Shown here: positions 1 through 64,000 of the stretch, one piece after another
How the letters are laid out: each line of letters opens with the position of its first letter
Numbering within the stretch: position 1 is the stretch's first letter
Assembly (NCBI GenBank): GCA_028285525.1
Contig: JANQOZ010000049.1
Location: forward strand, 1 to 64,000
DNA: 64,000 bases
Direction of reading: 5' to 3'
Origin: Lysobacterales bacterium
Lineage (GTDB): Bacteria; Pseudomonadota; Gammaproteobacteria; Xanthomonadales; SZUA-38
Notes under the pieces: model-generated
What the model was told of the DNA's origin: nothing
Database searches by the model: none
What the model saw: only the letters and a program-made list of their open reading frames with translations
Made by a program: the position numbers and the translations under genes

Positions 1-109
1 CCGCTGCACCTACGAGCTGACGGCCGCCGGGAGCGCGGCGCTAAAGGCGCGGCTGGACGCCATGGCCCGCGTTACGCGGGTCGGGCTTGATCGGCTGCAG
101 CCGGCATGA
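1..109 (+). CDS. PadR-family transcriptional regulator, C-terminal end (partial)
   Basis: The reading frame is open from the window edge (codons in phase with base 2) and ends at TGA 107-109. The visible 35 residues begin RCTYELTAAGSAALKARLD, which resembles the wing strand and start of the C-terminal helix of PadR-like winged-helix regulators (Y-x-L-T-x-x-G). PadR proteins usually sense stress or small molecules and repress an adjacent membrane protein or transporter gene. The stop overlaps the ATG of the next gene (ATGA), so the two are translationally coupled, a common arrangement for PadR and small membrane partners. Only the tail is seen, so the family call is moderate. Confidence 0.6.
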   Translation, partial: RCTYELTAAGSAALKARLDAMARVTRVGLDRLQPA

Positions 110-600
110 GGTGGGCCTTATGGCTTTACCCGGCGTCGTGGCGGCGTCGCTACGGCGCGGAGCTGGCCGATCATCTCGCTAACGAGCCGTTTCGCCTGCG
201 CACCCTGGCAGACCTTCTGGCCGGTGCCGCGGACGCGTGGTTCAACCCCAACAACGTACCTCGAGAAACCGAGACCCAAGGAGCATCCGTCATGATCAAA
301 GCCGTGCGCTGCACCAGCAGCGAGTTTTCCAAAGGCGAAAGCCTCAGAAGCGCCGGTCTGATGCTGGGCGTAGCGCTGTTACTCACGACCATCTCGGTGA
401 CGCTCGACAAGACGTTCGGCGACCACTTCGCGATCGAAGCGCTGAGCTACGCAGCGTTTTTCATCGCCCTGCTCGTCTCATCCAACGGAACCTACCTGCG
501 CCCGTATTCGAGCACCGCCCGGTTCACCATCATCACGGCCGGCAGCATCGGCTGGTACCTGTTCTTTCTCGCCGTTACCTGGTTCGGCACCCGCATCTGA
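106..600 (+). CDS. Small membrane protein coupled to PadR regulator
   Basis: 164 residues. The N-terminus (RWALWLYPASWRRRYGAEL) is a motif I recognise from membrane proteins encoded next to PadR regulators, where a short amphipathic 'P-x-x-W-R-x-R-Y' stretch precedes the membrane part. Hydrophobic segments near residues 84-96, 111-127 and 140-160 suggest about three membrane helices. The start ATG overlaps the upstream stop (ATGA). It probably works with, or is regulated by, the PadR protein. Its last 123 bp overlap the 3' end of the convergent acyltransferase gene. The function is not known. Confidence 0.7.
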   Translation: MRWALWLYPASWRRRYGAELADHLANEPFRLRTLADLLAGAADAWFNPNNVPRETETQGASVMIKAVRCTSSEFSKGESLRSAGLMLGVALLLTTISVTLDKTFGDHFAIEALSYAAFFIALLVSSNGTYLRPYSSTARFTIITAGSIGWYLFFLAVTWFGTRI

Positions 601-1755
601 CCGCAGCTCGATCGGGGCCCCAAAAAGTGGGCGCAGCCAGGCAACTCGGCGGATGATCAGCTCATAGAGCGCCCAGCACCCGACCGCGGTCCCACCCAAC
701 ACCAGCAACGGCTCGAGCACCGGACCCAGCTCAAAACGGGCCAGCTCGCCGCCGAGCATGACGGTCAGCGTTTGGTGAAGCACGTACCACGGAAAGACCG
801 CCGCGGTTCCGTAGCGGACCCACGGCCGAGGCTGGTTGAGGTAGCGATACGCGAAGGCCATCAGGACCAGAATCCAGGTCCAGCGATTGACGTAGACCGA
901 CAGAAAGCTGAGCTGCTCGATCAGCCAGGACGGATTTTCGGGCACCCACCACTCCTGCGTTCGCAGTGACGCGTAGGCAGCCAGCGCAATCCAGAGCAGA
1001 ACGCGGCGCTGGCCTGCCAGCGCCTCCCACCATCCGGTGTCTCTGCCAATCAGGTAGCCATAAAAGAACAGCGTGCCGAACATCGCGTGGCCGTAGGCGT
1101 CGGCCACCAGCGTGTGGTTGACGCCGGGGAAATGCGGAAACACCACGTTGCCGTAAACCATCAGCGGCACGACAGGCACCGCAATCAGCCAGAGGCCGCG
1201 CAGCCGTTGAAAGGCCAGGTGCACGCGGCAGCGGTGCAGCAGTCCGCCCAGCGCGATCGCCAGCAGCGTATAGAAGAGCACGTACGGCAGGTACCAGAGA
1301 TGGTTCCACGTCCACTTTAGTGAGTTCTCGCCACCCCACGCTTCGCCCGGAAAGTCGTGAAACGTGAGGTATTGCAGGTAAAAGCGCCAGAATCCCGGCT
1401 CGATCAGGCCTTTGCCCAGCGTCTCGTAGTAGTGCTGCGGCGCCACCACCACCATCATGCCGAACAGCAGCGGCAGCCCGAGACGCCACAGGCGGCGTTT
1501 GGCCAGCTCACCGCCCGTGTACTTCCCGTGCACAAACGCCACCGCCAGCCCCGAGATCACAAACAGCAGCGACATGCGCCACTGGTTCAGGAAGCGCATG
1601 GGCTCGGTCAGCCATTCGGCGGTGTAGGCCGACTTGATGTGCCAGCCCCAGCCCTCCACGTAAAACATCCCGCAGTGGTAAAGGATCAGCAGTCCAAAGG
1701 CGATCGCCCGGAGGGCGTCGACGTCATAGCGGCGCGGCATCTTGGTGGAATTCAT
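478..1755 (-). CDS. Acyltransferase 3 family membrane protein
   Basis: 425 residues starting at ATG 1755, preceded by AGGAG at 5 nt; a GTG one codon upstream is less likely. The N-terminus (RRYDVDALRAIAFGLLILYH) is the signature first helix of acyltransferase-3 membrane proteins (R-x-x-x-D-x-L-R-x-x-A). About ten hydrophobic helices follow. Members transfer acyl groups onto extracellular sugars, lipids or glucans in the inner membrane; the OpgC/MdoC type is one possibility but the substrate cannot be told. After the last helix (about residue 370) a Gly/Glu/Asp-rich tail of about 45 residues runs into the 3' end of the convergent gene. It is divergent from the LytTR regulator. Confidence 0.85.
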   Translation of the reverse strand: MNSTKMPRRYDVDALRAIAFGLLILYHCGMFYVEGWGWHIKSAYTAEWLTEPMRFLNQWRMSLLFVISGLAVAFVHGKYTGGELAKRRLWRLGLPLLFGMMVVVAPQHYYETLGKGLIEPGFWRFYLQYLTFHDFPGEAWGGENSLKWTWNHLWYLPYVLFYTLLAIALGGLLHRCRVHLAFQRLRGLWLIAVPVVPLMVYGNVVFPHFPGVNHTLVADAYGHAMFGTLFFYGYLIGRDTGWWEALAGQRRVLLWIALAAYASLRTQEWWVPENPSWLIEQLSFLSVYVNRWTWILVLMAFAYRYLNQPRPWVRYGTAAVFPWYVLHQTLTVMLGGELARFELGPVLEPLLVLGGTAVGCWALYELIIRRVAWLRPLFGAPIELRSDAGAEPGNGEKEQVPADAAGRDDGEPGGARIRAQVGSVG

Positions 1756-1909
1756 CACAACTCCTGCTGGATTACTGTGTCGCCATGCTGCGCCGACAAT
1801 GAGACTTTCGCATCCGATAAGTGACTGATTGTCAGACGGTTGTGATCAGCGGTGGGCCGGCAGGGATAAGCGGTGGTGGCCTTGTCGCCGCAACAGGTAT
1901 CCTTGCCTC

Positions 1910-2776
1910 ATGACGCTGCAGGCCTATCTCAAGCGCCGCCGGCTGTTCGAAACGGCCATGTTCGTCACGGTGACGGCCATCGGGTGTTTTTCGAACGTGG
2001 CCACCGAAATTGTGGACTACGCGCGCAACGACATCGGTTTAGCGACACCCATCGCCTGGATTTTGGAAGGCACCAGCCACCTCGCGCTGCTGGCGGCGAT
2101 CCCGCTGGTGTTATGGTTTGACGCGCGCTTTCCGCTACGCATGGCGAACTGGCGTCGCAGCGTGCCGGCGCACCTGGCCTTTACAGTGGTGTTCTCCGCC
2201 GTCCACGTGGCCCTGATGTACGCCGGGCGCAAGCTGCTTTATCCGTTGGTACTGAACGCAAGCTATGGTTGGGACAACGTGCCGGCGGAATTTGGCTACG
2301 AATATCTGAAGGACTTTCGAACGTACTTTCTGATTCTGGCGCTGGTCTATCTTTATCGGTTCATCGTCCTCCGACTCCGGGGAGAAGCCGGGTTTCTGGA
2401 CGCGGACGAGGCGCCGGAACCCGCCGCGCCGCCGGTGGACCGCTTCCTGGTCAAAAAGCTTGGCAGAGAGTTCCTGGTGCGCACCGAAGACATCGAGTGG
2501 ATCGAGAGTGCCGGCAACTACGTCAACCTTCACGTAGACCAGCGGATCTATCCCCTGCGCGGCACGATGACCCAGATCGCGGAACGGCTCCAGCCCCAGG
2601 GTTTTATCCGTGTCCATCGCCAGGCAATCGTGAATGCCGACCGAATCGCTGAGATGTCGGTATTCGATTCCGGTGACGGTGAACTGCTGCTCCGATCGAG
2701 CGCGAAGGTTCCCGTCAGCCGTCGTTTCCGCCAGCAGCTGCGATCAGCCATCGGCGCCGCGAGCGCCAACGCCTGA
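1910..2776 (+). CDS. LytTR-family regulator with N-terminal membrane domain
   Basis: 288 residues from ATG 1910 (MTLQAYLKRRRLFE); the frame is open further upstream but that stretch looks non-coding. Residues 1-150 contain about four hydrophobic segments, and residues 180-285 form a LytTR DNA-binding domain (FLVKKLGREFLVRTEDIEWI, then GNYVNLH, G-x-F-x-R-V-H-R-Q-A-I-V-N). LytTR domains bind direct repeats in promoters. The membrane-LytTR layout, without a receiver domain, is a one-protein membrane regulator. It is divergent from the acyltransferase gene across about 150 bp, so that gene is the obvious candidate target. The signal sensed is unknown. Confidence 0.88.
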   Translation: MTLQAYLKRRRLFETAMFVTVTAIGCFSNVATEIVDYARNDIGLATPIAWILEGTSHLALLAAIPLVLWFDARFPLRMANWRRSVPAHLAFTVVFSAVHVALMYAGRKLLYPLVLNASYGWDNVPAEFGYEYLKDFRTYFLILALVYLYRFIVLRLRGEAGFLDADEAPEPAAPPVDRFLVKKLGREFLVRTEDIEWIESAGNYVNLHVDQRIYPLRGTMTQIAERLQPQGFIRVHRQAIVNADRIAEMSVFDSGDGELLLRSSAKVPVSRRFRQQLRSAIGAASANA

Positions 2777-2866
2777 TGTCGAAGTTTTTTAGGCCTTTAC
2801 ATCTGGCACTCCTACCTCATACCACTACACTGTAAGTTGGCTTGAATACAGCAATCAGGGATTGTT

Positions 2867-4918
2867 TTGGCTGACGTTTTTATCTCCTACGCGCGCGCCG
2901 ACCGGCCCCAGGCAGAGCGGCTGGCAAGCGCCCTGACCGAGCGAGGGCTGACCGTCTGGTGGGACCGCGGGTTAACGCCCGGTGCAGATTTCTCCGCGCA
3001 GATCGAACGCGAGCTCAGCCAGGCCGGCGCGGTGCTCGTGTGCTGGTCGGAAGACGCTCTGCAGTCGCGCTGGGTGAAAGACGAGGCTGACGAAGCGGCC
3101 CGCTCCGACAAGCTGGTGGCGGTCACGCTGGACGGCAGCATGCCGCCGCTCGGCTATCGGCAATACCACGCGCTTGATCTGACCGACTGGGACGGCGACG
3201 CCAACGGAAGCCTGCTGACCGAACTAACGACGGCGCTCAGTGCGCGTCACGCCTCCGAAAGCAATCCGGTTAACCCCGCTCCCGCGACGGCGGCGACAGC
3301 AGGCCCGAAGCGGAATCTGCTGCCGTTTTTTGTCGTTGCGGTGGTCGCCCTGGGGGCGCTGGGGTTCTATTTCGGTCAGCAGCAGTCGAAGGCGGACCGT
3401 GAGTCGGCCGCGTCGGGGGCTCAAACATCAGAGCCGAGTCGGGATGCGGGTCGAGAGCCGCCCGGTCGATCAGCTCCCCAGCCAGCGTCGATTGCGGTCC
3501 TGGCGTTTGCGGACCTTTCGGCTGACGGTGATCAGGGCTACTTCGCTGACGGCCTCGCCGAGGAGATTCTCAACGTGCTGGCCCGGGTTGACGGGCTCAA
3601 GGTGGCGTCACGAACCTCTGCTTTTGCGTTGCGTGATCGTCCAGAGTTAGGGATCAAATCCATCGCTGAGGAGTTAGGTGTCCGGCACGTTATGGAGGGC
3701 TCAGTGCGAAAGGCGGGCGAAACAGTTCGGATTACAGTCCAGCTGATCGATGCACTCGAAGACAATCATCTCTACTCCGAGACCTTCGATCGCGCCCTGA
3801 GCGCCGAGAAGTTGTTTCAGCTGCAGGAGGATATCGCCCGCGAGACGGTAGCGGCGCTAGCCAAGCGGGGCCTTCTGCCGGACGTGGATAAGGAAAGTAT
3901 TCAGGTAGCGACCGAAACCAACAGCCTGAGCGCTTACGAGGCCTACCTCGAAGCCCACGAGATTTTTCTCAGTCGGGACGCCACGGTTTTCGAGAAAATG
4001 CTGGCGCTGTATGAGCAGTCGGTTGAAGACGACCCAACGTTTGCCAGGGCCCACGCGGCGCTCAGCAACGCCTACACCATCATGCCAGGCTGGGGCTTTG
4101 AGGGCCGACCCTACGACGATCTGGCCAAGGCATCCGCGGAAATAGCGCTCGAGCTCGATCCCGACCTCGGAGCACCCTACGCCGTGCTGGCGGGCTACGC
4201 TTGTGAGGCTGTCGGGGTCTACTGCGTGGCGCGTGAGGAGATGCTCAGCAAGGCCATCACCAACGACCCGGAGAACCCTGCGCTGTACAACTTTCGCGGA
4301 CAGTATCTGCTGGACTCGGGCTATAACGACGAAGCCAACGAGGATTTTCGACGTTGTCTGGCAATCGACCCCGCCCGAATTCTGTGCCGGTCGTTCCTCA
4401 TGATCACGGAGGCCCGGGCAGGCAGGCTGTATGAAAGCCTGCAGATGGGACTGGACCTGGCGCCAAACCGAGTGGCGTCACTCCATGTTTTTACCGTGGC
4501 GGCGACGCTATATTCGCAAGGGCGCGTGCAGGACGCCCGGCAGCTCATGAAGCTGATGCCTTATGACGAGTTCGATCAGTTTTCGAACCTCATGTTCGCC
4601 GACACCCCGGCGAAGCAGTCCGACCTTGACATGGTCTATCAGTACCTGTTGGAAATGGCGAAGCGTGATCCCAAAAACGCAAGCCGGAATGTGCCTCCCT
4701 CCATGCTGTATTTTCTGCGGCAATGGGATCAGCTCGAAGTATTTGGCCAGTTTGTCGTCTGGCAGACCTTTCACGAAGACTTCCTGCAGTCCCCGGTCCG
4801 TTACTCGATGTTCGAAGACATTGGCCTACCGGATTACTGGCGGGAACGCGGCTTCCCCGACCGGTGTCAGCCGCTGGAAAACGCCGCCTCCGGAGAACGG
4901 GACTACCGCTGCGACTGA
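2867..4918 (+). CDS. TIR - transmembrane - TolB-like - TPR protein
   Basis: 683 residues with a TTG start; no ATG lies between the upstream stop and the first conserved residues (ADVFISYARADRPQAERL). Residues 1-130 form a bacterial TIR domain: FISYA strand, WWDRGL, and S-R-W-V-K-D-E with Glu73 in the place of the TIR catalytic Glu. A single membrane helix follows at about 148-166, then a FlgO/TolB-like alpha/beta domain (about 205-340; PASIAVLAFADLS, YFADGLAEEI) and TPR-like helices to the end. The TolB-TPR part resembles that of proteins fused to adenylate cyclase or CadC-type domains, where it is thought to scaffold signalling. NAD-cleaving activity is possible from the family but not shown. 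Confidence 0.85.
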   Translation: MADVFISYARADRPQAERLASALTERGLTVWWDRGLTPGADFSAQIERELSQAGAVLVCWSEDALQSRWVKDEADEAARSDKLVAVTLDGSMPPLGYRQYHALDLTDWDGDANGSLLTELTTALSARHASESNPVNPAPATAATAGPKRNLLPFFVVAVVALGALGFYFGQQQSKADRESAASGAQTSEPSRDAGREPPGRSAPQPASIAVLAFADLSADGDQGYFADGLAEEILNVLARVDGLKVASRTSAFALRDRPELGIKSIAEELGVRHVMEGSVRKAGETVRITVQLIDALEDNHLYSETFDRALSAEKLFQLQEDIARETVAALAKRGLLPDVDKESIQVATETNSLSAYEAYLEAHEIFLSRDATVFEKMLALYEQSVEDDPTFARAHAALSNAYTIMPGWGFEGRPYDDLAKASAEIALELDPDLGAPYAVLAGYACEAVGVYCVAREEMLSKAITNDPENPALYNFRGQYLLDSGYNDEANEDFRRCLAIDPARILCRSFLMITEARAGRLYESLQMGLDLAPNRVASLHVFTVAATLYSQGRVQDARQLMKLMPYDEFDQFSNLMFADTPAKQSDLDMVYQYLLEMAKRDPKNASRNVPPSMLYFLRQWDQLEVFGQFVVWQTFHEDFLQSPVRYSMFEDIGLPDYWRERGFPDRCQPLENAASGERDYRCD

Positions 4919-5017
4919 GCCGCCACGCGCAACACTACCCTAAGCGAGCCCCCTCTTCCCCGTCGCCGCGGTCGTGTTTTAGCATAACGACAGCCGATTC
5001 GAAAAAGGGGACGTACG

Positions 5018-5040
5018 CCACAGGATTTTCCAGCCTGTGG
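5018..5040. promoter_or_regulatory. Inverted repeat upstream of pckG
   Basis: CCACAGG at 5018-5024 pairs exactly with CCTGTGG at 5034-5040 (7-bp arms, 9-nt spacer). It lies 80 bp upstream of the PEP carboxykinase start and 100 bp after the preceding stop. There is no T-run, so a classic terminator is unlikely; it could be an operator or a leader hairpin. Confidence 0.3.
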
Positions 5041-5120
5041 GGCCTGGAGTCGGCCAGCATAGATGCAACACAATAGGGCTATTCTGGGATTGGCATTGTT
5101 AACCGAGGGGAATCTGGCAC

Positions 5121-6971
5121 ATGAACGTTCCGAGCTACGTTAAGCACGAACCGGTTAAGGCATGGGTTGCGGAGATGGCGGCGCTGCTGAAGCCAGATGA
5201 AGTCTACTGGTGTGACGGGTCGCAGGAAGAATACGACGCCATGTGCCAGGCGCTGGTCGACGCCGGTACCTTCATACCGCTGAATCCCGAAAAGCGCCCC
5301 AATTCATTTCTCGCTCGATCCGACCCCAGCGACGTCGCGCGAGTCGAGGACCGGACCTACATCTGCAGCCTCAACAAAGGGGACGCCGGCCCAACCAACA
5401 ACTGGATGCAGCCGCAGGAGATGAAGGAGATCCTGAATGGGCTGATGGACGGCGCCATGAAAGGCCGGACCCTTTATGTCATTCCCTTCAGTATGGGCCC
5501 GCTCGGCTCTGACATCGCCCAGATCGGCGTCCAGATCAGCGATTCGCCCTATGTCGTGGTCAACATGAAGATCATGACCCGAATGGGCAAAGCGGTATTC
5601 GACGTGCTGGGCGAAGACGGGCGATTCGTGCCGTGCGTGCATACGATCGGCGCGCCGCTGGAACCGGACCAGGAGGACGTGCCATGGCCCTGCAACCCGG
5701 ACGTCAAATACATCGTGCATTTTCCGGAGGAGCGATCCATCTGGTCGTACGGCTCCGGCTACGGCGGCAACGCGTTGCTGGGCAAGAAGTGCCTGGCGCT
5801 GCGAATCGCGTCCACCATGGCGCGCGACGAAGGCTGGCTGGCGGAACACATGCTGATCATGGGCGTGGAGGAGCCGAGCGGCGACAAGACCTACGTGGCG
5901 GCCGCCTTTCCCAGCGCCTGCGGCAAGACCAACTTCGCCATGATCGTGCCGCCCCCCGCTTTCCAGGAGAACGGCTGGAAGATCTCCACCGTCGGCGACG
6001 ACATCGCGTGGATCAAGCCGGGCGCCGACGGGAAGCTCTACGCGATCAATCCGGAGGCCGGCTACTTTGGCGTGGCGCCGGGAACCTCCTACAAGTCGAA
6101 TCCCAGCGCGATGGAGTCGATCAAGGAGAACTGCATCTTCACCAACGTCGCACTGACCGACGATGGCGACGTGTGGTGGGAAGAGATGGACGGTGAGCCG
6201 CCGGCGCACGCCATCGACTGGCGGGGCAACGACTGGACTCCGGCGTCAGAGACCCCGGCTGCTCATCCAAACGCGCGCTTTACGGCGCCGGCCAGCCAGA
6301 ACCCGGTGGTCGACGATGCCTGGGAAGATCCGAAAGGCGTGCCAATCAAGGCTTTTGTCTTCGGCGGGAGGCGCTCCAACACCATCCCGCTCGTGTTCCA
6401 GGCCTTCAACTGGTCTTACGGTGTATACCTGGCAGCGACGATGGGCTCCGAGATGACCGCCGCGGCCTTCGGCAAAGTGGGCGTGGTGCGTCGGGATCCG
6501 TTCGCGATGCTGCCCTTCGCCGGATATCACATGGGCGATTACTTCAACCACTGGTTGAGCTTTGGTCGCAATGTGCCTAATCCCCCACGAATTTTCGGCG
6601 TGAACTGGTTTCGTCGAGACGAGAACGGCAAGTTTGTGTGGCCCGGCTTCGGCGAAAATATGCGCATCCTCGAGTGGATCGTTAACCGCGCCAAAGGCGG
6701 TCAGGCAAACGCCGTCGAAAGCCCGATCGGCTGGATGCCTACCCACCGAGACATTAACTGGAACGGCCTTGAGGGATTCACCAAAGCGGATTTTCACCAA
6801 GCGATGTCGATCGACAAGCACGACTGGGACAAGGAGCTGCTGGAAACCGACGAGCTCTTTATCCGACTCTACGATCGGATACCCAAGGAAATGATCGCCA
6901 TCCGCACCCTGCTTCTGTCCGGCATGTGGCGCAGCCCCGAACACTGGGAGATGAACAACGACCCCACCTGA
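5121..6971 (+). CDS. pckG: Phosphoenolpyruvate carboxykinase (GTP)
   Basis: 616 residues, the usual size of the GTP-dependent class (EC 4.1.1.32). ATG 5121 is preceded by GAGGGGAA. It interconverts oxaloacetate and phosphoenolpyruvate with GTP/GDP at the gluconeogenic branch point in the cytosol. The kinase P-loop is [12 protein letters not shown] near residue 264-275. The substrate loop [20 protein letters not shown] (about 210-229) and the [10 protein letters not shown] region are also recognisable. The family is quite conserved and the match runs end to end. Many gammaproteobacteria carry the ATP-dependent PckA instead, so the GTP type is a mild taxonomic hint. The DUF454 gene follows closely but is probably unrelated in function. 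Confidence 0.97.
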
Positions 6972-7017
6972 AACACTCGGGGAGGAAAATCCCAAGCGAT
7001 CCCGCTATCCCCGGTGG

Positions 7018-7383
7018 CTGTTTCTCGGGCTGGGATTCCTGTTTGTGGGTATCGGCATGGTCGGCGTCGTGCTGCCCGTCCTGCCCACCACGCCGTTCCT
7101 GATCCTGGCGGCCGCCTGCTTCACCCGATCGTCAGAGCGATGGCACGCATGGCTATTGCGAAACCAAACGTTTGGGCCGCTCATCCGTGCCTGGGAACAA
7201 GATCGATGCATCCCAAGGCGGGCCAAGGTGGCGGCGTTCACCGTGATGGCGATCGTGGGAACCAGCTCGATTGTCTTTGCGCTGGAGTCCACCGCGGCGC
7301 GGCTTGGAACAGCCGCCTTAGTCGCGGTCGGGCTGATCACCGTTGCGGTGATTCCAACCTGCTCTCCAGAGCAACAGGACTAA
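7018..7383 (+). CDS. DUF454 (YbaN-like) inner membrane protein
   Basis: The conserved core (GVVLPVLPTTPFLILAAACF, then R-S-S-x-R-W-H-A-W-L, F-G-P-L-I-R-A-W) identifies the YbaN/DUF454 family: small inner-membrane proteins of unknown function with three to four helices. The start is unclear. The first GTG (7045) would cut into the first helix. The frame is open back to the preceding stop but has no ATG, GTG or TTG in the expected place. A GGAGG lies at 6981-6985 with no canonical start downstream of it. CTG 7018, giving LFLGLGFLFVGIGMVG, is used here as a best guess. About 40 bp separate it from pckG. Confidence 0.75.
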   Translation: MFLGLGFLFVGIGMVGVVLPVLPTTPFLILAAACFTRSSERWHAWLLRNQTFGPLIRAWEQDRCIPRRAKVAAFTVMAIVGTSSIVFALESTAARLGTAALVAVGLITVAVIPTCSPEQQD

Positions 7384-7396
7384 CCCAGCCTCTTGC

Positions 7397-8065
7397 CTAC
7401 GGAGATTCAGGTGCCTCTGACGCGCCTTCGCCTGATTCCAGCACGCGGAAATCGCGATATAGGACGTCGTAATCCGGGAAGGCTTCGCCCATCAGCGTTT
7501 CTTCGAGCTTCTCGCGGAAGTTGATCACCGGGACGCCGGCGTTGCCGGGGGAGTAGACGACGTTCGGAGTGGGGCCGCGGAACTCACGGCGATACCAGGT
7601 GAACAGGCGGTCAGAAACCACGTCGTCACCGTAGGTTTCCGTCAGCGACTCAAACGTCGAGACCGCTTGAGCTTTCTCCTCTTCGGTCATGGCACCCCAC
7701 AGTCGGTTTTTATCCGAAACCGCGCTCGGCCGGCCGCGCGAAGCGGCCAGGGTCAGCCAGGCATGGGCCTGCGCCCAGTCTTTCTCGACGCCTTTGCCCT
7801 CGAGGTACATCAGGCCAACCAACTGCTGCGACCGCTTGTCGCCCCACTTGGCGGCTGCCTGCCACTCTTCAACGGCGGTCTTGATAAAACCTTTCTTGAA
7901 GTGATGAGTGCCCTGGAAATAGGGGTAAGTCCCTGGCATCTGCGACCGAATAAACGCTGCCTCGGGGTCCAGGCAGTTGCAGCCGGGCATTTCGGCAGCC
8001 GGCTGCGCAACGGCAATTGCGGGCAAAACGGCGAGCAGCAGCGTTAACAGTGGCTTTCCAGGCAT
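7397..8065 (-). CDS. Secreted Sel1-repeat protein
   Basis: 222 residues with a clear signal peptide (MPGKPLLTLLLAVLPAIAVA, then Q). Residues 58-115 contain Sel1-like/TPR helices (AVEEWQAAAKWGDKRSQQLV, GLMYLEGKGVEKDWAQAHAW). Sel1 repeats are protein-binding helical pairs often found in periplasmic proteins. The C-terminal 100 residues have no motif I recognise. The 3' end is 13 bp from the convergent DUF454 gene. A periplasmic binding or scaffolding role is likely, the partner unknown. Confidence 0.8.
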   Translation of the reverse strand: MPGKPLLTLLLAVLPAIAVAQPAAEMPGCNCLDPEAAFIRSQMPGTYPYFQGTHHFKKGFIKTAVEEWQAAAKWGDKRSQQLVGLMYLEGKGVEKDWAQAHAWLTLAASRGRPSAVSDKNRLWGAMTEEEKAQAVSTFESLTETYGDDVVSDRLFTWYRREFRGPTPNVVYSPGNAGVPVINFREKLEETLMGEAFPDYDVLYRDFRVLESGEGASEAPESP

Positions 8066-8148
8066 GATGCATTCGTAAGGCTTAACTCCCTAAATGGTAG
8101 CGCGTCTTTGCTGAAATTCAATACCCTTGCGGCGAGAACTGGCCCCGT

Positions 8149-9486
8149 TCAGCGGCACTGCGCAGGCAGGATTTTCTGCAGCAGCAGCATGATCGCCTCG
8201 TAGCCGGGAAGCGAAGGCGAGGCATCTACTTCCAGCGTGTTGCAGTCCAGAAAATTGAGGCGAACGGTGCCCCAGACCTGCCGCAGCACATCTTCCGGCC
8301 GAAAATCCGGGCCAAAGTTTGCGCCGCTGGTGATGGTCATTTCCATCGTCACCTCCGAACCGGTCACCGTTCCAGCGCCGATCAGCCACACCGGCGACCC
8401 ATTCAGATAGGTGTACCAGGTGGCGACGAGCGTAACGCCATCCTCTTCGATGGAGATCTGAAATCCTTCGCCATCACGCAGCGGGTCGAAATAGGTACCC
8501 GAAAACTCAAAGCCCAGCTCCGCACCGGGTGGCGGGGTGGATGCCGACAGCGTGTCGCAGTTTGCCGTCACAACCCGGGTCATCGACAGGTTCACAGGCA
8601 CAAAGCCAGCCTCGCTTGGCGTCGCCTGCAGTGACACTCGATTGCAGTCGAGGACAGAAAACTCGACCACTCCCCAGGAGGAACGCACCACGTCGGCAGG
8701 CACGAAGGCGGTCCCGAAGTCTGCGCCTTCGGTACGGACCATCTCAAGGACCGCCGTACCGCCGGTAATCGGGCCTGAACCGATCAGCCAGAGCTGCTCA
8801 CCGTTCTGATAGGTGTACCAGGTAAGGACGACAGTTTGGCCGTCGGGCAGCAGCACAAACTGCACGCCCTCCCCGTCCCGCGACGGGTCAAAAAACGTCG
8901 ACGAACTGGAGGCATCCAGCGACACCGGGGTGCCGCCGCCGCCCACCAGTCGGATTTCGCTGAGGGTGACGCTGCTGGACGCAACCAGGTTCACAAACGC
9001 AACCGTGAAGCCGTCCACGCGAGTTGGATCGAAGATGCCGCCAAAGGCTAAAAGATCCGCCAGCGGCAGACGATTGACGCCGACGCGCAAGTCCTCGATA
9101 ACGCCGTTTGCGGTGACCCCCGTTTCCGCATCCACCACCGACAGCGCGAGCGATATCTCGCCTGACAGCGATTCAACGACAAACTCCATCGTGCCAAGCG
9201 TGCCGCCCTGCGTGATATCGAAGGGCGTCGTGAAGTCGTAGAAAAGGATGCAGCCGCCGTCTTCAGTCGGCAGATTGCAGGTCATGCCGTTGTTGATGTT
9301 GCCGCTTGAGGCGGTGTCGTCGACACCAAATAGCCGGTTGCCCGTGATGGTTTCCGGCGCCGGCAAAAAGCCATCCGCCTCGTCTTCGGTTACCGCCATC
9401 ATCGGCGTGGTGAACGTATCGACGCTGAGCTGTGCATAACCCGATGTGGCGATGGCCAGCAGCAAAACGGTGAGCAGAATTCTCAT
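8149..9486 (-). CDS. Secreted protein with two copies of a W-Y-T-Y beta domain
   Basis: 445 residues with an N-terminal signal peptide (MRILLTVLLLAIATSGYA). Residues 20-185 are a beta-rich domain of unknown type. Two tandem copies of a domain of about 110 residues follow (about 195-305 and 330-440). Each begins with F-D-P-x-R-D-G-E-G and has L-x-x-T-W-Y-T-Y-x-N-G, W-L-I-G, G-A-x-F/N-F-G, V-W-G-x-V, and a conserved D-C-N near the end. The same domain in diverged form recurs in four other secreted proteins of this window. No catalytic motif is seen. A role at the cell surface or outside the cell is inferred from the signal peptide. Confidence 0.75.
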   Translation of the reverse strand: MRILLTVLLLAIATSGYAQLSVDTFTTPMMAVTEDEADGFLPAPETITGNRLFGVDDTASSGNINNGMTCNLPTEDGGCILFYDFTTPFDITQGGTLGTMEFVVESLSGEISLALSVVDAETGVTANGVIEDLRVGVNRLPLADLLAFGGIFDPTRVDGFTVAFVNLVASSSVTLSEIRLVGGGGTPVSLDASSSSTFFDPSRDGEGVQFVLLPDGQTVVLTWYTYQNGEQLWLIGSGPITGGTAVLEMVRTEGADFGTAFVPADVVRSSWGVVEFSVLDCNRVSLQATPSEAGFVPVNLSMTRVVTANCDTLSASTPPPGAELGFEFSGTYFDPLRDGEGFQISIEEDGVTLVATWYTYLNGSPVWLIGAGTVTGSEVTMEMTITSGANFGPDFRPEDVLRQVWGTVRLNFLDCNTLEVDASPSLPGYEAIMLLLQKILPAQCR

Positions 9487-9600
9487 AGTCCCTTTCTCCA
9501 GAGTTCGTCCATTGCTCGTTCAGCCTGGCAACCAGACTGTGTCCTCACAACAGAAACGTAGCCGGGAAGAAAAACCCGACATCAGTGAAAGGGTTGAGTC

Positions 9601-9966
9601 TTACAGCCAGACGTCGTTCGGTGCCGTCAGTTTTCCTTCGACCGCACCCGTGTTGACCACGCCTCTCGGTTCAATCAGCAAAATCTGGCACTGTTCGGAG
9701 GCAACGGGCTTGTGCTCTACACCCTTGGGGACCACATACATTTCCCCCTCGGCCAGCGATACCCGCCCGTCTCGAAACTCGATGTCCAGCTTGCCGTCCA
9801 GAACCAGAAACACCTCGTCGGTGTCCGGGTGGCTGTGCCAGACAAACTCACCCTCCACCTTCGCCAACTTGAACTGGTAGTCGTTCATCTCCGCGATGAC
9901 TTTGGGTGACCAGAGATCGTCGAACCGGGAAAACTTGTCCTGAAAGTTGATGGGATTCAGATTCAT
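9601..9966 (-). CDS. Cupin-2 domain protein
   Basis: 121 residues. A single cupin barrel with motif 1 [13 protein letters not shown] (metal ligands H-x-H...E) and motif 2 [14 protein letters not shown], so all four expected metal ligands are present. Small single-domain cupins bind a metal or small ligand; some are enzymes, others sensors. The signal sequence is absent, so it should be cytosolic. There is no operon context (the gene stands alone between secreted-protein genes), so the specific role cannot be assigned. Confidence 0.88.
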
Positions 9967-10067
9967 GGAGCTTCAGACTATCGATCGGAATGTCTGCTTA
10001 TCTTGCCCGATACACAGCGGCGGTCTAGATACAACCGTGCACGCCGCTCGTCACTAACTGCCGCTAC

Positions 10068-10442
10068 TCAGGATTTCGGCTTCGAAATCGCAACGAGATG
10101 CCCGATAAATTGACTGACATCGACATGAGGGTGCGACAGACAGACCGCGCCGGTGACCGAACCACCATTCGGCTCCAGCTTTACCGACAGGGAAATTTCC
10201 AGCATGACCAGTGATTGGCTGCCCAACAGCTCGCGCTGAGCCGCCGCCCGCTCGCGCCTCGTGACCGCCAGATGACCCGCGGTCAAACCCTGACCCGCTG
10301 CCTCGGGCTCAAGCGTGCAAATCCAGTGCGCGCAGTTCATCGTCAGCGCTAGCAACTGATCCTGCAGCCGAACCAGCTGACCGCGATCGTTGATCATGTG
10401 CAGGATCTTGTGGACTTCGAGAAGATGGTCTTCGGGCGCCAT
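10068..10442 (-). CDS. Small protein of unknown function
   Basis: 124 residues from ATG 10442. No signal peptide or membrane helix. The N-terminal half is predicted helical (EDHLLEVHKILHMINDRGQL, later R-R-E-R-A-A-A-Q-R-E-L). The C-terminal half looks like beta strands (LVMLEISLSVKLEPNGGSV) ending in SHPHVDVSQFIGHLVAISKP. I do not recognise the family. It sits alone on the minus strand after a non-coding stretch. Composition and codon pattern look coding, but no functional inference is justified. Confidence 0.55.
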   Translation of the reverse strand: MAPEDHLLEVHKILHMINDRGQLVRLQDQLLALTMNCAHWICTLEPEAAGQGLTAGHLAVTRRERAAAQRELLGSQSLVMLEISLSVKLEPNGGSVTGAVCLSHPHVDVSQFIGHLVAISKPKS

Positions 10443-10819
10443 GACCCAAAGGTAGCTCGCCGGGTTCTCACTACCTGATAACGCTGAGCGAGGGCTAGTT
10501 CAAGCGCCTCGGTCGTCCGTGAAAACCACAGGAGGCTGAGTCACTAGTATTGTGGCCAAAGGAGTTGGCATGCCTGATATTCAAGTAGTAAGGCCCCGAG
10601 TCCTCAAAAATCGGGCATTGGCTGTCCTCAGCAATAACGACAATGAGGTTTCTGCCCTCGACTCGGCCTTTGATCTGGCAGTCTGGATCGTTGGTCCCAA
10701 TCTGACTAAAGTCCCCAGGACATCGACTCAACGAAACCTGCGCGCCCAATCCGCTAAAGCCCGAGTTGAGTCAAGCAAACCGGAATAGCTCGGGACTGCT
10801 CCTTGGATCCAGATTCGCG
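10443..10819. other. Intergenic stretch, no convincing gene
   Basis: 377 bp between two minus-strand unknown genes. Short open frames exist on both strands (10552-10788 plus from a GTG; 10495-10749 minus) and overlap one another. Neither shows a recognisable motif, signal peptide or well-placed ribosome binding site, so I leave both unannotated. It could be a decayed gene. Confidence 0.4.
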
Positions 10820-11515
10820 TTACTGATTCATCCCATAGCCACCCAGTACGGAGGATTCGTCTTCGCCATCGATAAACGTTTGCGACTCAAAGGACTTCGG
10901 CTTCCGCATGTTCTTAAGAGTGACTGAGTTTCGCTCCTCGTTGCAGAATTCGCTATCAACCCAGCGGGCAAAGGCTGCCGGCTGAGCCGCCGCCATGCTG
11001 GGCAAGTCTAAAATCGAGGGTTGTTGATCAGGCATGCGAGAGGACTTTACAAACTCCATCGTCATCTCTTTGCCCTCCGGACTCAGTGAATCGAGCAACG
11101 CATCGAATTCAGCAACATAAGTATCGTAGTAGGTGGTCTGAGCCGACTGCAGCTTTTCCGCCAAGGCGGCCACCTGAGGAGGTTCCGACCGGAGTTCCGT
11201 CTCGTGGAGGTCGCACGCCGCCTGGTTTGCGCCAATTGACGCTTTGGCGACCCGGAAAGCGATCTCGTCCCTATGCCCCGTAGTCGCTGACTGGAGGGCC
11301 TGCCAATCGGCGTCGCTGAGAGCGATCTCGCTTCGAGTGGGTCCCACATACATCATGTGATTTACGGCGGCACCAAGCATAACGGCCTCCGCTTTAGGCG
11401 ATTCCGACAGGGAGGCGTGTAGAAGCACGATTTCTTCCGTCGACTTATCTTGGCCGACAGCAAGGGCGGGAACGGCCAAACAGCATGAAAGGACTAGATG
11501 TCTTGCTACACGCAT
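10820..11515 (-). CDS. Secreted protein of unknown function
   Basis: 231 residues with a signal peptide (MRVARHLVLSCCLAVPALAV, then GQ). The mature part is largely helical and Ala/Glu-rich, with two Cys (CDLHETEL and E-F-C-N-E) that could form one disulfide in the periplasm. I do not recognise the family. The ATG at 11515 directly precedes the signal peptide. The upstream gap (11516-11685) separates it from the beta-helix gene pair, so it may have its own promoter. Confidence 0.6.
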   Translation of the reverse strand: MRVARHLVLSCCLAVPALAVGQDKSTEEIVLLHASLSESPKAEAVMLGAAVNHMMYVGPTRSEIALSDADWQALQSATTGHRDEIAFRVAKASIGANQAACDLHETELRSEPPQVAALAEKLQSAQTTYYDTYVAEFDALLDSLSPEGKEMTMEFVKSSRMPDQQPSILDLPSMAAAQPAAFARWVDSEFCNEERNSVTLKNMRKPKSFESQTFIDGEDESSVLGGYGMNQ

Positions 11516-11685
11516 CGCGATTACCTCATCGGCTCAAGGGACCATAGCCAGGGAAACACCCAACACGGCTACTGCTTTAGTGTTACACAACGCGATCTGA
11601 TCAGCGTAGGCCCTAAAGAGTCGTTTTTCTCGACTTGAAACGCTATGTTTTGGCGAAGATTCCGAAGAATCAAGCGGGTCACTTT

Positions 11686-13071
11686 TCAAAGGTCGACGCA
11701 GCCTACTTGGTCCGTAAACGCTAGACGAGTCAACGGAACCTCACCCTCCCCGAGCGTCGGATCATCAGATTGATATTGTAGAACCGCCGACGTACAGGAT
11801 TTGAAGAGTACCGAAAGCGTGCCCCATGCTTGGGGCTGCTGCCCTTTTGGCGGGCCAAATTCAGTTAACTGTCCACCCACGTTGGTGAATGCGGCGCCAG
11901 AGAAAAGCCCATCTTCCCGAAGCTCCCCCGTTGCCAGGATAGATACGGCATTGCCAGCCCGATCAAAGGTGTTCCAGATGACAAGCGTATTGGCGTCATT
12001 TTCCAGTACCGTCACGTAGTGGCCATCAGATGCAGGGTCATAGAAAACACCGCTGGCTCCGCCCTGCAGCAGCGCCAAAGGACGCGTCTCAACAGCACCG
12101 CGATCGCAGACGAGCGGAATGGGGTTTCGACCTAGCGATCGACGTCTGGAAAGTGCATCGAACTCCGGACAAGCACGGAAAGCGCCGTCAACCGATGGCA
12201 CCAACGGCTCGTGCGCAAGCAGATCAACGCCGAGCTGTCTTCTCGCGATCAAGTTCGCAGCGTAGTCGCGAACGATGTCATCCATGCCGTTTGGCGCGCA
12301 GGTGTTATCGGTAAAGGTGTTTTGGCCTGCGCTGGTCACCTGCCCGTCCCCGGAACACTCGGTGTCCACAAATATGCTGTTGGCGATAGTGGTGATTGCG
12401 TGAGCATCCGTGATGAATGGTCCGGAATCGACAAAAGTTGCGTGATTGAGATCCAGCACACCACTTTCGTTAACAACCGCCCTCCTGAGAGAGTTCACAA
12501 ACTGAACGTTCTCAAGGTACGCGGTGCCCTGGTTGTTGAGCATTCCCTCTAACCCAGTTATGCCGCTGAACACAAAACTGGATCGATCGATGGAAAGGTG
12601 GCCGTAATTCCTGATCAGCGGTTCCGGCACAACCACATTGAGGACCCCAAAGAACTTTGCCGTAGAAACCGCCCGGCCAATCGACTTGAGAAATACGACT
12701 TGCTCTAATATGAGCGAACCATAGTTAACAAAGAACCCTTCGGCAGTATTTGCCAGAACCCGGACCTCGACAAACGCCACCTGGGAAACGCTAAGGCGTC
12801 CAGATTCTGTGATCTCGAACGCAATGCCACGGGAAAAGTTTGCCGCGTTCCCGATGATCTCGATCTCGTCAGCCACGGCTTGAAGTACACCCACATCTTC
12901 AAATTCAAACGAGCCGCCCTGCAGAATGATCTTGTCGGGCTCACCGTTTTGGCTTGCTGCCTCGAATGCACTCAAAAACCCACGAGTATCTCCGGCCTGA
13001 ACATCAAAGGTCTCCGCACTCGTGCTGGTGCTGATCACCAGGACGACAAGCCATTGAATGAGCGATTTCAT
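11686..13071 (-). CDS. Secreted beta-helix protein, second of a coupled pair
   Basis: 461 residues starting at ATG 13071 (MKSLIQWLVVLVISTSTSAE, signal peptide). The start overlaps the stop of the upstream paralogue (ATGA, 13068-13071), which fixes this start over a further-upstream codon. Residues 20-290 carry irregular repeats typical of right-handed parallel beta-helices (VNYGSLILEQVVF, IRNYGHLSIDRSSF, NQGTAYLENVQF). The C-terminal 120 residues carry the F-Y-D-P-x-x-D-G-H-Y domain shared with its partner, here with LVIWNTFDRAG. Probably exported and surface-exposed. No catalytic residues recognised. Confidence 0.75.
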   Translation of the reverse strand: MKSLIQWLVVLVISTSTSAETFDVQAGDTRGFLSAFEAASQNGEPDKIILQGGSFEFEDVGVLQAVADEIEIIGNAANFSRGIAFEITESGRLSVSQVAFVEVRVLANTAEGFFVNYGSLILEQVVFLKSIGRAVSTAKFFGVLNVVVPEPLIRNYGHLSIDRSSFVFSGITGLEGMLNNQGTAYLENVQFVNSLRRAVVNESGVLDLNHATFVDSGPFITDAHAITTIANSIFVDTECSGDGQVTSAGQNTFTDNTCAPNGMDDIVRDYAANLIARRQLGVDLLAHEPLVPSVDGAFRACPEFDALSRRRSLGRNPIPLVCDRGAVETRPLALLQGGASGVFYDPASDGHYVTVLENDANTLVIWNTFDRAGNAVSILATGELREDGLFSGAAFTNVGGQLTEFGPPKGQQPQAWGTLSVLFKSCTSAVLQYQSDDPTLGEGEVPLTRLAFTDQVGCVDL

Positions 13072-14519
13072 CCGGTGAACAGCCTTTCGCTGCACCCAAG
13101 GGATGAATTGAACGCCAGCCGCTTAATCGAAAACTGCCCTGCCCCAAATTCGGGCAGATCCGAGTCATAGACCACAAAGCCGCCCTCACAGGTGCGGAAC
13201 TCGATACGAAGGGTCCCCCAGCGTTCGGCTTCCTGGCCCACCGGCGGTCGGCCTGGTTGCAGGCGGCCACCGACTGTAATGAACGCCTCACCAATAAATG
13301 ATCCTCCATTACTCAGTTCGCCGGTTGCGATAACCCAGCGAGGCGCGCCCGTCTTGTCAAAGGTGCTCCAGGTAACCAGCGTATTCACTGGGTTGACCAC
13401 CACGGAAACGTAGTGACCATCGTTGTCCGGATCAAAGAAGAGACCCGTTGCCCCCTGACCACTGCTCACCGCAGACATATTCTCAAAGACTTCGATCGCG
13501 CCACGGTCGTACTCGATAATGCCGTCAACGTTGCCGTCGCTAGGTCTTATGCCTTGCACCCCGAGGGCAAACGCAGGATCCGCCGAGTCAACCGAAACTC
13601 CCGCAGCAGGAGGGTAGTGAAAAAGCATCCTGCGCCCAAGATAGAACCTCTCAAACGATGGGAATCGTGGTCTCACGCTTTGAAAATCGTTGCTGCCCGC
13701 CAGACGACACGTGGCGTCGGTGAGGCTATTATGACCCAGCGAAAATAATGCGCCGACGCCTGAGCATACGTCTGCGCCCGACCAGACGATCAGGCTGTTT
13801 CCAAACCGGGTCCTCCCCCCGCGACCCGTAGCAATTGCCGCAATTTCTGAACTCGCCAGCAGGCTTGCCCCATACCCTGCAATGGTCGTATTAAGCAACG
13901 TCAGATTTCCGGTGTTTCGAATCGCAGCAAACGACTCTTGAAACTCACGATAAGCAATGTGTGTGACGTTGATCTCAGCCGCGCCGCGGTTATCGAGAAA
14001 CGGACCGGACAACGGCCCGAAATCGTCAAACGCCACGTCGTCGATGGCGACCGAGCCTTCGTTGAGGACAAAGGCCGCGGCGGATTCCTCGGGGACGCGC
14101 TCGATCTCAATATCAGAGATGATCGACTCGCCCCGATTGGTAATCAGCCCGCTCGATTCGCTGGCCGACCAGAAGTCCCGAAACCTGACCCCCGAGATCG
14201 TCAATCCTCCTGATTCGGCAATTTCGAAAAGAGGAACTGGCCCACCGGAGTCGCCGCTGAGAAGAGCGGAGGAAGTGAATATTTCGATAGGCCGGCGGAT
14301 CGGCGGCAGGCGATCGTTCTTGCCGAACGTATACCGCCCTCCCGTGCGTAGCTCAATTCGGGGCGGACCCTCCCCAGCATTCGCGGCCTCAATGGCCGCG
14401 ACAAAGGCCGAAATATCGCCACTTCTGATGAACGCTCGTTCCTCCTCCGTAGCCGAAATGAGAGGAGCAAACAGCGCCACCGAGACTGCAAACGCAAATT
14501 TCCGAAGCTTGCTGGACAT
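13068..14519 (-). CDS. Secreted beta-helix protein, first of a coupled pair
   Basis: 483 residues with a signal peptide (MSSKLRKFAFAVSVALFAPL, then ISA). It is a paralogue of the following gene: both have the opening block on being placed in a 'F-V/L-x-A-x-E-A-A' context, beta-helix repeats (ITNRGESIISDIEIE, LNEGSVAIDDVAFDDF, RNTGNLTLLNTTI) and a C-terminal F-F-D-P-D-N-D-G-H-Y domain with LVTWSTFDKTGAPRWVIATG and W-G-T-L-R-I-E-F-R-T-C. Tandem duplication followed by divergence is the simplest origin. Stop overlaps the start of the next gene by 4 bp, so they are co-translated. Role unknown; likely an extracellular adhesin-like or binding protein. Confidence 0.78.
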   Translation of the reverse strand: MSSKLRKFAFAVSVALFAPLISATEEERAFIRSGDISAFVAAIEAANAGEGPPRIELRTGGRYTFGKNDRLPPIRRPIEIFTSSALLSGDSGGPVPLFEIAESGGLTISGVRFRDFWSASESSGLITNRGESIISDIEIERVPEESAAAFVLNEGSVAIDDVAFDDFGPLSGPFLDNRGAAEINVTHIAYREFQESFAAIRNTGNLTLLNTTIAGYGASLLASSEIAAIATGRGGRTRFGNSLIVWSGADVCSGVGALFSLGHNSLTDATCRLAGSNDFQSVRPRFPSFERFYLGRRMLFHYPPAAGVSVDSADPAFALGVQGIRPSDGNVDGIIEYDRGAIEVFENMSAVSSGQGATGLFFDPDNDGHYVSVVVNPVNTLVTWSTFDKTGAPRWVIATGELSNGGSFIGEAFITVGGRLQPGRPPVGQEAERWGTLRIEFRTCEGGFVVYDSDLPEFGAGQFSIKRLAFNSSLGCSERLFTG

Positions 14520-14658
14520 AACGTAAACCGATACTGACCGAAATCACGATGGTCAGCCAGTCGATATTGCCGATCTTATGCGACGCTAAAGGTAGGCAGA
14601 ACGTCACAGGATATGAGCCTCAGTTCCAATCGCTTTGGAACTCTGCGAACATCTCGAG

Positions 14659-15075
14659 ATGATTGCATATCTCACCATCGGGGCTGACGACCTGTCCCTT
14701 GCAAAGCGTTTCTACTCAGCGTTTCTGCCGGCCATCGGCTATCAGGTGGAAGAGCATCCTGAAGGCCTTGCCTACACGCTACCGGAGCCAGGGGATCGAT
14801 TTACGGCACAACCGGAGCTTTACATTGTGCCTACGTTTGACGGCGGCCCGGCGTCCGCGGGAAACGGCGCAATGATAGCGTTCAGAGCAAGAAGCCAGGC
14901 GCAGGTGCGTGACATGCACGCCGCCGCTTTGGACGCCGGTGGATCAGACGAAGGAGCGCCGGGTTTTCGCGATCGTTACGGACCAAAATTTTATGTGGGC
15001 TATCTGCGAGATCCTCAGGGAAATAAGATTGCGCTCTTCTCCGATGATCCCGACGAGCCAGGGCGGGATGGGTAG
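14659..15075 (+). CDS. VOC (glyoxalase/bleomycin resistance) family protein
   Basis: 138 residues from ATG 14659 (MIAYLTIGADDLSLAKRFYS), where the VOC fold starts; the frame is open 8 codons further upstream. The pattern is one VOC module: first beta strand plus A-K-R-F-Y-S-A-F-L, then G-P-K-F-Y-V-G-Y-L-R-D-P-Q-G-N-K-I-A-L. The D-P-x-G-N-x-I motif at the end is diagnostic. Members include lyases, dioxygenases and antibiotic-binding proteins, and sequence does not separate them here. Divergent from the beta-helix pair. Confidence 0.88.
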   Translation: MIAYLTIGADDLSLAKRFYSAFLPAIGYQVEEHPEGLAYTLPEPGDRFTAQPELYIVPTFDGGPASAGNGAMIAFRARSQAQVRDMHAAALDAGGSDEGAPGFRDRYGPKFYVGYLRDPQGNKIALFSDDPDEPGRDG

Positions 15076-15098
15076 CCTGCGATGACGCTCGTCCTGTT

Positions 15099-15596
15099 CT
15101 AACGAAGCGAGCCGTTTCTTTCGGTCAGTGCGTGGAAGACCTCCGCGAGCCGCTTCTCGACGGTCGGGGCTCTCTTGGCGCCCGCTACAAAAAAGGCCAG
15201 GGCCCGCTGTTTACCGGGTGTTAACGCTTCCCACAGCCGAGACGCTTCGGCGTTTTCATCAAGCGCCTTGACCAGCGCTTGAGGAACGTCAACATGATCC
15301 TGATCGGCGATTCGAAATCGGACGTTAACGCGGTCTCCAAGCTGAAGACCGGCATCTTTTAGCAACGTCGGCGAAACAATGAGATAGCGTCGCCCATCAC
15401 CTGTCGGCATAAACGCGCTCGCAATCGGTATTTCGGCGATTTCCCCATCTACTCGCAAGCGTGGAAACTCATCAAAAGGGAGTTCTGACTCTAGCTCAGG
15501 TGGCATAAACACCACCCGGTACCAGACCTTCCTGGCTTTGCCGACGCCAAACTTTGCAATTTCTGATTCAAACTCGTGAGTGAAGTAACTATCCAC
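15099..15596 (-). CDS. DUF1905/YdeI-like protein
   Basis: 165 residues with a GTG start. Residues 20-100 match a DUF1905-like beta barrel (W-Y-R-V-x-F-M-P, V-D-G-E-I-A-E-I-P-I, DGRRYLIVSPTLLKDAGLQL, GDRVNVRFRI). Residues 108-160 match the helical YdeI/OmpD-associated tail (VPQALVKALDENAEASRLWE, L-T-P-G-K-Q-R-A-L). Some family members are described as bacteriocin-protection proteins, but the biochemical role is poorly known. The stop of the upstream secreted gene lies 15 bp away, suggesting one operon. Converges with the VOC gene. Confidence 0.82.
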   Translation of the reverse strand: MDSYFTHEFESEIAKFGVGKARKVWYRVVFMPPELESELPFDEFPRLRVDGEIAEIPIASAFMPTGDGRRYLIVSPTLLKDAGLQLGDRVNVRFRIADQDHVDVPQALVKALDENAEASRLWEALTPGKQRALAFFVAGAKRAPTVEKRLAEVFHALTERNGSLR

Positions 15597-15611
15597 GTTT
15601 AGAAACCACAG

Positions 15612-16856
15612 TCAGTCAGCAGTTGTCATTTGGCCGCCAGAGGGTTGCTCGGTTCTCCGCTCCTGAATCAGCGTGCGGCGCAACAGCTTGCCGTCTCTCA
15701 TGTACTGCGTCGCGCGCAGGCGCTCGTCCAAGTTGTTAGGGTTTTGACTGATGATTTCTGATACGGAGATGCCCGATCCGTCGTTGAAGTTCATCGTAAA
15801 AGCGTATGTCAGGCCACTGTCATCCAGGTCCAGGTCTTTTGACCAGCCTTCCAGCCGATTATTGAAAAAGTGGAGGCGGTCAACGTTCCATTTGCCATAG
15901 CTTTCAATCACCTGCTCATTGCTCTCGCCAGGACGATAGATGTTAAGCTGGTGGAAGTCATATTCGTGTCCGTCAGGCAGAAAGGTCGCGACAATTTTGG
16001 TGGGAAACGTTTCCAGGACCTTCCCCTCCGGATCAACCCGGGTGAACGTACCCTCCCACGTTCCTTCCATTCCGCCGCTCGCCGGCATTCTCCTCATCAG
16101 CTGTTCTTTTGAAATGCGATCGCCGTTCGCCATCTGTGGCTCGTCCGACAGGCGATCAAATCTCAGCCAGGAAAACCCGTCGATCTCGCCGCGGATCGAT
16201 CCGTCAGAGATCATCATTGACCGATCTCGATAGAGGAGCTGATGCCGGGTCAGAATCATGTCAAACTCAGCGTAGACCGGCCCGCTGACAGGATGTTCGT
16301 ATTTGCACGCCTGCGGGCGCATTCCGCCCTTGAACCGCTTGAGGTCAGCCTCCCACTGGAAGTAAAGATCGCAGCCGCGGGCTAAAGTGAAGTCTTTTGC
16401 CTTGAGCGCGGCCGCCGCTGAAGCGTCCATCAAAGGACGGTCGTAAGTCAGCTCCGCGGCGAAGAAGTGCTGAATGACATGCACCTCCTGGGATTCCTCC
16501 AGCCACTCAAAGGTCATAATTCGCTGGCGGTGGGCCAGCGTCGGCGCGTCAGATTTGATTTCCTGGAGAAACAGGGCCGTGTCGCCGAGCTCCGATCCCT
16601 CCAGCCGATGGACTCTCATGTCCCGACTCAGGCGTACCAGCTCCGGAAACTCCGGCACCAGGCGATCTTGATGCAGCAAGACTTGCCGTTCATTGGAGAA
16701 CGAGCCAACCCAGAATCTAATAAATCGCTCGAGCGACTCTTCTGACGTTTCAGCAGCGCTCGGATTCGCTTCCTGAGCATACGCTGTCGGCCCGAATGCA
16801 GCCGCAACTGAAAAGACTAGGACAAGAACCCAGGCGGAAAAGGTTTCGGTTTTCAT
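15612..16856 (-). CDS. Secreted CpcT/CpeT-like protein with C-terminal lipocalin-like domain
   Basis: 414 residues with a signal peptide (MKTETFSAWVLVLVFSVAAA ... AYAQ). Residues 42-235 resemble the CpcT/CpeT chromophore-lyase family: L-E-R-F-I-R-F-W-V-G-S-F-S-N-E-R-Q near the start, H-R-Q-R-I-M-T-F, G-C-D-L-Y-F, then R-D-R-S-M-M-I-S-D-G-S-I-R-G. The remaining 150 residues (GTWEGTFTRVDPEGKVLETF, W-N-V-D-R-L-H-F, LTYAFTMNF) resemble DUF3598-type lipocalin-like barrels. Both families are best known from phycobilin handling in cyanobacteria, but this organism shows no sign of phycobiliproteins, so a general lipid- or tetrapyrrole-binding role is more plausible. The domain call is from pattern memory. 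Confidence 0.6.
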   Translation of the reverse strand: MKTETFSAWVLVLVFSVAAAFGPTAYAQEANPSAAETSEESLERFIRFWVGSFSNERQVLLHQDRLVPEFPELVRLSRDMRVHRLEGSELGDTALFLQEIKSDAPTLAHRQRIMTFEWLEESQEVHVIQHFFAAELTYDRPLMDASAAAALKAKDFTLARGCDLYFQWEADLKRFKGGMRPQACKYEHPVSGPVYAEFDMILTRHQLLYRDRSMMISDGSIRGEIDGFSWLRFDRLSDEPQMANGDRISKEQLMRRMPASGGMEGTWEGTFTRVDPEGKVLETFPTKIVATFLPDGHEYDFHQLNIYRPGESNEQVIESYGKWNVDRLHFFNNRLEGWSKDLDLDDSGLTYAFTMNFNDGSGISVSEIISQNPNNLDERLRATQYMRDGKLLRRTLIQERRTEQPSGGQMTTAD

Positions 16857-17044
16857 CGTTAATTCGCCCTGTTTTTTCCGGCAAGCCGGGTGACCGATGA
16901 TTTATTGATTGCACGACTCCATCCTACGACGGAGTTGTCGCAGTTAGAACTTCTGTCGCGCATTTTATCTTGACATAAAGATATCTTTGCTCGACTGTGG
17001 CCGCCCAGAAGCAGCAAAAAAGTCGGAGAAAAGTCGTCGTGAGA

Positions 17045-18349
17045 ATGTGGTTCAAGCGACTAGCCATCACGGTTGTCGGTTTATTTGGACTTTTGATGCT
17101 AACGGGCGTTGGTTTCTGGGTAACCACTAAACCCGTTTCGCCAGCCGTCCCGGCGGACGGAGTGATTCGCTTTGAAATTGACGACGGTTCAACCCTGGTC
17201 GCTAATTTTGCCACGCTTGAGGTTCCCGAAAACCGGAAAATGCCAGGGAGTCGGTCGATCTCTATTGCCTATCTGAGGGTAAAGGGTGATGTGGATGGCT
17301 CCGCTCCACCCATGTTTCTGCTGGCCGGAGGCCCCGGCGGCTCATATACAGAGATCATGAACGGTGGCGGGATCACGGAGGCCATACCCGTGGCCTATAT
17401 CAACACCATGCGCAAATTTGGCGACGTCATCATCCCGGATCTCAGGGGTACACATTACTCGCAGCCGGACTACCTGTGTGATGGGAGTGTCGGCTCCCAC
17501 CTGGCTCTGACATTGATGAAATATCACGCCGACCGAATCGATCGGGCGATTGTCTACGGTGTTGAGGGGTATGACCACACTTACGACAACCCTGCGGCGG
17601 TGCGCGACACCGCGATTAAGATAAGCGAGATGGCGTCTGGCGTTTGGAAAGCAGCGGGCCGAGAGGGCGATCCCTTGCTGGCCTTACAAAACGAAGCTGC
17701 TACCAGTTCTAAAGGTGGCGACAACTTATCCAAGCTTTTGCCATTCGAACTCGCGTTGTTCGGCATGACGGGCCAAGGCTTCAGCCTGTATAAACGCGCG
17801 ACCATGACAAGCTGGCCAAACTACGTTGCCAAATTGGTCGACGGGGGACTGTCAGGACAAGCGTTCTTCTTTCGGAACGCCGGCGGGTTGTTGCTTGCAC
17901 CGCGCGGTTGGTCTGGTGCAGCGGTTGGATTATTCGACTGTGCGTCAGGATTGTCCAAGGATCGCCGCGAGGCGATGACCGAAGCGAGTTCGCCACTATT
18001 CAATCGTATGAGCTTCACCTATTACGATTCGATATGTGCCGGCTGGAATGTTCCTGAATTGCCAGACAGTTTTCGTGAAGCCTCGCTTGTCACGGTGCCA
18101 ACACTATTTGTACAGGGCGACTTAGATTTCGCGACGCCCTTTTCCAACGCCACCGAGACCATGATCAATTTCCCCGAGAGCCATTTGGTGGTGGTTGGCA
18201 ACGGCTCACACTCAGCGTTTTTTGAGGCGCTGACGGAAACCGAAGAAATGCCGCAAGTGGTGACAGCCTGGATGAATGGGAAAGCCCCCGCTACGAGTCG
18301 AATTGATCTGCCCGCCGTTTTTTTCGATTCGGTTGTTGCAAAGGATTAA
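17045..18349 (+). CDS. Alpha/beta hydrolase with apparent internal deletion
   Basis: 434 residues from ATG 17045 (MWFKRLAITVVGLFGLLMLT, membrane anchor or signal); a GTG at 16997 is an alternative. It resembles the tripeptidyl/prolyl aminopeptidase-like hydrolases: oxyanion loop A-G-G-P-G-G-S, then D-L-R-G-T-H-Y-S-Q-P, G-S-V-G-S-H-L-A-L for the nucleophile elbow, V-Y-G-V-E-G-Y-D-H-T, a late Asp (FVQGDLDFATPFSNA) and His (VVVGNGSHSAF). In relatives the D-x-R-G-x-G-x-S strand and the nucleophile elbow are separated by roughly 80-100 residues; here about 5 residues separate them, so a helical block is missing without loss of frame. The catalytic triad is kept. Followed 2 bp later by the dehydratase gene. 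Confidence 0.8.
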   Translation: MWFKRLAITVVGLFGLLMLTGVGFWVTTKPVSPAVPADGVIRFEIDDGSTLVANFATLEVPENRKMPGSRSISIAYLRVKGDVDGSAPPMFLLAGGPGGSYTEIMNGGGITEAIPVAYINTMRKFGDVIIPDLRGTHYSQPDYLCDGSVGSHLALTLMKYHADRIDRAIVYGVEGYDHTYDNPAAVRDTAIKISEMASGVWKAAGREGDPLLALQNEAATSSKGGDNLSKLLPFELALFGMTGQGFSLYKRATMTSWPNYVAKLVDGGLSGQAFFFRNAGGLLLAPRGWSGAAVGLFDCASGLSKDRREAMTEASSPLFNRMSFTYYDSICAGWNVPELPDSFREASLVTVPTLFVQGDLDFATPFSNATETMINFPESHLVVVGNGSHSAFFEALTETEEMPQVVTAWMNGKAPATSRIDLPAVFFDSVVAKD

Positions 18350-18351
18350 GC

Positions 18352-19341
18352 ATGCCTGCAGATGACATTGTTACGATCGCCGCGATCCAAGCCGCGGCAG
18401 AACGTCTTGCCGGCTTCGCCATCAGAACACCCTTGCTCGTAAATGAGGTGGTGAACGCAGAGACCGGGAGGAAGGTCTATATCAAGCCCGAAACGCTGCA
18501 GGTTGGGGGTAGCTTTAAGTTCCGTGGCGCATTCAACCGAATCAGCCAGCTTTCGCTAGACGAGCGTAAGGCTGGCGTGATTGCCTGGTCGTCCGGCAAT
18601 CACGCGCAGGGCGTCGCCGCGGCCGCCAAGCTTGCGGGCACATACGCCACCATCGTGATGCCTGAAGACGCGCCCGAAATTAAGGTCTCGAAGACCCGTC
18701 ACTACGGCGCCGAAATCGTTTTCTATGATCGCTACAGCGAGAGTCGGGAAAAGATTGCCTACGCGCTGGCTGAAAAGCGCGGCGGCACCATTGTCCCGTC
18801 CTTCGACGATCAGCACATCATTGCCGGCCAGGGGACAGTTGGACTGGAGATTGGCGAGGATGTGTCAGCACGCGAGGCTGAGCTCGATGCGCTGCTCGTT
18901 TGCTGCGGTGGTGGCGGTCTCATCGCCGGGTGCGCTACGGCGATTAAAGCGCTAAGCCCAGGCACTGAGGTTTTTGCGGTTGAGCCGGAGAATTACGACG
19001 ACCATGCCCGATCGCTGCTGTCCGGCGAGCGCGAGCGGGCGGACACTTCGGAAAAGTCGATTTGCGACGCGTTGCTCTCACCACAGCCGGGAGAGCTGAC
19101 GTTTACGGTCAACAAAGAACTGCTGGCCGGTGGACTGGTGGTCTCGGAGATTGAGGTGAAACAAGCGATGGCCTTTGCCTTTCGCGAACTGAAGCTGGTT
19201 GTTGAGCCGGGTGGCGCCGTGGCGCTCGCCGCTCTGCTGTCCAGCAAGCTGCCGGAAACCTATCGAACGGTTGGTATCGTTTTGAGCGGGGGCAACGTCG
19301 ATCCTGCACTGTTTGCCCGCATACTCTCGGAAGTCGACTGA
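18352..19341 (+). CDS. PLP-dependent threonine/serine dehydratase-like enzyme
   Basis: 329 residues, fold-type II PLP enzyme without a C-terminal regulatory ACT domain, so of the catabolic/serine-racemase size class. The PLP lysine lies in G-S-F-K-F-R-G-A. S-S-G-N-H-A-Q-G-V-A-A-A is the carboxylate-binding loop, C-G-G-G-G-L-I-A-G the phosphate-binding glycine loop, and L-S-G-G-N-V-D the C-terminal cap. The reaction is expected to be deamination of Thr, Ser or a hydroxy-amino acid to a 2-oxo acid. Serine racemase, threo-3-hydroxyaspartate ammonia-lyase and EutB-like enzymes are close and cannot be excluded. The gene starts 2 bp after the hydrolase stop, so it is co-transcribed. Confidence 0.9.
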   Translation: MPADDIVTIAAIQAAAERLAGFAIRTPLLVNEVVNAETGRKVYIKPETLQVGGSFKFRGAFNRISQLSLDERKAGVIAWSSGNHAQGVAAAAKLAGTYATIVMPEDAPEIKVSKTRHYGAEIVFYDRYSESREKIAYALAEKRGGTIVPSFDDQHIIAGQGTVGLEIGEDVSAREAELDALLVCCGGGGLIAGCATAIKALSPGTEVFAVEPENYDDHARSLLSGERERADTSEKSICDALLSPQPGELTFTVNKELLAGGLVVSEIEVKQAMAFAFRELKLVVEPGGAVALAALLSSKLPETYRTVGIVLSGGNVDPALFARILSEVD

Positions 19342-19410
19342 ACCGCTGAATGGTGCCGATCACCTCCTTAGCAGCCGGCGTGAGCCTGCGCATGCTGATT
19401 GCGAATTGCC

Positions 19411-19434
19411 GGGCTGGCTCCCGGGAGCCAGCCC
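19411..19434. terminator. 24-bp palindrome between convergent genes
   Basis: GGGCTGGCTCCC (19411-19422) is followed directly by its exact reverse complement (19423-19434). It lies between the convergent stops of the dehydratase gene (19341) and the 558-residue gene (19450). A GC-rich hairpin in this place suggests a bidirectional transcription stop, although no long T-run follows. Confidence 0.5.
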
Positions 19435-19449
19435 CGCAGCTCAATAGCG

Positions 19450-21123
19450 CTAGCGACGATTGAATTTGGCCAGCGCACCGCTCGTAGACTTGCACTGGGC
19501 CTGCAGCGTTTTCGTAAACTCCGCGACAGCCCGCTCATACGGCTTGGCAAAAAGCTCCTTGGGCTCCGGAAGCGCCCTGATTCGGCGAGAAGCCCCTCGC
19601 CTCACCGTCTCTGCGCGCTTGAGCGTTGCATCCACAAGGTGCCCCAGCACAAGCGTCTCAAAGTGATCCGCGTAGACCTCTAGATCCTCGAATCGCTCTG
19701 CGAAATCCAGCAGCTCCCGCCGCCGATAAATGCCCAGTTCAAGGGGAATCTGCCAGATCATTTCGGTGACCCAGCAGGGGCCGTAGAACAGTTTCAAATG
19801 ATTCCGCAGAACCTCTCCAAGCTCCAGCTTCGAAGCGTTTACGTGGTAATCCTGAAAGCCGACGTGCTGAAAATGACTCACGACAACGGACAGATAAAAA
19901 CACTGAGTCGAAAAACCAGGCGGATTCAGCCAGACCGCCAGGTTGATGAAGTAGCGGCTGATTTTTTTCCAGTCGTTGTTGTCGGCAGCCCTGATGTTGT
20001 TGATGTTGACGTCCATCCAGTGGTGCCACGTTGAGTCGGTTGCAACTCGCCCGACGCCCGCCGTGTGTCCATCGTAAACCGCAATCATCGGGTTGTTGTT
20101 TCGACCAGGTTGCTCTCCCTTTGCGAAACGCCAGTTGTCGCTGTCCAGGTTGCTGCCGTAGGCGATGATTTCCGGCTGCGGTTTCACCCCGCCACCCGTT
20201 GCGTCGGGATATTCCGGCTCGCTGTTGAACTGCTTACTTGCTCCGAGGTCCGGCGACGGCACGCAAAGCCCCTCGTGTGCGTGGTCAGGCATCACGTCGA
20301 TTGGCCCCAGCGTGGGGTGGCAAAGCACCGGGTGCGGCCGTTTCTTCAGTCGAAAGGGAAACGGCCAGTACAAAGAGCGCCAGGTCGTCCACCGAATCGG
20401 TTGTACCGTCAGGTCTCCCTGGTGCGGTGAGTTAGAAAGCGCCAGCGGACCACCCGCCACGTAATCACTGACCGGCGGCGGCGGCCTCAGCGTGTCAATC
20501 CGGTCGCCCGTGTCGGGGTCGTTGATATTGCCGATGGGCGGCACCCCATCCGCATTGGTCCAGCGACGCATCGTGCCCAGGCGCGGGATTTTGCGGCACA
20601 TCGATGCGCCCAGAAAATGATGATCGCCGGTGCCAAAAAGACCGCCCTTTTTGGTGCTCATCCAGTCATCGAGTTTTTCCAGTTCAGCATTGGTCGTTGG
20701 CAGCGCAAAGGCCATGTCAATCTCTGCATCGCTGTCGCTGCCGGAATTGCTGGGCTTGAAGCCAAAACACCAGATCTGTTCGTACCTGTCGATCACGTCA
20801 TCGCCATCATGGACGGAGTTGAATCGAAAGCCTCGGTACTTTGGCTGGGTCGCGCTCGGGCTGGAGAGTCTCGAAAACGGCTCATCGCTGCGCAAGGCGA
20901 TATCGACCCGAAACCTCATGCAGCCAACCTGGGTATCACGGAGCAGTTCAATCACACTCGCGATGCCGAAACTGTTTACTGGACTCACGGAAATTTCGGT
21001 GTCGACAACAATCAAAATATCGACGTAGGTCTTCAGGCGCCAAGGCCTCAGCCAATCGATGATGGCCGTCTGGTACTCCGGGTGGATGGTCAAATCCTTC
21101 AGGAACTCTTTGGGTGACAGCAT
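19450..21123 (-). CDS. 558-residue protein of unknown function in the KAP operon
   Basis: The start is set at ATG 21123 (MLSPKEFLKDLTIHPEYQTA) because GGAGGAGG lies 5 nt upstream; the frame is open 23 codons further. Residues 1-150 have alternating strands and helices (VDILIVVDTEISVSPVN). A block G-G-L-F-G-T-G-D-H-H-F-L-G-A-S-M-C and IPRLGTMRRW, and later T-D-S-T-W-H-H-W-M-D-V-N-I-N, recall glutamine-amidotransferase-like (ThuA-type) proteins with conserved G-D-H and S-T-W-H-H motifs. I know these motifs only from uncharacterised proteins. The C-terminal 110 residues are helical. Located 143 bp downstream of the KAP NTPase gene on the same strand, so it is likely an operon partner. Confidence 0.6.
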   Translation of the reverse strand: MLSPKEFLKDLTIHPEYQTAIIDWLRPWRLKTYVDILIVVDTEISVSPVNSFGIASVIELLRDTQVGCMRFRVDIALRSDEPFSRLSSPSATQPKYRGFRFNSVHDGDDVIDRYEQIWCFGFKPSNSGSDSDAEIDMAFALPTTNAELEKLDDWMSTKKGGLFGTGDHHFLGASMCRKIPRLGTMRRWTNADGVPPIGNINDPDTGDRIDTLRPPPPVSDYVAGGPLALSNSPHQGDLTVQPIRWTTWRSLYWPFPFRLKKRPHPVLCHPTLGPIDVMPDHAHEGLCVPSPDLGASKQFNSEPEYPDATGGGVKPQPEIIAYGSNLDSDNWRFAKGEQPGRNNNPMIAVYDGHTAGVGRVATDSTWHHWMDVNINNIRAADNNDWKKISRYFINLAVWLNPPGFSTQCFYLSVVVSHFQHVGFQDYHVNASKLELGEVLRNHLKLFYGPCWVTEMIWQIPLELGIYRRRELLDFAERFEDLEVYADHFETLVLGHLVDATLKRAETVRRGASRRIRALPEPKELFAKPYERAVAEFTKTLQAQCKSTSGALAKFNRR

Positions 21124-21266
21124 AGGGCCTCCTCCTCCACTGCTTTGTGTCGTCTCAAAAAAAGGAACGCCAGCAATCGCCCGTTCCCTCATGGCGACTT
21201 CGGATGACTTAAAGAATTGTGATGGGCCGGGTAACGGGCACAGCGCTCACCGGCGAGGATGGTGAC

Positions 21267-24200
21267 TCAGTCGTCCGCACCGGTGCCGGCCCCGGGGTTG
21301 CCGCCGTTGACCTCACTCGGTGCACGCGAGTTTGACCCTCGATAGTAGCCCCGTTGCAGCGTTGCCTCCCTTTCTGCATCGGTTTCACCCACAAACGAGA
21401 ACGAGGTCAACAGCCTCAGATTTGCCTCCTCCAAATGGCCTAAGGTCATACGCTCGGGAATGAAATCCGGTCGCCGCAAAACCTCTGCTACCCGGTACCA
21501 GTCCGGCGGATACGGAGCTGCGTCGGCACCCAAAAGGGCCTGTTCAGCCAGAAATTCAACGAGCAGCCTGTGGCCAAGGCCTTTTTTGGCGCGGTAGGCC
21601 GTTTCCATATCGGCCAGCAGCTTGCGCAACACTTCCGGATAGCGCGCGCAGAGCGCCAGGATGGCCAGCATGGACTGTTTCACGTCGGAACTCGGTCCAG
21701 CTTCCAGCCCCTGGCGGTACCAAATGATCTTCAACAGCTTGAATACGTTAACCAGCCGCTTCATGGTCCGAGGGCTGACCGACAACGCGCTGCAGGCGTC
21801 GGTGATCGCCTTGAATTCGTCGGGTTGAAACTGGATAACTTCGCTCGGCAGTTCCGCCGAGTCGCCCTGCGTGGCATGGGTAGACGCCGACAGCCGGGCG
21901 GTCTCGACCTGCTCCTCTGCGGTTTCGGGTTTGTCCTGTTCGCCGTCGTCTTGCCCCTCGCCGCTGTCCACGGGCTCTTCGACCTCCGTGCCCTCTTCGA
22001 TTTCCATCTGCGAGCGCAGGAAGGACCGGATGGCCGGAGTGGAAACACTTCGCACGCGGTACGGGATCTGGATGATTTTTTCGATGTAGTCGAGTCCGGA
22101 CGGCTCGCCGCTTCGAACCAGCACGCCCTGGTAGATCGACTCAAGCGCCCGCGTGACGTAGCGAACGTCCATGGCAATCACGACGACAAACAGTCGGGTC
22201 TTCACCAGCAGCTGAGCGGCCTCGAGAACTTCGACCACCTTATCGGGTGGACACCGGTCGAGGTCATCAATAAGCAAAACCACTCGCGGCTCGCCCCGCG
22301 GGAATAGTTGATCCAGCTTTTTGCGGTCTACGATCCCGTCGGAATGCGCCGGGACGAGCGTATCGCTCAACTCCTGGATGTCGCTCTGAACCTGGTCCAG
22401 CATGCCGAGTTCCTGATGATAAAGACCCTCCTCAATTCGGGTCTTCAGAAAATCGTTCAAACTGCGGCTGTGTCCGGTCACACCGAGGCGGGCCCGGATC
22501 CGCTCAACCCTCGCTTCGCTATCCTCGATTCTGGCGTTGAGCTCAGCAACGCTGGCCGCGGTGCTGTTTTCTTCAGCGACCTGCAAACGCTCTTCCATAC
22601 GCGCTTCGCGCAGCTTTTGAAAATCTTCCTGCGCAGCAGCGAGCCGCTGTTCGTAGGCAGCACGACGGTTTTCGATCCAGCTCCACGCGCGCACGAGGGG
22701 AGCCGTAACGGCGAGAATGCCACCCGTCAGCGTCGCCCAAAGTTCAGCAACGGGCGTTAGCACCGCAACTGATATTCCGCCACCCAGGGCAACGATCATA
22801 AAAGCCACAATCGGCCAGGAAATATCTTTAAACCCAAGGCCAATTTTCTGAAGAAACGACATCCGCTGAACCACCTGTGCGAAGGTAGGAGCGTCAATCT
22901 TGTCGAGCCCCCCCTTCGTTTGTTCAACGAGTTCGTCCCAAACGGGCGCCAGGGCAACACGCCGACTTTCTCTAGCCAGCTCCTCATCGACTTCAACTTC
23001 GAGCTTACGCTGTTCGTTTAGCTTCCTGCTGCGCAGGTCGCGTAGCTCCCCTTCCTTTTTCAAAAGGTGCTTCTTTTCGACCTCGCGCAAACGTTCCAAC
23101 TCAGCCCACAGGCGGCTGGGAGAGCCGTCTCGCGCAAACGCCGCCGTCGTTTCAAGCGCCTTTTTTCCGTTCGTGTCTTTGAGCAGTCGTTTCCGCTGTT
23201 TGTCGGTAAGGCCCTGCATCAATCGCCAGACCGGTGACGACTCACAAGGGTCAATAGGTAGGGACTTAAGGAGTTCATGCTCGAGGGAGAGCTGTCGATC
23301 CAGCTCCACGAGCGTCGTCTGCATCAGACTGGCCCAGAGATTATTCTTTGCGTACGTCCAGGCGTCGAACCGGACAAGGTAGGGATGGCCGACAAACGGA
23401 TACGCAGAGCGCGCTTCGGAATTGACGCCCACGGCCTGGCACCGCAGTTCCTGCAGCCGATCTTCGATCAGGTGTAAAACAAAAGACTTTCCTGTGCCCC
23501 AGCCGCCGAAGACTCCGACGACGAGCGGCGGATGCATTTTCTTGAGCGCTATGGCGTCAGCAATCGCCTGCACCTCGTCAACAATTTTGAGTCGATCAGG
23601 CCCCGCTGGCATATCGTTCAGGAGCGCCTGGCTGACGCGCGGAGGCTCTTCCTCCGGCAATTTCAAATCATGAACCCGTGAGCCCGAGAATTGCTGCCGC
23701 ACTCCTTCCGGGAGACCCGAGAAAACTATGCCAACCTGATCAGGCGGCGCGCTGATCTGTTTAAGCACTTCATCCGTGAGGCCGAGCGAATCAGCCTGCG
23801 CTTTGGCGTCGACTCCGTGCCATTCGACAAAAAGCACCAAGCGCTGGCCGGCTGGCAGCTTCTTGTTGCTCCATTGATCAAGCAACGCTGGGAGACTGGA
23901 AGACGTCGGGGAGACATTGCTCGCCGAGCTCGTCTCAACCGCGGAACCGTCTACCACGTGACGCCACGAACGCTGGGACGTACCGGGCCGAAAATTCACG
24001 CCGAGCTCCGGAAGAAAATCGCCAACCGTGGCAAACCTGCCTGCGGCGATTTCCTTGAGGTCCGACGACAAATCATTCTCGAAGTCCGACCAGCTTGCAC
24101 CCGGCCTCATCCGATAATGGGCCGTCAAGCAGGTATTGTTACGCTGCCTGAAGCACAGCCGGACCAGCTCCTCGAGTCTTCGTGCGCCCTCGGTCAATAC

Positions 24201-24680
24201 AAGAAACCCGCTCTCCCCGGTTGGAAGATTTGAAACCGGAACAGAAGCGCTCTCAGTTTTGCCCTGGAGAATCTTCAGGAACCGCCCTAAATGCTGTCGT
24301 TTGCCGGCGTGTTCCGGCAGCAGCAACGAGTCGAAGTCCTCCGTGAGTTCTTGCTGGATCTGCGCTGCAAAGCTGCGCAGATAGTCGCCAAACTCCGGAT
24401 CGAGCCGGCACAAGGCGAGGATGACGAGCCGTCCGTGAAGCTTGTCAACGAGCACCGGATCAAACATGGCCCGCGCTTCCGCAAGCCAGTCTTCTGCCGA
24501 CTGTTGACGGGAGAATGGAGGAAACTCCACGCCTGCCATTTCCCGTGCGGTGTTCGACGCATATTCCGGGTGGCGCTCAAGGATCTTCTGGACAAGCTCC
24601 GCCGCAGTAATGGAATCTCGCGGCAGGTCTTTCAGAACGCGCCTCACGGTTGGTGAGTAGTTGATACTTTGCTGTTCCAC
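21267..24680 (-). CDS. KAP-family P-loop NTPase with N-terminal extension
   Basis: 1137 residues with a GTG start behind GGGAGGAATC. Residues 1-370 form a separate N-terminal region: a helical start (SPTVRRVLKDLPRDSITAAE, LVQKILERHPEY) and an alpha/beta part (P-A-G-Q-R-L-V-L-F-V-E-W-H-G). The KAP domain follows: Walker A G-V-F-G-G-W-G-T-G-K398-S-F, coiled-coil segments, two membrane helices inserted near 617-660, Walker B V-V-L-L-I-D-D-L-D-R-C near 800-806, and arginine-finger-type R-T-M-K-R-L-V-N-V-F-K. KAP NTPases are membrane-associated STAND-like ATPases found in conflict and phage-exclusion contexts (PifA, for example). A regulatory switch for the divergent effector operon is an inference. 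Confidence 0.85.
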   Translation of the reverse strand: MEQQSINYSPTVRRVLKDLPRDSITAAELVQKILERHPEYASNTAREMAGVEFPPFSRQQSAEDWLAEARAMFDPVLVDKLHGRLVILALCRLDPEFGDYLRSFAAQIQQELTEDFDSLLLPEHAGKRQHLGRFLKILQGKTESASVPVSNLPTGESGFLVLTEGARRLEELVRLCFRQRNNTCLTAHYRMRPGASWSDFENDLSSDLKEIAAGRFATVGDFLPELGVNFRPGTSQRSWRHVVDGSAVETSSASNVSPTSSSLPALLDQWSNKKLPAGQRLVLFVEWHGVDAKAQADSLGLTDEVLKQISAPPDQVGIVFSGLPEGVRQQFSGSRVHDLKLPEEEPPRVSQALLNDMPAGPDRLKIVDEVQAIADAIALKKMHPPLVVGVFGGWGTGKSFVLHLIEDRLQELRCQAVGVNSEARSAYPFVGHPYLVRFDAWTYAKNNLWASLMQTTLVELDRQLSLEHELLKSLPIDPCESSPVWRLMQGLTDKQRKRLLKDTNGKKALETTAAFARDGSPSRLWAELERLREVEKKHLLKKEGELRDLRSRKLNEQRKLEVEVDEELARESRRVALAPVWDELVEQTKGGLDKIDAPTFAQVVQRMSFLQKIGLGFKDISWPIVAFMIVALGGGISVAVLTPVAELWATLTGGILAVTAPLVRAWSWIENRRAAYEQRLAAAQEDFQKLREARMEERLQVAEENSTAASVAELNARIEDSEARVERIRARLGVTGHSRSLNDFLKTRIEEGLYHQELGMLDQVQSDIQELSDTLVPAHSDGIVDRKKLDQLFPRGEPRVVLLIDDLDRCPPDKVVEVLEAAQLLVKTRLFVVVIAMDVRYVTRALESIYQGVLVRSGEPSGLDYIEKIIQIPYRVRSVSTPAIRSFLRSQMEIEEGTEVEEPVDSGEGQDDGEQDKPETAEEQVETARLSASTHATQGDSAELPSEVIQFQPDEFKAITDACSALSVSPRTMKRLVNVFKLLKIIWYRQGLEAGPSSDVKQSMLAILALCARYPEVLRKLLADMETAYRAKKGLGHRLLVEFLAEQALLGADAAPYPPDWYRVAEVLRRPDFIPERMTLGHLEEANLRLLTSFSFVGETDAEREATLQRGYYRGSNSRAPSEVNGGNPGAGTGADD

Positions 24681-25070
24681 GATTCCTCCCGGTCGCTGTT
24701 GCCGGCCGGCCGAACGCGATCAACTCAAACGGCGGTTACAGTTGGGTGTCACAAATGGCGTAAAACTCTCACCGGAGTCGGCTGTGAGTGCAGCTGAGGC
24801 CACCCGAGAAAGAAACGCAGAAGAGCTCCCATGTGCACGCAACCTATTTGTCTGGGAGATTTGCCAGCGAAAAAACACTAGTCCAAGAAGAGACAGACCA
24901 ACCCTGAAACACCGCCGAGCACCGCCGCGATACCTATTGCTAAGGCGCCTGGCGGGCAAAGCCGCGTGTGCTAGAGTTTTGGTGGTAGCGGCCGATTTTT
25001 CGCCGGGTTTTTCTGAGGTAAGGGATGGCAATTTCCGTTGCCATAGTGGCGGGGATCACTGGAGAAACTT
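24681..25070. promoter_or_regulatory. Divergent control region between KAP and effector operons
   Basis: 390 bp with no supported gene. It must hold the promoters for both operons. The sequence next to the KAP start (24681-24690) is a strong ribosome binding site. A 7-bp inverted repeat lies near the other end. I could not identify convincing -35/-10 pairs by eye. Confidence 0.5.
25025..25044. promoter_or_regulatory. Inverted repeat before the five-gene operon
   Basis: ATGGCAA (25025-25031) and TTGCCAT (25038-25044) are exact inverted arms with a 6-nt spacer, 26 bp upstream of the first start codon and just before its ribosome binding site (GGAG at 25061). It could be an operator or a leader hairpin that controls translation of the operon. 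Confidence 0.35.
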
Positions 25071-26021
25071 ATGCCTGACTCAACCGCAATGACAAAGCTG
25101 CGAAGAATATTGCGCAGCAACGCCGACTCTTCTAAACGAGCTGTACAGCTCACCGAGATTGCAGACCAGCTCCCTGAAGCCGCGGTCGACGTCCTGGACG
25201 ACGCCTTGGCCACAGAAGATCCTCTGATGCAGGTCGCCATAATGGATGCCTACTTCGAGATGACCGGCCATGATTTTCACGCCGGGGATCTGGAAGACCT
25301 GATGGCGCTGGCCAGGACTATGGGAGATGCCGGGGAACAGCTATACATGGCCGCGCGGGTCGCGCTTGGGCGCATCACCGGCCGGGTGGCCGACACGCTC
25401 GATGAGTGGGGCGATGGCGATGTGGTCATCACAGCCACCGCAAGACGGCGTCGTCGCCGGAGACGACGCGGGCGGCCGCGGGTCATCAACGAAATCACGA
25501 TCATTATTCACGGCACGTGGGCCTCAGACGGCGACTGGTGGCAGCCCGGCGGCAACTTCTTTGAGTACGTCAAAACCGACCTTGGACGCAGCGACCTCTA
25601 CGGCGGAGCAGACCGTTTCAGGTGGAGCGGCAAAAACCGAGATTCCAAACGGCGGCAGGCTGCCGCTGAGCTTGACCGATGGCTGCGGTCTCACCCGGCT
25701 CGGGAAGTGAACGTGTTCGGCCATAGTCATGGCGCAAACGTTGCCATGTTGGCCACCCACAAGGGCATCAAAATGGATCGATTGATCATGATGAGTCCGC
25801 CGGTAAGGAGCGACTATTTTGCCAACTGGTCAAACGTCAATGCCGCTTACAACATCCAGGCCAAATGGGATCCGGTGGTGGCCATCGCGCGCGGCGGACA
25901 GTGGTTCGAGCTGCCGCAAGTCAAAGAAAAGAAGCTCAGGGTGAGCGGTCATTCTGAGTCTCATGAGCCGGACGTATGGCGATCAGAGCGTCTTCCTGCT
26001 TTCGTCGACATGCCCTGGTGA
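25071..26021 (+). CDS. Alpha/beta hydrolase with HEAT-like N-terminus and Arg9 linker
   Basis: 316 residues from ATG 25071 with GGAG 7 nt upstream. Residues 1-115 are helical, HEAT-like (DVLDDALATEDPLMQVAIMD). A run of nine arginines (residues 125-133) then leads into an alpha/beta hydrolase: strand I-T-I-I-I-H-G-T-W, nucleophile elbow G-H-S219-H-G, I-M-M-S-P-P strand, and a late Asp (K-W-D-P-V) and His (VSGHSESHEPD). Family members are esterases or lipases. It has no signal peptide, so it acts inside the cell. Its stop overlaps the GTG of the next gene (GTGA). The poly-Arg linker could bind nucleic acid or anionic lipid (inference). Confidence 0.8.
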   Translation: MPDSTAMTKLRRILRSNADSSKRAVQLTEIADQLPEAAVDVLDDALATEDPLMQVAIMDAYFEMTGHDFHAGDLEDLMALARTMGDAGEQLYMAARVALGRITGRVADTLDEWGDGDVVITATARRRRRRRRRGRPRVINEITIIIHGTWASDGDWWQPGGNFFEYVKTDLGRSDLYGGADRFRWSGKNRDSKRRQAAAELDRWLRSHPAREVNVFGHSHGANVAMLATHKGIKMDRLIMMSPPVRSDYFANWSNVNAAYNIQAKWDPVVAIARGGQWFELPQVKEKKLRVSGHSESHEPDVWRSERLPAFVDMPW

Positions 26022-26506
26022 GAGAACCTGAGCGGCGACAACTGATTGACGCGCTCGAAAGCGACGACGTTCATCAACAGGCCGCCGCCGCCGTTCGTCT
26101 CGGCCAATTGCGTGTGACGGAAGCCTTGGACATGCTGCAGCCGCTTTGCAACAGCCGGGAACCGGCCGTTGCGCTGGCCGCCATGTTTGCCTGCTGGGAG
26201 ATGGGCGAAGATCGAATCGACGCTGAACGCCTCGCCACCGCGCTGGCCGCCAGATCGGAAACGACGCAGCAGTTCGCCGCCCACTTTGTCACCGCCGTGG
26301 GTGCACGGCTGGTGGCGCGCCTGACGCCAATGCTGGAGGGAGCGGGCGACCGTGCGTCGGCCATACTTTGCGCGCTTGACGACATACATACCCGCGAGGC
26401 GCGGCAGGCTGTCGTTCAGGCGCAGCTCCGGGAGCCGGAGCTCGACCTGCAACGACAGGAAATTCTGAAAGATTGGGGCGAGGACGAAACCGGGAGCATC
26501 GCGTAG
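26018..26506 (+). CDS. HEAT-repeat-like protein
   Basis: 162 residues from GTG 26018, chosen because GTGA overlaps the previous stop by 4 bp; an ATG at 25976 would give a 46-bp overlap. The protein is nearly all helix, with HEAT-like repeats (QQAAAAVRLGQLRVTEALDM, REPAVALAAMFACWEMGEDR). Such repeats form protein-binding solenoids. It resembles the helical N-terminus of the upstream hydrolase and may act as its partner or inhibitor; this is inference. A coding-like stretch in the same frame follows the stop. Confidence 0.7.
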   Translation: MREPERRQLIDALESDDVHQQAAAAVRLGQLRVTEALDMLQPLCNSREPAVALAAMFACWEMGEDRIDAERLATALAARSETTQQFAAHFVTAVGARLVARLTPMLEGAGDRASAILCALDDIHTREARQAVVQAQLREPELDLQRQEILKDWGEDETGSIA

Positions 26507-26509
26507 ACG

Positions 26510-26620
26510 TGAACATCCGCCCAGGCCTTCTTTGAGCGAGCCGACTTTCGGAAACTGCTAAAACTGCCCGACTACTACGGGGCGAAGATCGACGGATTGC
26601 GCATGGGTCGCAGTCTTTGA
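26510..26620 (+). pseudogene. Coding-like remnant in frame after the HEAT gene
   Basis: In the same frame as the HEAT gene, after TAG (26504) and TGA (26510), an open stretch of 35 codons reads ...AFFERADFRKLLKLPDYYGA... and ends at TGA 26618-26620. It looks protein-like but has no ATG, GTG or TTG start at its beginning. It may be the former C-terminus of the HEAT protein, cut off by stop mutations. Confidence 0.35.
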
Positions 26621-26644
26621 GGACCATTGACCGGAGTAAACCTC

Positions 26645-29065
26645 ATGGCAGCAAACAAAAAGCGTGCTGTTGGCAAAAAACCCGTCAGGAAAAAGGCGAC
26701 GAACGCAACAAAAGCCACAACCCGAAAAACCACCAGGAAAGCCACGCCTGCCAAGGCCACAAAGAAAAAGACCAGCAAGAAGAAGACGGCGAAGCGGACC
26801 AAAAAGCCAGCGGCCAAAGGGAACATTTCTGGCAGCGGTCTTGCGGTCACCATAGCGAACGACGATGGCGCCAACTTTTCGCTCCCATCGGATACCGGCC
26901 TTCAATCACTGGCTATGCGCTGGCGATACGTGCTGTCGCGCAGATTGCGGTGGAAGCGGAGCTCTCCCCGCGAGATGCGCAGAGAGGCGTTCCGGATCAT
27001 CTCAAAGTTCGCCTTGGAAAAGGCCGTCAGGCATACGTTGGCCTCGGCGTCGGTTGTCGAAGTACAGGTGCCTTACGTGAACGAGGAAACGGCGTGGGAG
27101 GGACGCGTTGCACCGTGGGAATTCCTGCTGAGTTCAGCGGCGAAGGAGTCGGGCAATCAGACGCCTATGGCAATCGTTCGTTGGCTGAAGGTACAGCACA
27201 AGGTTCGCACGCCACGGGAATGGCGCACGCTTTACGTTGAGTGCGCCCCGGGCTTTTTGGGTGAGTTCTACGATTTCTCATCGGAACGAAAAATCGTGGA
27301 GTCGATGTTTGTCGATCATTTCAAACCCTGCATCAATCCGAGCATCGAAGAGCTCCAGGCGGCGATCCGCCAGCACCGGCCGGATATCATCCACATTGCC
27401 GGCATCGACAACAATCAAGCCAAGGAGCTGTTCGAGGATAAGGGGGAACTGCCGGAGAACTGGCCTGATTCGCGCAATTTGGACGGCGTGGTGTTTACCA
27501 GCAACCAGCCGCAACACCACCTTGGCATCGAGCCGGTCGATGCCGAGCGGCTGGCGCGTGTCCTGAATTCCGGCTCACGCCAGGTCAGCCTGGTGACGGC
27601 CAATGTCTACCATTCAGCATCCCGGATCTGCGCCATGGCGGTCGCCGAAGGGGCCGGACTGGCTCTTGGATTTCAGGACACCGTCAGCGATGCACTCGCT
27701 GAAGTGCTGCTTCATGATTTTTATTTGCATTGGAAGGAGACGAAACAGCCTTTGACGGCGTTCGTTGGCGCGCTGGATGTCGTTCGGGCGTCGGTATCAC
27801 TTTCTGGTACAGGCGTCGTGCTGTGGAGCGCCGACACGCTCCTCGATGGGGCCAGCAGCAAGCTCGAAAAGACCCGGACTGCTCGCAAGCAAAAGCGAAA
27901 GGCTGACCTCCACCTGGAAGGCCAGTACTCCGACTGGTTCTCAGTCGAGATTACCGTTCGCGAGAGGCTCAACTATTCCCTGCTCCACAACGACAGCGGT
28001 GGCCTGTTCAAATCGCTGTCTTTTCGTAAGCAGAAAGAGGGCGTCCTGCGAAACGTTGGGGTGGAGGTGATTCTTTACCTTGGCTCGGAGAGCCACCCGT
28101 ACAGCGCGAGTTTCACCTTGTCGGAATACCTCACACCGGTTCATGAAAAGATCAAGGTGCCGCTGACTTCATCCATTATCCGAACCGTGCAGGAGCCCAT
28201 GCGAACCAGTCTGTTCGTGAAGGTCACGGTCGAGTCCACGGTGGTCTATCAGGAGACCCACCGGGTAACGCTGCTGCCGGCCGATGAGTGGAAGGATTCA
28301 GACGCCGACCGGATCTGGCTGCCCTCTTTTGTGCTGCCCCGGGATCCGGCGATCGAGAAGATTATTGATAGCGCCCAGAAGCACCTGGTGACGCTGGCAG
28401 ATTACGATCGGCGAGGTTTCGACGGTTATCAAAGCATCGATCCGGACGATCCCGGCTCGCTGGCTGAAATCGACCTGCAGGTCCAGGCGATTTGGGCCGC
28501 CATCGTCAGCGACTTTGGGATTCGCTATATCAATCCTCCACCAAGCTATACCCGACTGGGCCAAAGGCTACGAACGCCAACCCAAATTGTCAGAGGCGGT
28601 CGTGGCACCTGTATCGATCTTGCGCTGCTCCTGTGCGCATGTCTCGAGTACATCGAGATCTACCCCGTCATTTTTCTTCTGGAGGGCCACGCGTTCGCCG
28701 GATACTGGCGTGATGAACAGCGCTATTTCGATTTTTTCGAGGCGCTTCAGGAGGGCATCGAAGAAGAAACGATGCGTTCCTCCATCGGGGCCACCACATC
28801 GCAAAACGCCTGGGTACTGCCGTCTGACAGCTACGCCGAGATTCTCAACGAGGTCAACAGAGGGTTTCTCTACCCCCTTGAGACTGTGGGCTTTACGACC
28901 CACGGGAGTTTCTGGGAGGCCATCGAGGAGGGTGTCGATAACCTGAGAAGCCGGAGCGAATTTCATTCGCTGGTCGATATCTGGTCGGCCCGGTCGGAGT
29001 TCATCACGCCTTTGCCGATCATCGACGATCTCAATCATAGCCGAGGGGCCAACCATCATGTCTGA
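26645..29065 (+). CDS. H1-like tail - CHAT-like - transglutaminase-like protease fusion
   Basis: About 806 residues from ATG 26645, with GGAG 9 nt upstream. Residues 1-65 are a Lys/Ala/Thr-rich, histone-H1-like tail (KKKTSKKKTAKRTKKPAAKG). Residues about 190-400 have a CHAT (caspase-like) layout: D-I-I-H250-I-A-G keeps the His, but the N-A-C-x-S motif reads N-V-Y322-H-S, so the catalytic Cys is lost. A beta-rich middle follows. The C-terminus has a transglutaminase-like cysteine protease: R-G-T-C656-I-D-L-A-L-L-L, E-G-H682-A-F-A-G-Y-W, Y-F-D696-F-F. So the active protease centre is likely C-terminal. It may process the partner hydrolases (inference). Overlaps the next gene by 8 bp. Confidence 0.8.
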   Translation: MAANKKRAVGKKPVRKKATNATKATTRKTTRKATPAKATKKKTSKKKTAKRTKKPAAKGNISGSGLAVTIANDDGANFSLPSDTGLQSLAMRWRYVLSRRLRWKRSSPREMRREAFRIISKFALEKAVRHTLASASVVEVQVPYVNEETAWEGRVAPWEFLLSSAAKESGNQTPMAIVRWLKVQHKVRTPREWRTLYVECAPGFLGEFYDFSSERKIVESMFVDHFKPCINPSIEELQAAIRQHRPDIIHIAGIDNNQAKELFEDKGELPENWPDSRNLDGVVFTSNQPQHHLGIEPVDAERLARVLNSGSRQVSLVTANVYHSASRICAMAVAEGAGLALGFQDTVSDALAEVLLHDFYLHWKETKQPLTAFVGALDVVRASVSLSGTGVVLWSADTLLDGASSKLEKTRTARKQKRKADLHLEGQYSDWFSVEITVRERLNYSLLHNDSGGLFKSLSFRKQKEGVLRNVGVEVILYLGSESHPYSASFTLSEYLTPVHEKIKVPLTSSIIRTVQEPMRTSLFVKVTVESTVVYQETHRVTLLPADEWKDSDADRIWLPSFVLPRDPAIEKIIDSAQKHLVTLADYDRRGFDGYQSIDPDDPGSLAEIDLQVQAIWAAIVSDFGIRYINPPPSYTRLGQRLRTPTQIVRGGRGTCIDLALLLCACLEYIEIYPVIFLLEGHAFAGYWRDEQRYFDFFEALQEGIEEETMRSSIGATTSQNAWVLPSDSYAEILNEVNRGFLYPLETVGFTTHGSFWEAIEEGVDNLRSRSEFHSLVDIWSARSEFITPLPIIDDLNHSRGANHHV

Positions 29066-30389
29066 GCGACGAGAAGACCCCCGCCATGATTGGCTCAACC
29101 GCCAGCTCGATCTCGCCACGGAAGGGCTGGGCATTTACGGCGCGGACCAAATGGTGCGCTCGTTCGAGCCAACGGCGGTCCATCGGCTGCGCCGCACGGG
29201 AGGCACCCGCGTCGACGACAATCTCGGCACAGTCACCCTGGTAGAAAAAGACGGCGTGCTGCGGTGGGTCGACGGGCTTGGCTTTCGCCAGCGGGATCAG
29301 CGCCGACGGCGCCGGCAGGGCCCCGGACAGACGGGGAGCATCATCAAACAGCTTAAGTATGAGCGCCTGGAGCAAAACGCGGTCGGCAGCGCCATTGCGC
29401 AACTCGACCTCAAGCTGAACGCCAATACGGGCATTCGAGCCTGGAGTTCCCCTACCCGGGCAAGGCGAGCCACACCTCGCTCCGACGGCCGCATCCTGCT
29501 TTTCGTGCACGGCACCTTCAGCAAATCTGAAGCGATCACCGACGGCCTGAACGCCACCGACAAGGGCAAGGCGTTTTTTGACAAGGCCAAAGCTCACTAC
29601 GATCAGATCATCAGCTTCGATCACCCGACCCTCTCAGTTTCTCCCGTGCTGAACGCGATCGACCTCACGCGTCATCTTGCCGGCACGGACGCTGAGATCG
29701 ACGTCATTTGCCACAGTCGCGGCGGACTCGTGGTGCGCTGGTGGGTGGAAGCGCTGCTCGCCAACCCCGACAGACTCGGGAAGGTCATTTTTGTGGGTTC
29801 GCCCCTTGCAGGGACAAGCCTCGCAGCTCCGCCGAGGCTGCGGTCAGGGCTGGATATGCTGACCAATATTGCCGAGGTGCTGGGGAAAGGGAGTCAGCTG
29901 GCGAGCACCGTCATCCCGCTTTTCACTGCCGTTGCGGGCATTCTCAAGATTTTCGGTTCCGCAGCAAGGGTTTTGTCCAAGACGCCCTTGATCGACGCCA
30001 CCGTCTACATGATCCCCGGCCTTGCCGCACAGTCGATGACCGGTGACAACAGTTCGATTCTGAAACTGCGGGAAGGGATCAGCCGCACAACGGCGCGCGC
30101 CTACTATGGGGTGGCGTCGGACTTTGAACCGATCAGCCCGGGATGGGCTTTTTGGCGATACTTTCAGCGTCCGCTGCAGCATCTTGCTGATGCCGGAGCA
30201 GACATGGTGTTTGAAGGCAGCAACGACCTTGTGGTGGACACGCACTCGATGAGCGAGCTGTCGGATCAACTGAGCATCCCGAACACTCGAATGATGTCGT
30301 CAGGCCCCCAGGACGTCATCCATCATCTGAATTACTTTCGCCAGGAAAGCGTGATCGAATACTTCGAGAAAACGCTGAAACTTTCCTGA
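29058..30389 (+). CDS. Alpha/beta hydrolase, lipase-like (DUF7379 type)
   Basis: 443 residues; the ATG lies inside the end of the previous gene (8-bp overlap). Residues 1-140 are polar with a basic run (R-D-Q-R-R-R-R-R-Q-G). The hydrolase core has L-L-F-V-H-G-T-F for the oxyanion strand, I-D-V-I-C-H-S220-R-G-G-L-V-V-R as nucleophile elbow, V-F-E-G-S-N-D-L-V-V for the acid and H-H-L-N-Y-F for the likely catalytic His. An amphipathic/hydrophobic insert (GLDMLTNIAEVLGKG ... VIPLFTAVAGILKIFG) could form a lid or membrane-binding helix. This domain type occurs near CHAT proteins in conflict operons as I recall. Likely a phospholipase- or esterase-like effector. Confidence 0.8.
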   Translation: MSERREDPRHDWLNRQLDLATEGLGIYGADQMVRSFEPTAVHRLRRTGGTRVDDNLGTVTLVEKDGVLRWVDGLGFRQRDQRRRRRQGPGQTGSIIKQLKYERLEQNAVGSAIAQLDLKLNANTGIRAWSSPTRARRATPRSDGRILLFVHGTFSKSEAITDGLNATDKGKAFFDKAKAHYDQIISFDHPTLSVSPVLNAIDLTRHLAGTDAEIDVICHSRGGLVVRWWVEALLANPDRLGKVIFVGSPLAGTSLAAPPRLRSGLDMLTNIAEVLGKGSQLASTVIPLFTAVAGILKIFGSAARVLSKTPLIDATVYMIPGLAAQSMTGDNSSILKLREGISRTTARAYYGVASDFEPISPGWAFWRYFQRPLQHLADAGADMVFEGSNDLVVDTHSMSELSDQLSIPNTRMMSSGPQDVIHHLNYFRQESVIEYFEKTLKLS

Positions 30390-30414
30390 TAGTTCTTCAC
30401 TGAGAGCAAAGCGC

Positions 30415-31677
30415 ATGGCGATCTATGTTTTTGACGGAACCGGGCAGCTCGACAGCAACGTTGAGCGCCCCGACCCCACCGATACGAACGTTGCAAGGTT
30501 TCTCCAGTGCACCGGCGCTGACGACATCGAGGCATTCTACAAGGCGGGCGTCGGCACTCGCTTTGGCCGACCTGGGAAAGTCATTGGGGGGATATTCGGA
30601 GCAGGCGCCCGATCTCGACTCGCGAAGATGTTTGAAAACCTGGAAGAAGTCTTCATGTCGGGCGACGAACAAATCGCGATTGTCGGCTACAGTCGAGGCG
30701 CAGCCATGGCTTTGCACTTTGCCAACATGATTAACGAAGCGACCATCCAGAATCAGCGCGGTGAGATGACAACCGCACCGCCGATTCAGTACCTGGGTTT
30801 GTTTGACGCTGTCGCTTCGTTTGGGCTGAGTTTCACGATCGGGCCATTGGTGGACTTTCAGGCCATCAATCTTGGCTGGAATCTGACGGTGCCTCCGAAC
30901 GTTGAGTCGTGCCGCCACGCGCTGGCCTTTGACGAGCGGCGAGAAACGTTCAGACCCACGCGACTGAACGCTGACCACACGAACGCCAGCATTACTGAAG
31001 TCTGGTTCAAAGGCGACCACGGCGACATCGGGGGCGGAAACCAGAACGACGGGCTGAGCAACATCTCGCTTGCGTGGATTCTGGAGGGCGCCAAGGCGGC
31101 CGGCGTCGAAGTGGACGACGCCAAACTGGCGTCGGTACGCGCAGGCCAAGATCCCTCGGCGGCGCCCAAACTGTCGTCGCTCGACCCGGTGCAAGATCCC
31201 TATCGTGAAACTCTGCCTGGCGACCAGTTTGACGCGAATCAGTGGTCGCTCCTGAAGCTCAACGAGAGCCGATCAGTCGAAGTGTTGGCCGGGGCGCGCT
31301 ATACGGATACCGGCATCCTCATCAAAAAGGGCAACCAATACGTGTTCTCCTTTGACGGGGAGTGGCGCGACGGCGACATCACCTGCAGCGGCGAGGGGTG
31401 GACGCTGGCGGACGTCAGGAAAGGCCCTCTCGAACTGGTGATGAAAGTGACCCAACCGATGAGGCGCGTCAAGGACGCCAAGTGGTTTGAGCTCATCGGG
31501 TCCCTTGGTAGAAGCAACCGAGATCAGATCAGAATCGGCAACGGGCAGTATTCGTCTGAGGAAACGCCGTTTGTCGCAACGTCAACCGATGCCCTGTTCC
31601 TGTACCCAAACGATCTGATGCACATGTATTGGAACAACCGAGGCGCCATCAGCGTCACGATCACCCGCACCGGGTGA
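30415..31677 (+). CDS. DUF2235-like lipase with C-terminal lectin-like domain
   Basis: 420 residues, 25 bp after the previous stop, ATG with GAGAG upstream. The N-terminus Y-V-F-D-G-T-G is the DUF2235 start. The nucleophile elbow is V-G-Y-S93-R-G-A-A, followed by G-L-F-D-A-V-A-S (Asp) and E-V-W-F-K-G-D-H-G-D-I-G-G-G (His), as in Tle1-type phospholipases of type VI secretion and in DUF2235 proteins. Residues about 300-420 form a beta domain ending F-L-Y-P-N-D-L-M-H-M-Y-W-N-N-R-G-A, similar to the PA-IL/LecA-like lectin fold. No secretion signal or VgrG/PAAR gene is near, so an intracellular effector role is as likely as secretion. Confidence 0.85.
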   Translation: MAIYVFDGTGQLDSNVERPDPTDTNVARFLQCTGADDIEAFYKAGVGTRFGRPGKVIGGIFGAGARSRLAKMFENLEEVFMSGDEQIAIVGYSRGAAMALHFANMINEATIQNQRGEMTTAPPIQYLGLFDAVASFGLSFTIGPLVDFQAINLGWNLTVPPNVESCRHALAFDERRETFRPTRLNADHTNASITEVWFKGDHGDIGGGNQNDGLSNISLAWILEGAKAAGVEVDDAKLASVRAGQDPSAAPKLSSLDPVQDPYRETLPGDQFDANQWSLLKLNESRSVEVLAGARYTDTGILIKKGNQYVFSFDGEWRDGDITCSGEGWTLADVRKGPLELVMKVTQPMRRVKDAKWFELIGSLGRSNRDQIRIGNGQYSSEETPFVATSTDALFLYPNDLMHMYWNNRGAISVTITRTG

Positions 31678-31855
31678 GTTTCTTTCCCGGGCCGCGCCGG
31701 CGGTCCGAGCTTGGTCACCTTCAATGCCCACCGTTTTTTCGTCGCGCTATGAAACGGCCTTATAGATACCGTTGACGATTCTATTGGACAGCCAGGGCAA
31801 AAAACCCCAAGGTCCATGGCCTCGCTTGAACAACCCATTACCAAGGAAACCCTCA

Positions 31856-33334
31856 ATGACGGACCCGCGCGCCAGCAGCATCGACAGCACCCACTTCGAT
31901 CAGCTCTTTATCGACGGCGCCTGGGTGAAGCCGAGCACCAACCGCATGATTGAGGTGGTTTCACCCATCACTGAGGAGGTGGTCTTCCAGGTGGCTGAAG
32001 CGGTGGAAGCGGACGTGGACCAAGCCGTTGCCGCGGCACGGGCAGCCTTCGACAAGGGCCCGTGGCCAGGCATGACGCCCCAGCAAAGGGGTGAAGTGTT
32101 GGCGGAATTTGCCAAGCAGCTCCGAACCCGCAAAGCCGATTTTTCGACGGCCTGGATGGAATCCGCCGGCGTCATCAAGAGCATGGCGGCCAGCTATCCG
32201 GAATATTCGATCAGCAATATCGACCGCGCAGTCGGCCAGGCGGCGACGTTTGAATTTATCGAGCAGCACGAGTCGGCCAACGGCGCCGCCCTGCTGGTTC
32301 GCGAGCCGGTCGGCACGGTGGCGGCAGTGGCCCCGTGGAACGCCCCCCTCGCCACAATGCTGACCAAAATTGCCCCGGCCCTGCTGGCGGGATGCACGGT
32401 GGTCATGAAGCCGGCGCCGCAGACGCCCATTGAAACCTACATCCTCGCCGAGTGTGCGGAGGCCGCGGGCTTCCCACCCGGCGTACTGAATCTGGTCACC
32501 GCCGAACGCGCAGCGTCCGACCACCTGATTCGCCACCCGGACATCGACAAGGTTAGCTTTACCGGCAGCCTGACTACCGGTCGCCACATTGCGTCGGTTT
32601 GCGGCGAGCGCATCGGTCGAGTCACGCTTGAGCTGGGCGGGAAGTCCGCAGCCATTGTCCTCGACGACTACCCGCTGGAGGAGGCGGCGGCCAGCCTCGT
32701 GTCGGGCCTGTGTGTCCTCAGCGGACAAAACTGCGCGGCCCTCACCCGGGTGATCGTGTCTCGTAAACGTCACGATGAGCTCGTTGAGCTTTTGGCCAGG
32801 GAGATGCAAACCGTGACCATAGGCGATCCCTATGATACGGAAACGAAGCTTGGGGCCATCACCATGAAAGCGCAGCTTGAGCGCATTGAGGGGTATGTCG
32901 CCAAGGGTATCGAGGAGGGCGCAACGCTGGTCACGGGCGGTAAACGGCCGCCCCACCTGTCTACCGGTCTGTTCTTCGAGCCCACCCTGTTCGCCAATGT
33001 GGATAACACCATGACCATCGCTCAGGAAGAAATTTTCGGCCCGGTGCTGTGCGTGATCCCATACGACGACGAAGAGGACGCCATCCGAATCGCCAACGAT
33101 TCTCTATTTGGCCTCGCCGGCGCGGTCTACACCAATGACAGCGACGCCGCCTATCGGATCGCCCGCCGGCTGCGCACCGGCACCGTGGGCCAGAGCGCGC
33201 CGTCAGCGAGTTTTGCCGTGGCGTTCGGCGGCTTCAAGCAGTCCGGCCTGGGGCGGGAGGGCGGCACCGAGGGCCTGCACGCCTACCTGGAGGCAAAGAC
33301 GGTCCTGTTGAAAAACCAGCCTGCAGAGGTTTAG
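31856..33334 (+). CDS. Aldehyde dehydrogenase (NAD(P)+)
   Basis: 492 residues from ATG 31856 (MTDPRASSIDSTHFDQLFID) with AGGAAA upstream; the frame is open 28 codons earlier but without homology. Full-length ALDH superfamily: F-T-G-S-L-T-T-G-R cofactor motif, general base E259 in L-E-L-G-G-K, catalytic C293 in G-Q-N-C-A-A-L, and E-E-I-F-G-P-V-L. It oxidises an aldehyde to the acid using NAD(P)+. The substrate cannot be read from sequence; homologues include betaine-aldehyde and phenylacetaldehyde types. It sits alone, not coupled to the neighbouring operons. Confidence 0.95.
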   Translation: MTDPRASSIDSTHFDQLFIDGAWVKPSTNRMIEVVSPITEEVVFQVAEAVEADVDQAVAAARAAFDKGPWPGMTPQQRGEVLAEFAKQLRTRKADFSTAWMESAGVIKSMAASYPEYSISNIDRAVGQAATFEFIEQHESANGAALLVREPVGTVAAVAPWNAPLATMLTKIAPALLAGCTVVMKPAPQTPIETYILAECAEAAGFPPGVLNLVTAERAASDHLIRHPDIDKVSFTGSLTTGRHIASVCGERIGRVTLELGGKSAAIVLDDYPLEEAAASLVSGLCVLSGQNCAALTRVIVSRKRHDELVELLAREMQTVTIGDPYDTETKLGAITMKAQLERIEGYVAKGIEEGATLVTGGKRPPHLSTGLFFEPTLFANVDNTMTIAQEEIFGPVLCVIPYDDEEDAIRIANDSLFGLAGAVYTNDSDAAYRIARRLRTGTVGQSAPSASFAVAFGGFKQSGLGREGGTEGLHAYLEAKTVLLKNQPAEV

Positions 33335-33403
33335 CGTCGCGGCTCACCCTCTTCCCTCGAGGCTCGGATATCATCGCGTATCCCGATTGCTGGTCTGGAC
33401 GCT

Positions 33404-34606
33404 ATGACCGCAGGATTGGCACCTGACGCAACACCGGATCAGGCGGCACCCACATCGCTTGCAGAGCGCATCAATAGCCTCGATGTGCTGCGTGGCTTTG
33501 CGGTGCTGATGATCTTCGTCGTCAACATCAAAATGATGGCGAACGGCTATAACCACTATGGCGACCGGTCCCTGTGGCCTGGCGAGTTCGACCAGACCAT
33601 CGGCTACCTTCACAACCTCCTTGTGCATGGCAAGTTCATCACCATCTTCACGGCGATGTTCGGCGCGGGCCTCGCGCTGCTCCTCGCACGGGAAAACCCC
33701 GTTTCGCTGCCGATCGTGCTGAAGCGCCTCTTTTGGCTGACGGTCTTTGGCGCCATCCACCTCGTCTTTATCCGCGAGGGTGACATTCTCATGCAGTATG
33801 CGCTCGTGGGGTTTCTGGCCATCTTCCTGGTGAACGTGAGCGCTGGCACTCTGCTCATTCTTGGAATCGCTATCCAAGTCGCCCTATTCGTCGCAGGAAT
33901 CATCTTCCCAGTCGACTTCGGCAAGATTCCGACGCTTTGGCAGGAGGGTCCGGATGCGCACCTCGCGGTTCAGAAGATCTTGCTCGGCTCGCTGGCAGAG
34001 CAGGTGTCGGCGCGCATCGACACAGTGCGTTTCTACATGTTCGATCTGTTCGTGCTGGGCAGAAATTGGATCGACAAACTGTCGGTAATGATGCTCGGGA
34101 TGGCGCTGCTCAAAACGGGGTTCCTGACAGGTGCACTTGCGCCGAAAACCTACTGGAAGCTCGCGGCGGCCGGCGCTGTGGCGGGTTTAGGGTTGGTCGC
34201 GGCCCGCCTGCTTGGCGTCGCTGATTCAGCCTACGGTGACCATGTTTTGAACGCGCTCTGGACCCTGCACCGCTTTGGCGGAGCGCTGTTCTGGTCAGCG
34301 CTGGCCGTGGGTCTGGTTGCGGTTGGCTGGAACGCACGAGCGTTGGCGGCGGTCGGCCGGACCGCCTTCACCGTGTACATCTTGCAGTCGGTCATCGGGC
34401 TGGTGCTGTTCTCAAGTTTGGGTTTTGGACTTTTCGGCCAGCTATCGCTGGGTGCGCTGACCATCGTCACCGCACTGGTTTTTGTCTTTTTCCTGCTCGC
34501 CGCGCCGCTCTGGCTGTCAAAATTTCGCTTTGGCCCACTGGAGTGGCTATGGCGCTCGCTGACCTACGGTAAAAGGCAGAAAATGATTAGAGGCCCGGCG
34601 TCCTAA
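33404..34606 (+). CDS. DUF418 family membrane protein
   Basis: 400 residues, about ten membrane helices. The N-terminus R-I-N-S-L-D-V-L-R-G-F-A-V-L is the DUF418/DUF1624-type signature (heparan-alpha-glucosaminide acetyltransferase-like fold), and the C-terminal region G-R-T-A-F-T-V-Y-I-L-Q-S-V-I-G and PLEWLWRSLTYGKRQKM is typical of DUF418. Function is not established for the family; a transferase acting on cell-envelope components has been suggested from fold. Converges with the metalloprotease gene. Confidence 0.9.
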   Translation: MTAGLAPDATPDQAAPTSLAERINSLDVLRGFAVLMIFVVNIKMMANGYNHYGDRSLWPGEFDQTIGYLHNLLVHGKFITIFTAMFGAGLALLLARENPVSLPIVLKRLFWLTVFGAIHLVFIREGDILMQYALVGFLAIFLVNVSAGTLLILGIAIQVALFVAGIIFPVDFGKIPTLWQEGPDAHLAVQKILLGSLAEQVSARIDTVRFYMFDLFVLGRNWIDKLSVMMLGMALLKTGFLTGALAPKTYWKLAAAGAVAGLGLVAARLLGVADSAYGDHVLNALWTLHRFGGALFWSALAVGLVAVGWNARALAAVGRTAFTVYILQSVIGLVLFSSLGFGLFGQLSLGALTIVTALVFVFFLLAAPLWLSKFRFGPLEWLWRSLTYGKRQKMIRGPAS

Positions 34607-34673
34607 CGATCGAAAACCGATGGCTCGGGTTTGGATTTGGGTTCGGCCCGTAGGGTCGGCCGGGCACGGGTAA

Positions 34674-37349
34674 CTAGTTCTGTTTCTCAAAACGCCGGAA
34701 CTGACGGGCAATAAGCTCGGCCTTTTGCCCCTCAAAGGAGGGGCCGGCCTGTTCCTCGAAATACTCGCCGTTGTACCAGTCTGTCACGTGGGTTTCGGTA
34801 AACACGGCCCAGGCCTTTGCCGCTTCTTGCTCTGACAGTGTGAGAGCCTGGTAAACCGCCCGTGCCAGATCCAGCCTCTTGAAATGATCATTGCGGATCA
34901 GGTCCCACTCACTGTCATCGATCTCGGTGGGACGTTCAGACCAGGCGGCGTCCCAGGATTTTTCGAGATCCTCGTTGAGTGTATCCAGACGTTGGCTGGC
35001 ACAATCAAAATCCTCGCCCAGCAGGCAGATCCACAGGCCATAGTCCTCGTCGAACCACATATCTGCCAGCAACATCTCTTCGCGTAGACGATCCAGCTGA
35101 GGCAGTGCGTCCAGTGTGGTTCCGGACAAGGTGTAGCGATCTGCAATCGCTCCCGAAAAGGCGTACAGGTACGCTCCGTCTTCCAAGCCTCGCATCTCCC
35201 AGGCCTCGTCCAGCGCCAGATCGGCGGTGGCAAAGTCAGACTGATAGGCAGCGTGTTGAGCCACCGCCAGATGAGCGAACAGCATGCTACCCCTGTCGCC
35301 GAGGTTTTCAGCTGACGTCAGGGCAGATCGGGCGTAGCGCATTGCCTCTTCCCGGCCAGCACTGTAAACGGCCGCCAGCGTAAGGTAGGTATTCGTTAAC
35401 TCCTGAGAGTTGCCATCGGCCCGCAGCCTGGACAGCCAGGGCTCGAGATCCTCGCTCACCAGGTCATCGCCCCGTTCATCCGCGACTCTGACGATCAGAG
35501 ATCCAAACACCTCTCGACGCTGTTCGAGGGTAAGCGGGGGCGTCTGCGCCGCCAGCGCTTCGTCCAGGTACTGACGCCCCTGCGCCTCTTCCCCGGTATA
35601 GAGGAGAGATTGACCGGCTCTGATGAGCAGGTCGTTGCGCTCCGCTCCGGTCGCCGTGGCAAGCTCCGCCTCCCAGTCCACAGGATCGAACAGCGACTGG
35701 TAGGCTTGATAAGCCATGCCCAGCGGCAAAAGCAGGACAGCGAGGTACATGGCGCCGCCAATGAGCTTGTGAGGCAACTTTACCGGCGGCATGGCGTACT
35801 CTGTCAACGCGGTCTTGGCCAGCGCAGTGCGTTCGGAGAAATTCATCCGAGCGTAATCCGCGTGATGCATCGCCTGGAAAATTGACCGAGACGTCAACGG
35901 TTCCGACCCCTTCTGGTCCTGAATCCGTCTTGCCAGCGTCAGTTGGTTGTACTGGGCAAAAGCCATAAAGCCGGTCGCGATGGCGAGGAAAAACAGCAGT
36001 GGATCGCTATCCAGGTACCACGCACCAGCGCCAAATACGACGGTGCTCACCACCAGAAAGACCAGATGAGCTCGGGGGCTGCGTTCAAACAGCACCAGAT
36101 TGACAATTTGTCCGCCATCCAGCGGCATCACTGGTAGCAGGTTGATGTAGTTGATCAGCAGCAACATGACAACCAGCTCAAAAACCCATGGGCTGGCAGC
36201 CAGGTCCGCGATTCCGGACTCGCCCGTTGCGCTCGCAATCCCGGTGGAAACCAGCAGCCATGCGAGGAGCATGCCTGGCACCGGTCCAGCCAGGTACACC
36301 AGGGACCGTTGCAGGCCCGAGGCTTGATGATTTTTGCCCAGAGCCGCGGCCCCGATGGGAAGAAACAGGACCTGCAAATCCTTGTAACCGAAGACCTTCA
36401 TGGCGAGCAGGTGTCCCAGCTCGTGAAACAGCAGCACGGCGAACAGCACCGGCACAATCCAGAAGGACGTAAACAGGCCGAAAAACAGTCCGAACGCAGC
36501 AACGCTGGCGAGAAACAGGAAAAACTTCAGCATTGTGCCGAGGCGATGATTGGCCAGGACCTCCGCGTTCTTGTCGTAGGCGTATTGCTCCATGGCGGAG
36601 ATATCCGGCAGGTCGTCCGTACCCTGCCGCTTAACCAGACGCCCCTGAGCCTTCTTTCGCCGTTTGATCGCCTTGACCATATCCCGCAGCAGCTGGACCG
36701 ATTTGCCCAGAGAAAGCCGAATCACCCCCTTTTTGACACTAGCCGCCCCGGTTTCCAGCAGCTGATTTAGCGCTTCTCGGTGATCCGTTAGAACTCGGGC
36801 CAGGTGCTGCTCGGCGCTCATGAGGACAGGACGAAAGGAGGTCGGCTCACCCAGCGCGTCCCGCGCTGCAAGGTGAGCTTCAAATTGGGCCGGATAGTCA
36901 GCCGCCGCGGTATCGACGACAAACCGATCCGGCGTCACCGGCAGATCCAGACCGACATGAAAGTTGCTGGTAATCAGCGTCTTACCGCTGGTGAAGACGC
37001 TGCGGAAAACGCTGTTGACCGGCGTGAGGAAGTCCGGCAGTTCTGACGTTGCCACTTCGGCGATACACAGGCGTTCGGGGTGATAGAAGACCAGTTCATA
37101 GAGCGGGGTACCGGATCGCGCGTCCACATCGTTGGCCTCAAGGGCGTGGGAGAAGCGAAAGCCGAGCTGAAGCAGCGCCATCGTCCGGTCGTCAAACAAC
37201 TCCAGGAGGTCGGACGGAATGTCGGAACGGTCGATGATCCGGCCACGGGGATAGCGCAGCGGCGCACCGTAGACGAGGAGTAGCGCGTTGATCCAGTTAT
37301 AGAAAAGTAGCAGGGCAGCAATAACCGCTACCCAAAACACGGTGCTCAA
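34674..37349 (-). CDS. M50-family (site-2-protease-like) metalloprotease fused to TPR domain
   Basis: 891 residues with a TTG start behind AAGGGAAG. One N-terminal membrane helix, a soluble domain of about 250 residues, then a membrane bundle with L-L-F-H308-E-L-G-H-L (zinc motif HExxH) and N-L-L-P-V-M-P-L-D-G-G-Q (third ligand Asp), the two marks of site-2 proteases. After a further membrane helix near 540-560 the C-terminal 330 residues are TPR-like helices (NDLLIRAGQSLLYTGEEAQG, TYLTLAAVYSAGREEAMRYA). Site-2 proteases cut membrane-bound regulators. No PDZ domain is visible; the TPR part may select substrates. Divergent from the WD40-like gene across 270 bp. Confidence 0.88.
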   Translation of the reverse strand: MSTVFWVAVIAALLLFYNWINALLLVYGAPLRYPRGRIIDRSDIPSDLLELFDDRTMALLQLGFRFSHALEANDVDARSGTPLYELVFYHPERLCIAEVATSELPDFLTPVNSVFRSVFTSGKTLITSNFHVGLDLPVTPDRFVVDTAAADYPAQFEAHLAARDALGEPTSFRPVLMSAEQHLARVLTDHREALNQLLETGAASVKKGVIRLSLGKSVQLLRDMVKAIKRRKKAQGRLVKRQGTDDLPDISAMEQYAYDKNAEVLANHRLGTMLKFFLFLASVAAFGLFFGLFTSFWIVPVLFAVLLFHELGHLLAMKVFGYKDLQVLFLPIGAAALGKNHQASGLQRSLVYLAGPVPGMLLAWLLVSTGIASATGESGIADLAASPWVFELVVMLLLINYINLLPVMPLDGGQIVNLVLFERSPRAHLVFLVVSTVVFGAGAWYLDSDPLLFFLAIATGFMAFAQYNQLTLARRIQDQKGSEPLTSRSIFQAMHHADYARMNFSERTALAKTALTEYAMPPVKLPHKLIGGAMYLAVLLLPLGMAYQAYQSLFDPVDWEAELATATGAERNDLLIRAGQSLLYTGEEAQGRQYLDEALAAQTPPLTLEQRREVFGSLIVRVADERGDDLVSEDLEPWLSRLRADGNSQELTNTYLTLAAVYSAGREEAMRYARSALTSAENLGDRGSMLFAHLAVAQHAAYQSDFATADLALDEAWEMRGLEDGAYLYAFSGAIADRYTLSGTTLDALPQLDRLREEMLLADMWFDEDYGLWICLLGEDFDCASQRLDTLNEDLEKSWDAAWSERPTEIDDSEWDLIRNDHFKRLDLARAVYQALTLSEQEAAKAWAVFTETHVTDWYNGEYFEEQAGPSFEGQKAELIARQFRRFEKQN

Positions 37350-37619
37350 GTTTTGCTTCCCTTACCCTTGAAGATGCATCGCGCTGTGTGCGACAAACGC
37401 GTGGCCGCTAAATCAGAACAGGATTGTATCCCGATGGGCGGGAAACCCCCAGTGCACCGACTGCTGCTTGGTCCTGACCAACCGACCTATGAGTCGATCT
37501 TTTGACGTCCCGTTTACGCTCCAACCTTCACCATTCCGTCACTGTTTGAGCAGCCAACGCTCAGATCCATCGCCAGCCGCTGGTTTTTTCGGCGACCCGC
37601 ACCCTCGGAGAACGTACAA

Positions 37620-40118
37620 ATGTTGCCTGGTTATCGTTCCAAGCTAACGCCCAACAACGGCGCAAAGCGTCGCCTCGGTCTGCTGGGATTTGCGGCCGCA
37701 TGCTTGCTGTCCAACGGCCTGTCTTCGGCCGAGGTCGATCCGAAAACGGCCGAAGCCGGGCTTCGCGGGCAATCGCGGTTTCTGGCGCTGGCGGCCGAGC
37801 AAGCGCTCCAGGCGTGGCAACCGGACACAGCGCTGCTCCTGTCGCTGAACGCGCTGCCGGGGGTCTACGGGGGCGACCGACCACTGGTGCCGGAAGCTCA
37901 GGTGGCCCTGAATCGTGCGGTGCATGAGAGCACCCGGACCAGACAAGTTGAGGTACAGGAAGACCCGCTGTTTGCCGTCATCAGTCCCGGTGGCGCATTT
38001 GTGGCCGTGGTTCCTGAAGATTCGGACATGATCGAGGTCTTCGACGTCGCCACGGGGGTGCCCGTGCTTGAGGCTTTCCACGACGGCGTCGCTGAACACG
38101 CGGCCTTTGCTCCAGGCGATCAGCTGCTGGGTACCCTTGGGGAAGACGGTCTCAGACTTTGGGACCTGACCAAACACAGCGAGGTGGCCCATTTCGACGG
38201 GCAGCTCGAAGACACCGACAGCTCGCCGGCCGTTGAGATATCCAACGAGCAGCCGCTGTCCTCTATTTTTGAGTCGCTGTCCGCCCAGGCGGTCGACCTC
38301 CCCCAGCTCAACAGCACCAGCGACCGCGATCCTCAGCTTCCGCTGGTCGCCTTCAGCCCTGACGGCAAGACCGTCGCGTTTGCTGCCGACGGCGGCCGAC
38401 TTGAGGTGCGCAGGCTGTCAGACAAAAAACGCCTTCACCAGGTCGAAATTGACCCCAAATTTCTTTATTTCGATGACGACGCTGATCGCATTATGGTGCT
38501 GGACCGCGATGATGATCAGTTCAAAACGCTGGCACTCGACACCGGCGATATTGATCAGTCAACCAGCAGCGTGACTGCTGCCAGGACCTTGAGCGGAACC
38601 GCCGACAGCAGGCTGGGTGGCGTCGAAAACGGACACCTGATTCTTTTCAACGCTGCGGGCGAGCGAACGACCGAGATCCGAACCAAAAGCTTGTGGGGAA
38701 GCAATGAGGACGACGCTGACGCTTCCGGGTCGCTGAGAGAAAGTACACTCATCTCTGCCGGACCTGGCGTTGTGGCCGGAGGCACCCGTGCCGGCGTTCT
38801 GGTCTGGGATCCGGAGAAGACAAAACAGGTCGAGCATTTTCGGGGCGGCATCATCTCCAGTCTTTCGGTCTCCCACGACGGCGAGTACCTGATGGCGGGA
38901 ACATCGACTGGCGACGTTCGGCTCTGGGACACGGATGCTTTTGGCAGCCTGTGGGCCGAGGCAAAAAGCTGGGACCTCGCCAGACACGACGATCGCGTTG
39001 TGTTTGTCGGGTTTGCCGGTGACAGCAACACAACGGTGTCTCTGGCGGCCGACCGTACACTGGCTTTTCGCCAGCTGCCTGCTCGAAAGACCGAGCTAAA
39101 AGAATGGGGGCTGGAACGAAACCCGACAGCCGTCCTGTCACCCGATGGTCGCTGGGTTAGTCGATATAACACCCGCACGAGCACGCTGGACGTGTGGGAC
39201 GTGCAGACGGGAGAAAGGCAAATTAGCAGCGAGCAAAGAGCGCAGCCGCTGAGCCGGACCAGCTTCCACCCGAAAAACGCCCAGATTCTTGCATCCAGCC
39301 CCATGGCGAACGTGCTGGGCGTGGACCAGCCTGCGGCAGCGGTCATCGACTTCGGCGAGGATACTGCGGTTAACGCCACTGACGGTCGACCTACCCGAGT
39401 CGATCGCTCCGTCTATGTCGATGGCGGTCGTCTGATTGTCACCGCGGCCACCGAAAAGAACCCGTCGTTCTCGCTGTGGGACGCAGCATCGGGACGCCTG
39501 CTCAAGCATGTCGAAGGTGAGGCCGTGCTGGCCGGCGCCTGGCTGGGACTCCGTCTACTGACAAGATCTGATCGAGATCTGATTCTTCACGATCTCGAAG
39601 CTGAGACGTCGGTCATCCTCACTACGCTAACGTCGACCGTCGACGTCGAAGAGCTGGCTGCCGAGTTTGACAATCACGGTACCCGCTTATTGATTCGCAC
39701 AGGGAAGAGCCTGGATCTCTGGGATACCTCAACACTGGCGGTCGTCGATTCGCTTGCGGCGTCATCCGAGCCTACCCACTTCGGGCTCAGCGGTGATGGT
39801 TCTCGTTGGTTTGCCGTGGTCGACGGGGAACTTACCGTGCGTCAGGGCGGCCTGAACGTCGATCAAATCGAAGTCGATGAAAAGAACCTGTTTTTTGCAT
39901 TAATCGACGATCGCATCGTCACCGTTACGCTGCGCGGATCACTCCTTCAGATCGCTGTGCCAGACCAAGTCAGCGCCGAGGCGGCGATTGCTAACCTGCC
40001 GGCCGAGCGCTCTTGCCTGACGCCAGAAGAGCGAGAAGCCTTCAACCTTCCGCCGCTCTCAGACGGGCAGTGGCGTAAGCGCGGTTGCCCGCAGTTCGCG
40101 TCACAATCAGGGACCTGA
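37620..40118 (+). CDS. Secreted WD40-like beta-propeller protein
   Basis: 832 residues. A signal or anchor sequence lies at residues 18-38 (RRLGLLGFAAACLLSNGLSS, then AE). Residues 50-105 carry a helical block (FLALAAEQALQAWQPDTALL, then L-S-L-N-A-L-P and V-P-E-A-Q-V-A-L) that I know from the start of bacterial WD40 proteins attached to signalling NTPases. The rest is a beta-propeller with repeats such as V-A-F-S-P-D-G-K-T-V-A-F-A and SVSHDGEYLMAGTSTGDVRL. No effector domain is present. Probably a periplasmic or surface protein-binding scaffold, possibly linked to the divergent protease. Confidence 0.82.
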   Translation: MLPGYRSKLTPNNGAKRRLGLLGFAAACLLSNGLSSAEVDPKTAEAGLRGQSRFLALAAEQALQAWQPDTALLLSLNALPGVYGGDRPLVPEAQVALNRAVHESTRTRQVEVQEDPLFAVISPGGAFVAVVPEDSDMIEVFDVATGVPVLEAFHDGVAEHAAFAPGDQLLGTLGEDGLRLWDLTKHSEVAHFDGQLEDTDSSPAVEISNEQPLSSIFESLSAQAVDLPQLNSTSDRDPQLPLVAFSPDGKTVAFAADGGRLEVRRLSDKKRLHQVEIDPKFLYFDDDADRIMVLDRDDDQFKTLALDTGDIDQSTSSVTAARTLSGTADSRLGGVENGHLILFNAAGERTTEIRTKSLWGSNEDDADASGSLRESTLISAGPGVVAGGTRAGVLVWDPEKTKQVEHFRGGIISSLSVSHDGEYLMAGTSTGDVRLWDTDAFGSLWAEAKSWDLARHDDRVVFVGFAGDSNTTVSLAADRTLAFRQLPARKTELKEWGLERNPTAVLSPDGRWVSRYNTRTSTLDVWDVQTGERQISSEQRAQPLSRTSFHPKNAQILASSPMANVLGVDQPAAAVIDFGEDTAVNATDGRPTRVDRSVYVDGGRLIVTAATEKNPSFSLWDAASGRLLKHVEGEAVLAGAWLGLRLLTRSDRDLILHDLEAETSVILTTLTSTVDVEELAAEFDNHGTRLLIRTGKSLDLWDTSTLAVVDSLAASSEPTHFGLSGDGSRWFAVVDGELTVRQGGLNVDQIEVDEKNLFFALIDDRIVTVTLRGSLLQIAVPDQVSAEAAIANLPAERSCLTPEEREAFNLPPLSDGQWRKRGCPQFASQSGT

Positions 40119-40161
40119 CAATAACTGGAATGGATCGTCGCCGCCGCGCCGCTGTTTTCAG

Positions 40162-40452
40162 TTAAACGGTGGCGACCAGCGGGTCGATTTCGTCAGCAAA
40201 CGATCTCTCAGCCACCTCAAGGTCGTAGCGCGTCTGAAGGTTCAGCCAGAACCGCGAGCTCTGGCTGAACACTTTGCCCAACCTGATCGATGTATCAGCG
40301 GTGACGCCCCGCTGCCCTTTGACAATCTCGTTGATGCGTCGAGGTGGCACATGCATCGCCTTCGCGAGCGCATACTGACTCAGCTCGTACTCCTCCAGGA
40401 ATTCGGCCAGATGGACCCCCGGATGAATCGGCGGCCGTCGTTTTTCAGTCAT
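40162..40452 (-). CDS. higA: HigA-family antitoxin (XRE helix-turn-helix)
   Basis: 96 residues from ATG 40452, preceded by GGAGGAAG. The sequence P-P-I-H-P-G-V-H-L-A-E-F-L opens the HigA family, followed by the helix-turn-helix (S-Q-Y-A-L-A-K-A-M-H-V-P-P-R-R-I-N-E-I-V) and the RFWLNLQTRYDLEVAE tail. HigA neutralises the RelE-like mRNA-cleaving toxin HigB and represses the operon. Here the upstream HigB frame is broken, so the antitoxin is an orphan that may still act as a repressor or anti-addiction factor. Confidence 0.93.
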   Translation of the reverse strand: MTEKRRPPIHPGVHLAEFLEEYELSQYALAKAMHVPPRRINEIVKGQRGVTADTSIRLGKVFSQSSRFWLNLQTRYDLEVAERSFADEIDPLVATV

Positions 40453-40468
40453 CTTCGCTTCCTCCGGT

Positions 40469-40700
40469 CTAGTGGTAGTCACAGACCTCTACGTCGTAGG
40501 CATCACCGTCTTTCCAGTCAAAACAGATACGCCACTGTTGGTTGACGCAAATACTGTATTGGCCCGCTCGGCCGCCACTCAGCTTCTCCAGATGGTTCGA
40601 CGGCGGGAATCGCTGGAATTCTCAAACTCCAATAGACAACTTCGTGGGAATTCCATTTCACACCCTACTCAATGCTTCAAAGGTCAAACGTTTTTCGCGG
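40469..40700 (-). pseudogene. higB: Decayed HigB toxin gene
   Basis: Directly upstream of higA on the same strand, an open frame ending at TAG (40469-40471) encodes the characteristic HigB C-terminus: P-P-S-N-H-L-E-K-L-S-G, G-Q-Y-S-I-C-V-N-Q-Q-W-R-I-C-F-D-W and D-A-Y-D-V-E-V-C-D-Y-H. In the same frame there are stop codons at 40622-40624 and 40658-40660, and no start codon in the usual position. Recognisable but weak coding similarity continues upstream to about 40700. HigB is normally about 92 residues, so only the last 50 remain intact. The toxin should be inactive unless readthrough occurs. Confidence 0.8.
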
Positions 40701-40701
40701 G

Positions 40702-41460
40702 TCAATCCTTCTCACAAGTTACGTAAAGCCCGAACCCTCCAAAGGTATGAAAAAACAACCTCATGTCTCCGTCTGAACGAAAGGAGCAGATCTTTTTCAT
40801 GTTTTGGCGAGCAGTGAAGTGGTTTCCGTATTTGGTGAATTCCGAAACGACCACGATCTTCTCTCCATTGGGTAACTCGACCGGAGTATGATCGATGTAT
40901 TGAAGGCCCCGCTCTTCTTTCCTTTCGTATGTCAATCGCAAGATTTCAATAGCTGCACCCTCATCCTGCCGAGACTCATTGGGCACATGCGTGATGGTCA
41001 GCATTCCTCCCTGCGGAGAACTCTCGGAAAGGTGTACCGCATCAAGTACAGAATTATCCTCTGGAGGCACGAGGTCCCGCCCAAACCCCAGGCTGTTACA
41101 GTCTTCGAATTCCACGACAAATGCGTATTGCTGCTGGCGACGGCCTGAAGGTAACTTCCAAAAGTGTGTTGGGCCCTGCTCAGTACTGTAACGCCCTATG
41201 TACTGCAGGTCGCCCGCCTTCAGCCCTGCCCCATTGAAGACGGTCTCGCCGTATTCCATTCGAATGTACTGTGGGAGCCGACGCTCCGTTTCCTCACCCA
41301 ATCCCGTGGTGCCGAACCAGGGTGCATCCTCGATGAATTGTGTGTCCAGTTCGGCGAGGCGGTTTTGAGCCTCCACGTCGTTGGAGTCGAAGAGGCGCTC
41401 CCGGAGCTTTTCGTATTCAGCCAGAACCGCCTCGTTTTTCGCAAATTCGTCCGTCTTCAT
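40702..41460 (-). CDS. Protein of unknown function
   Basis: 252 residues from ATG 41460. No signal peptide or membrane helix. The first 60 residues are charged helix (MKTDEFAKNEAVLAEYEKLR). The rest appears beta-rich (QQYAFVVEFEDCNSLGFGRD, VELPNGEKIVVVSEFTKYGN), ending FFHTFGGFGLYVTCEKD. I do not recognise the family. It lies on the same strand as, and upstream of, the decayed higB and higA. Base composition is lower in GC than the operons to its left, which would fit acquired DNA. Confidence 0.55.
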   Translation of the reverse strand: MKTDEFAKNEAVLAEYEKLRERLFDSNDVEAQNRLAELDTQFIEDAPWFGTTGLGEETERRLPQYIRMEYGETVFNGAGLKAGDLQYIGRYSTEQGPTHFWKLPSGRRQQQYAFVVEFEDCNSLGFGRDLVPPEDNSVLDAVHLSESSPQGGMLTITHVPNESRQDEGAAIEILRLTYERKEERGLQYIDHTPVELPNGEKIVVVSEFTKYGNHFTARQNMKKICSFRSDGDMRLFFHTFGGFGLYVTCEKD

Positions 41461-41512
41461 GACCTCAAACGTCCTATCAGAAGGTATCCGGCCTCACGCG
41501 ACACCATCACGG

Positions 41513-41604
41513 CTGGCGATCGACATTCGTACGCGTTTTCTCAAGAACTGGAAAGAATATTGCCACACCAGCTCGCGCTTGGTTCTGGCGCTTGGTCTTG
41601 TCCT
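41513..41604 (+). repeat. Diverged direct repeat, copy 1
   Basis: Pairs without gaps to 43838-43929 (constant offset 2325). The best block is CGACATTCnTAnGCGTTTTC extended by TCAAGAAnTG, starting at 41521; a second block is TCTGGCGnTTGGTC at 41584. The two copies flank the radical SAM gene and a small secreted gene. It may be a mobile-element remnant. Confidence 0.5.
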
Positions 41605-41620
41605 CTAGAATTAATCGAGC

Positions 41621-43051
41621 CTAAACTGGAGCCAATTTTCGCAGCGCTTTCCAACGGTTCTTTGCAGCCACCAGAAACCCGGCCGTTGAGCTGCGAGCAG
41701 TGACGGTAAAGTCGGTATCCAGCATCCAGGCCAGGCCGTCATAGACCAGGGCAAAGGGTTCGGAGACCGGAAAGGCTTTAGGCATAACGGCAAACTCAAA
41801 GGTGGCCAACTCTCCTGGCGGCACGCGTCTTTCCCGGAAACCCGCCGGCCTGTTCGGGCTGAGCCACGAATGATGCGCCAATTCGGACAACCGGTCACGC
41901 GGCGACGTTGTGGCGATACGAATCGGATCATCTTCAGTCCACGTGTGCCTGCCGACATTCTGCACGACGACCCTAATGTGGTCTTGGGCTGTCAGCCTCG
42001 ATTGGTCGAAGCGTATTCTTCCTGCATAGAGCAGCGGGTGCTTTCCGTTCGCCGCGTTACAGCGCCGGCAAATTTCAGGAATATCCATGCCGTCCAACAA
42101 TCGTCGTCGAAATTCCCGGAATCGTGGTCCATTCCATAGGTTATCCCAAGAATCCCGCCTCAGATCACCCATGATGGCCGCAGCGTCTTTTGACGCGTTG
42201 CAGCAGGGGAATACCCGCCCCTCTCTATCGATGAAGGGGACCTCCCACGGTACGCTGCACTGTTTGGTTTCCTGGGGATCGACCACCGGCTGATGAAACC
42301 GCCGCAAGGCTTCACGGGGCCTGTGCCGCTCAAGCAGCATGCGCTCAGCCGCAAGCATTTCGATTTCGACATCGAATTCCGCTCCCCTGTCGTGTATCTG
42401 ATCCAGGTAGGCGAACAGCTCGGGGTTGCGCAGCAACTGGGCTTCCGGACATGAGTCGGTATAGTCCATCAAACCCTGTAGCAGCAGTTTCTTAACACCC
42501 AACCCGGCAAGAATTTTTGGAGAATGCACGAGGTCCTGAAGGTTCTGAGCCATCAAAACCGATGACACGGTCACCTTGGTTGGGTCGTTGATGACAGCCA
42601 TCAGATTGCCAAGACCCTTCAATGCCTTGTCGACTTTGCCTCCTCGAATGTCTCCGTAGCTGCGCTGTATCGGTGAATCTATGGAAAAGTTGTAGTGCGC
42701 GACGTACTCGAGTGTCGCCAACTCCTGCGCGACGGACTTTGTGATGGGAGTCCCATTGGTGCTCAGTCCAACTACCACCTTTGCCTGATTTAGTTCTCTT
42801 AGCAGCGGCAGGAAGCGGGGGTTCAAAAATGGCTCTCCGTACCCTGTGAGCGTGACGTTTCCAACGCGTTTGGCGAGCGGCAATATCTCCTCCCACAGCG
42901 CTTCTCTCATGTGCCCGGGATGGACCCCCGAAAGCGTTTCTCCGGTCGTCAGCGGGCACATCTTGCAGGTCAGATTGCACCTGCTGGTGACCTCGATTTG
43001 TAGCGTTTTCGGAGAATCCCGTTCGAGCAGCGATTCGTCGATGTGGGTCAT
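41621..43051 (-). CDS. Radical SAM/SPASM protein with C-terminal beta domain
   Basis: 476 residues from ATG 43051; another in-frame ATG lies four codons upstream. The radical SAM motif is C25-N-L-T-C29-K-M-C32, followed by L-T-G-Y-G-E-P-F-L-N (SAM-binding 'GGE' equivalent). A SPASM-type cluster region has C-S-V-P-W, V-F-P-C-C-N-A-S-K-D and C-R-R-C-N. The last 130 residues (about 345-476) form an Ig-like beta domain (IRVVVQNVGRHTWTEDD). SPASM enzymes often modify ribosomal peptides, but no precursor-like ORF or transporter is adjacent; sugar or cofactor modification is also possible. Confidence 0.88.
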   Translation of the reverse strand: MTHIDESLLERDSPKTLQIEVTSRCNLTCKMCPLTTGETLSGVHPGHMREALWEEILPLAKRVGNVTLTGYGEPFLNPRFLPLLRELNQAKVVVGLSTNGTPITKSVAQELATLEYVAHYNFSIDSPIQRSYGDIRGGKVDKALKGLGNLMAVINDPTKVTVSSVLMAQNLQDLVHSPKILAGLGVKKLLLQGLMDYTDSCPEAQLLRNPELFAYLDQIHDRGAEFDVEIEMLAAERMLLERHRPREALRRFHQPVVDPQETKQCSVPWEVPFIDREGRVFPCCNASKDAAAIMGDLRRDSWDNLWNGPRFREFRRRLLDGMDIPEICRRCNAANGKHPLLYAGRIRFDQSRLTAQDHIRVVVQNVGRHTWTEDDPIRIATTSPRDRLSELAHHSWLSPNRPAGFRERRVPPGELATFEFAVMPKAFPVSEPFALVYDGLAWMLDTDFTVTARSSTAGFLVAAKNRWKALRKLAPV

Positions 43052-43315
43052 AGTCTGGAACAAGCCGATTCACAAACACTATAACGTTCGTGAGGCCAAG
43101 TGAGTATGGAATTTGATCAAAAGGACAGAGCGAACAAGCGGCCCGTTGCACTAGCTGTCAAACGCTCTGGGTGCTTAGCCACTTTGGCGTGATTTAACCT
43201 GGCCCTCACCCTGGCCTCGCTACCCCGGCAAAGTTAACCTGACCGCTTCGTTCCTTTATATGCAGCGTCAATGTATTGTTAACTATGAACGATTCCCTAG
43301 TTCGGAGTAGTAGGA

Positions 43316-43717
43316 ATGGGTTTTAGCTACCTGCTAGCAACTTTCTTGTTTGGCTTCAATCCTGAGCCGCTGGTCGGCACTTGGAGGCTGCCGCTGGCGG
43401 AAAACAAGACTGCTGAATTCACCATGAATTTTTGGGGTAATGGCGAGGCAGATGGATTGGTTTCAATACCAAATCCGGAAACCGGCAGGGTCACATCAAA
43501 GGGGCAGTGGGTCGGAAACTGGGAAGTGTCGCAACGGAGAACGGGGGGCATGGTGCTGACGCTGAAGGGCCTCAATACCATTTCAGAGACTTTTGGGAAG
43601 TTCGGCGGATCCCTTAAGCAGCGTCTCGTCTGCGACATTGAATCGATTAGTAAAAGGCGCTTTATTTGTCGCAGTGAAACAGACACGCTAGTTTTTTATC
43701 GAGTGGGCATGCCCTAG
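43316..43717 (+). CDS. Small secreted protein of unknown function
   Basis: 133 residues from ATG 43316 with GGAG upstream. A short hydrophobic N-terminus (MGFSYLLATFLFGF) looks like a signal peptide. The mature part resembles a small beta barrel starting L-V-G-T-W-R-L-P and containing G-K-W-x-type strands (GQWVGNWEVSQRRTGGMVLT), as in lipocalin-like or DUF-type 'W-x-G-x-W' proteins. Two Cys near the end could pair. It lies divergent from the radical SAM gene, so a link to it is possible but unproved. Confidence 0.55.
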   Translation: MGFSYLLATFLFGFNPEPLVGTWRLPLAENKTAEFTMNFWGNGEADGLVSIPNPETGRVTSKGQWVGNWEVSQRRTGGMVLTLKGLNTISETFGKFGGSLKQRLVCDIESISKRRFICRSETDTLVFYRVGMP

Positions 43718-43837
43718 CTGGCCTCACCCCGAGGGTCCGAGCAGTAGGGTCCAGGACCGTGGGTGATGATCAGTCAGCGGTACGCTTGCGGGAACCCTGA
43801 GTGGTCGTGGCGATATGCGAAACCGAATTGGCCGCAG

Positions 43838-43929
43838 CTGCCGACCGACATTCCTAAGCGTTTTCTCAAGAATTGTAGAGCCCCCCCCTACCCCGCCTTG
43901 CAATCCGATCTGGCGATTGGTCCTCCCCC
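43838..43929 (+). repeat. Diverged direct repeat, copy 2
   Basis: Second copy of the repeat at 41513-41604, in the same orientation and without gaps. It ends just before the stop of the XRE-regulator gene (43935). A run of C's (43881-43888) interrupts similarity in the middle. Confidence 0.5.
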
Positions 43930-43934
43930 TCAAC

Positions 43935-44555
43935 TTAGAGTTCCGGCGTGAGTTCAAGCAAATAGTGTTGTCCGCTTTTGGCTTCGAATTCGACACTGGC
44001 GGTCCGGCGGTCGGCGGTGAGTACAGCCGGTTCGGCCACCTGCAAAAAACTACCCTCCGTGTCAGGCTCGAAAAGCAGGATTTCGATGAAGACGTCGCCT
44101 TGTTTTGTCACGCTGCTGACAAGCTCGATCCTAAGCTCGTCGGCCAAGACGACCTCGCTCGTGCGTCCCTCGTCGCTCAGAAGCTGGGCCTGAACAAGCC
44201 GTTCGTCGCCAGCATTCAAGCCCACGTTTAGCATCACCGGCTGGGCGAGGATGCTTGGCATGTAGAGCACAAGCGCCAAGATGGACGCGGCCGCGAGGGA
44301 AGCAACCGCAGCGAAGTAAGGCGAGGTTCCGGCTCGCCGGGGGCGCCTCCGCCCCGTTTTCCGAAGCAAGATCACGCTTTGGCAGTCAAGCGCTGCTGCG
44401 AACGCCTGAAGTGATTCCTGGGAGGCCTGCCCCCGGGCCTCGATACGCTGCACCGTCCGTAGGCTCAGGCCGGCGACGTGTGCAAGCTGCTCCTGGGTCC
44501 ACGTACGCCCATTACGCAGGCGTCGGATCGTCGCGGTTTCGATGCTGAGCGGCAT
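43935..44555 (-). CDS. XRE-family regulator with membrane anchor and C-terminal periplasmic domain
   Basis: 206 residues from ATG 44555 (MPLSIETATIRRLRNGRTWT). Residues 5-70 form a Cro/CI helix-turn-helix (WTQEQLAHVAGLSLRTVQRI). One membrane helix at about 90-110 (VASLAAASILALVLYMPSIL) leads into a C-terminal beta domain of about 90 residues (VMLNVGLNAGDERLVQAQLL). The layout resembles RodZ-like or stress-sensing membrane XRE proteins, with the C-terminal domain outside. A 31-bp repeat lies about 80 bp upstream of its start. Confidence 0.78.
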   Translation of the reverse strand: MPLSIETATIRRLRNGRTWTQEQLAHVAGLSLRTVQRIEARGQASQESLQAFAAALDCQSVILLRKTGRRRPRRAGTSPYFAAVASLAAASILALVLYMPSILAQPVMLNVGLNAGDERLVQAQLLSDEGRTSEVVLADELRIELVSSVTKQGDVFIEILLFEPDTEGSFLQVAEPAVLTADRRTASVEFEAKSGQHYLLELTPEL

Positions 44556-44631
44556 AACAGTGTGTCCTGTGTTTGACGGGGCACATCGTCCAACGGCATG
44601 GGAGCGGTGTCTACGACAGATACCCGCCATT

Positions 44632-44719
44632 AGTTAGCGGCGGCCGCTCATCCATTCGCTACCTGACACGACTTTCCAGAACTCAAGCCGCCTTTGCTGC
44701 TGACAAAAAACTGGCACAT
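44632..44719 (+). repeat. Direct repeat, copy 1 (GCGGCCGCTCATCCATTCGC core)
   Basis: A 26-bp exact core (44637-44662) plus AGTT upstream and CTGACAnAnAAnTGGCACAT downstream (to 44719) matches 58469-58556 in the same orientation at constant spacing. It lies upstream of the XRE gene. The inner part contains the GCGGCCGC palindrome. Confidence 0.65.
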
Positions 44720-44812
44720 GTGCTCACAATCGATGGGCCTCGTTTAAGCTGGAGAACAGCGCTCCATACAAGTTATTGGACGTGCAGCCTTTTTGCTACT
44801 TAGGGGCACAAT

Positions 44813-45940
44813 CTAGTCACCGAACTTGCTTTCTGAATCTCGGGTAGGGACCACGTAGATCTTAGTTTGGCCATCACGATGGATCTCGATCCGATCGTTA
44901 AACATCGTCAGCTCCACCTGGGTTCGTGGTGTGACGACCGAAGAAGCATCCACCAGAGTCACAGCGTACTCAATGCCAACGTAGTGATTGCCCTGCTTTA
45001 AACCACTCTGATCGACAGCCAAATAGCGCCATCGGGGAAACCCAGAGTTATCGAAGTAATATTCGATAATCGTCGCTGACGATCCATCGGGGCTCATTTG
45101 CGTCAGCGTTCCCTCGCCCGGATTGTCTGGATCAATCCAGATGAGCGGAGAGGTGAAATGATTGTGCGGATCAATGGTGACCTGCGTAGACTCAACAATT
45201 TCTGTGTCGATCATCGTCAGTACCTCTCTGGGTTGGTGCACCCCCTCTCCAATGATGAAGAAGCGGCCAGTTGTCCCCGGAGGAATCTCAAGACCATGCG
45301 CTTCAGACCAAAACAGATCGGTTTCCGTTTGCACAACGCTTTCCAGGCTGCACCAAAGTGGTTGCAGCGGACGACGGCCGGCAATTTCTACCCCTGGTGC
45401 GAGGTCTGTGACGCCATAGCGTGAACGAGCAAGCAGTTCCCCCGAACTTCCGTCGGACCTGCGATGAGTGCAACGCCTGCGGTAACTCAGGTCATCTTGC
45501 CCCGTCGCCGGGCGAGCTACAGGGGCGAGATTGATGACTCGTCGACACCTTTCACCCACATCAGTGCATCTCCGGCCGGTTGCCTCCGGGATGTCATTGA
45601 CAGGCTCCAGGCGGATTTCGCGGTCGTTGACTCCGCCGAACGCGACGAAAAGTGCCGTACATGGCTCATTGGAACCTGTACAGGCAGTTAGCAGACTCGC
45701 TTGTGCAAAAAACTCGTTGGTGCTGGCGCTGCGCAACACCAGCTGTCTGGCTGGTGCGGTACCGAGATCAATAACTTCTTTATAACCTAACTGTCCAATG
45801 AGGTCTCCGTCGACATAAACCGAAAGCGCATCTGTTTCTTGACCTGATAGGGGAATCGCGACGTTCAGCAGGGAGGCCGCGTCAGTTTCAGATGAAGACC
45901 AGAACAACACTGCAAGCAGAACGACCAAGCGAGTGTTCAT
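44813..45940 (-). CDS. Secreted protein with DUF4397-like and W-Y beta domains, second of coupled pair
   Basis: 375 residues from ATG 45940 (MNTRLVVLLAVLFWSSSETD, signal peptide); the ATG overlaps the stop of the upstream gene (ATGA). Residues 22-110 resemble DUF4397-type Ig-like domains (LNVAIPLSGQETDALSVYVD, G-D-L-I-G-Q-L-G-Y). Several Cys lie in the middle. The C-terminal 110 residues have a diverged copy of the repeated domain (W-I-D-P-D-N-P-G-E-G, ATIIEYYFDNSGFPRWRYLA). Probably exported by Sec; role at the surface unknown. Divergent from the ECF sigma operon. Confidence 0.72.
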   Translation of the reverse strand: MNTRLVVLLAVLFWSSSETDAASLLNVAIPLSGQETDALSVYVDGDLIGQLGYKEVIDLGTAPARQLVLRSASTNEFFAQASLLTACTGSNEPCTALFVAFGGVNDREIRLEPVNDIPEATGRRCTDVGERCRRVINLAPVARPATGQDDLSYRRRCTHRRSDGSSGELLARSRYGVTDLAPGVEIAGRRPLQPLWCSLESVVQTETDLFWSEAHGLEIPPGTTGRFFIIGEGVHQPREVLTMIDTEIVESTQVTIDPHNHFTSPLIWIDPDNPGEGTLTQMSPDGSSATIIEYYFDNSGFPRWRYLAVDQSGLKQGNHYVGIEYAVTLVDASSVVTPRTQVELTMFNDRIEIHRDGQTKIYVVPTRDSESKFGD

Positions 45941-47064
45941 CGAATGACTCCTTCGGCGCACTGATCGCCGTAAATGCTACTCAGGGGAAATGCCTCCTGA
46001 GGGCTTCTCGGCCAACTGTCAACGAACGACAAGGGGGGCTGAACAGCCATCAAAAACGCGGTCATTTGCCCACACCCGTGGGTCGCAATCCGAATAGACC
46101 CAGGGCTCGAATACCGCGATAACAGGCCATCTTGCTGGCGACGATATTGCTCGAAAATGATTGAAGTTGCAGATCCATCACTCCTTGGCCGAACCTCACG
46201 GGTGCTGTACCAGGTTGGCTGCCCCTCATCGTCGAATCCGAAGAACATGACGGCCGCTTCGGAATCATTAGCAAGTAGTGCCCACCCCCTACCGGGAGCT
46301 TTCGGAGAGAAGTAGAGCCCACTGTCGTCAGGGGACGGCATGACGAATTCCGTGGTACCGCGGAATTCCTGAAAAAACGTATGGAAGCGGGAACCACCGG
46401 TGCCGTCGTCTCCCAGAATCACGCGATAAACGCTTCCCGAATCAGTAGCAGAGTCGAACTCCTGTGACTCTGCGACTAGCACACCGTCCTCCGAAACCGC
46501 AGAGAATCGACACCTGACCGGGATGTTTCCAGGGCCTGGCATCGGCGTAGACAGGCTTGGCTGATTTGTCGTGCCATAACCATAGTGGACCGTTTTCGTC
46601 CCAGTCCCGGTACCTAAATCAGTCTCACAGATTTCTGACATGATTACGGAATCGGCATTTCTCGACAGGTGCGCCCCCTGTAGCGAATACGTGGCAAACG
46701 GATGGTTGTGGTCGGGTAGCTGGGCCCACTCGAGCGCGCCTGATGGCGTTTGTGCGAGCACAAACGTCCAGTCTGTGCCTACCGGCACGCTCAGTTGTAC
46801 TTCCGCCAGCACCTGTCCATCGCGCGAGGCGGTTAGAACCGCGCCGGTCTGCATAAAGGACACGTAGCCGGTGCTTTCCCCCGGCGAAAGTCGACTCGTA
46901 AAGGTCTTTGAGGCGTCGGTCAGGACAACCGTCACGGTATCCGCCGGAAGCAAATTGATGATGAAGGCGCGTTCAGCGTGTGTCGGCAGCCCAACACAAA
47001 GCAAAAAGGCGGTAAGCACCCACCGATTCACAAAGCCAGAGACACGGTACTTAGAGGCAACCAT
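45937..47064 (-). CDS. Secreted protein with DUF4397-like and W-Y beta domains, first of coupled pair
   Basis: 375 residues from ATG 47064 (MVASKYRVSGFVNRWVLTAF), followed by a signal peptide ending T-H-A; an AGGA sequence lies upstream, and a much longer upstream frame shows no signal peptide. Residues 30-120 resemble a DUF4397-like domain (INLLPADTVTVVLTDASKTF). The C-terminal half contains L-Y-F-S-P-K-A-P-G-R-G-W and AAVMFFGFDDEGQPTWYSTR, a diverged copy of the repeated domain, and the terminal part has a Cys pair (H-G-C-G; D-Q-C-A). Same layout and length as the next gene, so the pair is a duplication. Start lies 150 bp from the divergent sigma-factor gene. Confidence 0.72.
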   Translation of the reverse strand: MVASKYRVSGFVNRWVLTAFLLCVGLPTHAERAFIINLLPADTVTVVLTDASKTFTSRLSPGESTGYVSFMQTGAVLTASRDGQVLAEVQLSVPVGTDWTFVLAQTPSGALEWAQLPDHNHPFATYSLQGAHLSRNADSVIMSEICETDLGTGTGTKTVHYGYGTTNQPSLSTPMPGPGNIPVRCRFSAVSEDGVLVAESQEFDSATDSGSVYRVILGDDGTGGSRFHTFFQEFRGTTEFVMPSPDDSGLYFSPKAPGRGWALLANDSEAAVMFFGFDDEGQPTWYSTREVRPRSDGSATSIIFEQYRRQQDGLLSRYSSPGSIRIATHGCGQMTAFLMAVQPPLSFVDSWPRSPQEAFPLSSIYGDQCAEGVIR

Positions 47065-47215
47065 AAGAAATCCTGATATTGACAAGTTCCTGACCAAGTA
47101 GACGAATCGTCGGAACCGATCCACTAGCGAATCCACATTATTTTTGGCTTGAACATTCAACGGACTTTTGCCCAAGATAAAAATGGCATTCGACGCACAG
47201 CGATGAGACCGCTCT

Positions 47216-47773
47216 TTGAGCAAGCCTGAACTCCCCGACAACGCATCAAGCCTGCTGGCACGTCACTCCGATGAACTGCTGCGGTTCGCAACCCTCGTTC
47301 TTGGGTCTCAGGATGATGCGCAGGATGTGCTTCAAGATGCGTTCCTTCGCCTTTCCAAGATGATGAACGCGACGACCGTCAGAAATCCGAGAGCCTTGCT
47401 GTTCACGATCGTTGGTAATCTTTCCAGGGACTTACTCCGCCGTCGCAATCGGTGGGCAATGTCAGAGTTGCCAGAACACCTGACAACAGGCGATGACCCG
47501 ATCACAGCCCTGCTGGGCATTGAAACGGCGACACGTATCGGCGAAGTGGTCGATTCCCTGCCTCCAAGATGTAGAGAGGTTTTCTCTCTGAGAAAAGGAC
47601 ATGATCTGTCCTATCGTGAGATCGCGGCGCGCCTCGGCATCTCCGAGAAAACGGTAGAAAACCACCTTGCTGCGGCCATGCGGGCACTCAGGCAGTCGGT
47701 GTTAACGGATTCAACTGGTGGTTCCGCCTCGACGAAACGTCTAAACACCAAGGGGACCAGGTCAGATGACTGA
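47216..47773 (+). CDS. ECF sigma factor (FecI-like)
   Basis: 185 residues with a TTG start. Sigma region 2 is ELLRFATLVLGSQDDAQDVL with Q-D-A-F-L-R-L, and region 4 is L-P-P-R-C-R-E-V-F-S-L-R-K plus SYREIAARLGISEKTVENHL. It recruits RNA polymerase to target promoters when released from the membrane anti-sigma factor. The FecR gene starts within its last codons (8-bp overlap). By the family rule the target should include the TonB receptor that follows; the divergent secreted pair may also be a target. Confidence 0.93.
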   Translation: MSKPELPDNASSLLARHSDELLRFATLVLGSQDDAQDVLQDAFLRLSKMMNATTVRNPRALLFTIVGNLSRDLLRRRNRWAMSELPEHLTTGDDPITALLGIETATRIGEVVDSLPPRCREVFSLRKGHDLSYREIAARLGISEKTVENHLAAAMRALRQSVLTDSTGGSASTKRLNTKGTRSDD

Positions 47774-48683
47774 CAGCACCCGGCGAGAACAAGAGGATAA
47801 ACAGCTGGAACAGTGGCTTCTAAAACTGGATTCAGGCGACCTGGCCGACGCTGAATACGAGCGCATGAACCGCTGGCTGGCCAAGTCTCCGGAAAATCGC
47901 GACCGTTTCGCTGCCCTAAGCGTGGTTTGGTATGGCAGCGCTTTGGTGGAATCGACGGCGCCTTCCATTGGGCAAGTCCAAAGGCGACGACCGTCAAGAA
48001 CTGCAGCTCTGGCCTTGGCCGCCTGCCTCATTCTAGGATTTGGAGTTTTCTGGATTGTCGGATCCAGGCCAGCCGGCGATATCGAGGTACCGAATGGTCA
48101 AGTGTACGCTCGGGTTCTGTCAGATGGCTCGGAGATCTCTGTTCAACCCGGGTCCGTCCTGGATATTGAGATAACACCAGATCGTCGACAGTTAACATTG
48201 CGCTCCGGGGCGATCCATATTGATGCAGCGGAGGAGCCAAACCGGCCGCTTCAGGTATCCACGCCTGATGCCCAGGTGACGGTTGTGGGCACGCGCTTTG
48301 GTGTTGCGATAGAACAGAACTCGACGCTGATAGGGGTTCAATCAGGGCTGGTTGATGTGCAAGTCAAAGGCGGCCAAAGAGAGCGACTAACACCGGGCCA
48401 AGCGGCCCGCGCTAACCCAAGCGGGTTGTCACTCTTGCCGCTACCAGCGACCGCTTACTCATGGAAAGACGGCCAAATTGTGCTTGAAGGTGAGATACTT
48501 GCCGAAGCGCTTGACACAATAGCGCGATACTCAGCTCGCCGTACCCTGGTCCTCCGGAGCTTACCCGAGGAGTCGGTCAATGCTGTAGTCGCCATTGACA
48601 GCGCGGACGAAGCAATCGATGCACTAGCAAGAGATTACGAGCTCTCAGTTATTAGACCGCCTGGATTCACCATCATCTTTTGA
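47766..48683 (+). CDS. FecR-type anti-sigma/sigma regulator
   Basis: 305 residues. The cytosolic N-terminus (Q-L-E-Q-W-L-L-K-L-D-S-G, E-Y-E-R-M-N-R-W-L-A-K-S-P-E-N-R) is the anti-sigma domain, followed by a membrane helix (TAALALAACLILGFGVFWIV). The periplasmic FecR domain follows (VLSDGSEISVQPGSVLDIEI, VTVVGTRFGVAIEQNST) and the last 75 residues form a short STN-like domain (A-Y-S-W-K-D-G-Q-I-V-L). In this system a substrate-loaded TonB receptor signals to FecR, which frees the sigma factor. The stop overlaps the next start (TTGA). Confidence 0.93.
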   Translation: MTDSTRREQEDKQLEQWLLKLDSGDLADAEYERMNRWLAKSPENRDRFAALSVVWYGSALVESTAPSIGQVQRRRPSRTAALALAACLILGFGVFWIVGSRPAGDIEVPNGQVYARVLSDGSEISVQPGSVLDIEITPDRRQLTLRSGAIHIDAAEEPNRPLQVSTPDAQVTVVGTRFGVAIEQNSTLIGVQSGLVDVQVKGGQRERLTPGQAARANPSGLSLLPLPATAYSWKDGQIVLEGEILAEALDTIARYSARRTLVLRSLPEESVNAVVAIDSADEAIDALARDYELSVIRPPGFTIIF

Positions 48684-51130
48684 GACAGAAAAACGGGTTG
48701 GTCCTTGACCGCTTAGGCGAGTGGTTAAGGCTCTTAGGTATGGCTTTGTGGGTCCTGACGATCTGCACGGACGCCTTTGCCTCAAGCAGCAGCACCTTGT
48801 CTCACTACCTTCAGGGCGCCTCGCTAACGCTAAAACACAATTTTCTGCTAAGCGAGGAGGCGCTCGGGCAGCTCACACTGTCGGACCGGCCGGGGGCAGG
48901 AAAGAGTTTGGAGGAAGTTGATCAGGTGCTCGACGCCTTGGGACTTGTGCGAATTGAGCTCAATCAAAGCTCATCACGGATCCAGCCAGGATCGAACGCG
49001 CAGCTATCACTGGGTACGCTCCAGGTTGACGCTGAACCAATGAGTGCCCGATGGGGTCTAGGGCTGGACGACGATGCTCGCAATGACCGACTGATCCGGA
49101 GTGAGGACGCTTCAATAGACCCACTGGCAACTGTCGCTGATCTGACGCTCCAAACTGCCAATGTCTACGGCTCCGGCGCACGTATCTATTTCCGCGGTGT
49201 GTCTCGTAGTTTTGGCGTCGACCAAACGCAGAACGCGTCGGTGATACTGGCGGAGCAGGCGCTCCCTGATTACCTTGCAGAGACTCTGGCACTGCCCGTA
49301 TCGGGAAACAGCACTTCGGTGCTTCGGCGCGGAGCAGAGTTCGGATTCAGCGGTAACGCCAATCCCAGCTACGCTGGGAGCATAAGAACTTCGCTGCAAT
49401 GCAACTCGGGCCGACCCAGGACTCGACTATTCGGAACGATTGGCGACGACAAGCTGCACAACTTCACGCTATCCAGTGTCACCGACTTGGTTGAAGAAGA
49501 GCTGTCCGTATGCGCAGATTTCTCCGCAGCGTCCGCCGAAGTCCCGGTATTTTCCACAGGCAGGACCGCCAGAGATGAACATGCCCAAAGCCTGCAAACC
49601 CGGCTCAGTTGGGCTCCAGCCAGCGCCCCGAACCTGCTGGCGAACCTCTCGTTGGCAAGGCTCGATAATGACCTTGATGACCTTTCACTCAACCTGTCTG
49701 ACGGGTTGCCACTAGGCGAGTCCAGCCTCCGATTCTTTGGGTTACGAAAAGCACAATCAGATGGGACACTTCTCTCCGCCGAAATGGTTGGGGAATACGC
49801 TCGATCAAGTTGGCGCTTTCAAGCGGGAGCGCTGGATAGCAAATCCCGCACTACCGTGGCCAACAACGGCAGCCCTAACGCCCTGAACTTCGATGACGCT
49901 CGTTATCAGGCGAGCCTGCAATCGCTACACCGTGTGGGTCGACACACTATCCTCGGGCTGAGTGTTGGTGCCGTACGGTCCCGTTCGAGCGATCAATCTG
50001 TACTAGTCAGTGATTTGGCCAATTCTCCAGAGTTCGGGCCGGAGTTGAATCTATTCCGGCTGTTGGGAACCGCCACTCGCAGGTTTGAGACGGGCAACGC
50101 GCTGGCAAATCAGCATCGTTACCTTGCGATTCGCTATGAAGTGAACCGTGAAAACTGGCAGCTTTCAGCCAGTGCTCGTTATGATGATTACCGGCTTGAC
50201 CAAGAGCTCCGTTCAGAGTTCTCTCTCGACATTTCTGCGGATTGCCTCGTCGAACTGGTAGTTGAAAACTCCATGGGGGAGCAGGAAAGCTGCACCGACT
50301 ATTTTCAGTTTCTCGAGCCAACCGGTAGCTCAACGCCGAATCGCGTGCGGTCGGGGCGCTGGACACGTCAGGTTGCTCTGCAGCGAAAGTTGTCGCCGAA
50401 CCTGGTTGCCGGACTTCAGTACTACGAGGGATTTCGGCCTGCCGGTGCATTACTTGGAGCCAGCCAGGACACAATCGTTGCATTGCCATATGAGGAGGAA
50501 CTTGCCAGGACCACGGAGGCACAGCTCACCTATCGATGGGGCACGGACTCCTACCTGTCGTTCAACGCGTTTTCAACACGGTTCGTCGACCAGCAAATCA
50601 ACCCGACGGCAGAAGAGTTCTTTGCCACGGGTCAGCTATTCATTCGGAACTCAGGGCGCTCAAAATCACGAGGCGCAGAAATCGAAGGGAACTGGGCTTT
50701 CACACCAGGAAACACACTTTCGTGGAGCGTCGGTTACCTGTCGACGAAATACCTGAGCTATGTGCCCATCGAATTAGGGTTCAACGGTCTGGACGTCAGC
50801 GGAAACCAGTTTCCCGGCGCCCCCCGCTGGAGCGGTTCAGCGCAGTGGAAGTTCCAGCTATTAGATTCTGTTCAGTTTCGACTGCTGTTTGTGGGCGCTG
50901 ATGAGGCGTTTGCTGACGCCAGAAACCTCGCCAACAGAAGGTCGCCTTCGTTCGGAAGGTTCGACGCCAGCGTGACGAAGACATGGGGCAACTTGTCGGC
51001 AACCGCTTTCGTCGAAAATCTCAACGACGAACAATATCTGCTTACAACACTGCAGCCGGGAGTCCGCAGCTCAACGTTGCAGCCCGCGAGGGGCCGGACT
51101 ATTGGTCTGACTGTGGGTTACGAGTTTTGA
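48680..51130 (+). CDS. TonB-dependent outer-membrane receptor
   Basis: 816 residues; TTG start overlapping the fecR stop, with a signal peptide ending near residue 34 (T-D-A-F-A). An N-terminal STN-like signalling domain (LTLKHNFLLSEEALGQLTLS) is expected in receptors that signal to FecR. The plug domain (ARIYFRGVSRSFGVDQTQNA) and a 22-stranded barrel follow, ending with the outer-membrane signature T-I-G-L-T-V-G-Y-E-F. It imports a ligand across the outer membrane with TonB energy. The ligand is unknown: no siderophore, heme or B12 gene is near. Sequence around the plug is diverged from textbook receptors. Confidence 0.92.
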   Translation: MRQKNGLVLDRLGEWLRLLGMALWVLTICTDAFASSSSTLSHYLQGASLTLKHNFLLSEEALGQLTLSDRPGAGKSLEEVDQVLDALGLVRIELNQSSSRIQPGSNAQLSLGTLQVDAEPMSARWGLGLDDDARNDRLIRSEDASIDPLATVADLTLQTANVYGSGARIYFRGVSRSFGVDQTQNASVILAEQALPDYLAETLALPVSGNSTSVLRRGAEFGFSGNANPSYAGSIRTSLQCNSGRPRTRLFGTIGDDKLHNFTLSSVTDLVEEELSVCADFSAASAEVPVFSTGRTARDEHAQSLQTRLSWAPASAPNLLANLSLARLDNDLDDLSLNLSDGLPLGESSLRFFGLRKAQSDGTLLSAEMVGEYARSSWRFQAGALDSKSRTTVANNGSPNALNFDDARYQASLQSLHRVGRHTILGLSVGAVRSRSSDQSVLVSDLANSPEFGPELNLFRLLGTATRRFETGNALANQHRYLAIRYEVNRENWQLSASARYDDYRLDQELRSEFSLDISADCLVELVVENSMGEQESCTDYFQFLEPTGSSTPNRVRSGRWTRQVALQRKLSPNLVAGLQYYEGFRPAGALLGASQDTIVALPYEEELARTTEAQLTYRWGTDSYLSFNAFSTRFVDQQINPTAEEFFATGQLFIRNSGRSKSRGAEIEGNWAFTPGNTLSWSVGYLSTKYLSYVPIELGFNGLDVSGNQFPGAPRWSGSAQWKFQLLDSVQFRLLFVGADEAFADARNLANRRSPSFGRFDASVTKTWGNLSATAFVENLNDEQYLLTTLQPGVRSSTLQPARGRTIGLTVGYEF

Positions 51131-51240
51131 CCTTTTTTGGATAGAACCTGAGCGCTCTATAGAGCTGTATTTTTAATGGCTGACGCAACCTTAGCTCCCG
51201 CCGAACAACGCCTCAATGTGGTAGAAGCGATGTCCGAGAC

Positions 51241-51465
51241 GTGCGGCAATCCAGTGACCTCGAAGAGGTTTTGACCAGGCTCAGACCAGAAATGCCTGCG
51301 ACACTTTTAGGGGGTTTTCTGGCGCAGCTCACCGCTTGGGAAACTGTGGAGTTGGTACAGGCGGAAATACCGGTCGATCAATCCGTCGCGTTGCGAAGCA
51401 TTTGCAGCGACCTGCTTCAGAATCCCACCAATTGGCGACGCGTTTTCTCGGCGCAGTTGCCCTAA
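51241..51465 (+). CDS. Possible small protein, unknown
   Basis: 74 residues from a GTG (MRQSSDLEEVLTRLRPEMPA ...). Composition is protein-like, with helical segments and no signal peptide or known motif. There is no clear ribosome binding site and no neighbour to suggest a role. It could be spurious. Confidence 0.3.
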   Translation: MRQSSDLEEVLTRLRPEMPATLLGGFLAQLTAWETVELVQAEIPVDQSVALRSICSDLLQNPTNWRRVFSAQLP

Positions 51466-51623
51466 AACCCGGCACAACTTCGGCGCGTGAATGGAACTAG
51501 CTGTCCTAGTTCAACGACAACGTGACGTGTCGCCAGCCGGTTTGATCATGCCAGATAGTTTCCATTGCATTCGCGCTGCCAGTTCCCAAGGCGTGAGACA
51601 AGCCGACACTTGACGCATCTATG

Positions 51624-51644
51624 TGTACTAGTAATCATAGTACA
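51624..51644 (+). promoter_or_regulatory. Likely GntR/YtrA operator
   Basis: TGTACTA (51624-51630) and TAGTACA (51638-51644) are exact inverted arms separated by 7 nt, ending 2 nt before the ATG of the GntR gene. A TTGACG (51610-51615) lies 16 bp before a TAATCA (51632), so the repeat covers the putative -10. YtrA-type GntR proteins typically repress their own operon from such sites. With so little space the mRNA may be leaderless. Confidence 0.65.
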
Positions 51645-51646
51645 CC

Positions 51647-52054
51647 ATGTTGCCCTTTACCGTTGTCTTCAAGCCCGGCATACCGGCTTACACACAGGTT
51701 GCCTTCGCTGCCCGCAAGGCAATCGTGGCAGGTGTTATGAAGCCGGGCGACCGATTTCCATCGGTCCGGACGCTGAGCCAGGCTCTGAAAATCAACCCCA
51801 ATACCGCACACAAGGTCGTGAGCGGACTAAAGGACGCCGGACTATTGGAAGTTCGACCGGGTATCGGAACCGTGGTGTCAGCAGGCGCAATCGCCAGTGT
51901 CGGAGATACAACACAGTTGCTGGGTGATGAGTTGGAGCGGGTCGCGGTTGAAGCCCGCCAGTTGGGGCTGAGTTTTGAGGAAGTGGCTGGTGCCCTAAAG
52001 GCCCATTGGGATGAGTTAGAACCAGCCAGCGTCGTGCAAGCTGTCAAGAAATAG
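51647..52054 (+). CDS. GntR-family regulator, YtrA subfamily
   Basis: 135 residues. The winged helix reads IPAYTQVAFAARKAIVAGVM, K-P-G-D-R-F-P-S-V-R-T-L-S-Q-A-L, N-P-N-T-A-H-K-V, then L-E-V-R-P-G-I-G-T-V-V. Only a short C-terminal tail follows, which marks the YtrA subfamily; these regulate ABC transporter operons and respond to cell-envelope-active compounds. The ABC transporter genes follow directly. No Shine-Dalgarno sequence precedes the ATG. Confidence 0.92.
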   Translation: MLPFTVVFKPGIPAYTQVAFAARKAIVAGVMKPGDRFPSVRTLSQALKINPNTAHKVVSGLKDAGLLEVRPGIGTVVSAGAIASVGDTTQLLGDELERVAVEARQLGLSFEEVAGALKAHWDELEPASVVQAVKK

Positions 52055-52066
52055 AGGAGTATTCTC

Positions 52067-52978
52067 GTGTCATCGGATGCCATTGCCACCCGCGGATTAA
52101 ATCGCCGTTTTGGATCGCTTACTGCCCTTAAGAGCCTCGACATGAACGTCGCTCGTGGCAGTTTCTGCGGTTTGCTCGGACCCAGTGGTGCAGGCAAGAC
52201 AACCACCATCAAAATGCTTCTAGGACTACTGAAACCCAACTCCGGCGAAGGAACCGTCGCTGGAACGCCGCTCGGCGCTATTGACCACCGGTTTTTTCAG
52301 CGTGTGAGCTACTTGGCAGACCGACCTGCACTCCCAGGCTCAATGCGTGTTGCTGACTACCTTTCATACCTGAGGCCGTTCTATGAGCGCTGGGATACGG
52401 CGTTGGAGCAGGAGTTGATCCGGCTGGTGGACCTGCCGGTGAAGCCCAAAATCAAAACACTGTCGAAGGGGAACCAGCTGAAGGCGGGCCTGGTATCGCG
52501 ATTGGCCTGCCGTCCCGAGGTCCTTGTTCTGGATGAACCCTTTTCCGGCATTGACGTGGCTGCTCGGGACCAGCTCATAGAGAGTCTTTTGAAACAGTCC
52601 TCTATGGGAAGCTTGACAGTGCTAATCAGTTCTCACGACCTTGACGAGATCGAACGCCTGGTGGATCAAGTCGTCATGCTGCGCAATGGCGAGCAGTGTT
52701 TGAACGAGAGCACCGATCGACTGCTGGACCGGTTTCGCCAAATCACGATCACCGGTGATCCGGCTATGCCAGACCCGCTCACACAGCAGGGCTGGCTAAC
52801 ACGGGAATTGAATGGCCGCACCTTCGGCGGTGTGTTTACCGAATATCGATCGCATGAGACCGAAAAGGCTTTAGGCGAAAACTTCTTGCGTGTTGATGAC
52901 ATCAATGTTGCGCCGATGTCGTTGAGGTCGGTGATAGCGTCCATGTCGTCAGCTCCGACGCAGCAGGTGTCATCATGA
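52067..52978 (+). CDS. ABC transporter ATP-binding protein
   Basis: 303 residues, GTG start with GAGGAG upstream. Walker A G-P-S-G-A-G-K-T, signature loop L-S-K-G-N-Q-L-K-A-G-L, Walker B V-L-V-L-D-E-P-F-S-G-I-D and switch His in I-S-S-H-D-L-D-E-I are all present. It powers export or regulates signalling with the following membrane protein. Of the CcmA/YtrB (YhaQ-like) type. The stop overlaps the next start (ATGA). Confidence 0.95.
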   Translation: MSSDAIATRGLNRRFGSLTALKSLDMNVARGSFCGLLGPSGAGKTTTIKMLLGLLKPNSGEGTVAGTPLGAIDHRFFQRVSYLADRPALPGSMRVADYLSYLRPFYERWDTALEQELIRLVDLPVKPKIKTLSKGNQLKAGLVSRLACRPEVLVLDEPFSGIDVAARDQLIESLLKQSSMGSLTVLISSHDLDEIERLVDQVVMLRNGEQCLNESTDRLLDRFRQITITGDPAMPDPLTQQGWLTRELNGRTFGGVFTEYRSHETEKALGENFLRVDDINVAPMSLRSVIASMSSAPTQQVSS

Positions 52979-54414
52979 GCTGGGTATTGACGATGCACCA
53001 GACTCGCTCAGACCTTGTCCGTGCCTGGCCGGCTGCGATGGTCGCGGTCGCGCTGTTGGCATTCAAGACCTATTCCGAAGTTCGACTCCGTCAGGTTACT
53101 GGATTCGCCGGAGTCTTTTTTCAGATTGACCTCTTCCGGGTCGGCGTCTTTCTGCTGGTCGTGGCACTATGGCGCAACCTGTGGCCTGTAGACAACGCGG
53201 CCCCCGATTTCCTGACTCGCCCTATTCCACCTGCTGTGCAGTGGATGAGCCGTTTTTTAGTCCTTCTTTTGATCGTTGCGCTGCCGATGGCGATTATTCA
53301 GACGTGGCTGGTCCACCGGACGGGACTTGACATGCCGATTTCCTACCATTTATCCGGGCTGCTGGCTGTCTGCGGGATGCTTGGTGCGGTTTCTGCGTTA
53401 GTCTTGGCGTACCCTGGTTCGCGCAACCTGCTCGGCATTGCGATACTGTTGCTAATTGTCGGATCAGTCGACCAAAGCCTTTTTATCGCATCCCTGTTTG
53501 ATCCGCAGTCACTCACGCTAAGGGCGCTTCAGTGGTTGTTTGTCCTCGTTGTTTCGCTGGCGATGATCCATCGTCACCTGCAGGGGAAAGGCAACAGAAA
53601 CCTGTTCCTGGCCATTGGCATGATCGGGTTTCTTGCGTTCAGCGCTTATCCATTGCTGTCTGCCAAACTCGCGACAGCAGAACGTCTGTCTGCTGTCGCG
53701 GCCACCGATCAGTACTTCCTGTCCGCCACCAATATCGGCAGGCAGCGCAAATTGTTTCTCTCAGGGGGACAGACGCCCCTTTATCGCTTGGGCAGAGTGT
53801 CTGGCGTTGCACGGTGGGCAAATGGCCGAACCCAGCCTGTAACGGTTAAGCTCGAAGGCCTGACGGGCTTTCCCGCCAGCGCGCTGTGGGAAGACTATAG
53901 GAGCCTGGACAAACGGGGTGCTGGCGAACTCAAGCTTTCCGCGACCAAGGAAAACCTCACCTCGCTGACCGTTTCGGGCTACATCAGCGAACGACAGTTC
54001 GCAGCAATCGCCACGATTCCTTTGGCTATCGGCGACTACCCAGTTGGGGAAGCGATGAGAGTTTCTATAGCGCGCATGGATGTCGGAACAAGTATGGCCT
54101 TGGTGGACGCAAAGCTCCATTTTCTTCACCCTCGAATGCTGCGTGGACGTCAATATTATGTGGCCCTGGTCAATCATGACCGAAAGGAGTTTGCGATGAG
54201 CTCCGAGGAACGCTTCGCCATCAATATGACCGATGATCCAGGTCTGTTAAACGTTGGCTACAGTGAACAAGAAAAACGGGTGCAGGTAGTGAAAGGATCC
54301 TTCGAGCTATCCAGATGGATGGAAAACGCTGAATTGGTGCTCATTGCCGAATCTGCCAAGTCGGCCGGGTTTCATGAGCTTGACCTAGACTTGAAGCCAG
54401 TGGTTTTCGAGTAA
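52975..54414 (+). CDS. ABC transporter membrane subunit
   Basis: 479 residues. About six to seven membrane helices in residues 15-235 (MVAVALLAFKTYSEVRLRQV, FFQIDLFRVGVFLLVVALWR), then a soluble C-terminal domain of about 240 residues (beta-rich; LSATKENLTSLTVSGYISER). This layout resembles large-ectodomain permeases of GntR-YtrA-linked transporters, but the family match is not strong. The start overlaps the ATPase stop (4 bp), so the two proteins are made together. Substrate unknown; peptide antibiotic export is a family-based guess. Confidence 0.8.
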   Translation: MSWVLTMHQTRSDLVRAWPAAMVAVALLAFKTYSEVRLRQVTGFAGVFFQIDLFRVGVFLLVVALWRNLWPVDNAAPDFLTRPIPPAVQWMSRFLVLLLIVALPMAIIQTWLVHRTGLDMPISYHLSGLLAVCGMLGAVSALVLAYPGSRNLLGIAILLLIVGSVDQSLFIASLFDPQSLTLRALQWLFVLVVSLAMIHRHLQGKGNRNLFLAIGMIGFLAFSAYPLLSAKLATAERLSAVAATDQYFLSATNIGRQRKLFLSGGQTPLYRLGRVSGVARWANGRTQPVTVKLEGLTGFPASALWEDYRSLDKRGAGELKLSATKENLTSLTVSGYISERQFAAIATIPLAIGDYPVGEAMRVSIARMDVGTSMALVDAKLHFLHPRMLRGRQYYVALVNHDRKEFAMSSEERFAINMTDDPGLLNVGYSEQEKRVQVVKGSFELSRWMENAELVLIAESAKSAGFHELDLDLKPVVFE

Positions 54415-54519
54415 GTAACGCGTCGTGTACGAACAGAGGTCTACCTGGCAACGTATGCAGCATCCCGGTGTCAGGTCGCACGCGGCAAAGTGCCTGAAAG
54501 GGACAATCACCAATATTTC

Positions 54520-55128
54520 ATGACTCTAGGTCCTTTTAGTTCGCGGAATTTAGGACCCGGCAACCTTGTACTTCTAGCGTCTCTAGTTTGTATGATCAGC
54601 CCGGTAACCGGAATTGCAGACAACCCGTGTCTCAAAGGAGACGAAGCCAAGCCTTCGGAGCCGTTCTCGCCGGTAGAAAGCGAGGAAGCGAACAGGATTT
54701 ATCAGTTCAGGAAAACGAGGCAACATCTCGCCGAGGATGACCTTCGTTATGAAGTGCTTTTTCATGGGCTTTTTCACCTCGAGCTTGATGTGTTAATGCC
54801 CGAAGACCAGGACCGTCAGCCGGGTGAAAACGTCTGGTGCGTCGGTCACTTTGTGCTCTTCCCGGCTCCTGAGACGAAACTCGTGATAAGAAGCACGTCA
54901 ACAGTTCGTTCAAAGGAAACCTATTTCGTCAAGTGGAGAGGAGTCGGAATAACGGATTCGCGCAACGATGCACAGTTCACAGTTGACGACCTCAACGGCA
55001 GCATGCGTGGTTATATCAAGGTCCGATCCCACGGTTTTTTCTGGACCATAGACCACATCACCAAAGACATTCATTTAGTGTCCGTCCTGGGTCGTGCAAA
55101 GCACCCGGTCGATAGTCATGTAAATTAG
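54520..55128 (+). CDS. Secreted or anchored protein of unknown function
   Basis: 202 residues from ATG 54520 (MTLGPFSSRNLGPGNLVLLA); a GTG 30 bp upstream is possible. The N-terminus has a hydrophobic stretch (LVLLASLVCMISPVTGIA) like a signal peptide. The mature part is mixed and includes V-W-C-V-G-H-F-V-L-F-P-A-P-E, with no motif I recognise. It follows the ABC operon by 105 bp and may be separate. A Shine-Dalgarno sequence is not obvious. Confidence 0.45.
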   Translation: MTLGPFSSRNLGPGNLVLLASLVCMISPVTGIADNPCLKGDEAKPSEPFSPVESEEANRIYQFRKTRQHLAEDDLRYEVLFHGLFHLELDVLMPEDQDRQPGENVWCVGHFVLFPAPETKLVIRSTSTVRSKETYFVKWRGVGITDSRNDAQFTVDDLNGSMRGYIKVRSHGFFWTIDHITKDIHLVSVLGRAKHPVDSHVN

Positions 55129-55366
55129 TGGAAGGGATACGAACTGGTTGTCGGTAGTCGGCGACTGCTTGGTTCCATTTCAATCCGAGGAGTGTCAACA
55201 AAGACCGTGTGGCCCACTTCCCCCTCCTCAAATTTGGTGCACTAATTTTCGACAGCTGGCCAAAGCCTGAAAACCAGCTATGGAAACGTCGAGTATCGAG
55301 AACCATTCGCGCCAAATCTCTGTGTTATCGTGTTTTCGGCCACCTGTAATAGCGGAGGGCTAGGAG

Positions 55367-55900
55367 ATGAAGACATTCGCCGCACTGCTGCTGACTCCCC
55401 ACATCACACTTGCCCAACCGGGCGAAATAACTGTAGAGCTCATGAACCAGCCCGCCTCAATGTTTGATGTGGGCATGATGCGGTTGCACGGCCACTTGAC
55501 TACGTGGACCAAAACTCAGGCTCAGGGCTCCTGGAATTTCTATTCAGGGTCGAAGAAAAATATCAACGTTAACGTCGGCTACGACTTGGAGGATGACCGG
55601 ATCCGCGTCAGCATCTCCGTTTTTGAGACGACGGTCAGTGCTGATCAGGCAAAGATGGGATGCGAAAAGGCCTTGGAGCCGTTCTTCGTGTCGATAGGCA
55701 AGTTTGGGGCTAGCTTTTTCCAGAGTCGGGGGGCCAAGAGCGACAGAGAAGAGTTTCACCGATTACGGAAAGGAATCCTCGAGATGATCGACCTTAGTTG
55801 CCGAGTGTACGGGACCGGATCAGACGACCTGACTTACGAGAAATCGGTGGTTTGGCAATGTGCCGCCGATCGGTGCAGTGCCTTTGACGTTGAAGACTGA
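55367..55900 (+). CDS. Secreted protein of unknown function
   Basis: 177 residues; ATG 55367 has GGAGGGCTAGGAG upstream. Short signal peptide (MKTFAALLLTPHITLA, then Q). The mature part is mixed (DVGMMRLHGHLTTWTKTQAQ, SGSKKNINVNVGYDLEDDRI) and contains four Cys, suggesting disulfides in the periplasm. I do not recognise the family. The next gene starts 58 bp downstream. Confidence 0.55.
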   Translation: MKTFAALLLTPHITLAQPGEITVELMNQPASMFDVGMMRLHGHLTTWTKTQAQGSWNFYSGSKKNINVNVGYDLEDDRIRVSISVFETTVSADQAKMGCEKALEPFFVSIGKFGASFFQSRGAKSDREEFHRLRKGILEMIDLSCRVYGTGSDDLTYEKSVVWQCAADRCSAFDVED

Positions 55901-55958
55901 CTGAATGAATAGAGACGTACAAATGACCAACGCACGCCTGCAAAGGAGGGACAGGATC

Positions 55959-56936
55959 ATGAATAAAGTCTTCGTCGTTTGGTCGGCCAGCCTCTGTTTG
56001 CCGTTACTCGCGATGTTCGCAGGTGTCGCGACAGCGCAGACCAACAACGGTTTCATCGTCGAGCGACAGGAAATCCGAGATTTTCAGGAGCTTGAGAGGT
56101 ATATCGAAAAGACCGAAGGCCGCGAAGAAAGTGAGCTCGACGCAAACCGTTTCTTATCTCTCAGCGAGATCCATCTTACCGGCATCACGTACATGAGCGA
56201 CGGCCTCAAGGTTAATGGGTTTCTGCTGCAGCCGAAGCGCGAAGGCAAGTTTCCAGCCATCATCTACAATCGCGGCGGCGGTCGAGAATTTGGCTCGCTT
56301 ACCAATCGAAACGCGTCGGTCCAGCTTGGTGACCTCGTCCCGTTAGTTAACGCCGGATACGTTGTTGTCGCAAGTCAGTATCGTGGAAACGGCGGCAGCG
56401 AGGGTGCCGAAGAATACATGGGCGCAGATATCAATGACGTTAAGAACGCTGCCCTGGCTTTGCAACAGGTCAACGCGGCAGACACGAGCCGAATCGGAAT
56501 GTACGGATGGAGCCGCGGCGGGGCAACGTCCTTCGTCTACCTGAGAAAGTTTGGCGGTATCGACGCCGTTGCGGTTGGCGGGCCCGGTGTCGACTTTAAC
56601 CAGATTGCGAAAGACCACCCTGGAATTGAACGTAGCTGGACTAGCTACATTCCTGGCTATGAGGAGCCTCGGAAGCAGCAGCTACTGAAAGAACGGTCAG
56701 TCATCGAGTGGGTTGACGAGCTACCTGACGCCGTTCCGATTCTGATCATGCACGCCAACGATGATAAGTCCGCCAGGACGAGGGATGCCTTGCGCCTCGC
56801 ACTCGAGCTGGATCGTTTAGAACGTGATTACCGCCTCATCGTCTTTGATCGCGGTGGACACAGTCTTGCCGTGCATCGGCAAGAAGTCTATGAGCAACTG
56901 ATTCGCTGGTTCGACAAACACCTCAAGCAAACTTGA
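55959..56936 (+). CDS. Secreted prolyl-oligopeptidase-like alpha/beta hydrolase (S9)
   Basis: 325 residues from ATG 55959, preceded by AGGAGGGACAGGATC; an in-frame ATG at 55905 is less likely. Signal peptide ends V-A-T-A-Q. Alpha/beta hydrolase with nucleophile elbow G-W-S185-R-G-G, A-S-Q-Y-R-G-N-G-G-S, an acidic residue in MHANDDKSARTRDAL and catalytic His in F-D-R-G-G-H-S. Family members cleave peptide or ester bonds in the periplasm or outside the cell. Same strand as the previous unknown secreted protein; an operon is plausible. Confidence 0.88.
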   Translation: MNKVFVVWSASLCLPLLAMFAGVATAQTNNGFIVERQEIRDFQELERYIEKTEGREESELDANRFLSLSEIHLTGITYMSDGLKVNGFLLQPKREGKFPAIIYNRGGGREFGSLTNRNASVQLGDLVPLVNAGYVVVASQYRGNGGSEGAEEYMGADINDVKNAALALQQVNAADTSRIGMYGWSRGGATSFVYLRKFGGIDAVAVGGPGVDFNQIAKDHPGIERSWTSYIPGYEEPRKQQLLKERSVIEWVDELPDAVPILIMHANDDKSARTRDALRLALELDRLERDYRLIVFDRGGHSLAVHRQEVYEQLIRWFDKHLKQT

Positions 56937-56954
56937 AGGGGATGTTTTCACGAA

Positions 56955-56980
56955 CAAGGGCCCAGTTTGCCCCTTTTCTT
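56955..56980. terminator. Possible terminator between convergent genes
   Basis: AAGGGC...GCCC(C)TT followed by TTTTCTT lies about 20 bp after the S9 hydrolase stop and 30 bp before the stop of the convergent serine hydrolase. The stem is short, so confidence is modest. Confidence 0.4.
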
Positions 56981-57009
56981 CTCTCAAGCCGCCTATTTCT
57001 GGATAGAAC

Positions 57010-58197
57010 CTAATCTGATCTAGGAAGAGGCGGCATTGGGATTCCCAACCGCGTCTCAATTAGCGCGCTATAGTAGTTTGCCAACTGTGGTTCGTCCCCA
57101 AGGATTTCGATCACACGTGCCATGGCGGGCCAGCCCGCTGCGCCGTTTACGAAAATGACAGCGCCATTTTGGGTGTCGGGCGAGAAATAGACGAGCGCAT
57201 TTTCGCCCCGATCACTGCCGGAGTGTGTAACTACGATGTGGTCGCCCCAGCGGAACACCTGCCAGCCGAGCGAATGTCCGTATTCATCCGGGCAACCCGC
57301 TAAGTTGAGATCTGCGCAACCATAGATCGGGTCACCCTCAAAACTTGTCAGTAACGTGGTTCGCCTGACCATACGTCCAGCAAGCTCCCCGGCGAGTAGG
57401 CCCTCGAGGAGCTTCACGTAAGCCTGCACCGTTACGACGAGATCGTCCGCCGCTGCATTGGCATCGCCGGCGGCAAGGGTCGGGTTAAGAGCCTCGATAC
57501 TCTCGTAGACTCCTTCAGCGTTCATCGGGACCGCCATTTTTCCGTCAACCCATGGTTCGAGTCGACCCAACGCGAGTTCTTCTATTTCAAGCGGGTCAAG
57601 AACAGTCTCTGATACCAGCCTCGGCCAGGGTGTTTTGGTTTTGGCTACTGCATACTGAGCGGCCAACTCTATTCCGGCACCGGAGTAGCTGAATCTCTCG
57701 CCTGGCGCATGATCGAACGCCAGCACGCCGTCCTCATAAGAGTAGGGCCAATTCAACAAGCCCGCACGATGGGAAAGCAGCAACTTTGGGGTCAGTTGTT
57801 CATACCGCTCGTCGTGACTAAGCTCTGGGTGCTGGACGTGATCGGCAATCGGTTCATTGAGATCGATTCGACCTGCTTCCGCCAACGCCAGCAGTGTTTC
57901 TGCGGTCACTGTCTTGGCAACCGATGCTGTGTTAAAGACGGTGTCGGCGGACATCGGCACTCCAGGACCTTGTTCACCAAAAGCACCGTGGTAAACCAGC
58001 GCACCACCGCGGATCACAGCGATACCCATCCCCGCAATTGGGCCTTCTGCAATCAGTGTGGGTGCGCGCTTTTTCAGATTTTTTTCAAGAACAACACGCG
58101 CAAGGGGCTCTGCCGGCTCTGTTGCTTCACATGGGCCGAAACTTAAGTCGCTCAGGATGAGCAACGAAAGAGGTGCAATCCACTTGTCGAATTTCAT
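57010..58197 (-). CDS. Secreted beta-lactamase-related serine hydrolase (class C type)
   Basis: 395 residues from ATG 58197 (MKFDKWIAPLSLLILSDLSF), a signal peptide; the frame is open 28 codons upstream. The active-site motifs are S92-V-A-K95 (S-x-x-K), Y-S-G (second motif) and H-S-G (third, replacing K-T-G). This is the beta-lactamase/penicillin-binding-protein-like fold seen in esterases, peptidases and DD-peptidases such as EstB or D-aminopeptidase. Hydrolysis of beta-lactams cannot be assumed. The two Cys (C-A-D-L-N-L-A-G-C) likely pair in the periplasm. Confidence 0.88.
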   Translation of the reverse strand: MKFDKWIAPLSLLILSDLSFGPCEATEPAEPLARVVLEKNLKKRAPTLIAEGPIAGMGIAVIRGGALVYHGAFGEQGPGVPMSADTVFNTASVAKTVTAETLLALAEAGRIDLNEPIADHVQHPELSHDERYEQLTPKLLLSHRAGLLNWPYSYEDGVLAFDHAPGERFSYSGAGIELAAQYAVAKTKTPWPRLVSETVLDPLEIEELALGRLEPWVDGKMAVPMNAEGVYESIEALNPTLAAGDANAAADDLVVTVQAYVKLLEGLLAGELAGRMVRRTTLLTSFEGDPIYGCADLNLAGCPDEYGHSLGWQVFRWGDHIVVTHSGSDRGENALVYFSPDTQNGAVIFVNGAAGWPAMARVIEILGDEPQLANYYSALIETRLGIPMPPLPRSD

Positions 58198-58386
58198 CTT
58201 TGTCCGTGTTGTCTCTTCATGTCGAGACCTATTCTCATACAACCGGTAAGAGGAAAGTAAGGGGCCAGGACCAAGTGCCAAGTCTAAGCACTCTAACTAA
58301 ACAGGTCCGCGTACCAAGGCTCAAATTTGTTAATCACGTGCTCGGAAAAAGAGTTTCCGATGTGGCATGAACTGACCAGATTAAGA

Positions 58387-58431
58387 TGGTGCCGGAGCGC
58401 AGACCCGAACTGCGGACCAACGCATTACGAA
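58387..58431 (-). repeat. tRNA-Thr 3' fragment (possible attachment-site copy)
   Basis: 45 bp matching the 3' half of the tRNA-Thr gene at 63059-63134, from the anticodon loop through the CCA end, with 2 mismatches (43/45). It lies in the same orientation, and weak similarity (ATTAA before the CCA end) extends a few bases beyond. Direct duplication of a tRNA 3' end is the usual footprint of integrase-driven insertion at that tRNA. Confidence 0.8.
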
Positions 58432-58468
58432 ATGTGCCTGATGGAGAAACGCGAGTTAAACCTCAATA

Positions 58469-58556
58469 AGTTGGCGGCGGCCGCTCATCCATTCGCTACT
58501 TGAAACAACGCAGAAGAACGCGACAAAACCGCCGCTCTGACACAGAATTGGCACAT
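58469..58556 (+). repeat. Direct repeat, copy 2 (GCGGCCGCTCATCCATTCGC core)
   Basis: Matches 44632-44719 with a 26-bp exact core (58474-58499) and the TGGCACAT end at the same distance. It lies between the tRNA fragment and the FG-GAP gene, 84 bp before its ATG. Confidence 0.65.
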
Positions 58557-58639
58557 CGGGCATGATGTCTTAAATTTCCCGTAGGACACGCATTCCGGAA
58601 TACAAATCGCGGAACGCCAAAGCGAGAGCTTGACCTCGT

Positions 58640-60982
58640 ATGAAAAAAACCACATTAGCAATCACAATATCCGCGGCCTTGATCTCCACCCGGGCAAACG
58701 GGCAACAGACGATAAACCTTGAGGATCTTAACGGCCAGAACGGCGTAACCATCAACGGAATTGAACCCAATGATCAATCAGGGCGTTCCGTAAGCGGTGC
58801 GGGAGACATCAACGATGATGGCGTCGACGATATCATCATCGGCGCCAACCTTGCGGACCCCGGCAGCGATAACGAAGGCGAGAGCTATGTCGTCTTCGGG
58901 CAGACATCCGAATTCCCCGCCACGGTCAATCTGGCCGATCTCAATGGCAGCAATGGATTTGTCCTGAATGGAATTGATGTCAACGATTATTCAGGTTTCG
59001 CCGTTAGCGATGCGGGAGACATTAACGGCGATGGCATTGCTGATGTCGTCATCGGCGCCTACCAGGCGAGCCCTGGCGGCAATGGGTCCGGCGAATCGTA
59101 CGTTGTCTTTGGACGTGCGACGGCGTTTCCTGCCGCCATCAATCTGGCTGACCTTGACGGCGCCAACGGATTCGTCGTTAACGGAATTAACGAGAACGAC
59201 ATTTCAGGGGTCACGGTCGGAGGCGCAGGAGACGTTAATGGCGACGGCATCGATGATCTGTTGATCGGTGCTCACAACGCCAATCTAGGCATGGGCCGCG
59301 AAGGAGAATCCTACGTAGTCTTCGGTAGCTCCTCTCCATTTAACGCAAGTCTTGAACTTTCGAATCTGAACGGTAGTAACGGATTTGCAATCACAGGGAT
59401 AATTGAATCCGGCAGCTTTGGATTCTCGGTTGACGGCGCGGGAGACTTCAACGGGGACGGAATCGACGATATTGTCATCGGCGCACCCTCTGCAAGCCTG
59501 ATTTCCAGCGGCGAAGGGGAGGCCTACGTTGTCTTTGGACGGTCAACTGCATTTCCCGCCAACATCAATCTTGCAGATCTCAACGGTGGCAATGGATTCG
59601 TCTTTAGTGGCACAAACACCTACGACTTTACCGGCAACAGTGTCGGGGTCGCCGGTGACGTTAATAGCGACGGAATTGACGATGTTGTTATCGTCGCCCC
59701 CGGTGCTAGTGGCGGATCCAATGATAAAGGCGAGGCCTACATCATATTTGGACGCACATCCGGATTTCCCGCGAACATTAATCGCACCGACATCAACGGT
59801 ATTAATGGCTTTGTGATCAGCGGAGTCGCTGGCATCGGCGCCGCGGGTGATTCGGTTCGCACAGCCGGTGACATTAACGGTGACGGCATCGACGATGTGA
59901 TGTTTGGTGCCGCTTACGCGAGCCCACGCGGTAGCTTTGAAGGCGCAACCTACGTGGTGTTCGGTCGCGCGACTGGGTTTGCGGCGAGTTTCAGCGTCTC
60001 GGATCTTAACGGCCGCAATGGCTTTGTCATCAACGGAATCGATGCTGCTGATCTATCTGGTGGCTCGGCAACCAGCGCTGGAGACTTCAACGGTGATGGA
60101 ATTGATGATCTGATCATCGGGGCTCGCTACGCCGACCCGGGTACAGACTCGGAAGGCGAGAGCTATGTTGTGTTCGGTAACGCAGCGCCGAGGCGCGTGG
60201 GCGGACCCACCGCACTCCTGCTGGACGAACTGGAGGACGACGCCAATCCCGCTGGCAGCCAGCTTGATCTCGCCCTGGCGGACAACTACCTCGATGTTGA
60301 CCCATTGGGTGGATTGGCAATCATTGGCGTAGGCGACAATTCAGCCCAAGGCCGCTGGCAATCTTCACCCGATGGCGCTAGCTGGCAGGATCTGCCCAGC
60401 CCGCTGAGTGATTCATCGGCTCTCGTGCTGGACAGCCAGTCGTGGCTGCGGTTTGTGCCCGCACCAGATTTCTCCGGCCAGCCGGCTCCTCTGCTCGCCC
60501 GGCTGTGGGACGGACGCTGGCGGGAATCGGGAACGGGGATAGACATTACGTCGGCGATTGGTGCGCTAGGTGGCTTTTCCAGCGACGACCAGCTGCTTAA
60601 CGTGACCTTGAACATCACGGGGATCAATGACCCGCCCATCCTCACCGCGGAGGACCCACCCGGATTTGGCGTCAACGCCGGGCCGATATTGATCACTCCC
60701 TGGGCCAGCGTCAATGCCGGCGCGCCAAACGAAGAAGGCCAAGGCGTCACGCTTTTCGTTAGCGATGTTACTAATCCAGATCTTTTCGCTGTTTCACCGG
60801 CAGTCGACTCCAGTGGCAACCTGACATTCTCACCCGCGCCGGAAGCCATCGGATCCTCAAACTTCACCGTTCTAGCCGTTGACGACGGCGGCGTCGCCGA
60901 CGGCGGTCAGGATACCTCACAGCCGCAGACCTTTTTGATCACGATTCGCGCAGACGCTCTATTTGCCAATGGCTTTGAGTAG
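58640..60982 (+). CDS. Secreted FG-GAP repeat protein with NGFE C-terminus
   Basis: 780 residues with a signal peptide (MKKTTLAITISAALISTRAN, then GQ). Residues 25-500 contain seven FG-GAP repeats of about 65 residues, each with N-G-F-V-x-N-G-I, A-G-D-x-N-G-D-G-I-D-D (calcium-binding loop), I-G-A and Y-V-V-F-G-R. This is an integrin-alpha-like seven-bladed propeller. The rest has cadherin-like beta segments and ends A-L-F-A-N-G-F-E, a short terminal tag that I recall from other gammaproteobacterial secreted proteins. A surface or released binding protein is likely. Nearly identical repeats may make this gene prone to recombination. Confidence 0.88.
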   Translation: MKKTTLAITISAALISTRANGQQTINLEDLNGQNGVTINGIEPNDQSGRSVSGAGDINDDGVDDIIIGANLADPGSDNEGESYVVFGQTSEFPATVNLADLNGSNGFVLNGIDVNDYSGFAVSDAGDINGDGIADVVIGAYQASPGGNGSGESYVVFGRATAFPAAINLADLDGANGFVVNGINENDISGVTVGGAGDVNGDGIDDLLIGAHNANLGMGREGESYVVFGSSSPFNASLELSNLNGSNGFAITGIIESGSFGFSVDGAGDFNGDGIDDIVIGAPSASLISSGEGEAYVVFGRSTAFPANINLADLNGGNGFVFSGTNTYDFTGNSVGVAGDVNSDGIDDVVIVAPGASGGSNDKGEAYIIFGRTSGFPANINRTDINGINGFVISGVAGIGAAGDSVRTAGDINGDGIDDVMFGAAYASPRGSFEGATYVVFGRATGFAASFSVSDLNGRNGFVINGIDAADLSGGSATSAGDFNGDGIDDLIIGARYADPGTDSEGESYVVFGNAAPRRVGGPTALLLDELEDDANPAGSQLDLALADNYLDVDPLGGLAIIGVGDNSAQGRWQSSPDGASWQDLPSPLSDSSALVLDSQSWLRFVPAPDFSGQPAPLLARLWDGRWRESGTGIDITSAIGALGGFSSDDQLLNVTLNITGINDPPILTAEDPPGFGVNAGPILITPWASVNAGAPNEEGQGVTLFVSDVTNPDLFAVSPAVDSSGNLTFSPAPEAIGSSNFTVLAVDDGGVADGGQDTSQPQTFLITIRADALFANGFE

Positions 60983-61133
60983 CCGTGTCCTGCGGTAAAC
61001 CGCTTCGGGCTCTGCCCCATCAGTTCAGACGATTGCGTAAAGGGTCCTGCATGAAATTCCTGCAGGAGCAGAAGGAGCTTAGTGCTTCGTGACAATTCGG
61101 TGTACCGTGCCGACTGCGTTTTGGAAAAACGAC

Positions 61134-62861
61134 ATGAGCCTTCTTAGTGCCGCAACCTCGATCGCAATGACATTAATCAAGTCTATTGTGCTATTCGTTG
61201 CTCTCGCTTCCGTATCAGCGTCTTCGGCTGACGAGTTTCCCGTCGAGTGGCCAAGTTATCCAACTCACTCTGACGAATTCCGCGTCGACAGCGCGTTGGG
61301 CCGCAACGGTGGTCTGACCAACACAGTTCCCGACGTCATCGGGCCAGTCGATGGAAGCGCCAGGCTAACCATCTTCACGGAGGGCAATCAATATCCGGTG
61401 CTGCTCCCCCTGACGCTTCAGGCGTTTCCGGCGTTTTGCGCTGCTTCGCGCCAGTGTGACCTATCCGCCGATGAAATTCTGATCGTAACTTTGCCCCAGG
61501 TGATGATCACAAACGGCATCGAGCGAGGGGGATTTCGGTTCGGCAACATGACGCTCCCAGTGGCGCCTGATGGAGCAGTTTTCCCCGATATCGTTATGCT
61601 CGGGCACGGCCCAATGGCCCGTCTTGAGGAACAGAACTTACTCAGGACAACCCCACGACTTCTGGCTCGACACCGGGGAATGGGACTTCTGGTTGACCGA
61701 ACGTATGTTAAACAAGCTGAGGATTTGGAGGCTCTTGCCGCCTCCGATTTGAGCTTCGTGATAGCAACGCCTTTTGAACGTGGCGCACGGAAGCAATACA
61801 TCGCTACGCTCGATGAGCTGCTGGGAGTCGAACGAACGGCGTCGTTGCTGTCGCGCGAAATCCAGGATTTCCCAGGACGCCTGGCGATTCAGCATAGAGA
61901 TATTCCTTATGCCGTGATGAACCGCATCGCGCCGGTGGGACTGATCTTTGGGCATCTTGCACGGTTTTACGCTGAACGTTCGCCTGAGAGGCTTGCCTAC
62001 GTCGAGATTCCTGAGGCGGCCGCCTTCGGCAGCGATATCACGGTCGCCACAACCCGCCGGCAACGCGGCGATGTCGCGCTGACAAGCGTCTTCCTGGAGT
62101 TCCTCTTCGAGCGTTCGTCCGAAGCCTATGAAGCGGGCGGCTTCGCGCGGACCGATTCATTCGCCTTTGGACAGGAAATGGAGGACGAGGCGTCGACCGA
62201 AGGCTACTGGTTAGAAACTATCGGTAGTCGAGAGCAGATGCTGTCCGGCGGCGATCTCTCGGCAGCCTATCGTCTGTCAGATCTGAACGTAGATGAACTG
62301 AGTGTTGCCGTAGGACCGGCTGCCGGTCTCGACGGTGAGATCACCGTCTACAACGGCGAGGTGTTCGTCTCGCGCATCAGGCGCACAGGTCAGCTTGTTC
62401 AGGCCGATCTGTCCACCGGCGGGCCGTTCATCGCTTATGGCGCAACCACAGCCTGGCGCGAAGTAGACGTGCCGATGCCACTAAGCAGCACAAAAGAACT
62501 GGAAGACTGGCTCGGACAGTCACTCGAATCCCTGGGGCTCGATCCAGAGAAAGGCTTTCCATTTCGCATCGAGGGTGAGGTGGCAGAGCTGACATATCAC
62601 GTTCTAAAGCGACCCCGGCATGCCAATGCACACACCCACAGGTCGCATCACAAGGCAAAGGTGAGTTTTCAAGAAAACAACCAGCAAGTTCGAATAGCCG
62701 GTGTGTGGGTTGCTAGCCAAAACGTGGGCGTAGTCACCCACCCAGGAGAAAGAACCCACCTGCACGTCATCGTTGATCACGGGCAAGGTGCTGGCCACGT
62801 CGATGCGCTTGAGCTGGAGCCTGGCTTTCGACTTTTTGTGCCTCAATCGACCGCAGAGTAG
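61134..62861 (+). CDS. Periplasmic-binding-like protein fused to acetolactate-decarboxylase-like domain
   Basis: 575 residues from ATG 61134 (alternative ATG 61167), with a signal peptide (SIVLFVALASVSASSADE). Residues about 50-370 resemble a type-2 periplasmic binding protein (ARLTIFTEGNQYPVLLPLTL, MLGHGPMARLEEQN, a hinge and lobe with VAVG-type strands). Residues about 400-575 match alpha-acetolactate decarboxylase (BudA): L-D-G-E-I-T-V-Y-N-G-E-V, AELTYHVLKRP, VVTHPGERTHLHVIVDHG, with Zn-ligand pattern H-L-H...G-H-V-D. In BudA this zinc enzyme is cytosolic and makes acetoin; here it is apparently exported and fused, so a new role is likely. Decarboxylase activity is unproved. Confidence 0.75.
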   Translation: MSLLSAATSIAMTLIKSIVLFVALASVSASSADEFPVEWPSYPTHSDEFRVDSALGRNGGLTNTVPDVIGPVDGSARLTIFTEGNQYPVLLPLTLQAFPAFCAASRQCDLSADEILIVTLPQVMITNGIERGGFRFGNMTLPVAPDGAVFPDIVMLGHGPMARLEEQNLLRTTPRLLARHRGMGLLVDRTYVKQAEDLEALAASDLSFVIATPFERGARKQYIATLDELLGVERTASLLSREIQDFPGRLAIQHRDIPYAVMNRIAPVGLIFGHLARFYAERSPERLAYVEIPEAAAFGSDITVATTRRQRGDVALTSVFLEFLFERSSEAYEAGGFARTDSFAFGQEMEDEASTEGYWLETIGSREQMLSGGDLSAAYRLSDLNVDELSVAVGPAAGLDGEITVYNGEVFVSRIRRTGQLVQADLSTGGPFIAYGATTAWREVDVPMPLSSTKELEDWLGQSLESLGLDPEKGFPFRIEGEVAELTYHVLKRPRHANAHTHRSHHKAKVSFQENNQQVRIAGVWVASQNVGVVTHPGERTHLHVIVDHGQGAGHVDALELEPGFRLFVPQSTAE

Positions 62862-63058
62862 CGGATAAGACGCTGGCTGCGTATCTCGCTGTCAGAGTTC
62901 GGGTTCGTCCGCCCTATCTCAATTTGCAGCCAGTCGTCTTGGCAGGACCACCGAACTGCATTCAAATCCCCAGGCCTATAATAGGCACAAAGGGAATCAG
63001 GAGACCTCAGCAGTTTAAGCTTTAGCGTGCGTAAACCACTGAATCAGAACCATTAAAA

Positions 63059-63134
<76 letters not shown>

Positions 63135-63150
63135 AATGGGCGGGACGCGC

Positions 63151-63179
63151 ATTATATTCGTGAGGCCTGCTGGTCACAA
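63151..63179 (-). promoter_or_regulatory. tRNA-Thr promoter
   Basis: On the minus strand TTGTGA (63174-63179) and a consensus TATAAT (63151-63156) are 17 bp apart, followed by a GC-rich discriminator, as expected of a stringently controlled tRNA promoter. Transcription would start about 10 nt before the tRNA. Confidence 0.8.
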
Positions 63180-63235
63180 GCCGTTACACTTTCGGCGGGT
63201 GACGCTGCCAGGGCATGCGCGTATTCTTGCTCCCT

Positions 63236-64000
63236 ATGGAATTGCCCCCAAAAAGCGGGATTGCGGCGGTTTTGGCTGCGGCCGGTCTCTGTGCTGGCTG
63301 TGCCCTGCCCCAGCGGGAGGCGGCAGAGCCGCTGGAGCCTGAGGCCGTCGCTGCCGTCGACGAGCCCGCGATTGACGTTGCGGCGCTGCAGGCCGATAAC
63401 GCGCTGCTGCGGGAGCAATCCAACAGCCAGGCTTTTGAGATCCGACAGCTGAAAGAGGAGCTGGCGGCGACTGAACTGCGGCTGATTGCGGCCAGCGCGC
63501 AGGTGCAGCGCCTCAAGGTGCAGGTGGAGGAATCGCGGATCGCGGCTGATGACGCAATCGCTGAGGTGGTGCGTACCCAGGCTCGCTTACGCGGCAACGT
63601 CAGCCGGGCTGACGCCGCTTCGAACATTGCCGAGGCCGAGGTGCTCCTGGCCGAGTTTTCCGACAACTCCACGCCGCAGCTCGAAAAGATCCGCGAGCAG
63701 CTTTCTGCTGCAGCCGTTCAGTTTGAGGCCGGGAATTTCGGCGGCGCCATGTACCTCAGCAATCAGGCCAAGCGCGGGCTCTCTGGCGCCAGAAATCTGG
63801 TTGAGGCGCTGAGCCCGGTGCCCAACGAAGAGTCTTTTGGCGATCTCGTGCAGCTCTGGGTTACGACGGACAGCAATCTGCGCCAGGGTCCCGGCCTGGA
63901 CCATCCATCAATCACGGTGCTGGAGGAAGGGACCGAGGTTCAGGGCTACTCTTACAGCGGCGCCTGGGTCCGGGTTCGCGTCGACGAAATGCTGGAAGGC
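63236..64000 (+). CDS. Lipoprotein with coiled coil and SH3-like domain (partial)
   Basis: Open to the window edge (255 codons seen). ATG 63236 starts a lipoprotein signal (SGIAAVLAAAGLCAGC, lipobox with Cys at about residue 22). A coiled-coil stretch follows (DVAALQADNALLREQSNSQA, LKEELAATELRLI), then a helical region and, from about residue 217, an SH3b-like domain (VQLWVTTDSNLRQGPGLDHP, V-Q-G-Y-S-Y-S-G-A-W-V-R-V). SH3b domains bind peptidoglycan or other cell-wall parts. An envelope-anchored, possibly peptidoglycan-binding lipoprotein is likely. No Shine-Dalgarno sequence is obvious. Confidence 0.82.
   Translation, partial: MELPPKSGIAAVLAAAGLCAGCALPQREAAEPLEPEAVAAVDEPAIDVAALQADNALLREQSNSQAFEIRQLKEELAATELRLIAASAQVQRLKVQVEESRIAADDAIAEVVRTQARLRGNVSRADAASNIAEAEVLLAEFSDNSTPQLEKIREQLSAAAVQFEAGNFGGAMYLSNQAKRGLSGARNLVEALSPVPNEESFGDLVQLWVTTDSNLRQGPGLDHPSITVLEEGTEVQGYSYSGAWVRVRVDEMLEG

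Follow-up and report, generated by a model that had tools for sequence, protein, structure and literature searches.

Among the closest described relatives of the gene block analyzed here is the effector pair, a caspase and an alpha/beta hydrolase, of the MoxR-vWA (VMAP) ternary systems. According to the sections of Kaur et al. 2020 on these conflict systems (PMC7159879), a caspase domain invariably has an alpha/beta-hydrolase gene next to it, and transglutaminase-like peptidases are rare alternatives to the caspase. For related systems, the corresponding part of Kaur et al. 2021 (PMC8195603) states that STAND NTPases may be displaced by KAP ATPases. Further points of comparison are fusions of DUF7379 hydrolases with CHAT or C14 proteases in Ruegeria, Ensifer, and others, the large helicase-like proteins of NF058533 (ProA), and QatA of the Qat defence system.

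The block (Table 1) lies in a window of 64,000 nucleotides, which is the whole stretch of DNA that was analyzed, and encodes seven proteins, P1 to P7. As in the MoxR-vWA systems, in so far as they are set out in these sections of PMC7159879, a putative protease-superfamily protein (P5) adjoins an alpha/beta hydrolase (P6). In contrast to these systems, the block has a KAP NTPase in the place of MoxR and three hydrolases, and the absent CHAT dyad and a transglutaminase-like module are combined within one protein. Up to E 1, none of the seven proteins matched a MoxR ATPase or a vWA domain in Pfam. The core P5-P6 pair appears to be of a described kind, and the new elements would be the KAP switch, the set of three hydrolases, and what looks like an exchange of the protease. 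Such a protease swap within a known conflict plan is suggested by P5, whose CHAT-like region has no dyad and gives way to a transglutaminase-like module that keeps Cys and His. The initial annotation had listed conflict-type parts, and these are present in the form of the KAP NTPase and of a protease-like and alpha/beta-hydrolase pair that matches the theme published in the respective sections of PMC7159879. Its statement that no described system has exactly these parts agrees with the open-licence PubMed Central literature, in which the exact combination was not found, but the core pair appears to be of a kind already described.

Organization of the gene block

All seven open reading frames are open at the positions named in the initial annotation. 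Its account of two divergent operons also holds with regard to gene order, strands, the overlaps of 4 bp (P3-P4) and 8 bp (P5-P6), and the 25-bp gap between P6 and P7; gaps of 138 bp between P4 and P5 and of 140 bp between P2 and P1, as well as the 390-bp divergent spacer, were absent from it. Both promoters are presumably located in the divergent spacer. For P5, an in-frame TTG is present at 26627, and residue numbers are counted from this TTG unless marked as ATG numbering.

Table 1. Features of the gene block, with coordinates in the window
Feature	Position	Strand	Length	Start	Description
Variable cassette	19394-31741		12.35 kb		No blastn counterpart in the same-genus genome G001
P1	19450-21126	minus	558 aa	ATG, preceded by GGAGGAGG	No known family
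P2	21267-24680	minus	1137 aa		KAP-family P-loop NTPase, PF07693 4e-34
Divergent spacer	24681-25070		390 bp		Between P2 and P3, from ORF coordinates
P3	25071-26021	plus			Helical N-terminus and lipase-like alpha/beta hydrolase, Lipase_3 1e-4
P4	26018-26506	plus		GTG	Small HEAT-like repeat protein, HEAT_2 9e-4, below cut-off
P5	26645-29065	plus		ATG	Lysine-rich tail, CHAT-like region, then transglutaminase-like module
P6	29058-30389	plus			DUF7379 alpha/beta hydrolase, PF24096 9e-38
P7	30415-31677	plus			Tle1-like/DUF2235 hydrolase, PF09994 6e-39, and C-terminal domain

The alpha/beta hydrolases P3, P6, and P7 each belong to a separate family, and their nucleophile elbows read GHSHG, CHSRGG, and GYSRG, respectively. 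The residues singled out previously, Ser219 of P3, Ser220 of P6, Ser93 of P7, and Cys656 of P5 (ATG numbering), exist as named, and the hydrolases are intact in that their serines are kept. A hydrophobic N-terminus was found in none of the three. No transposase or integrase family was matched among the seven proteins in Pfam.

A variable cassette between conserved flanks

The block is a discrete variable cassette because it is missing in G001 between syntenic flanks; absence was scored against this one same-genus genome. In a blastn comparison, the window aligns with contig C13 of G001 in six collinear stretches of 73-91% identity, the three long ones having 91, 86, and 82%. Homology stops at window position 19393 and restarts at 31742, so that the block nearly coincides with the region delimited in the initial annotation. 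The flanking genes, which are metabolic (a PALP enzyme and an aldehyde dehydrogenase), are present in G001 in unchanged order, and at the site of the block G001 has two other genes, one for a regulator of the AraC type and one of the beta-lactamase family. As the last left-hand blastn piece, with a length of 64 bp, lies inside this AraC gene, a scrap of an older gene may have been kept in the window at the left end of the block. The base composition of the block resembles that of its flanks, and a script scan of the two block ends for shared words of 9-20 bases, in direct or inverted orientation, found none. P5 had no match in G001, G002, or G003.

The DUF7379 hydrolase P6 and the protease partners of its relatives

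Pfam lists DUF7379 among its domains of unknown function. Ten relatives of P6 were found, consisting of one in another of 274 class genomes, two among 72,556 plasmid records, and seven more among 299 order genomes, one of the latter being a second copy in the source genome. Ser220, Asp390, and His423 of P6 align with these relatives, and the serine is kept in all ten. A protease of the caspase superfamily accompanies the relatives in all nine readable contexts; the context of the tenth (G166, L026) is lost at a contig end and stands outside this count. Six loci encode DUF7379-CHAT fusions (Ruegeria L024, Ensifer L025, G809 L112, the copy in the source genome L113, G370 L117, and G751 L120), two encode fusions with a C14 caspase (G785 L118 and G940 L119), and in G876 (L111) the DUF7379 gene is located 11 bp downstream of a CHAT gene. 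Both domains are backed by Pfam in each of the nine loci. The CHAT protein of G876, which precedes the P6 relative, also carries the Pfam domain TCAD7 ('Ternary complex associated domain 7'), a further likeness to the MoxR-vWA systems.

An NTPase gene is found nearby at four of the nine loci, the other five being annotated in part, and is divergent at two. In Ruegeria this is a PtuA-like ATPase (under the model cut-off), and in Ensifer, G785, and G940 an nSTAND1 protein. Judged by its family and its relatives, P6 belongs with the alpha/beta hydrolases that neighbour proteases of the caspase superfamily. The block resembles these loci in the hydrolase family, its serine, and a putative protease-superfamily partner. 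It differs from them in that P5 and P6 are separate genes and the dyad of P5 is absent, whereas fusions are found in eight of the nine loci and their CHAT domains keep His and Cys.

P5 combines a CHAT-like region with a transglutaminase-like module

The N-terminal tail of P5, which had been described as H1-like, is indeed lysine-rich, with K or R at 25 of 64 positions and neither D nor E. It is followed by the CHAT landmarks PWEF, DIIHIAG, and VSD....LLHDFY. The Pfam CHAT model matches at E 0.02 with 14.8 bits, below its cut-off of 24. A profile of eight CHAT sequences gave 8.0 bits, which exceeds all 1000 shuffles (best 5.7) and corresponds to an E value of 1.2 per 10,000 sequences; a wider CHAT profile gave about 1 bit, and hhalign nothing convincing. 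Two of 30 CHAT loci (L047 and L051) were left out of the wider profile, since an incorrect frame had been chosen for them. In the PDB, the CHAT-like region reached a best E value of only 0.86, and P5 was otherwise without a match. The His and Cys dyad is found in all eight aligned CHAT domains from DUF7379 loci (L111 contributes two of them, and the L118 domain is the CHAT-like head of its nSTAND1 protein), with one His in an HA instead of an HG context, and neither residue is present in P5. The source genome contains seven other CHAT matches, P5 not included.

The C-terminal half of P5 matches the NCBIfam model NF058533, 'anti-phage protein ProA', at 8e-55. In the best stretch, P5 residues 449-705 align with profile positions 1-247, which points to a module related to the N-terminus of these helicase-like proteins; in contrast to them, P5 has no counterpart to the other three quarters of the model, which spans 1903 positions, and it scores 186 bits against a full-length cut-off of 1500. 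The origin of the name ProA was not located in the literature search. Cys656 and His682 (ATG numbering) are present in the module, and of 26 aligned relatives of this half, 25 retain the Cys and 24 the His; the alignment gave no position for the third, acidic residue. Relatives comprise large ORFs of 1,756-2,251 aa, in six other genomes in one search and in seven in another, and 76 plasmid records, with 24 of 30 among the matches listed annotated as DUF3320 or DUF4011. A further 12 related ORFs are shorter, with lengths of 391-585 aa. A scan of genome contigs with exact short peptides of P5, which detects close relatives only, returned a 1,877-aa helicase-like ORF alone, and the scan of viral contigs with P5 gave no match. 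AlphaFold2 modelling of P5 alone resulted in a meaningless model with a mean pLDDT of 32.6.

Since the CHAT dyad is absent and the Cys and His of the module are present, P5 looks like a pseudo-CHAT protein bearing a live cysteine module: protease activity is probably lost in the CHAT part and kept in the transglutaminase-like part. The protease domain named in the initial annotation would then be the transglutaminase-like part.

The divergent NTPase operon

P2 has a Walker A motif at 392, a Walker B motif at 800, and an inserted hydrophobic stretch from about 620. With its P-loop domain, these motifs, and the hydrophobic insertion, it is a KAP NTPase. It resembles QatA, which is likewise a KAP-type NTPase, and matches QatA profiles at 2e-22 and 1e-24, but with 86.7 bits it stays below the cut-off of 600, and none of the seven proteins matched the QatB, QatC, or QatD profiles. 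Relatives of P2 were found in six plasmid records; in the four loci viewed, they are neighboured by SIR2, DUF4062, DUF2971, DarT/macro, or toxin-antitoxin genes.

No Pfam, PADLOC, or NCBIfam family was matched by P1. Its clear relative is encoded in one of 397 other phylum genomes (G420) and has the motifs TGDH, PDHxHEG, and DxTWHH in common with P1; three plasmid loci (L019-L021) are distantly P1-like. A second match, in G653 (E 8.6e-4), was dismissed as spurious when the translations were read by eye, as it contains one internal stop and lies among flagellar-type genes. Viral contigs gave no match with P1 alone and one partial relative with the P1 alignment A1. The fold of P1 may be ThuA- or glutamine-amidotransferase-like. 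No Pfam match of P1 or five relatives backs this idea, and PDB sequence searches with a P1 profile and a P1 relative gave no match. AlphaFold2 modelling of P1 and one relative was meaningless (mean pLDDT 31.3).

P3 and P7

P3 matches the Pfam family Lipase_3 just above the cut-off (22.7 bits vs 22), with Ser219 in the nucleophile elbow, and shows a weak match to Tle3 (0.014). P7, with its nucleophile Ser93, belongs to the Tle1-like catalytic family and matches the solved Tle1 chains 9j3f and 6sjl in the PDB sequence search. Its C-terminal domain is common to its relatives. By eye this domain had been taken as PA-IL/LecA lectin-like, which is unproven, as searches of Pfam (up to E 10) and of PDB sequences both came back empty.

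Recurrence of the seven-gene set

For the analysis of co-occurrence, the seven proteins were searched, at E values up to 1e-3, against the ORFs around their relatives at 41 context loci and against those of the G001 stretch L039. The conserved co-occurrence by which the initial annotation had proposed to check its system was not borne out: 38 of the 41 context loci hold a relative of exactly one block protein (L097 counted by a match from a smaller comparison), and the other three, L019-L021, fall below the limit. Within the samples searched, the complete seven-gene set is therefore known from the source locus only. As each of the 38 matching loci held the relative of one protein, KAP was not seen beside relatives of P3, P5, P6, or P7. 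Relatives of P7 stand alone at the four loci viewed of 132 records, as do those of P3 at five loci. No other block member was found beside the P1 relative in G420, at the four viewed KAP loci, or at 12 short transglutaminase-like loci (3.6 to 20 kb), and the latter had no CHAT match either.

Possible function of the block

The preferred interpretation, which we hold tentatively and somewhat short of an even chance, is that the block encodes a conflict system of the abortive-infection or programmed-death type that is directed at its own cell and built on the known plan of an NTPase switch, a protease-like partner, and an alpha/beta hydrolase. The defence role is what we infer from these parts. 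In favour of this interpretation are the absence of the block between syntenic flanks in G001, the caspase-superfamily proteases and nearby NTPases of P6 relatives, the kept residues of P6 and of the P5 module, the NF058533 match, the neighbours of P2 relatives on plasmids, and the published theme. Against it stand the lack of a second KAP and hydrolase locus among the 41 compared, the weak CHAT score of P5, the solitary P3 and P7 relatives viewed, and a P1 that matches no family. The membrane-anchored P2, perhaps together with P1, would sense or integrate a trigger. P5 would be engaged next, with the CHAT-like half as an inactive scaffold and with the cutting of a target, or amide chemistry, left to the transglutaminase-like cysteine module. 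This target, most likely P6 and perhaps also P3 and P7, would be released, and the released hydrolases would turn on acyl esters of the cell itself, its membrane lipids or others, with P4 and the N-terminus of P3 as putative docking parts. Action inside the cell is suggested because P3, P6, and P7 are without a hydrophobic N-terminus and the genome is without a VipA match. A more specific version is unlikely as a whole: a hybrid P5 in which a dead CHAT domain beside a DUF7379 effector is combined with a catalytic ProA-type module and a lysine-rich tail as a tether to nucleic acid or membrane, with KAP in the place of STAND or MoxR and three lipase-like effectors, all within one immunity cassette.

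If the conflict cassette is real, the protease of bacterial caspase-lipase pairs would be replaceable, with the inactive domain staying as a scaffold. DUF7379 hydrolases would gain a firm partner rule, given their nine of nine readable contexts, and the effect of the protease on the lipase would become a question open to point mutants.

The link of P2 to the hydrolase operon rests on their common block. The divergence may be coincidental, the variable locus containing two separate cargo systems, namely a KAP and P1 unit and a hydrolase operon with P5-P6 as the sole conflict pair. This explanation is doubtful yet to be taken seriously, as no KAP relative adjoins relatives of P3, P5, P6, or P7, P2 relatives pair instead with SIR2, DUF2971, and other genes, and G001 carries other variable genes at the same site. 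It is at odds with the enclosure of both operons in a single block whose boundaries are tight around them, and with the NTPases near four of the nine P6-type loci, two of them divergent.

Two further explanations are much less probable. Delivery of the hydrolases into rivals as anti-bacterial lipase toxins, in the manner of Tle1-like type VI effectors and with the other genes serving immunity or regulation, is the least likely of all, even though P7 matches Tle1 and P3 weakly Tle3. VipA, the one component by which a type VI secretion system was assessed, had no match in the source genome (98.25% complete) or in G001, whereas G002 and the E. coli control were positive; moreover, the seven proteins include neither VgrG nor PAAR, and hydrophobic N-termini are absent. 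It is also very unlikely that the block is an ordinary metabolic esterase operon that is merely absent from the sister species. The metabolic flanks and the flank-like base composition would suit such an operon, but the linkage of DUF7379 to proteases, the conflict-type neighbours of KAP NTPase relatives elsewhere, and the module that P5 has in common with 'anti-phage ProA' all argue against it.

Related loci

The pairing of a caspase-lipase with a STAND protein recurs in two genomes, in which fusions of a C14 caspase with DUF7379, the alpha/beta hydrolase domain of P6, are encoded divergently from a protein that carries nSTAND1 and WD40 repeats besides a CHAT-like head. On the megaplasmid of Ruegeria pomeroyi DSS-3, the gene for a DUF7379-CHAT fusion precedes those for a PtuA-like ATPase and a small protein of HNH-like appearance, as judged by eye. 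The latter two recall Septu, and this locus may represent a Septu variant with a lipase-caspase as effector. P1, the 558-aa protein of the block, belongs to an unnamed family marked by the motifs TGDH, PDHxHEG, and DxTWHH, of which the plasmid-encoded members are more distant and only ~292 aa long.

Flanks of the block

The region at window positions 19109-19495 includes 64 bp (19330-19393) that match the interior of the AraC gene of G001, a same-genus genome without the block, and may be the remnant of a gene displaced by the block. The alpha/beta hydrolase to the left has 450 aa versus 501 aa in G001. The blastn alignment with G001 jumps near window 17490, within this hydrolase gene, which is perhaps internally deleted relative to G001. 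To the right, the N-terminal part (~1-270) of the WD40-repeat protein had no Pfam match among those listed. The Radical SAM/SPASM region, whose 382-aa and 434-aa proteins had no Pfam matches, is perhaps a peptide-modification cluster.

Coordinates of features
Feature	Locus	Position
C14 caspase-DUF7379 fusion, divergent nSTAND1 protein	L118	4344-13880
C14 caspase-DUF7379 fusion, divergent nSTAND1 protein	L119	1933-11777
DUF7379-CHAT, PtuA-like ATPase, small protein	L024	11344-18208
P1 family	L012	13949-15541
P1 family	L018	1-1083
P1 family, plasmid	L019-L021	
Alpha/beta hydrolase	window	16997-18349
WD40-repeat protein (832 aa), close to block	window	37620-40118
Radical SAM/SPASM protein, two nearby proteins	window	41621-47241

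Follow-up and report, generated by a model that had tools for sequence, protein, structure and literature searches.

A rare fusion of a binding-protein-like domain and a divergent BudA-fold domain, predicted to be exported, in a Lysobacterales bacterium

Introduction

A single open reading frame of a Lysobacterales bacterium joins a domain resembling periplasmic substrate-binding proteins (SBP_bac_11) to a divergent domain of the BudA (acetolactate decarboxylase) fold, and this is a genuine, rare domain combination, not merely a decarboxylase that has changed location. A single genome was found to carry the fusion, and a literature search retrieved no description of an SBP_bac_11/BudA-like fusion. 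Of several possible functions, we favour, with about as much confidence as doubt, an orphan binding domain of the periplasm linked to a metal domain of the BudA fold, which has altered chemistry and is probably not an acetolactate decarboxylase.

Results and Discussion

The fusion gene and its N-terminal half

The gene lies on a chromosomal contig of 71 kb from a 6.2-Mb genome in 125 contigs; the analysed stretch of 64,000 nucleotides is referred to as the window. Its frame runs from ATG to TAG with zero internal stops, although a GTG at 61089 and an ATG at 61167 are possible other starts. The product is divided as follows.

61134–62861, + strand: fusion gene, 575 aa (uninterrupted frame on a single contig)
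61134–61232, + strand: putative Sec signal peptide, residues 1–33 (approximate; by-eye reading of the translation)
61233–62180, + strand: substrate-binding-protein-like half (SBP_bac_11), about residues 34–349 (Pfam match at 61584–62120; stand-alone homologues)
62181–62858, + strand: divergent BudA-fold half, about residues 350–575 (Pfam match at 62310–62819; hhalign)

By eye, the hydrophobic leader is of Sec type and ends ...KSIVLFVALASVSASSA/DEF (SASSA/DEF), and the protein is predicted to be exported. AlphaFold2, run on the full protein with two close homologues of the N-terminal half in the input, gave a pLDDT of 35. The original prediction, made from the letters of the DNA, had placed a gene with a signal peptide and two domain-like halves at 61134–62861; the coordinates, from the ATG at 61134 to the TAG ending at 62861, and the two halves were confirmed, both Pfam matches lying above the gathering cut-off (25 bits for PF13531 as well as PF03306).

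The N-terminal half, which had been described as binding-protein-like, indeed matches SBP_bac_11 (PF13531) at residues 151–329, with 29.1 bits in the full protein and 30.6 bits when the half is taken alone. The match is partial and of low score, covering profile positions 48–215 of 227. The closest homologues (L003 and L004) are stand-alone proteins with 57–58% identity across the whole half (57–60% in the best tblastn segments), and come from one Methyloceanibacter MAG and one Tateyamaria genome. Farther relatives occur on a Cupriavidus plasmid and in genomes G838 and G059, with identities to farther homologues of 31% (L011), 28% (L016) and 25% (L002); none of the homologues from these five sources carries a BudA half.

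Like proteins of the ModA/sulfate-binding type, the half thus has a Pfam match above the cut-off and stand-alone relatives in Methyloceanibacter, Tateyamaria and Cupriavidus. It differs from them in its partial, low-scoring profile match and in having no cognate ABC permease or ATPase gene adjoining it within the window, the nearest ABC ATPase gene (52067–52978) being situated about 8 kb upstream and outside the bounded segment described below. The inspected relatives look like orphans too, and no permease or ATPase genes assignable to them were seen in the loci read. A weak match of the N-half profile to the sulfate-binding proteins 5um2 (E 0.0017) and 1sbp suggests a distant likeness that we regard as a lead only. 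In G059 (L002/L017), a distant relative belongs to a cluster that also contains a DsrE-like gene and genes for cytochrome c, and that by eye looks like one for thiosulfate oxidation.

A divergent BudA-fold domain

The C-terminal half matches AAL_decarboxy (PF03306) at residues 393–562, with 40.2 bits in the full protein and 43.4 bits alone, so that the BudA-like assignment held up in the profile search. The likeness is not due to chance, since hhalign, run on the group of the C-terminal half against canonical BudAs, gave a probability of 98.7% and an E-value of 3.5e-16. Judged by its score against the NCBIfam equivalog TIGR01252 (25.9–29.2 bits), which misses the cut-off of 180.65 by about 150 bits, the domain is nevertheless not a BudA equivalog. 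Its alignment to PDB 4bt2 and to other members of the group singles out the following residues, all on the + strand.

62337–62339: Glu402, the retained counterpart of Glu65 of 4bt2
62598–62600: His489, in place of Arg145 of 4bt2
62646–62651: His505-His506, a subfamily HH motif where BudA has the 'KPY' loop
62739–62741: His536, in an added 'HP' insertion directly ahead of the ligand motif
62757–62765: His542-x-His544, aligned to the metal ligands His194 and His196 of 4bt2
62796–62798: His555 (in Gly554-His555), aligned to the metal ligand His207 of 4bt2

The H-L-H and G-H pattern noticed originally thus coincides with the metal ligands of 4bt2, and the domain has in common with BudA/AlsD (PF03306, TIGR01252; PDB 4bt2, 6j3d, 5xne) the fold, as judged by profile, the His triad and the equivalent of Glu65. 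Glu65 and Arg145 (4bt2 numbering) we take to be active-site residues of BudA. The Arg145 position is occupied by His in the fusion and in a sister protein from Acinetobacter, while all seven canonical BudAs aligned have Arg. The HH motif is likewise common to the Acinetobacter protein and absent from all seven, and the HP insertion recurs in the Acinetobacter protein and in a Variovorax remnant. The domain also stops just past the last strand and lacks the C-terminal tail of canonical BudAs, which presumably bears the active-site Glu253. A frameshift was considered as the cause of this short C-terminus and rejected, because the frames downstream of the stop codon contain no BudA tail. Further differences from BudA/AlsD are the score far under the equivalog cut-off and the attachment to a binding protein.

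Export, on the other hand, is ordinary for BudA-type proteins; what is unusual is the fusion together with the divergent catalytic site. The original prediction had contrasted a fused, exported form with BudA enzymes that are cytosolic. The part concerning the fusion stands, as the fusion is rare, but the part concerning export is not supported, as BudAs of canonical type carry what by eye are leader peptides in other Gammaproteobacteria (L009, L020 and L021) and a lipoprotein leader in another proteobacterial genome (L013). Three BudAs with apparent leaders pass TIGR01252 (181.8–254.7 bits against 180.65). Export of some BudA/AlsD members is a further likeness to the fusion, for which export is predicted.

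A rare sister group

The best relative of the C-terminal half is WP_099339756.1, a stand-alone protein encoded on a plasmid of Acinetobacter sp. LoGeW2-3 (L012:4902-5651). It shares with the fusion the divergent residue pattern and the short C-terminus, but is only 28% identical, has its own leader peptide and is without a binding-protein half. The two group together in a small tree at 0.999 support. When the Acinetobacter protein was searched against 369 genomes of the class, the C-terminal half of the fusion was the best match (E 3.6e-21), the others reaching 1e-5 to 1e-6. On these sequence comparisons, the two form a rare sister group. The Acinetobacter protein scores 44.7 bits against TIGR01252, again under the cut-off of 180.65. 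Its annotation as 'acetolactate decarboxylase', despite the missing Arg145 and C-terminal tail, is probably wrong.

An unannotated 51-residue remnant of the divergent group, with the HP...H-x-H end present, was noticed on plasmid 3 of Variovorax sp. WDL1 (L022:2989-3144), where it overlaps an annotated HTH gene on the opposite strand and adjoins genes for a copper-translocating ATPase and a DUF411 protein. With one complete sister and one such remnant known, the 'conserved' pattern rests on two or three sequences.

PF03306 is present in two of 299 genomes of the order, the source genome included. A search of 398 sampled genomes of the phylum with the C-half profile gave one canonical-type BudA, and the same sample yielded one distant relative of the N-terminal half, too few to enrich either half. 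There were no matches when viral contigs were scanned with the fusion, each half and a canonical BudA, nor in the phages scanned or the small class to which G641 belongs, and no match to anti-phage defence was found.

Possible functions

We propose that a Sec-exported two-domain protein arose by fusion of an orphan solute-binding protein, distantly of the sulfate/molybdate-binding kind, with a BudA-fold domain. The C-terminal half would bind one divalent metal through His542, His544 and His555, as the kept triad suggests, with Glu402 nearby. It would probably carry out metal-dependent chemistry in the periplasm, the substrate being, at a guess, a small oxo- or hydroxy-acid, and the N-terminal half might, again as a guess, retain or provide a small anion as ligand. 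Acetolactate decarboxylation is probably not its reaction, because Arg145 is replaced by His489, the tail is absent and new histidines (505, 506 and 536) are shared with the sister protein. The original prediction had offered two options, binding of a 2-oxo/acetolactate-type ligand outside the membrane or use of the fold for another chemistry. The latter fits better, since a His aligns with the catalytic Arg, the protein has no C-terminal tail and its score falls so far short of the equivalog cut-off. No gene that would name a substrate occurs in the neighbourhood of the fusion gene.

A bolder version of this proposal, which we regard as speculative, is that the C-terminal half and its Acinetobacter relative constitute a new subfamily of BudA-fold enzymes with a rebuilt metal site, acting on a non-acetolactate substrate that the periplasmic binding half would deliver in cis. 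Exported fusions of chorismate mutase with cyclohexadienyl dehydratase (CM-CDT), rare proteins of beta- and gamma-Proteobacteria, are comparable in combining a domain derived from a binding protein with a small enzyme domain, but domains and chemistry are unrelated, and in CM-CDT it is the binding-protein fold that acts as the enzyme (PMC10520331). As tethering gave no catalytic benefit in that case (PMC10520331), a functional gain from tethering should not be assumed here.

It is possible, although unlikely, that the C-terminal half has no enzymatic role and is a periplasmic metal-binding or metal-buffering domain, in which a BudA fold has been supplied with extra histidines. The added HH motif and the insertion His beside the kept triad would suit such a role, as would the copper-related neighbours of the Variovorax copy, but that copy is a truncated remnant and its neighbourhood may therefore mean nothing. 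Furthermore, the Acinetobacter copy lies near ammonium/glutamine-related genes and IS elements, the 35 kb read there contains no listed gene for metal resistance, and the neighbours of the fusion gene in the window are not metal genes.

We consider it quite unlikely that the protein works outside the membrane as an acetolactate decarboxylase (or on a closely related 2-hydroxy-3-oxo acid), tethered to a substrate-capturing binding protein. Such an enzyme would explain why the metal triad and the Glu65 equivalent are kept and the Pfam score exceeds its cut-off, and canonical BudAs with leader peptides provide a precedent. It is difficult to reconcile with 29 bits where an equivalog requires 180.65, and with the loss of Arg145 and of the C-terminal tail, which the sister protein has undergone as well.

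Genomic setting and origin of the fusion

The gene lies between a tRNA gene and a partial copy of it.

63059–63134, − strand: tRNA-Thr (CGT), presumed insertion site (ARAGORN; L007:11060-11135)
58387–58431, + strand: direct repeat of 45 bp that matches the 3' end of tRNA-Thr with 2 mismatches, presumed boundary of the inserted segment
58640–60982, + strand: gene for an FG-GAP repeat protein in the same bounded segment (Pfam FG-GAP, 7 stretches)

The repeat pair (58387–58431 and 63059–63103) bounds a segment of about 4.7 kb that holds the fusion gene. A congeneric genome (G001) is 93% identical downstream with gene order kept, but similarity stops at window position 62980, and at the same tRNA this genome has a gene for a phage-type integrase (L025:2913-4010) in place of the segment. 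FG-GAP relatives are present in that genome, while no homologue of the fusion is. As the tRNA-Thr gene and the copy of its 3' end bound the segment, and the congeneric genome differs there, the fusion gene seems to belong to accessory DNA that occupies an insertion site in a tRNA gene. The segment presumably arrived by insertion at tRNA-Thr; no integrase gene was found within the segment itself.

A short dispersed repeat (GCGGCGGCCGCTCATCCATTCGCTAC...) was observed upstream of the FG-GAP gene (58463–58510) and at 44629–44719. It recurs elsewhere in the source genome and in G001, and by eye does not fit the core pattern of integron attC sites.

A setting of this kind might suggest that two accessory genes were joined by accident on a decaying inserted segment, leaving a degenerate fusion without function. 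The degenerate tRNA repeat at its flank, the occurrence in one genome only and the absence from the congeneric genome are in line with this, and as a single genome carries the fusion, the combination may not be under selection and may be recent and non-functional. We nevertheless regard degeneration as improbable, as the frame is intact across 1.7 kb, both halves show a coding-type G+C pattern and the ligand residues are intact.

The two close stand-alone homologues of the N-terminal half end at most a few residues away from position 349, where the BudA-like half starts, and G+C by codon position is alike in both halves; on this evidence, an in-frame gene fusion at the end of a domain is much likelier than an assembly join. 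That an assembly artefact joined two genes, the objection foreseen with the original prediction, might be argued from a single genome in so many contigs, but is extremely unlikely given a join that is in frame at a natural domain end, the similar base composition of both halves, and a contig that runs on to tRNA-Thr and to downstream genes found in the same order in the congeneric genome.

Significance

Automatic annotation names the Acinetobacter sister an acetolactate decarboxylase even though catalytic features of this enzyme have been lost from it. To our knowledge, essentially one reaction has been assigned to the BudA fold, and a subfamily in which the metal site has changed would therefore provide a handle on new chemistry performed on this fold. 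The fusion in turn suggests a type of partner for such a BudA-fold domain, namely a periplasmic binder.
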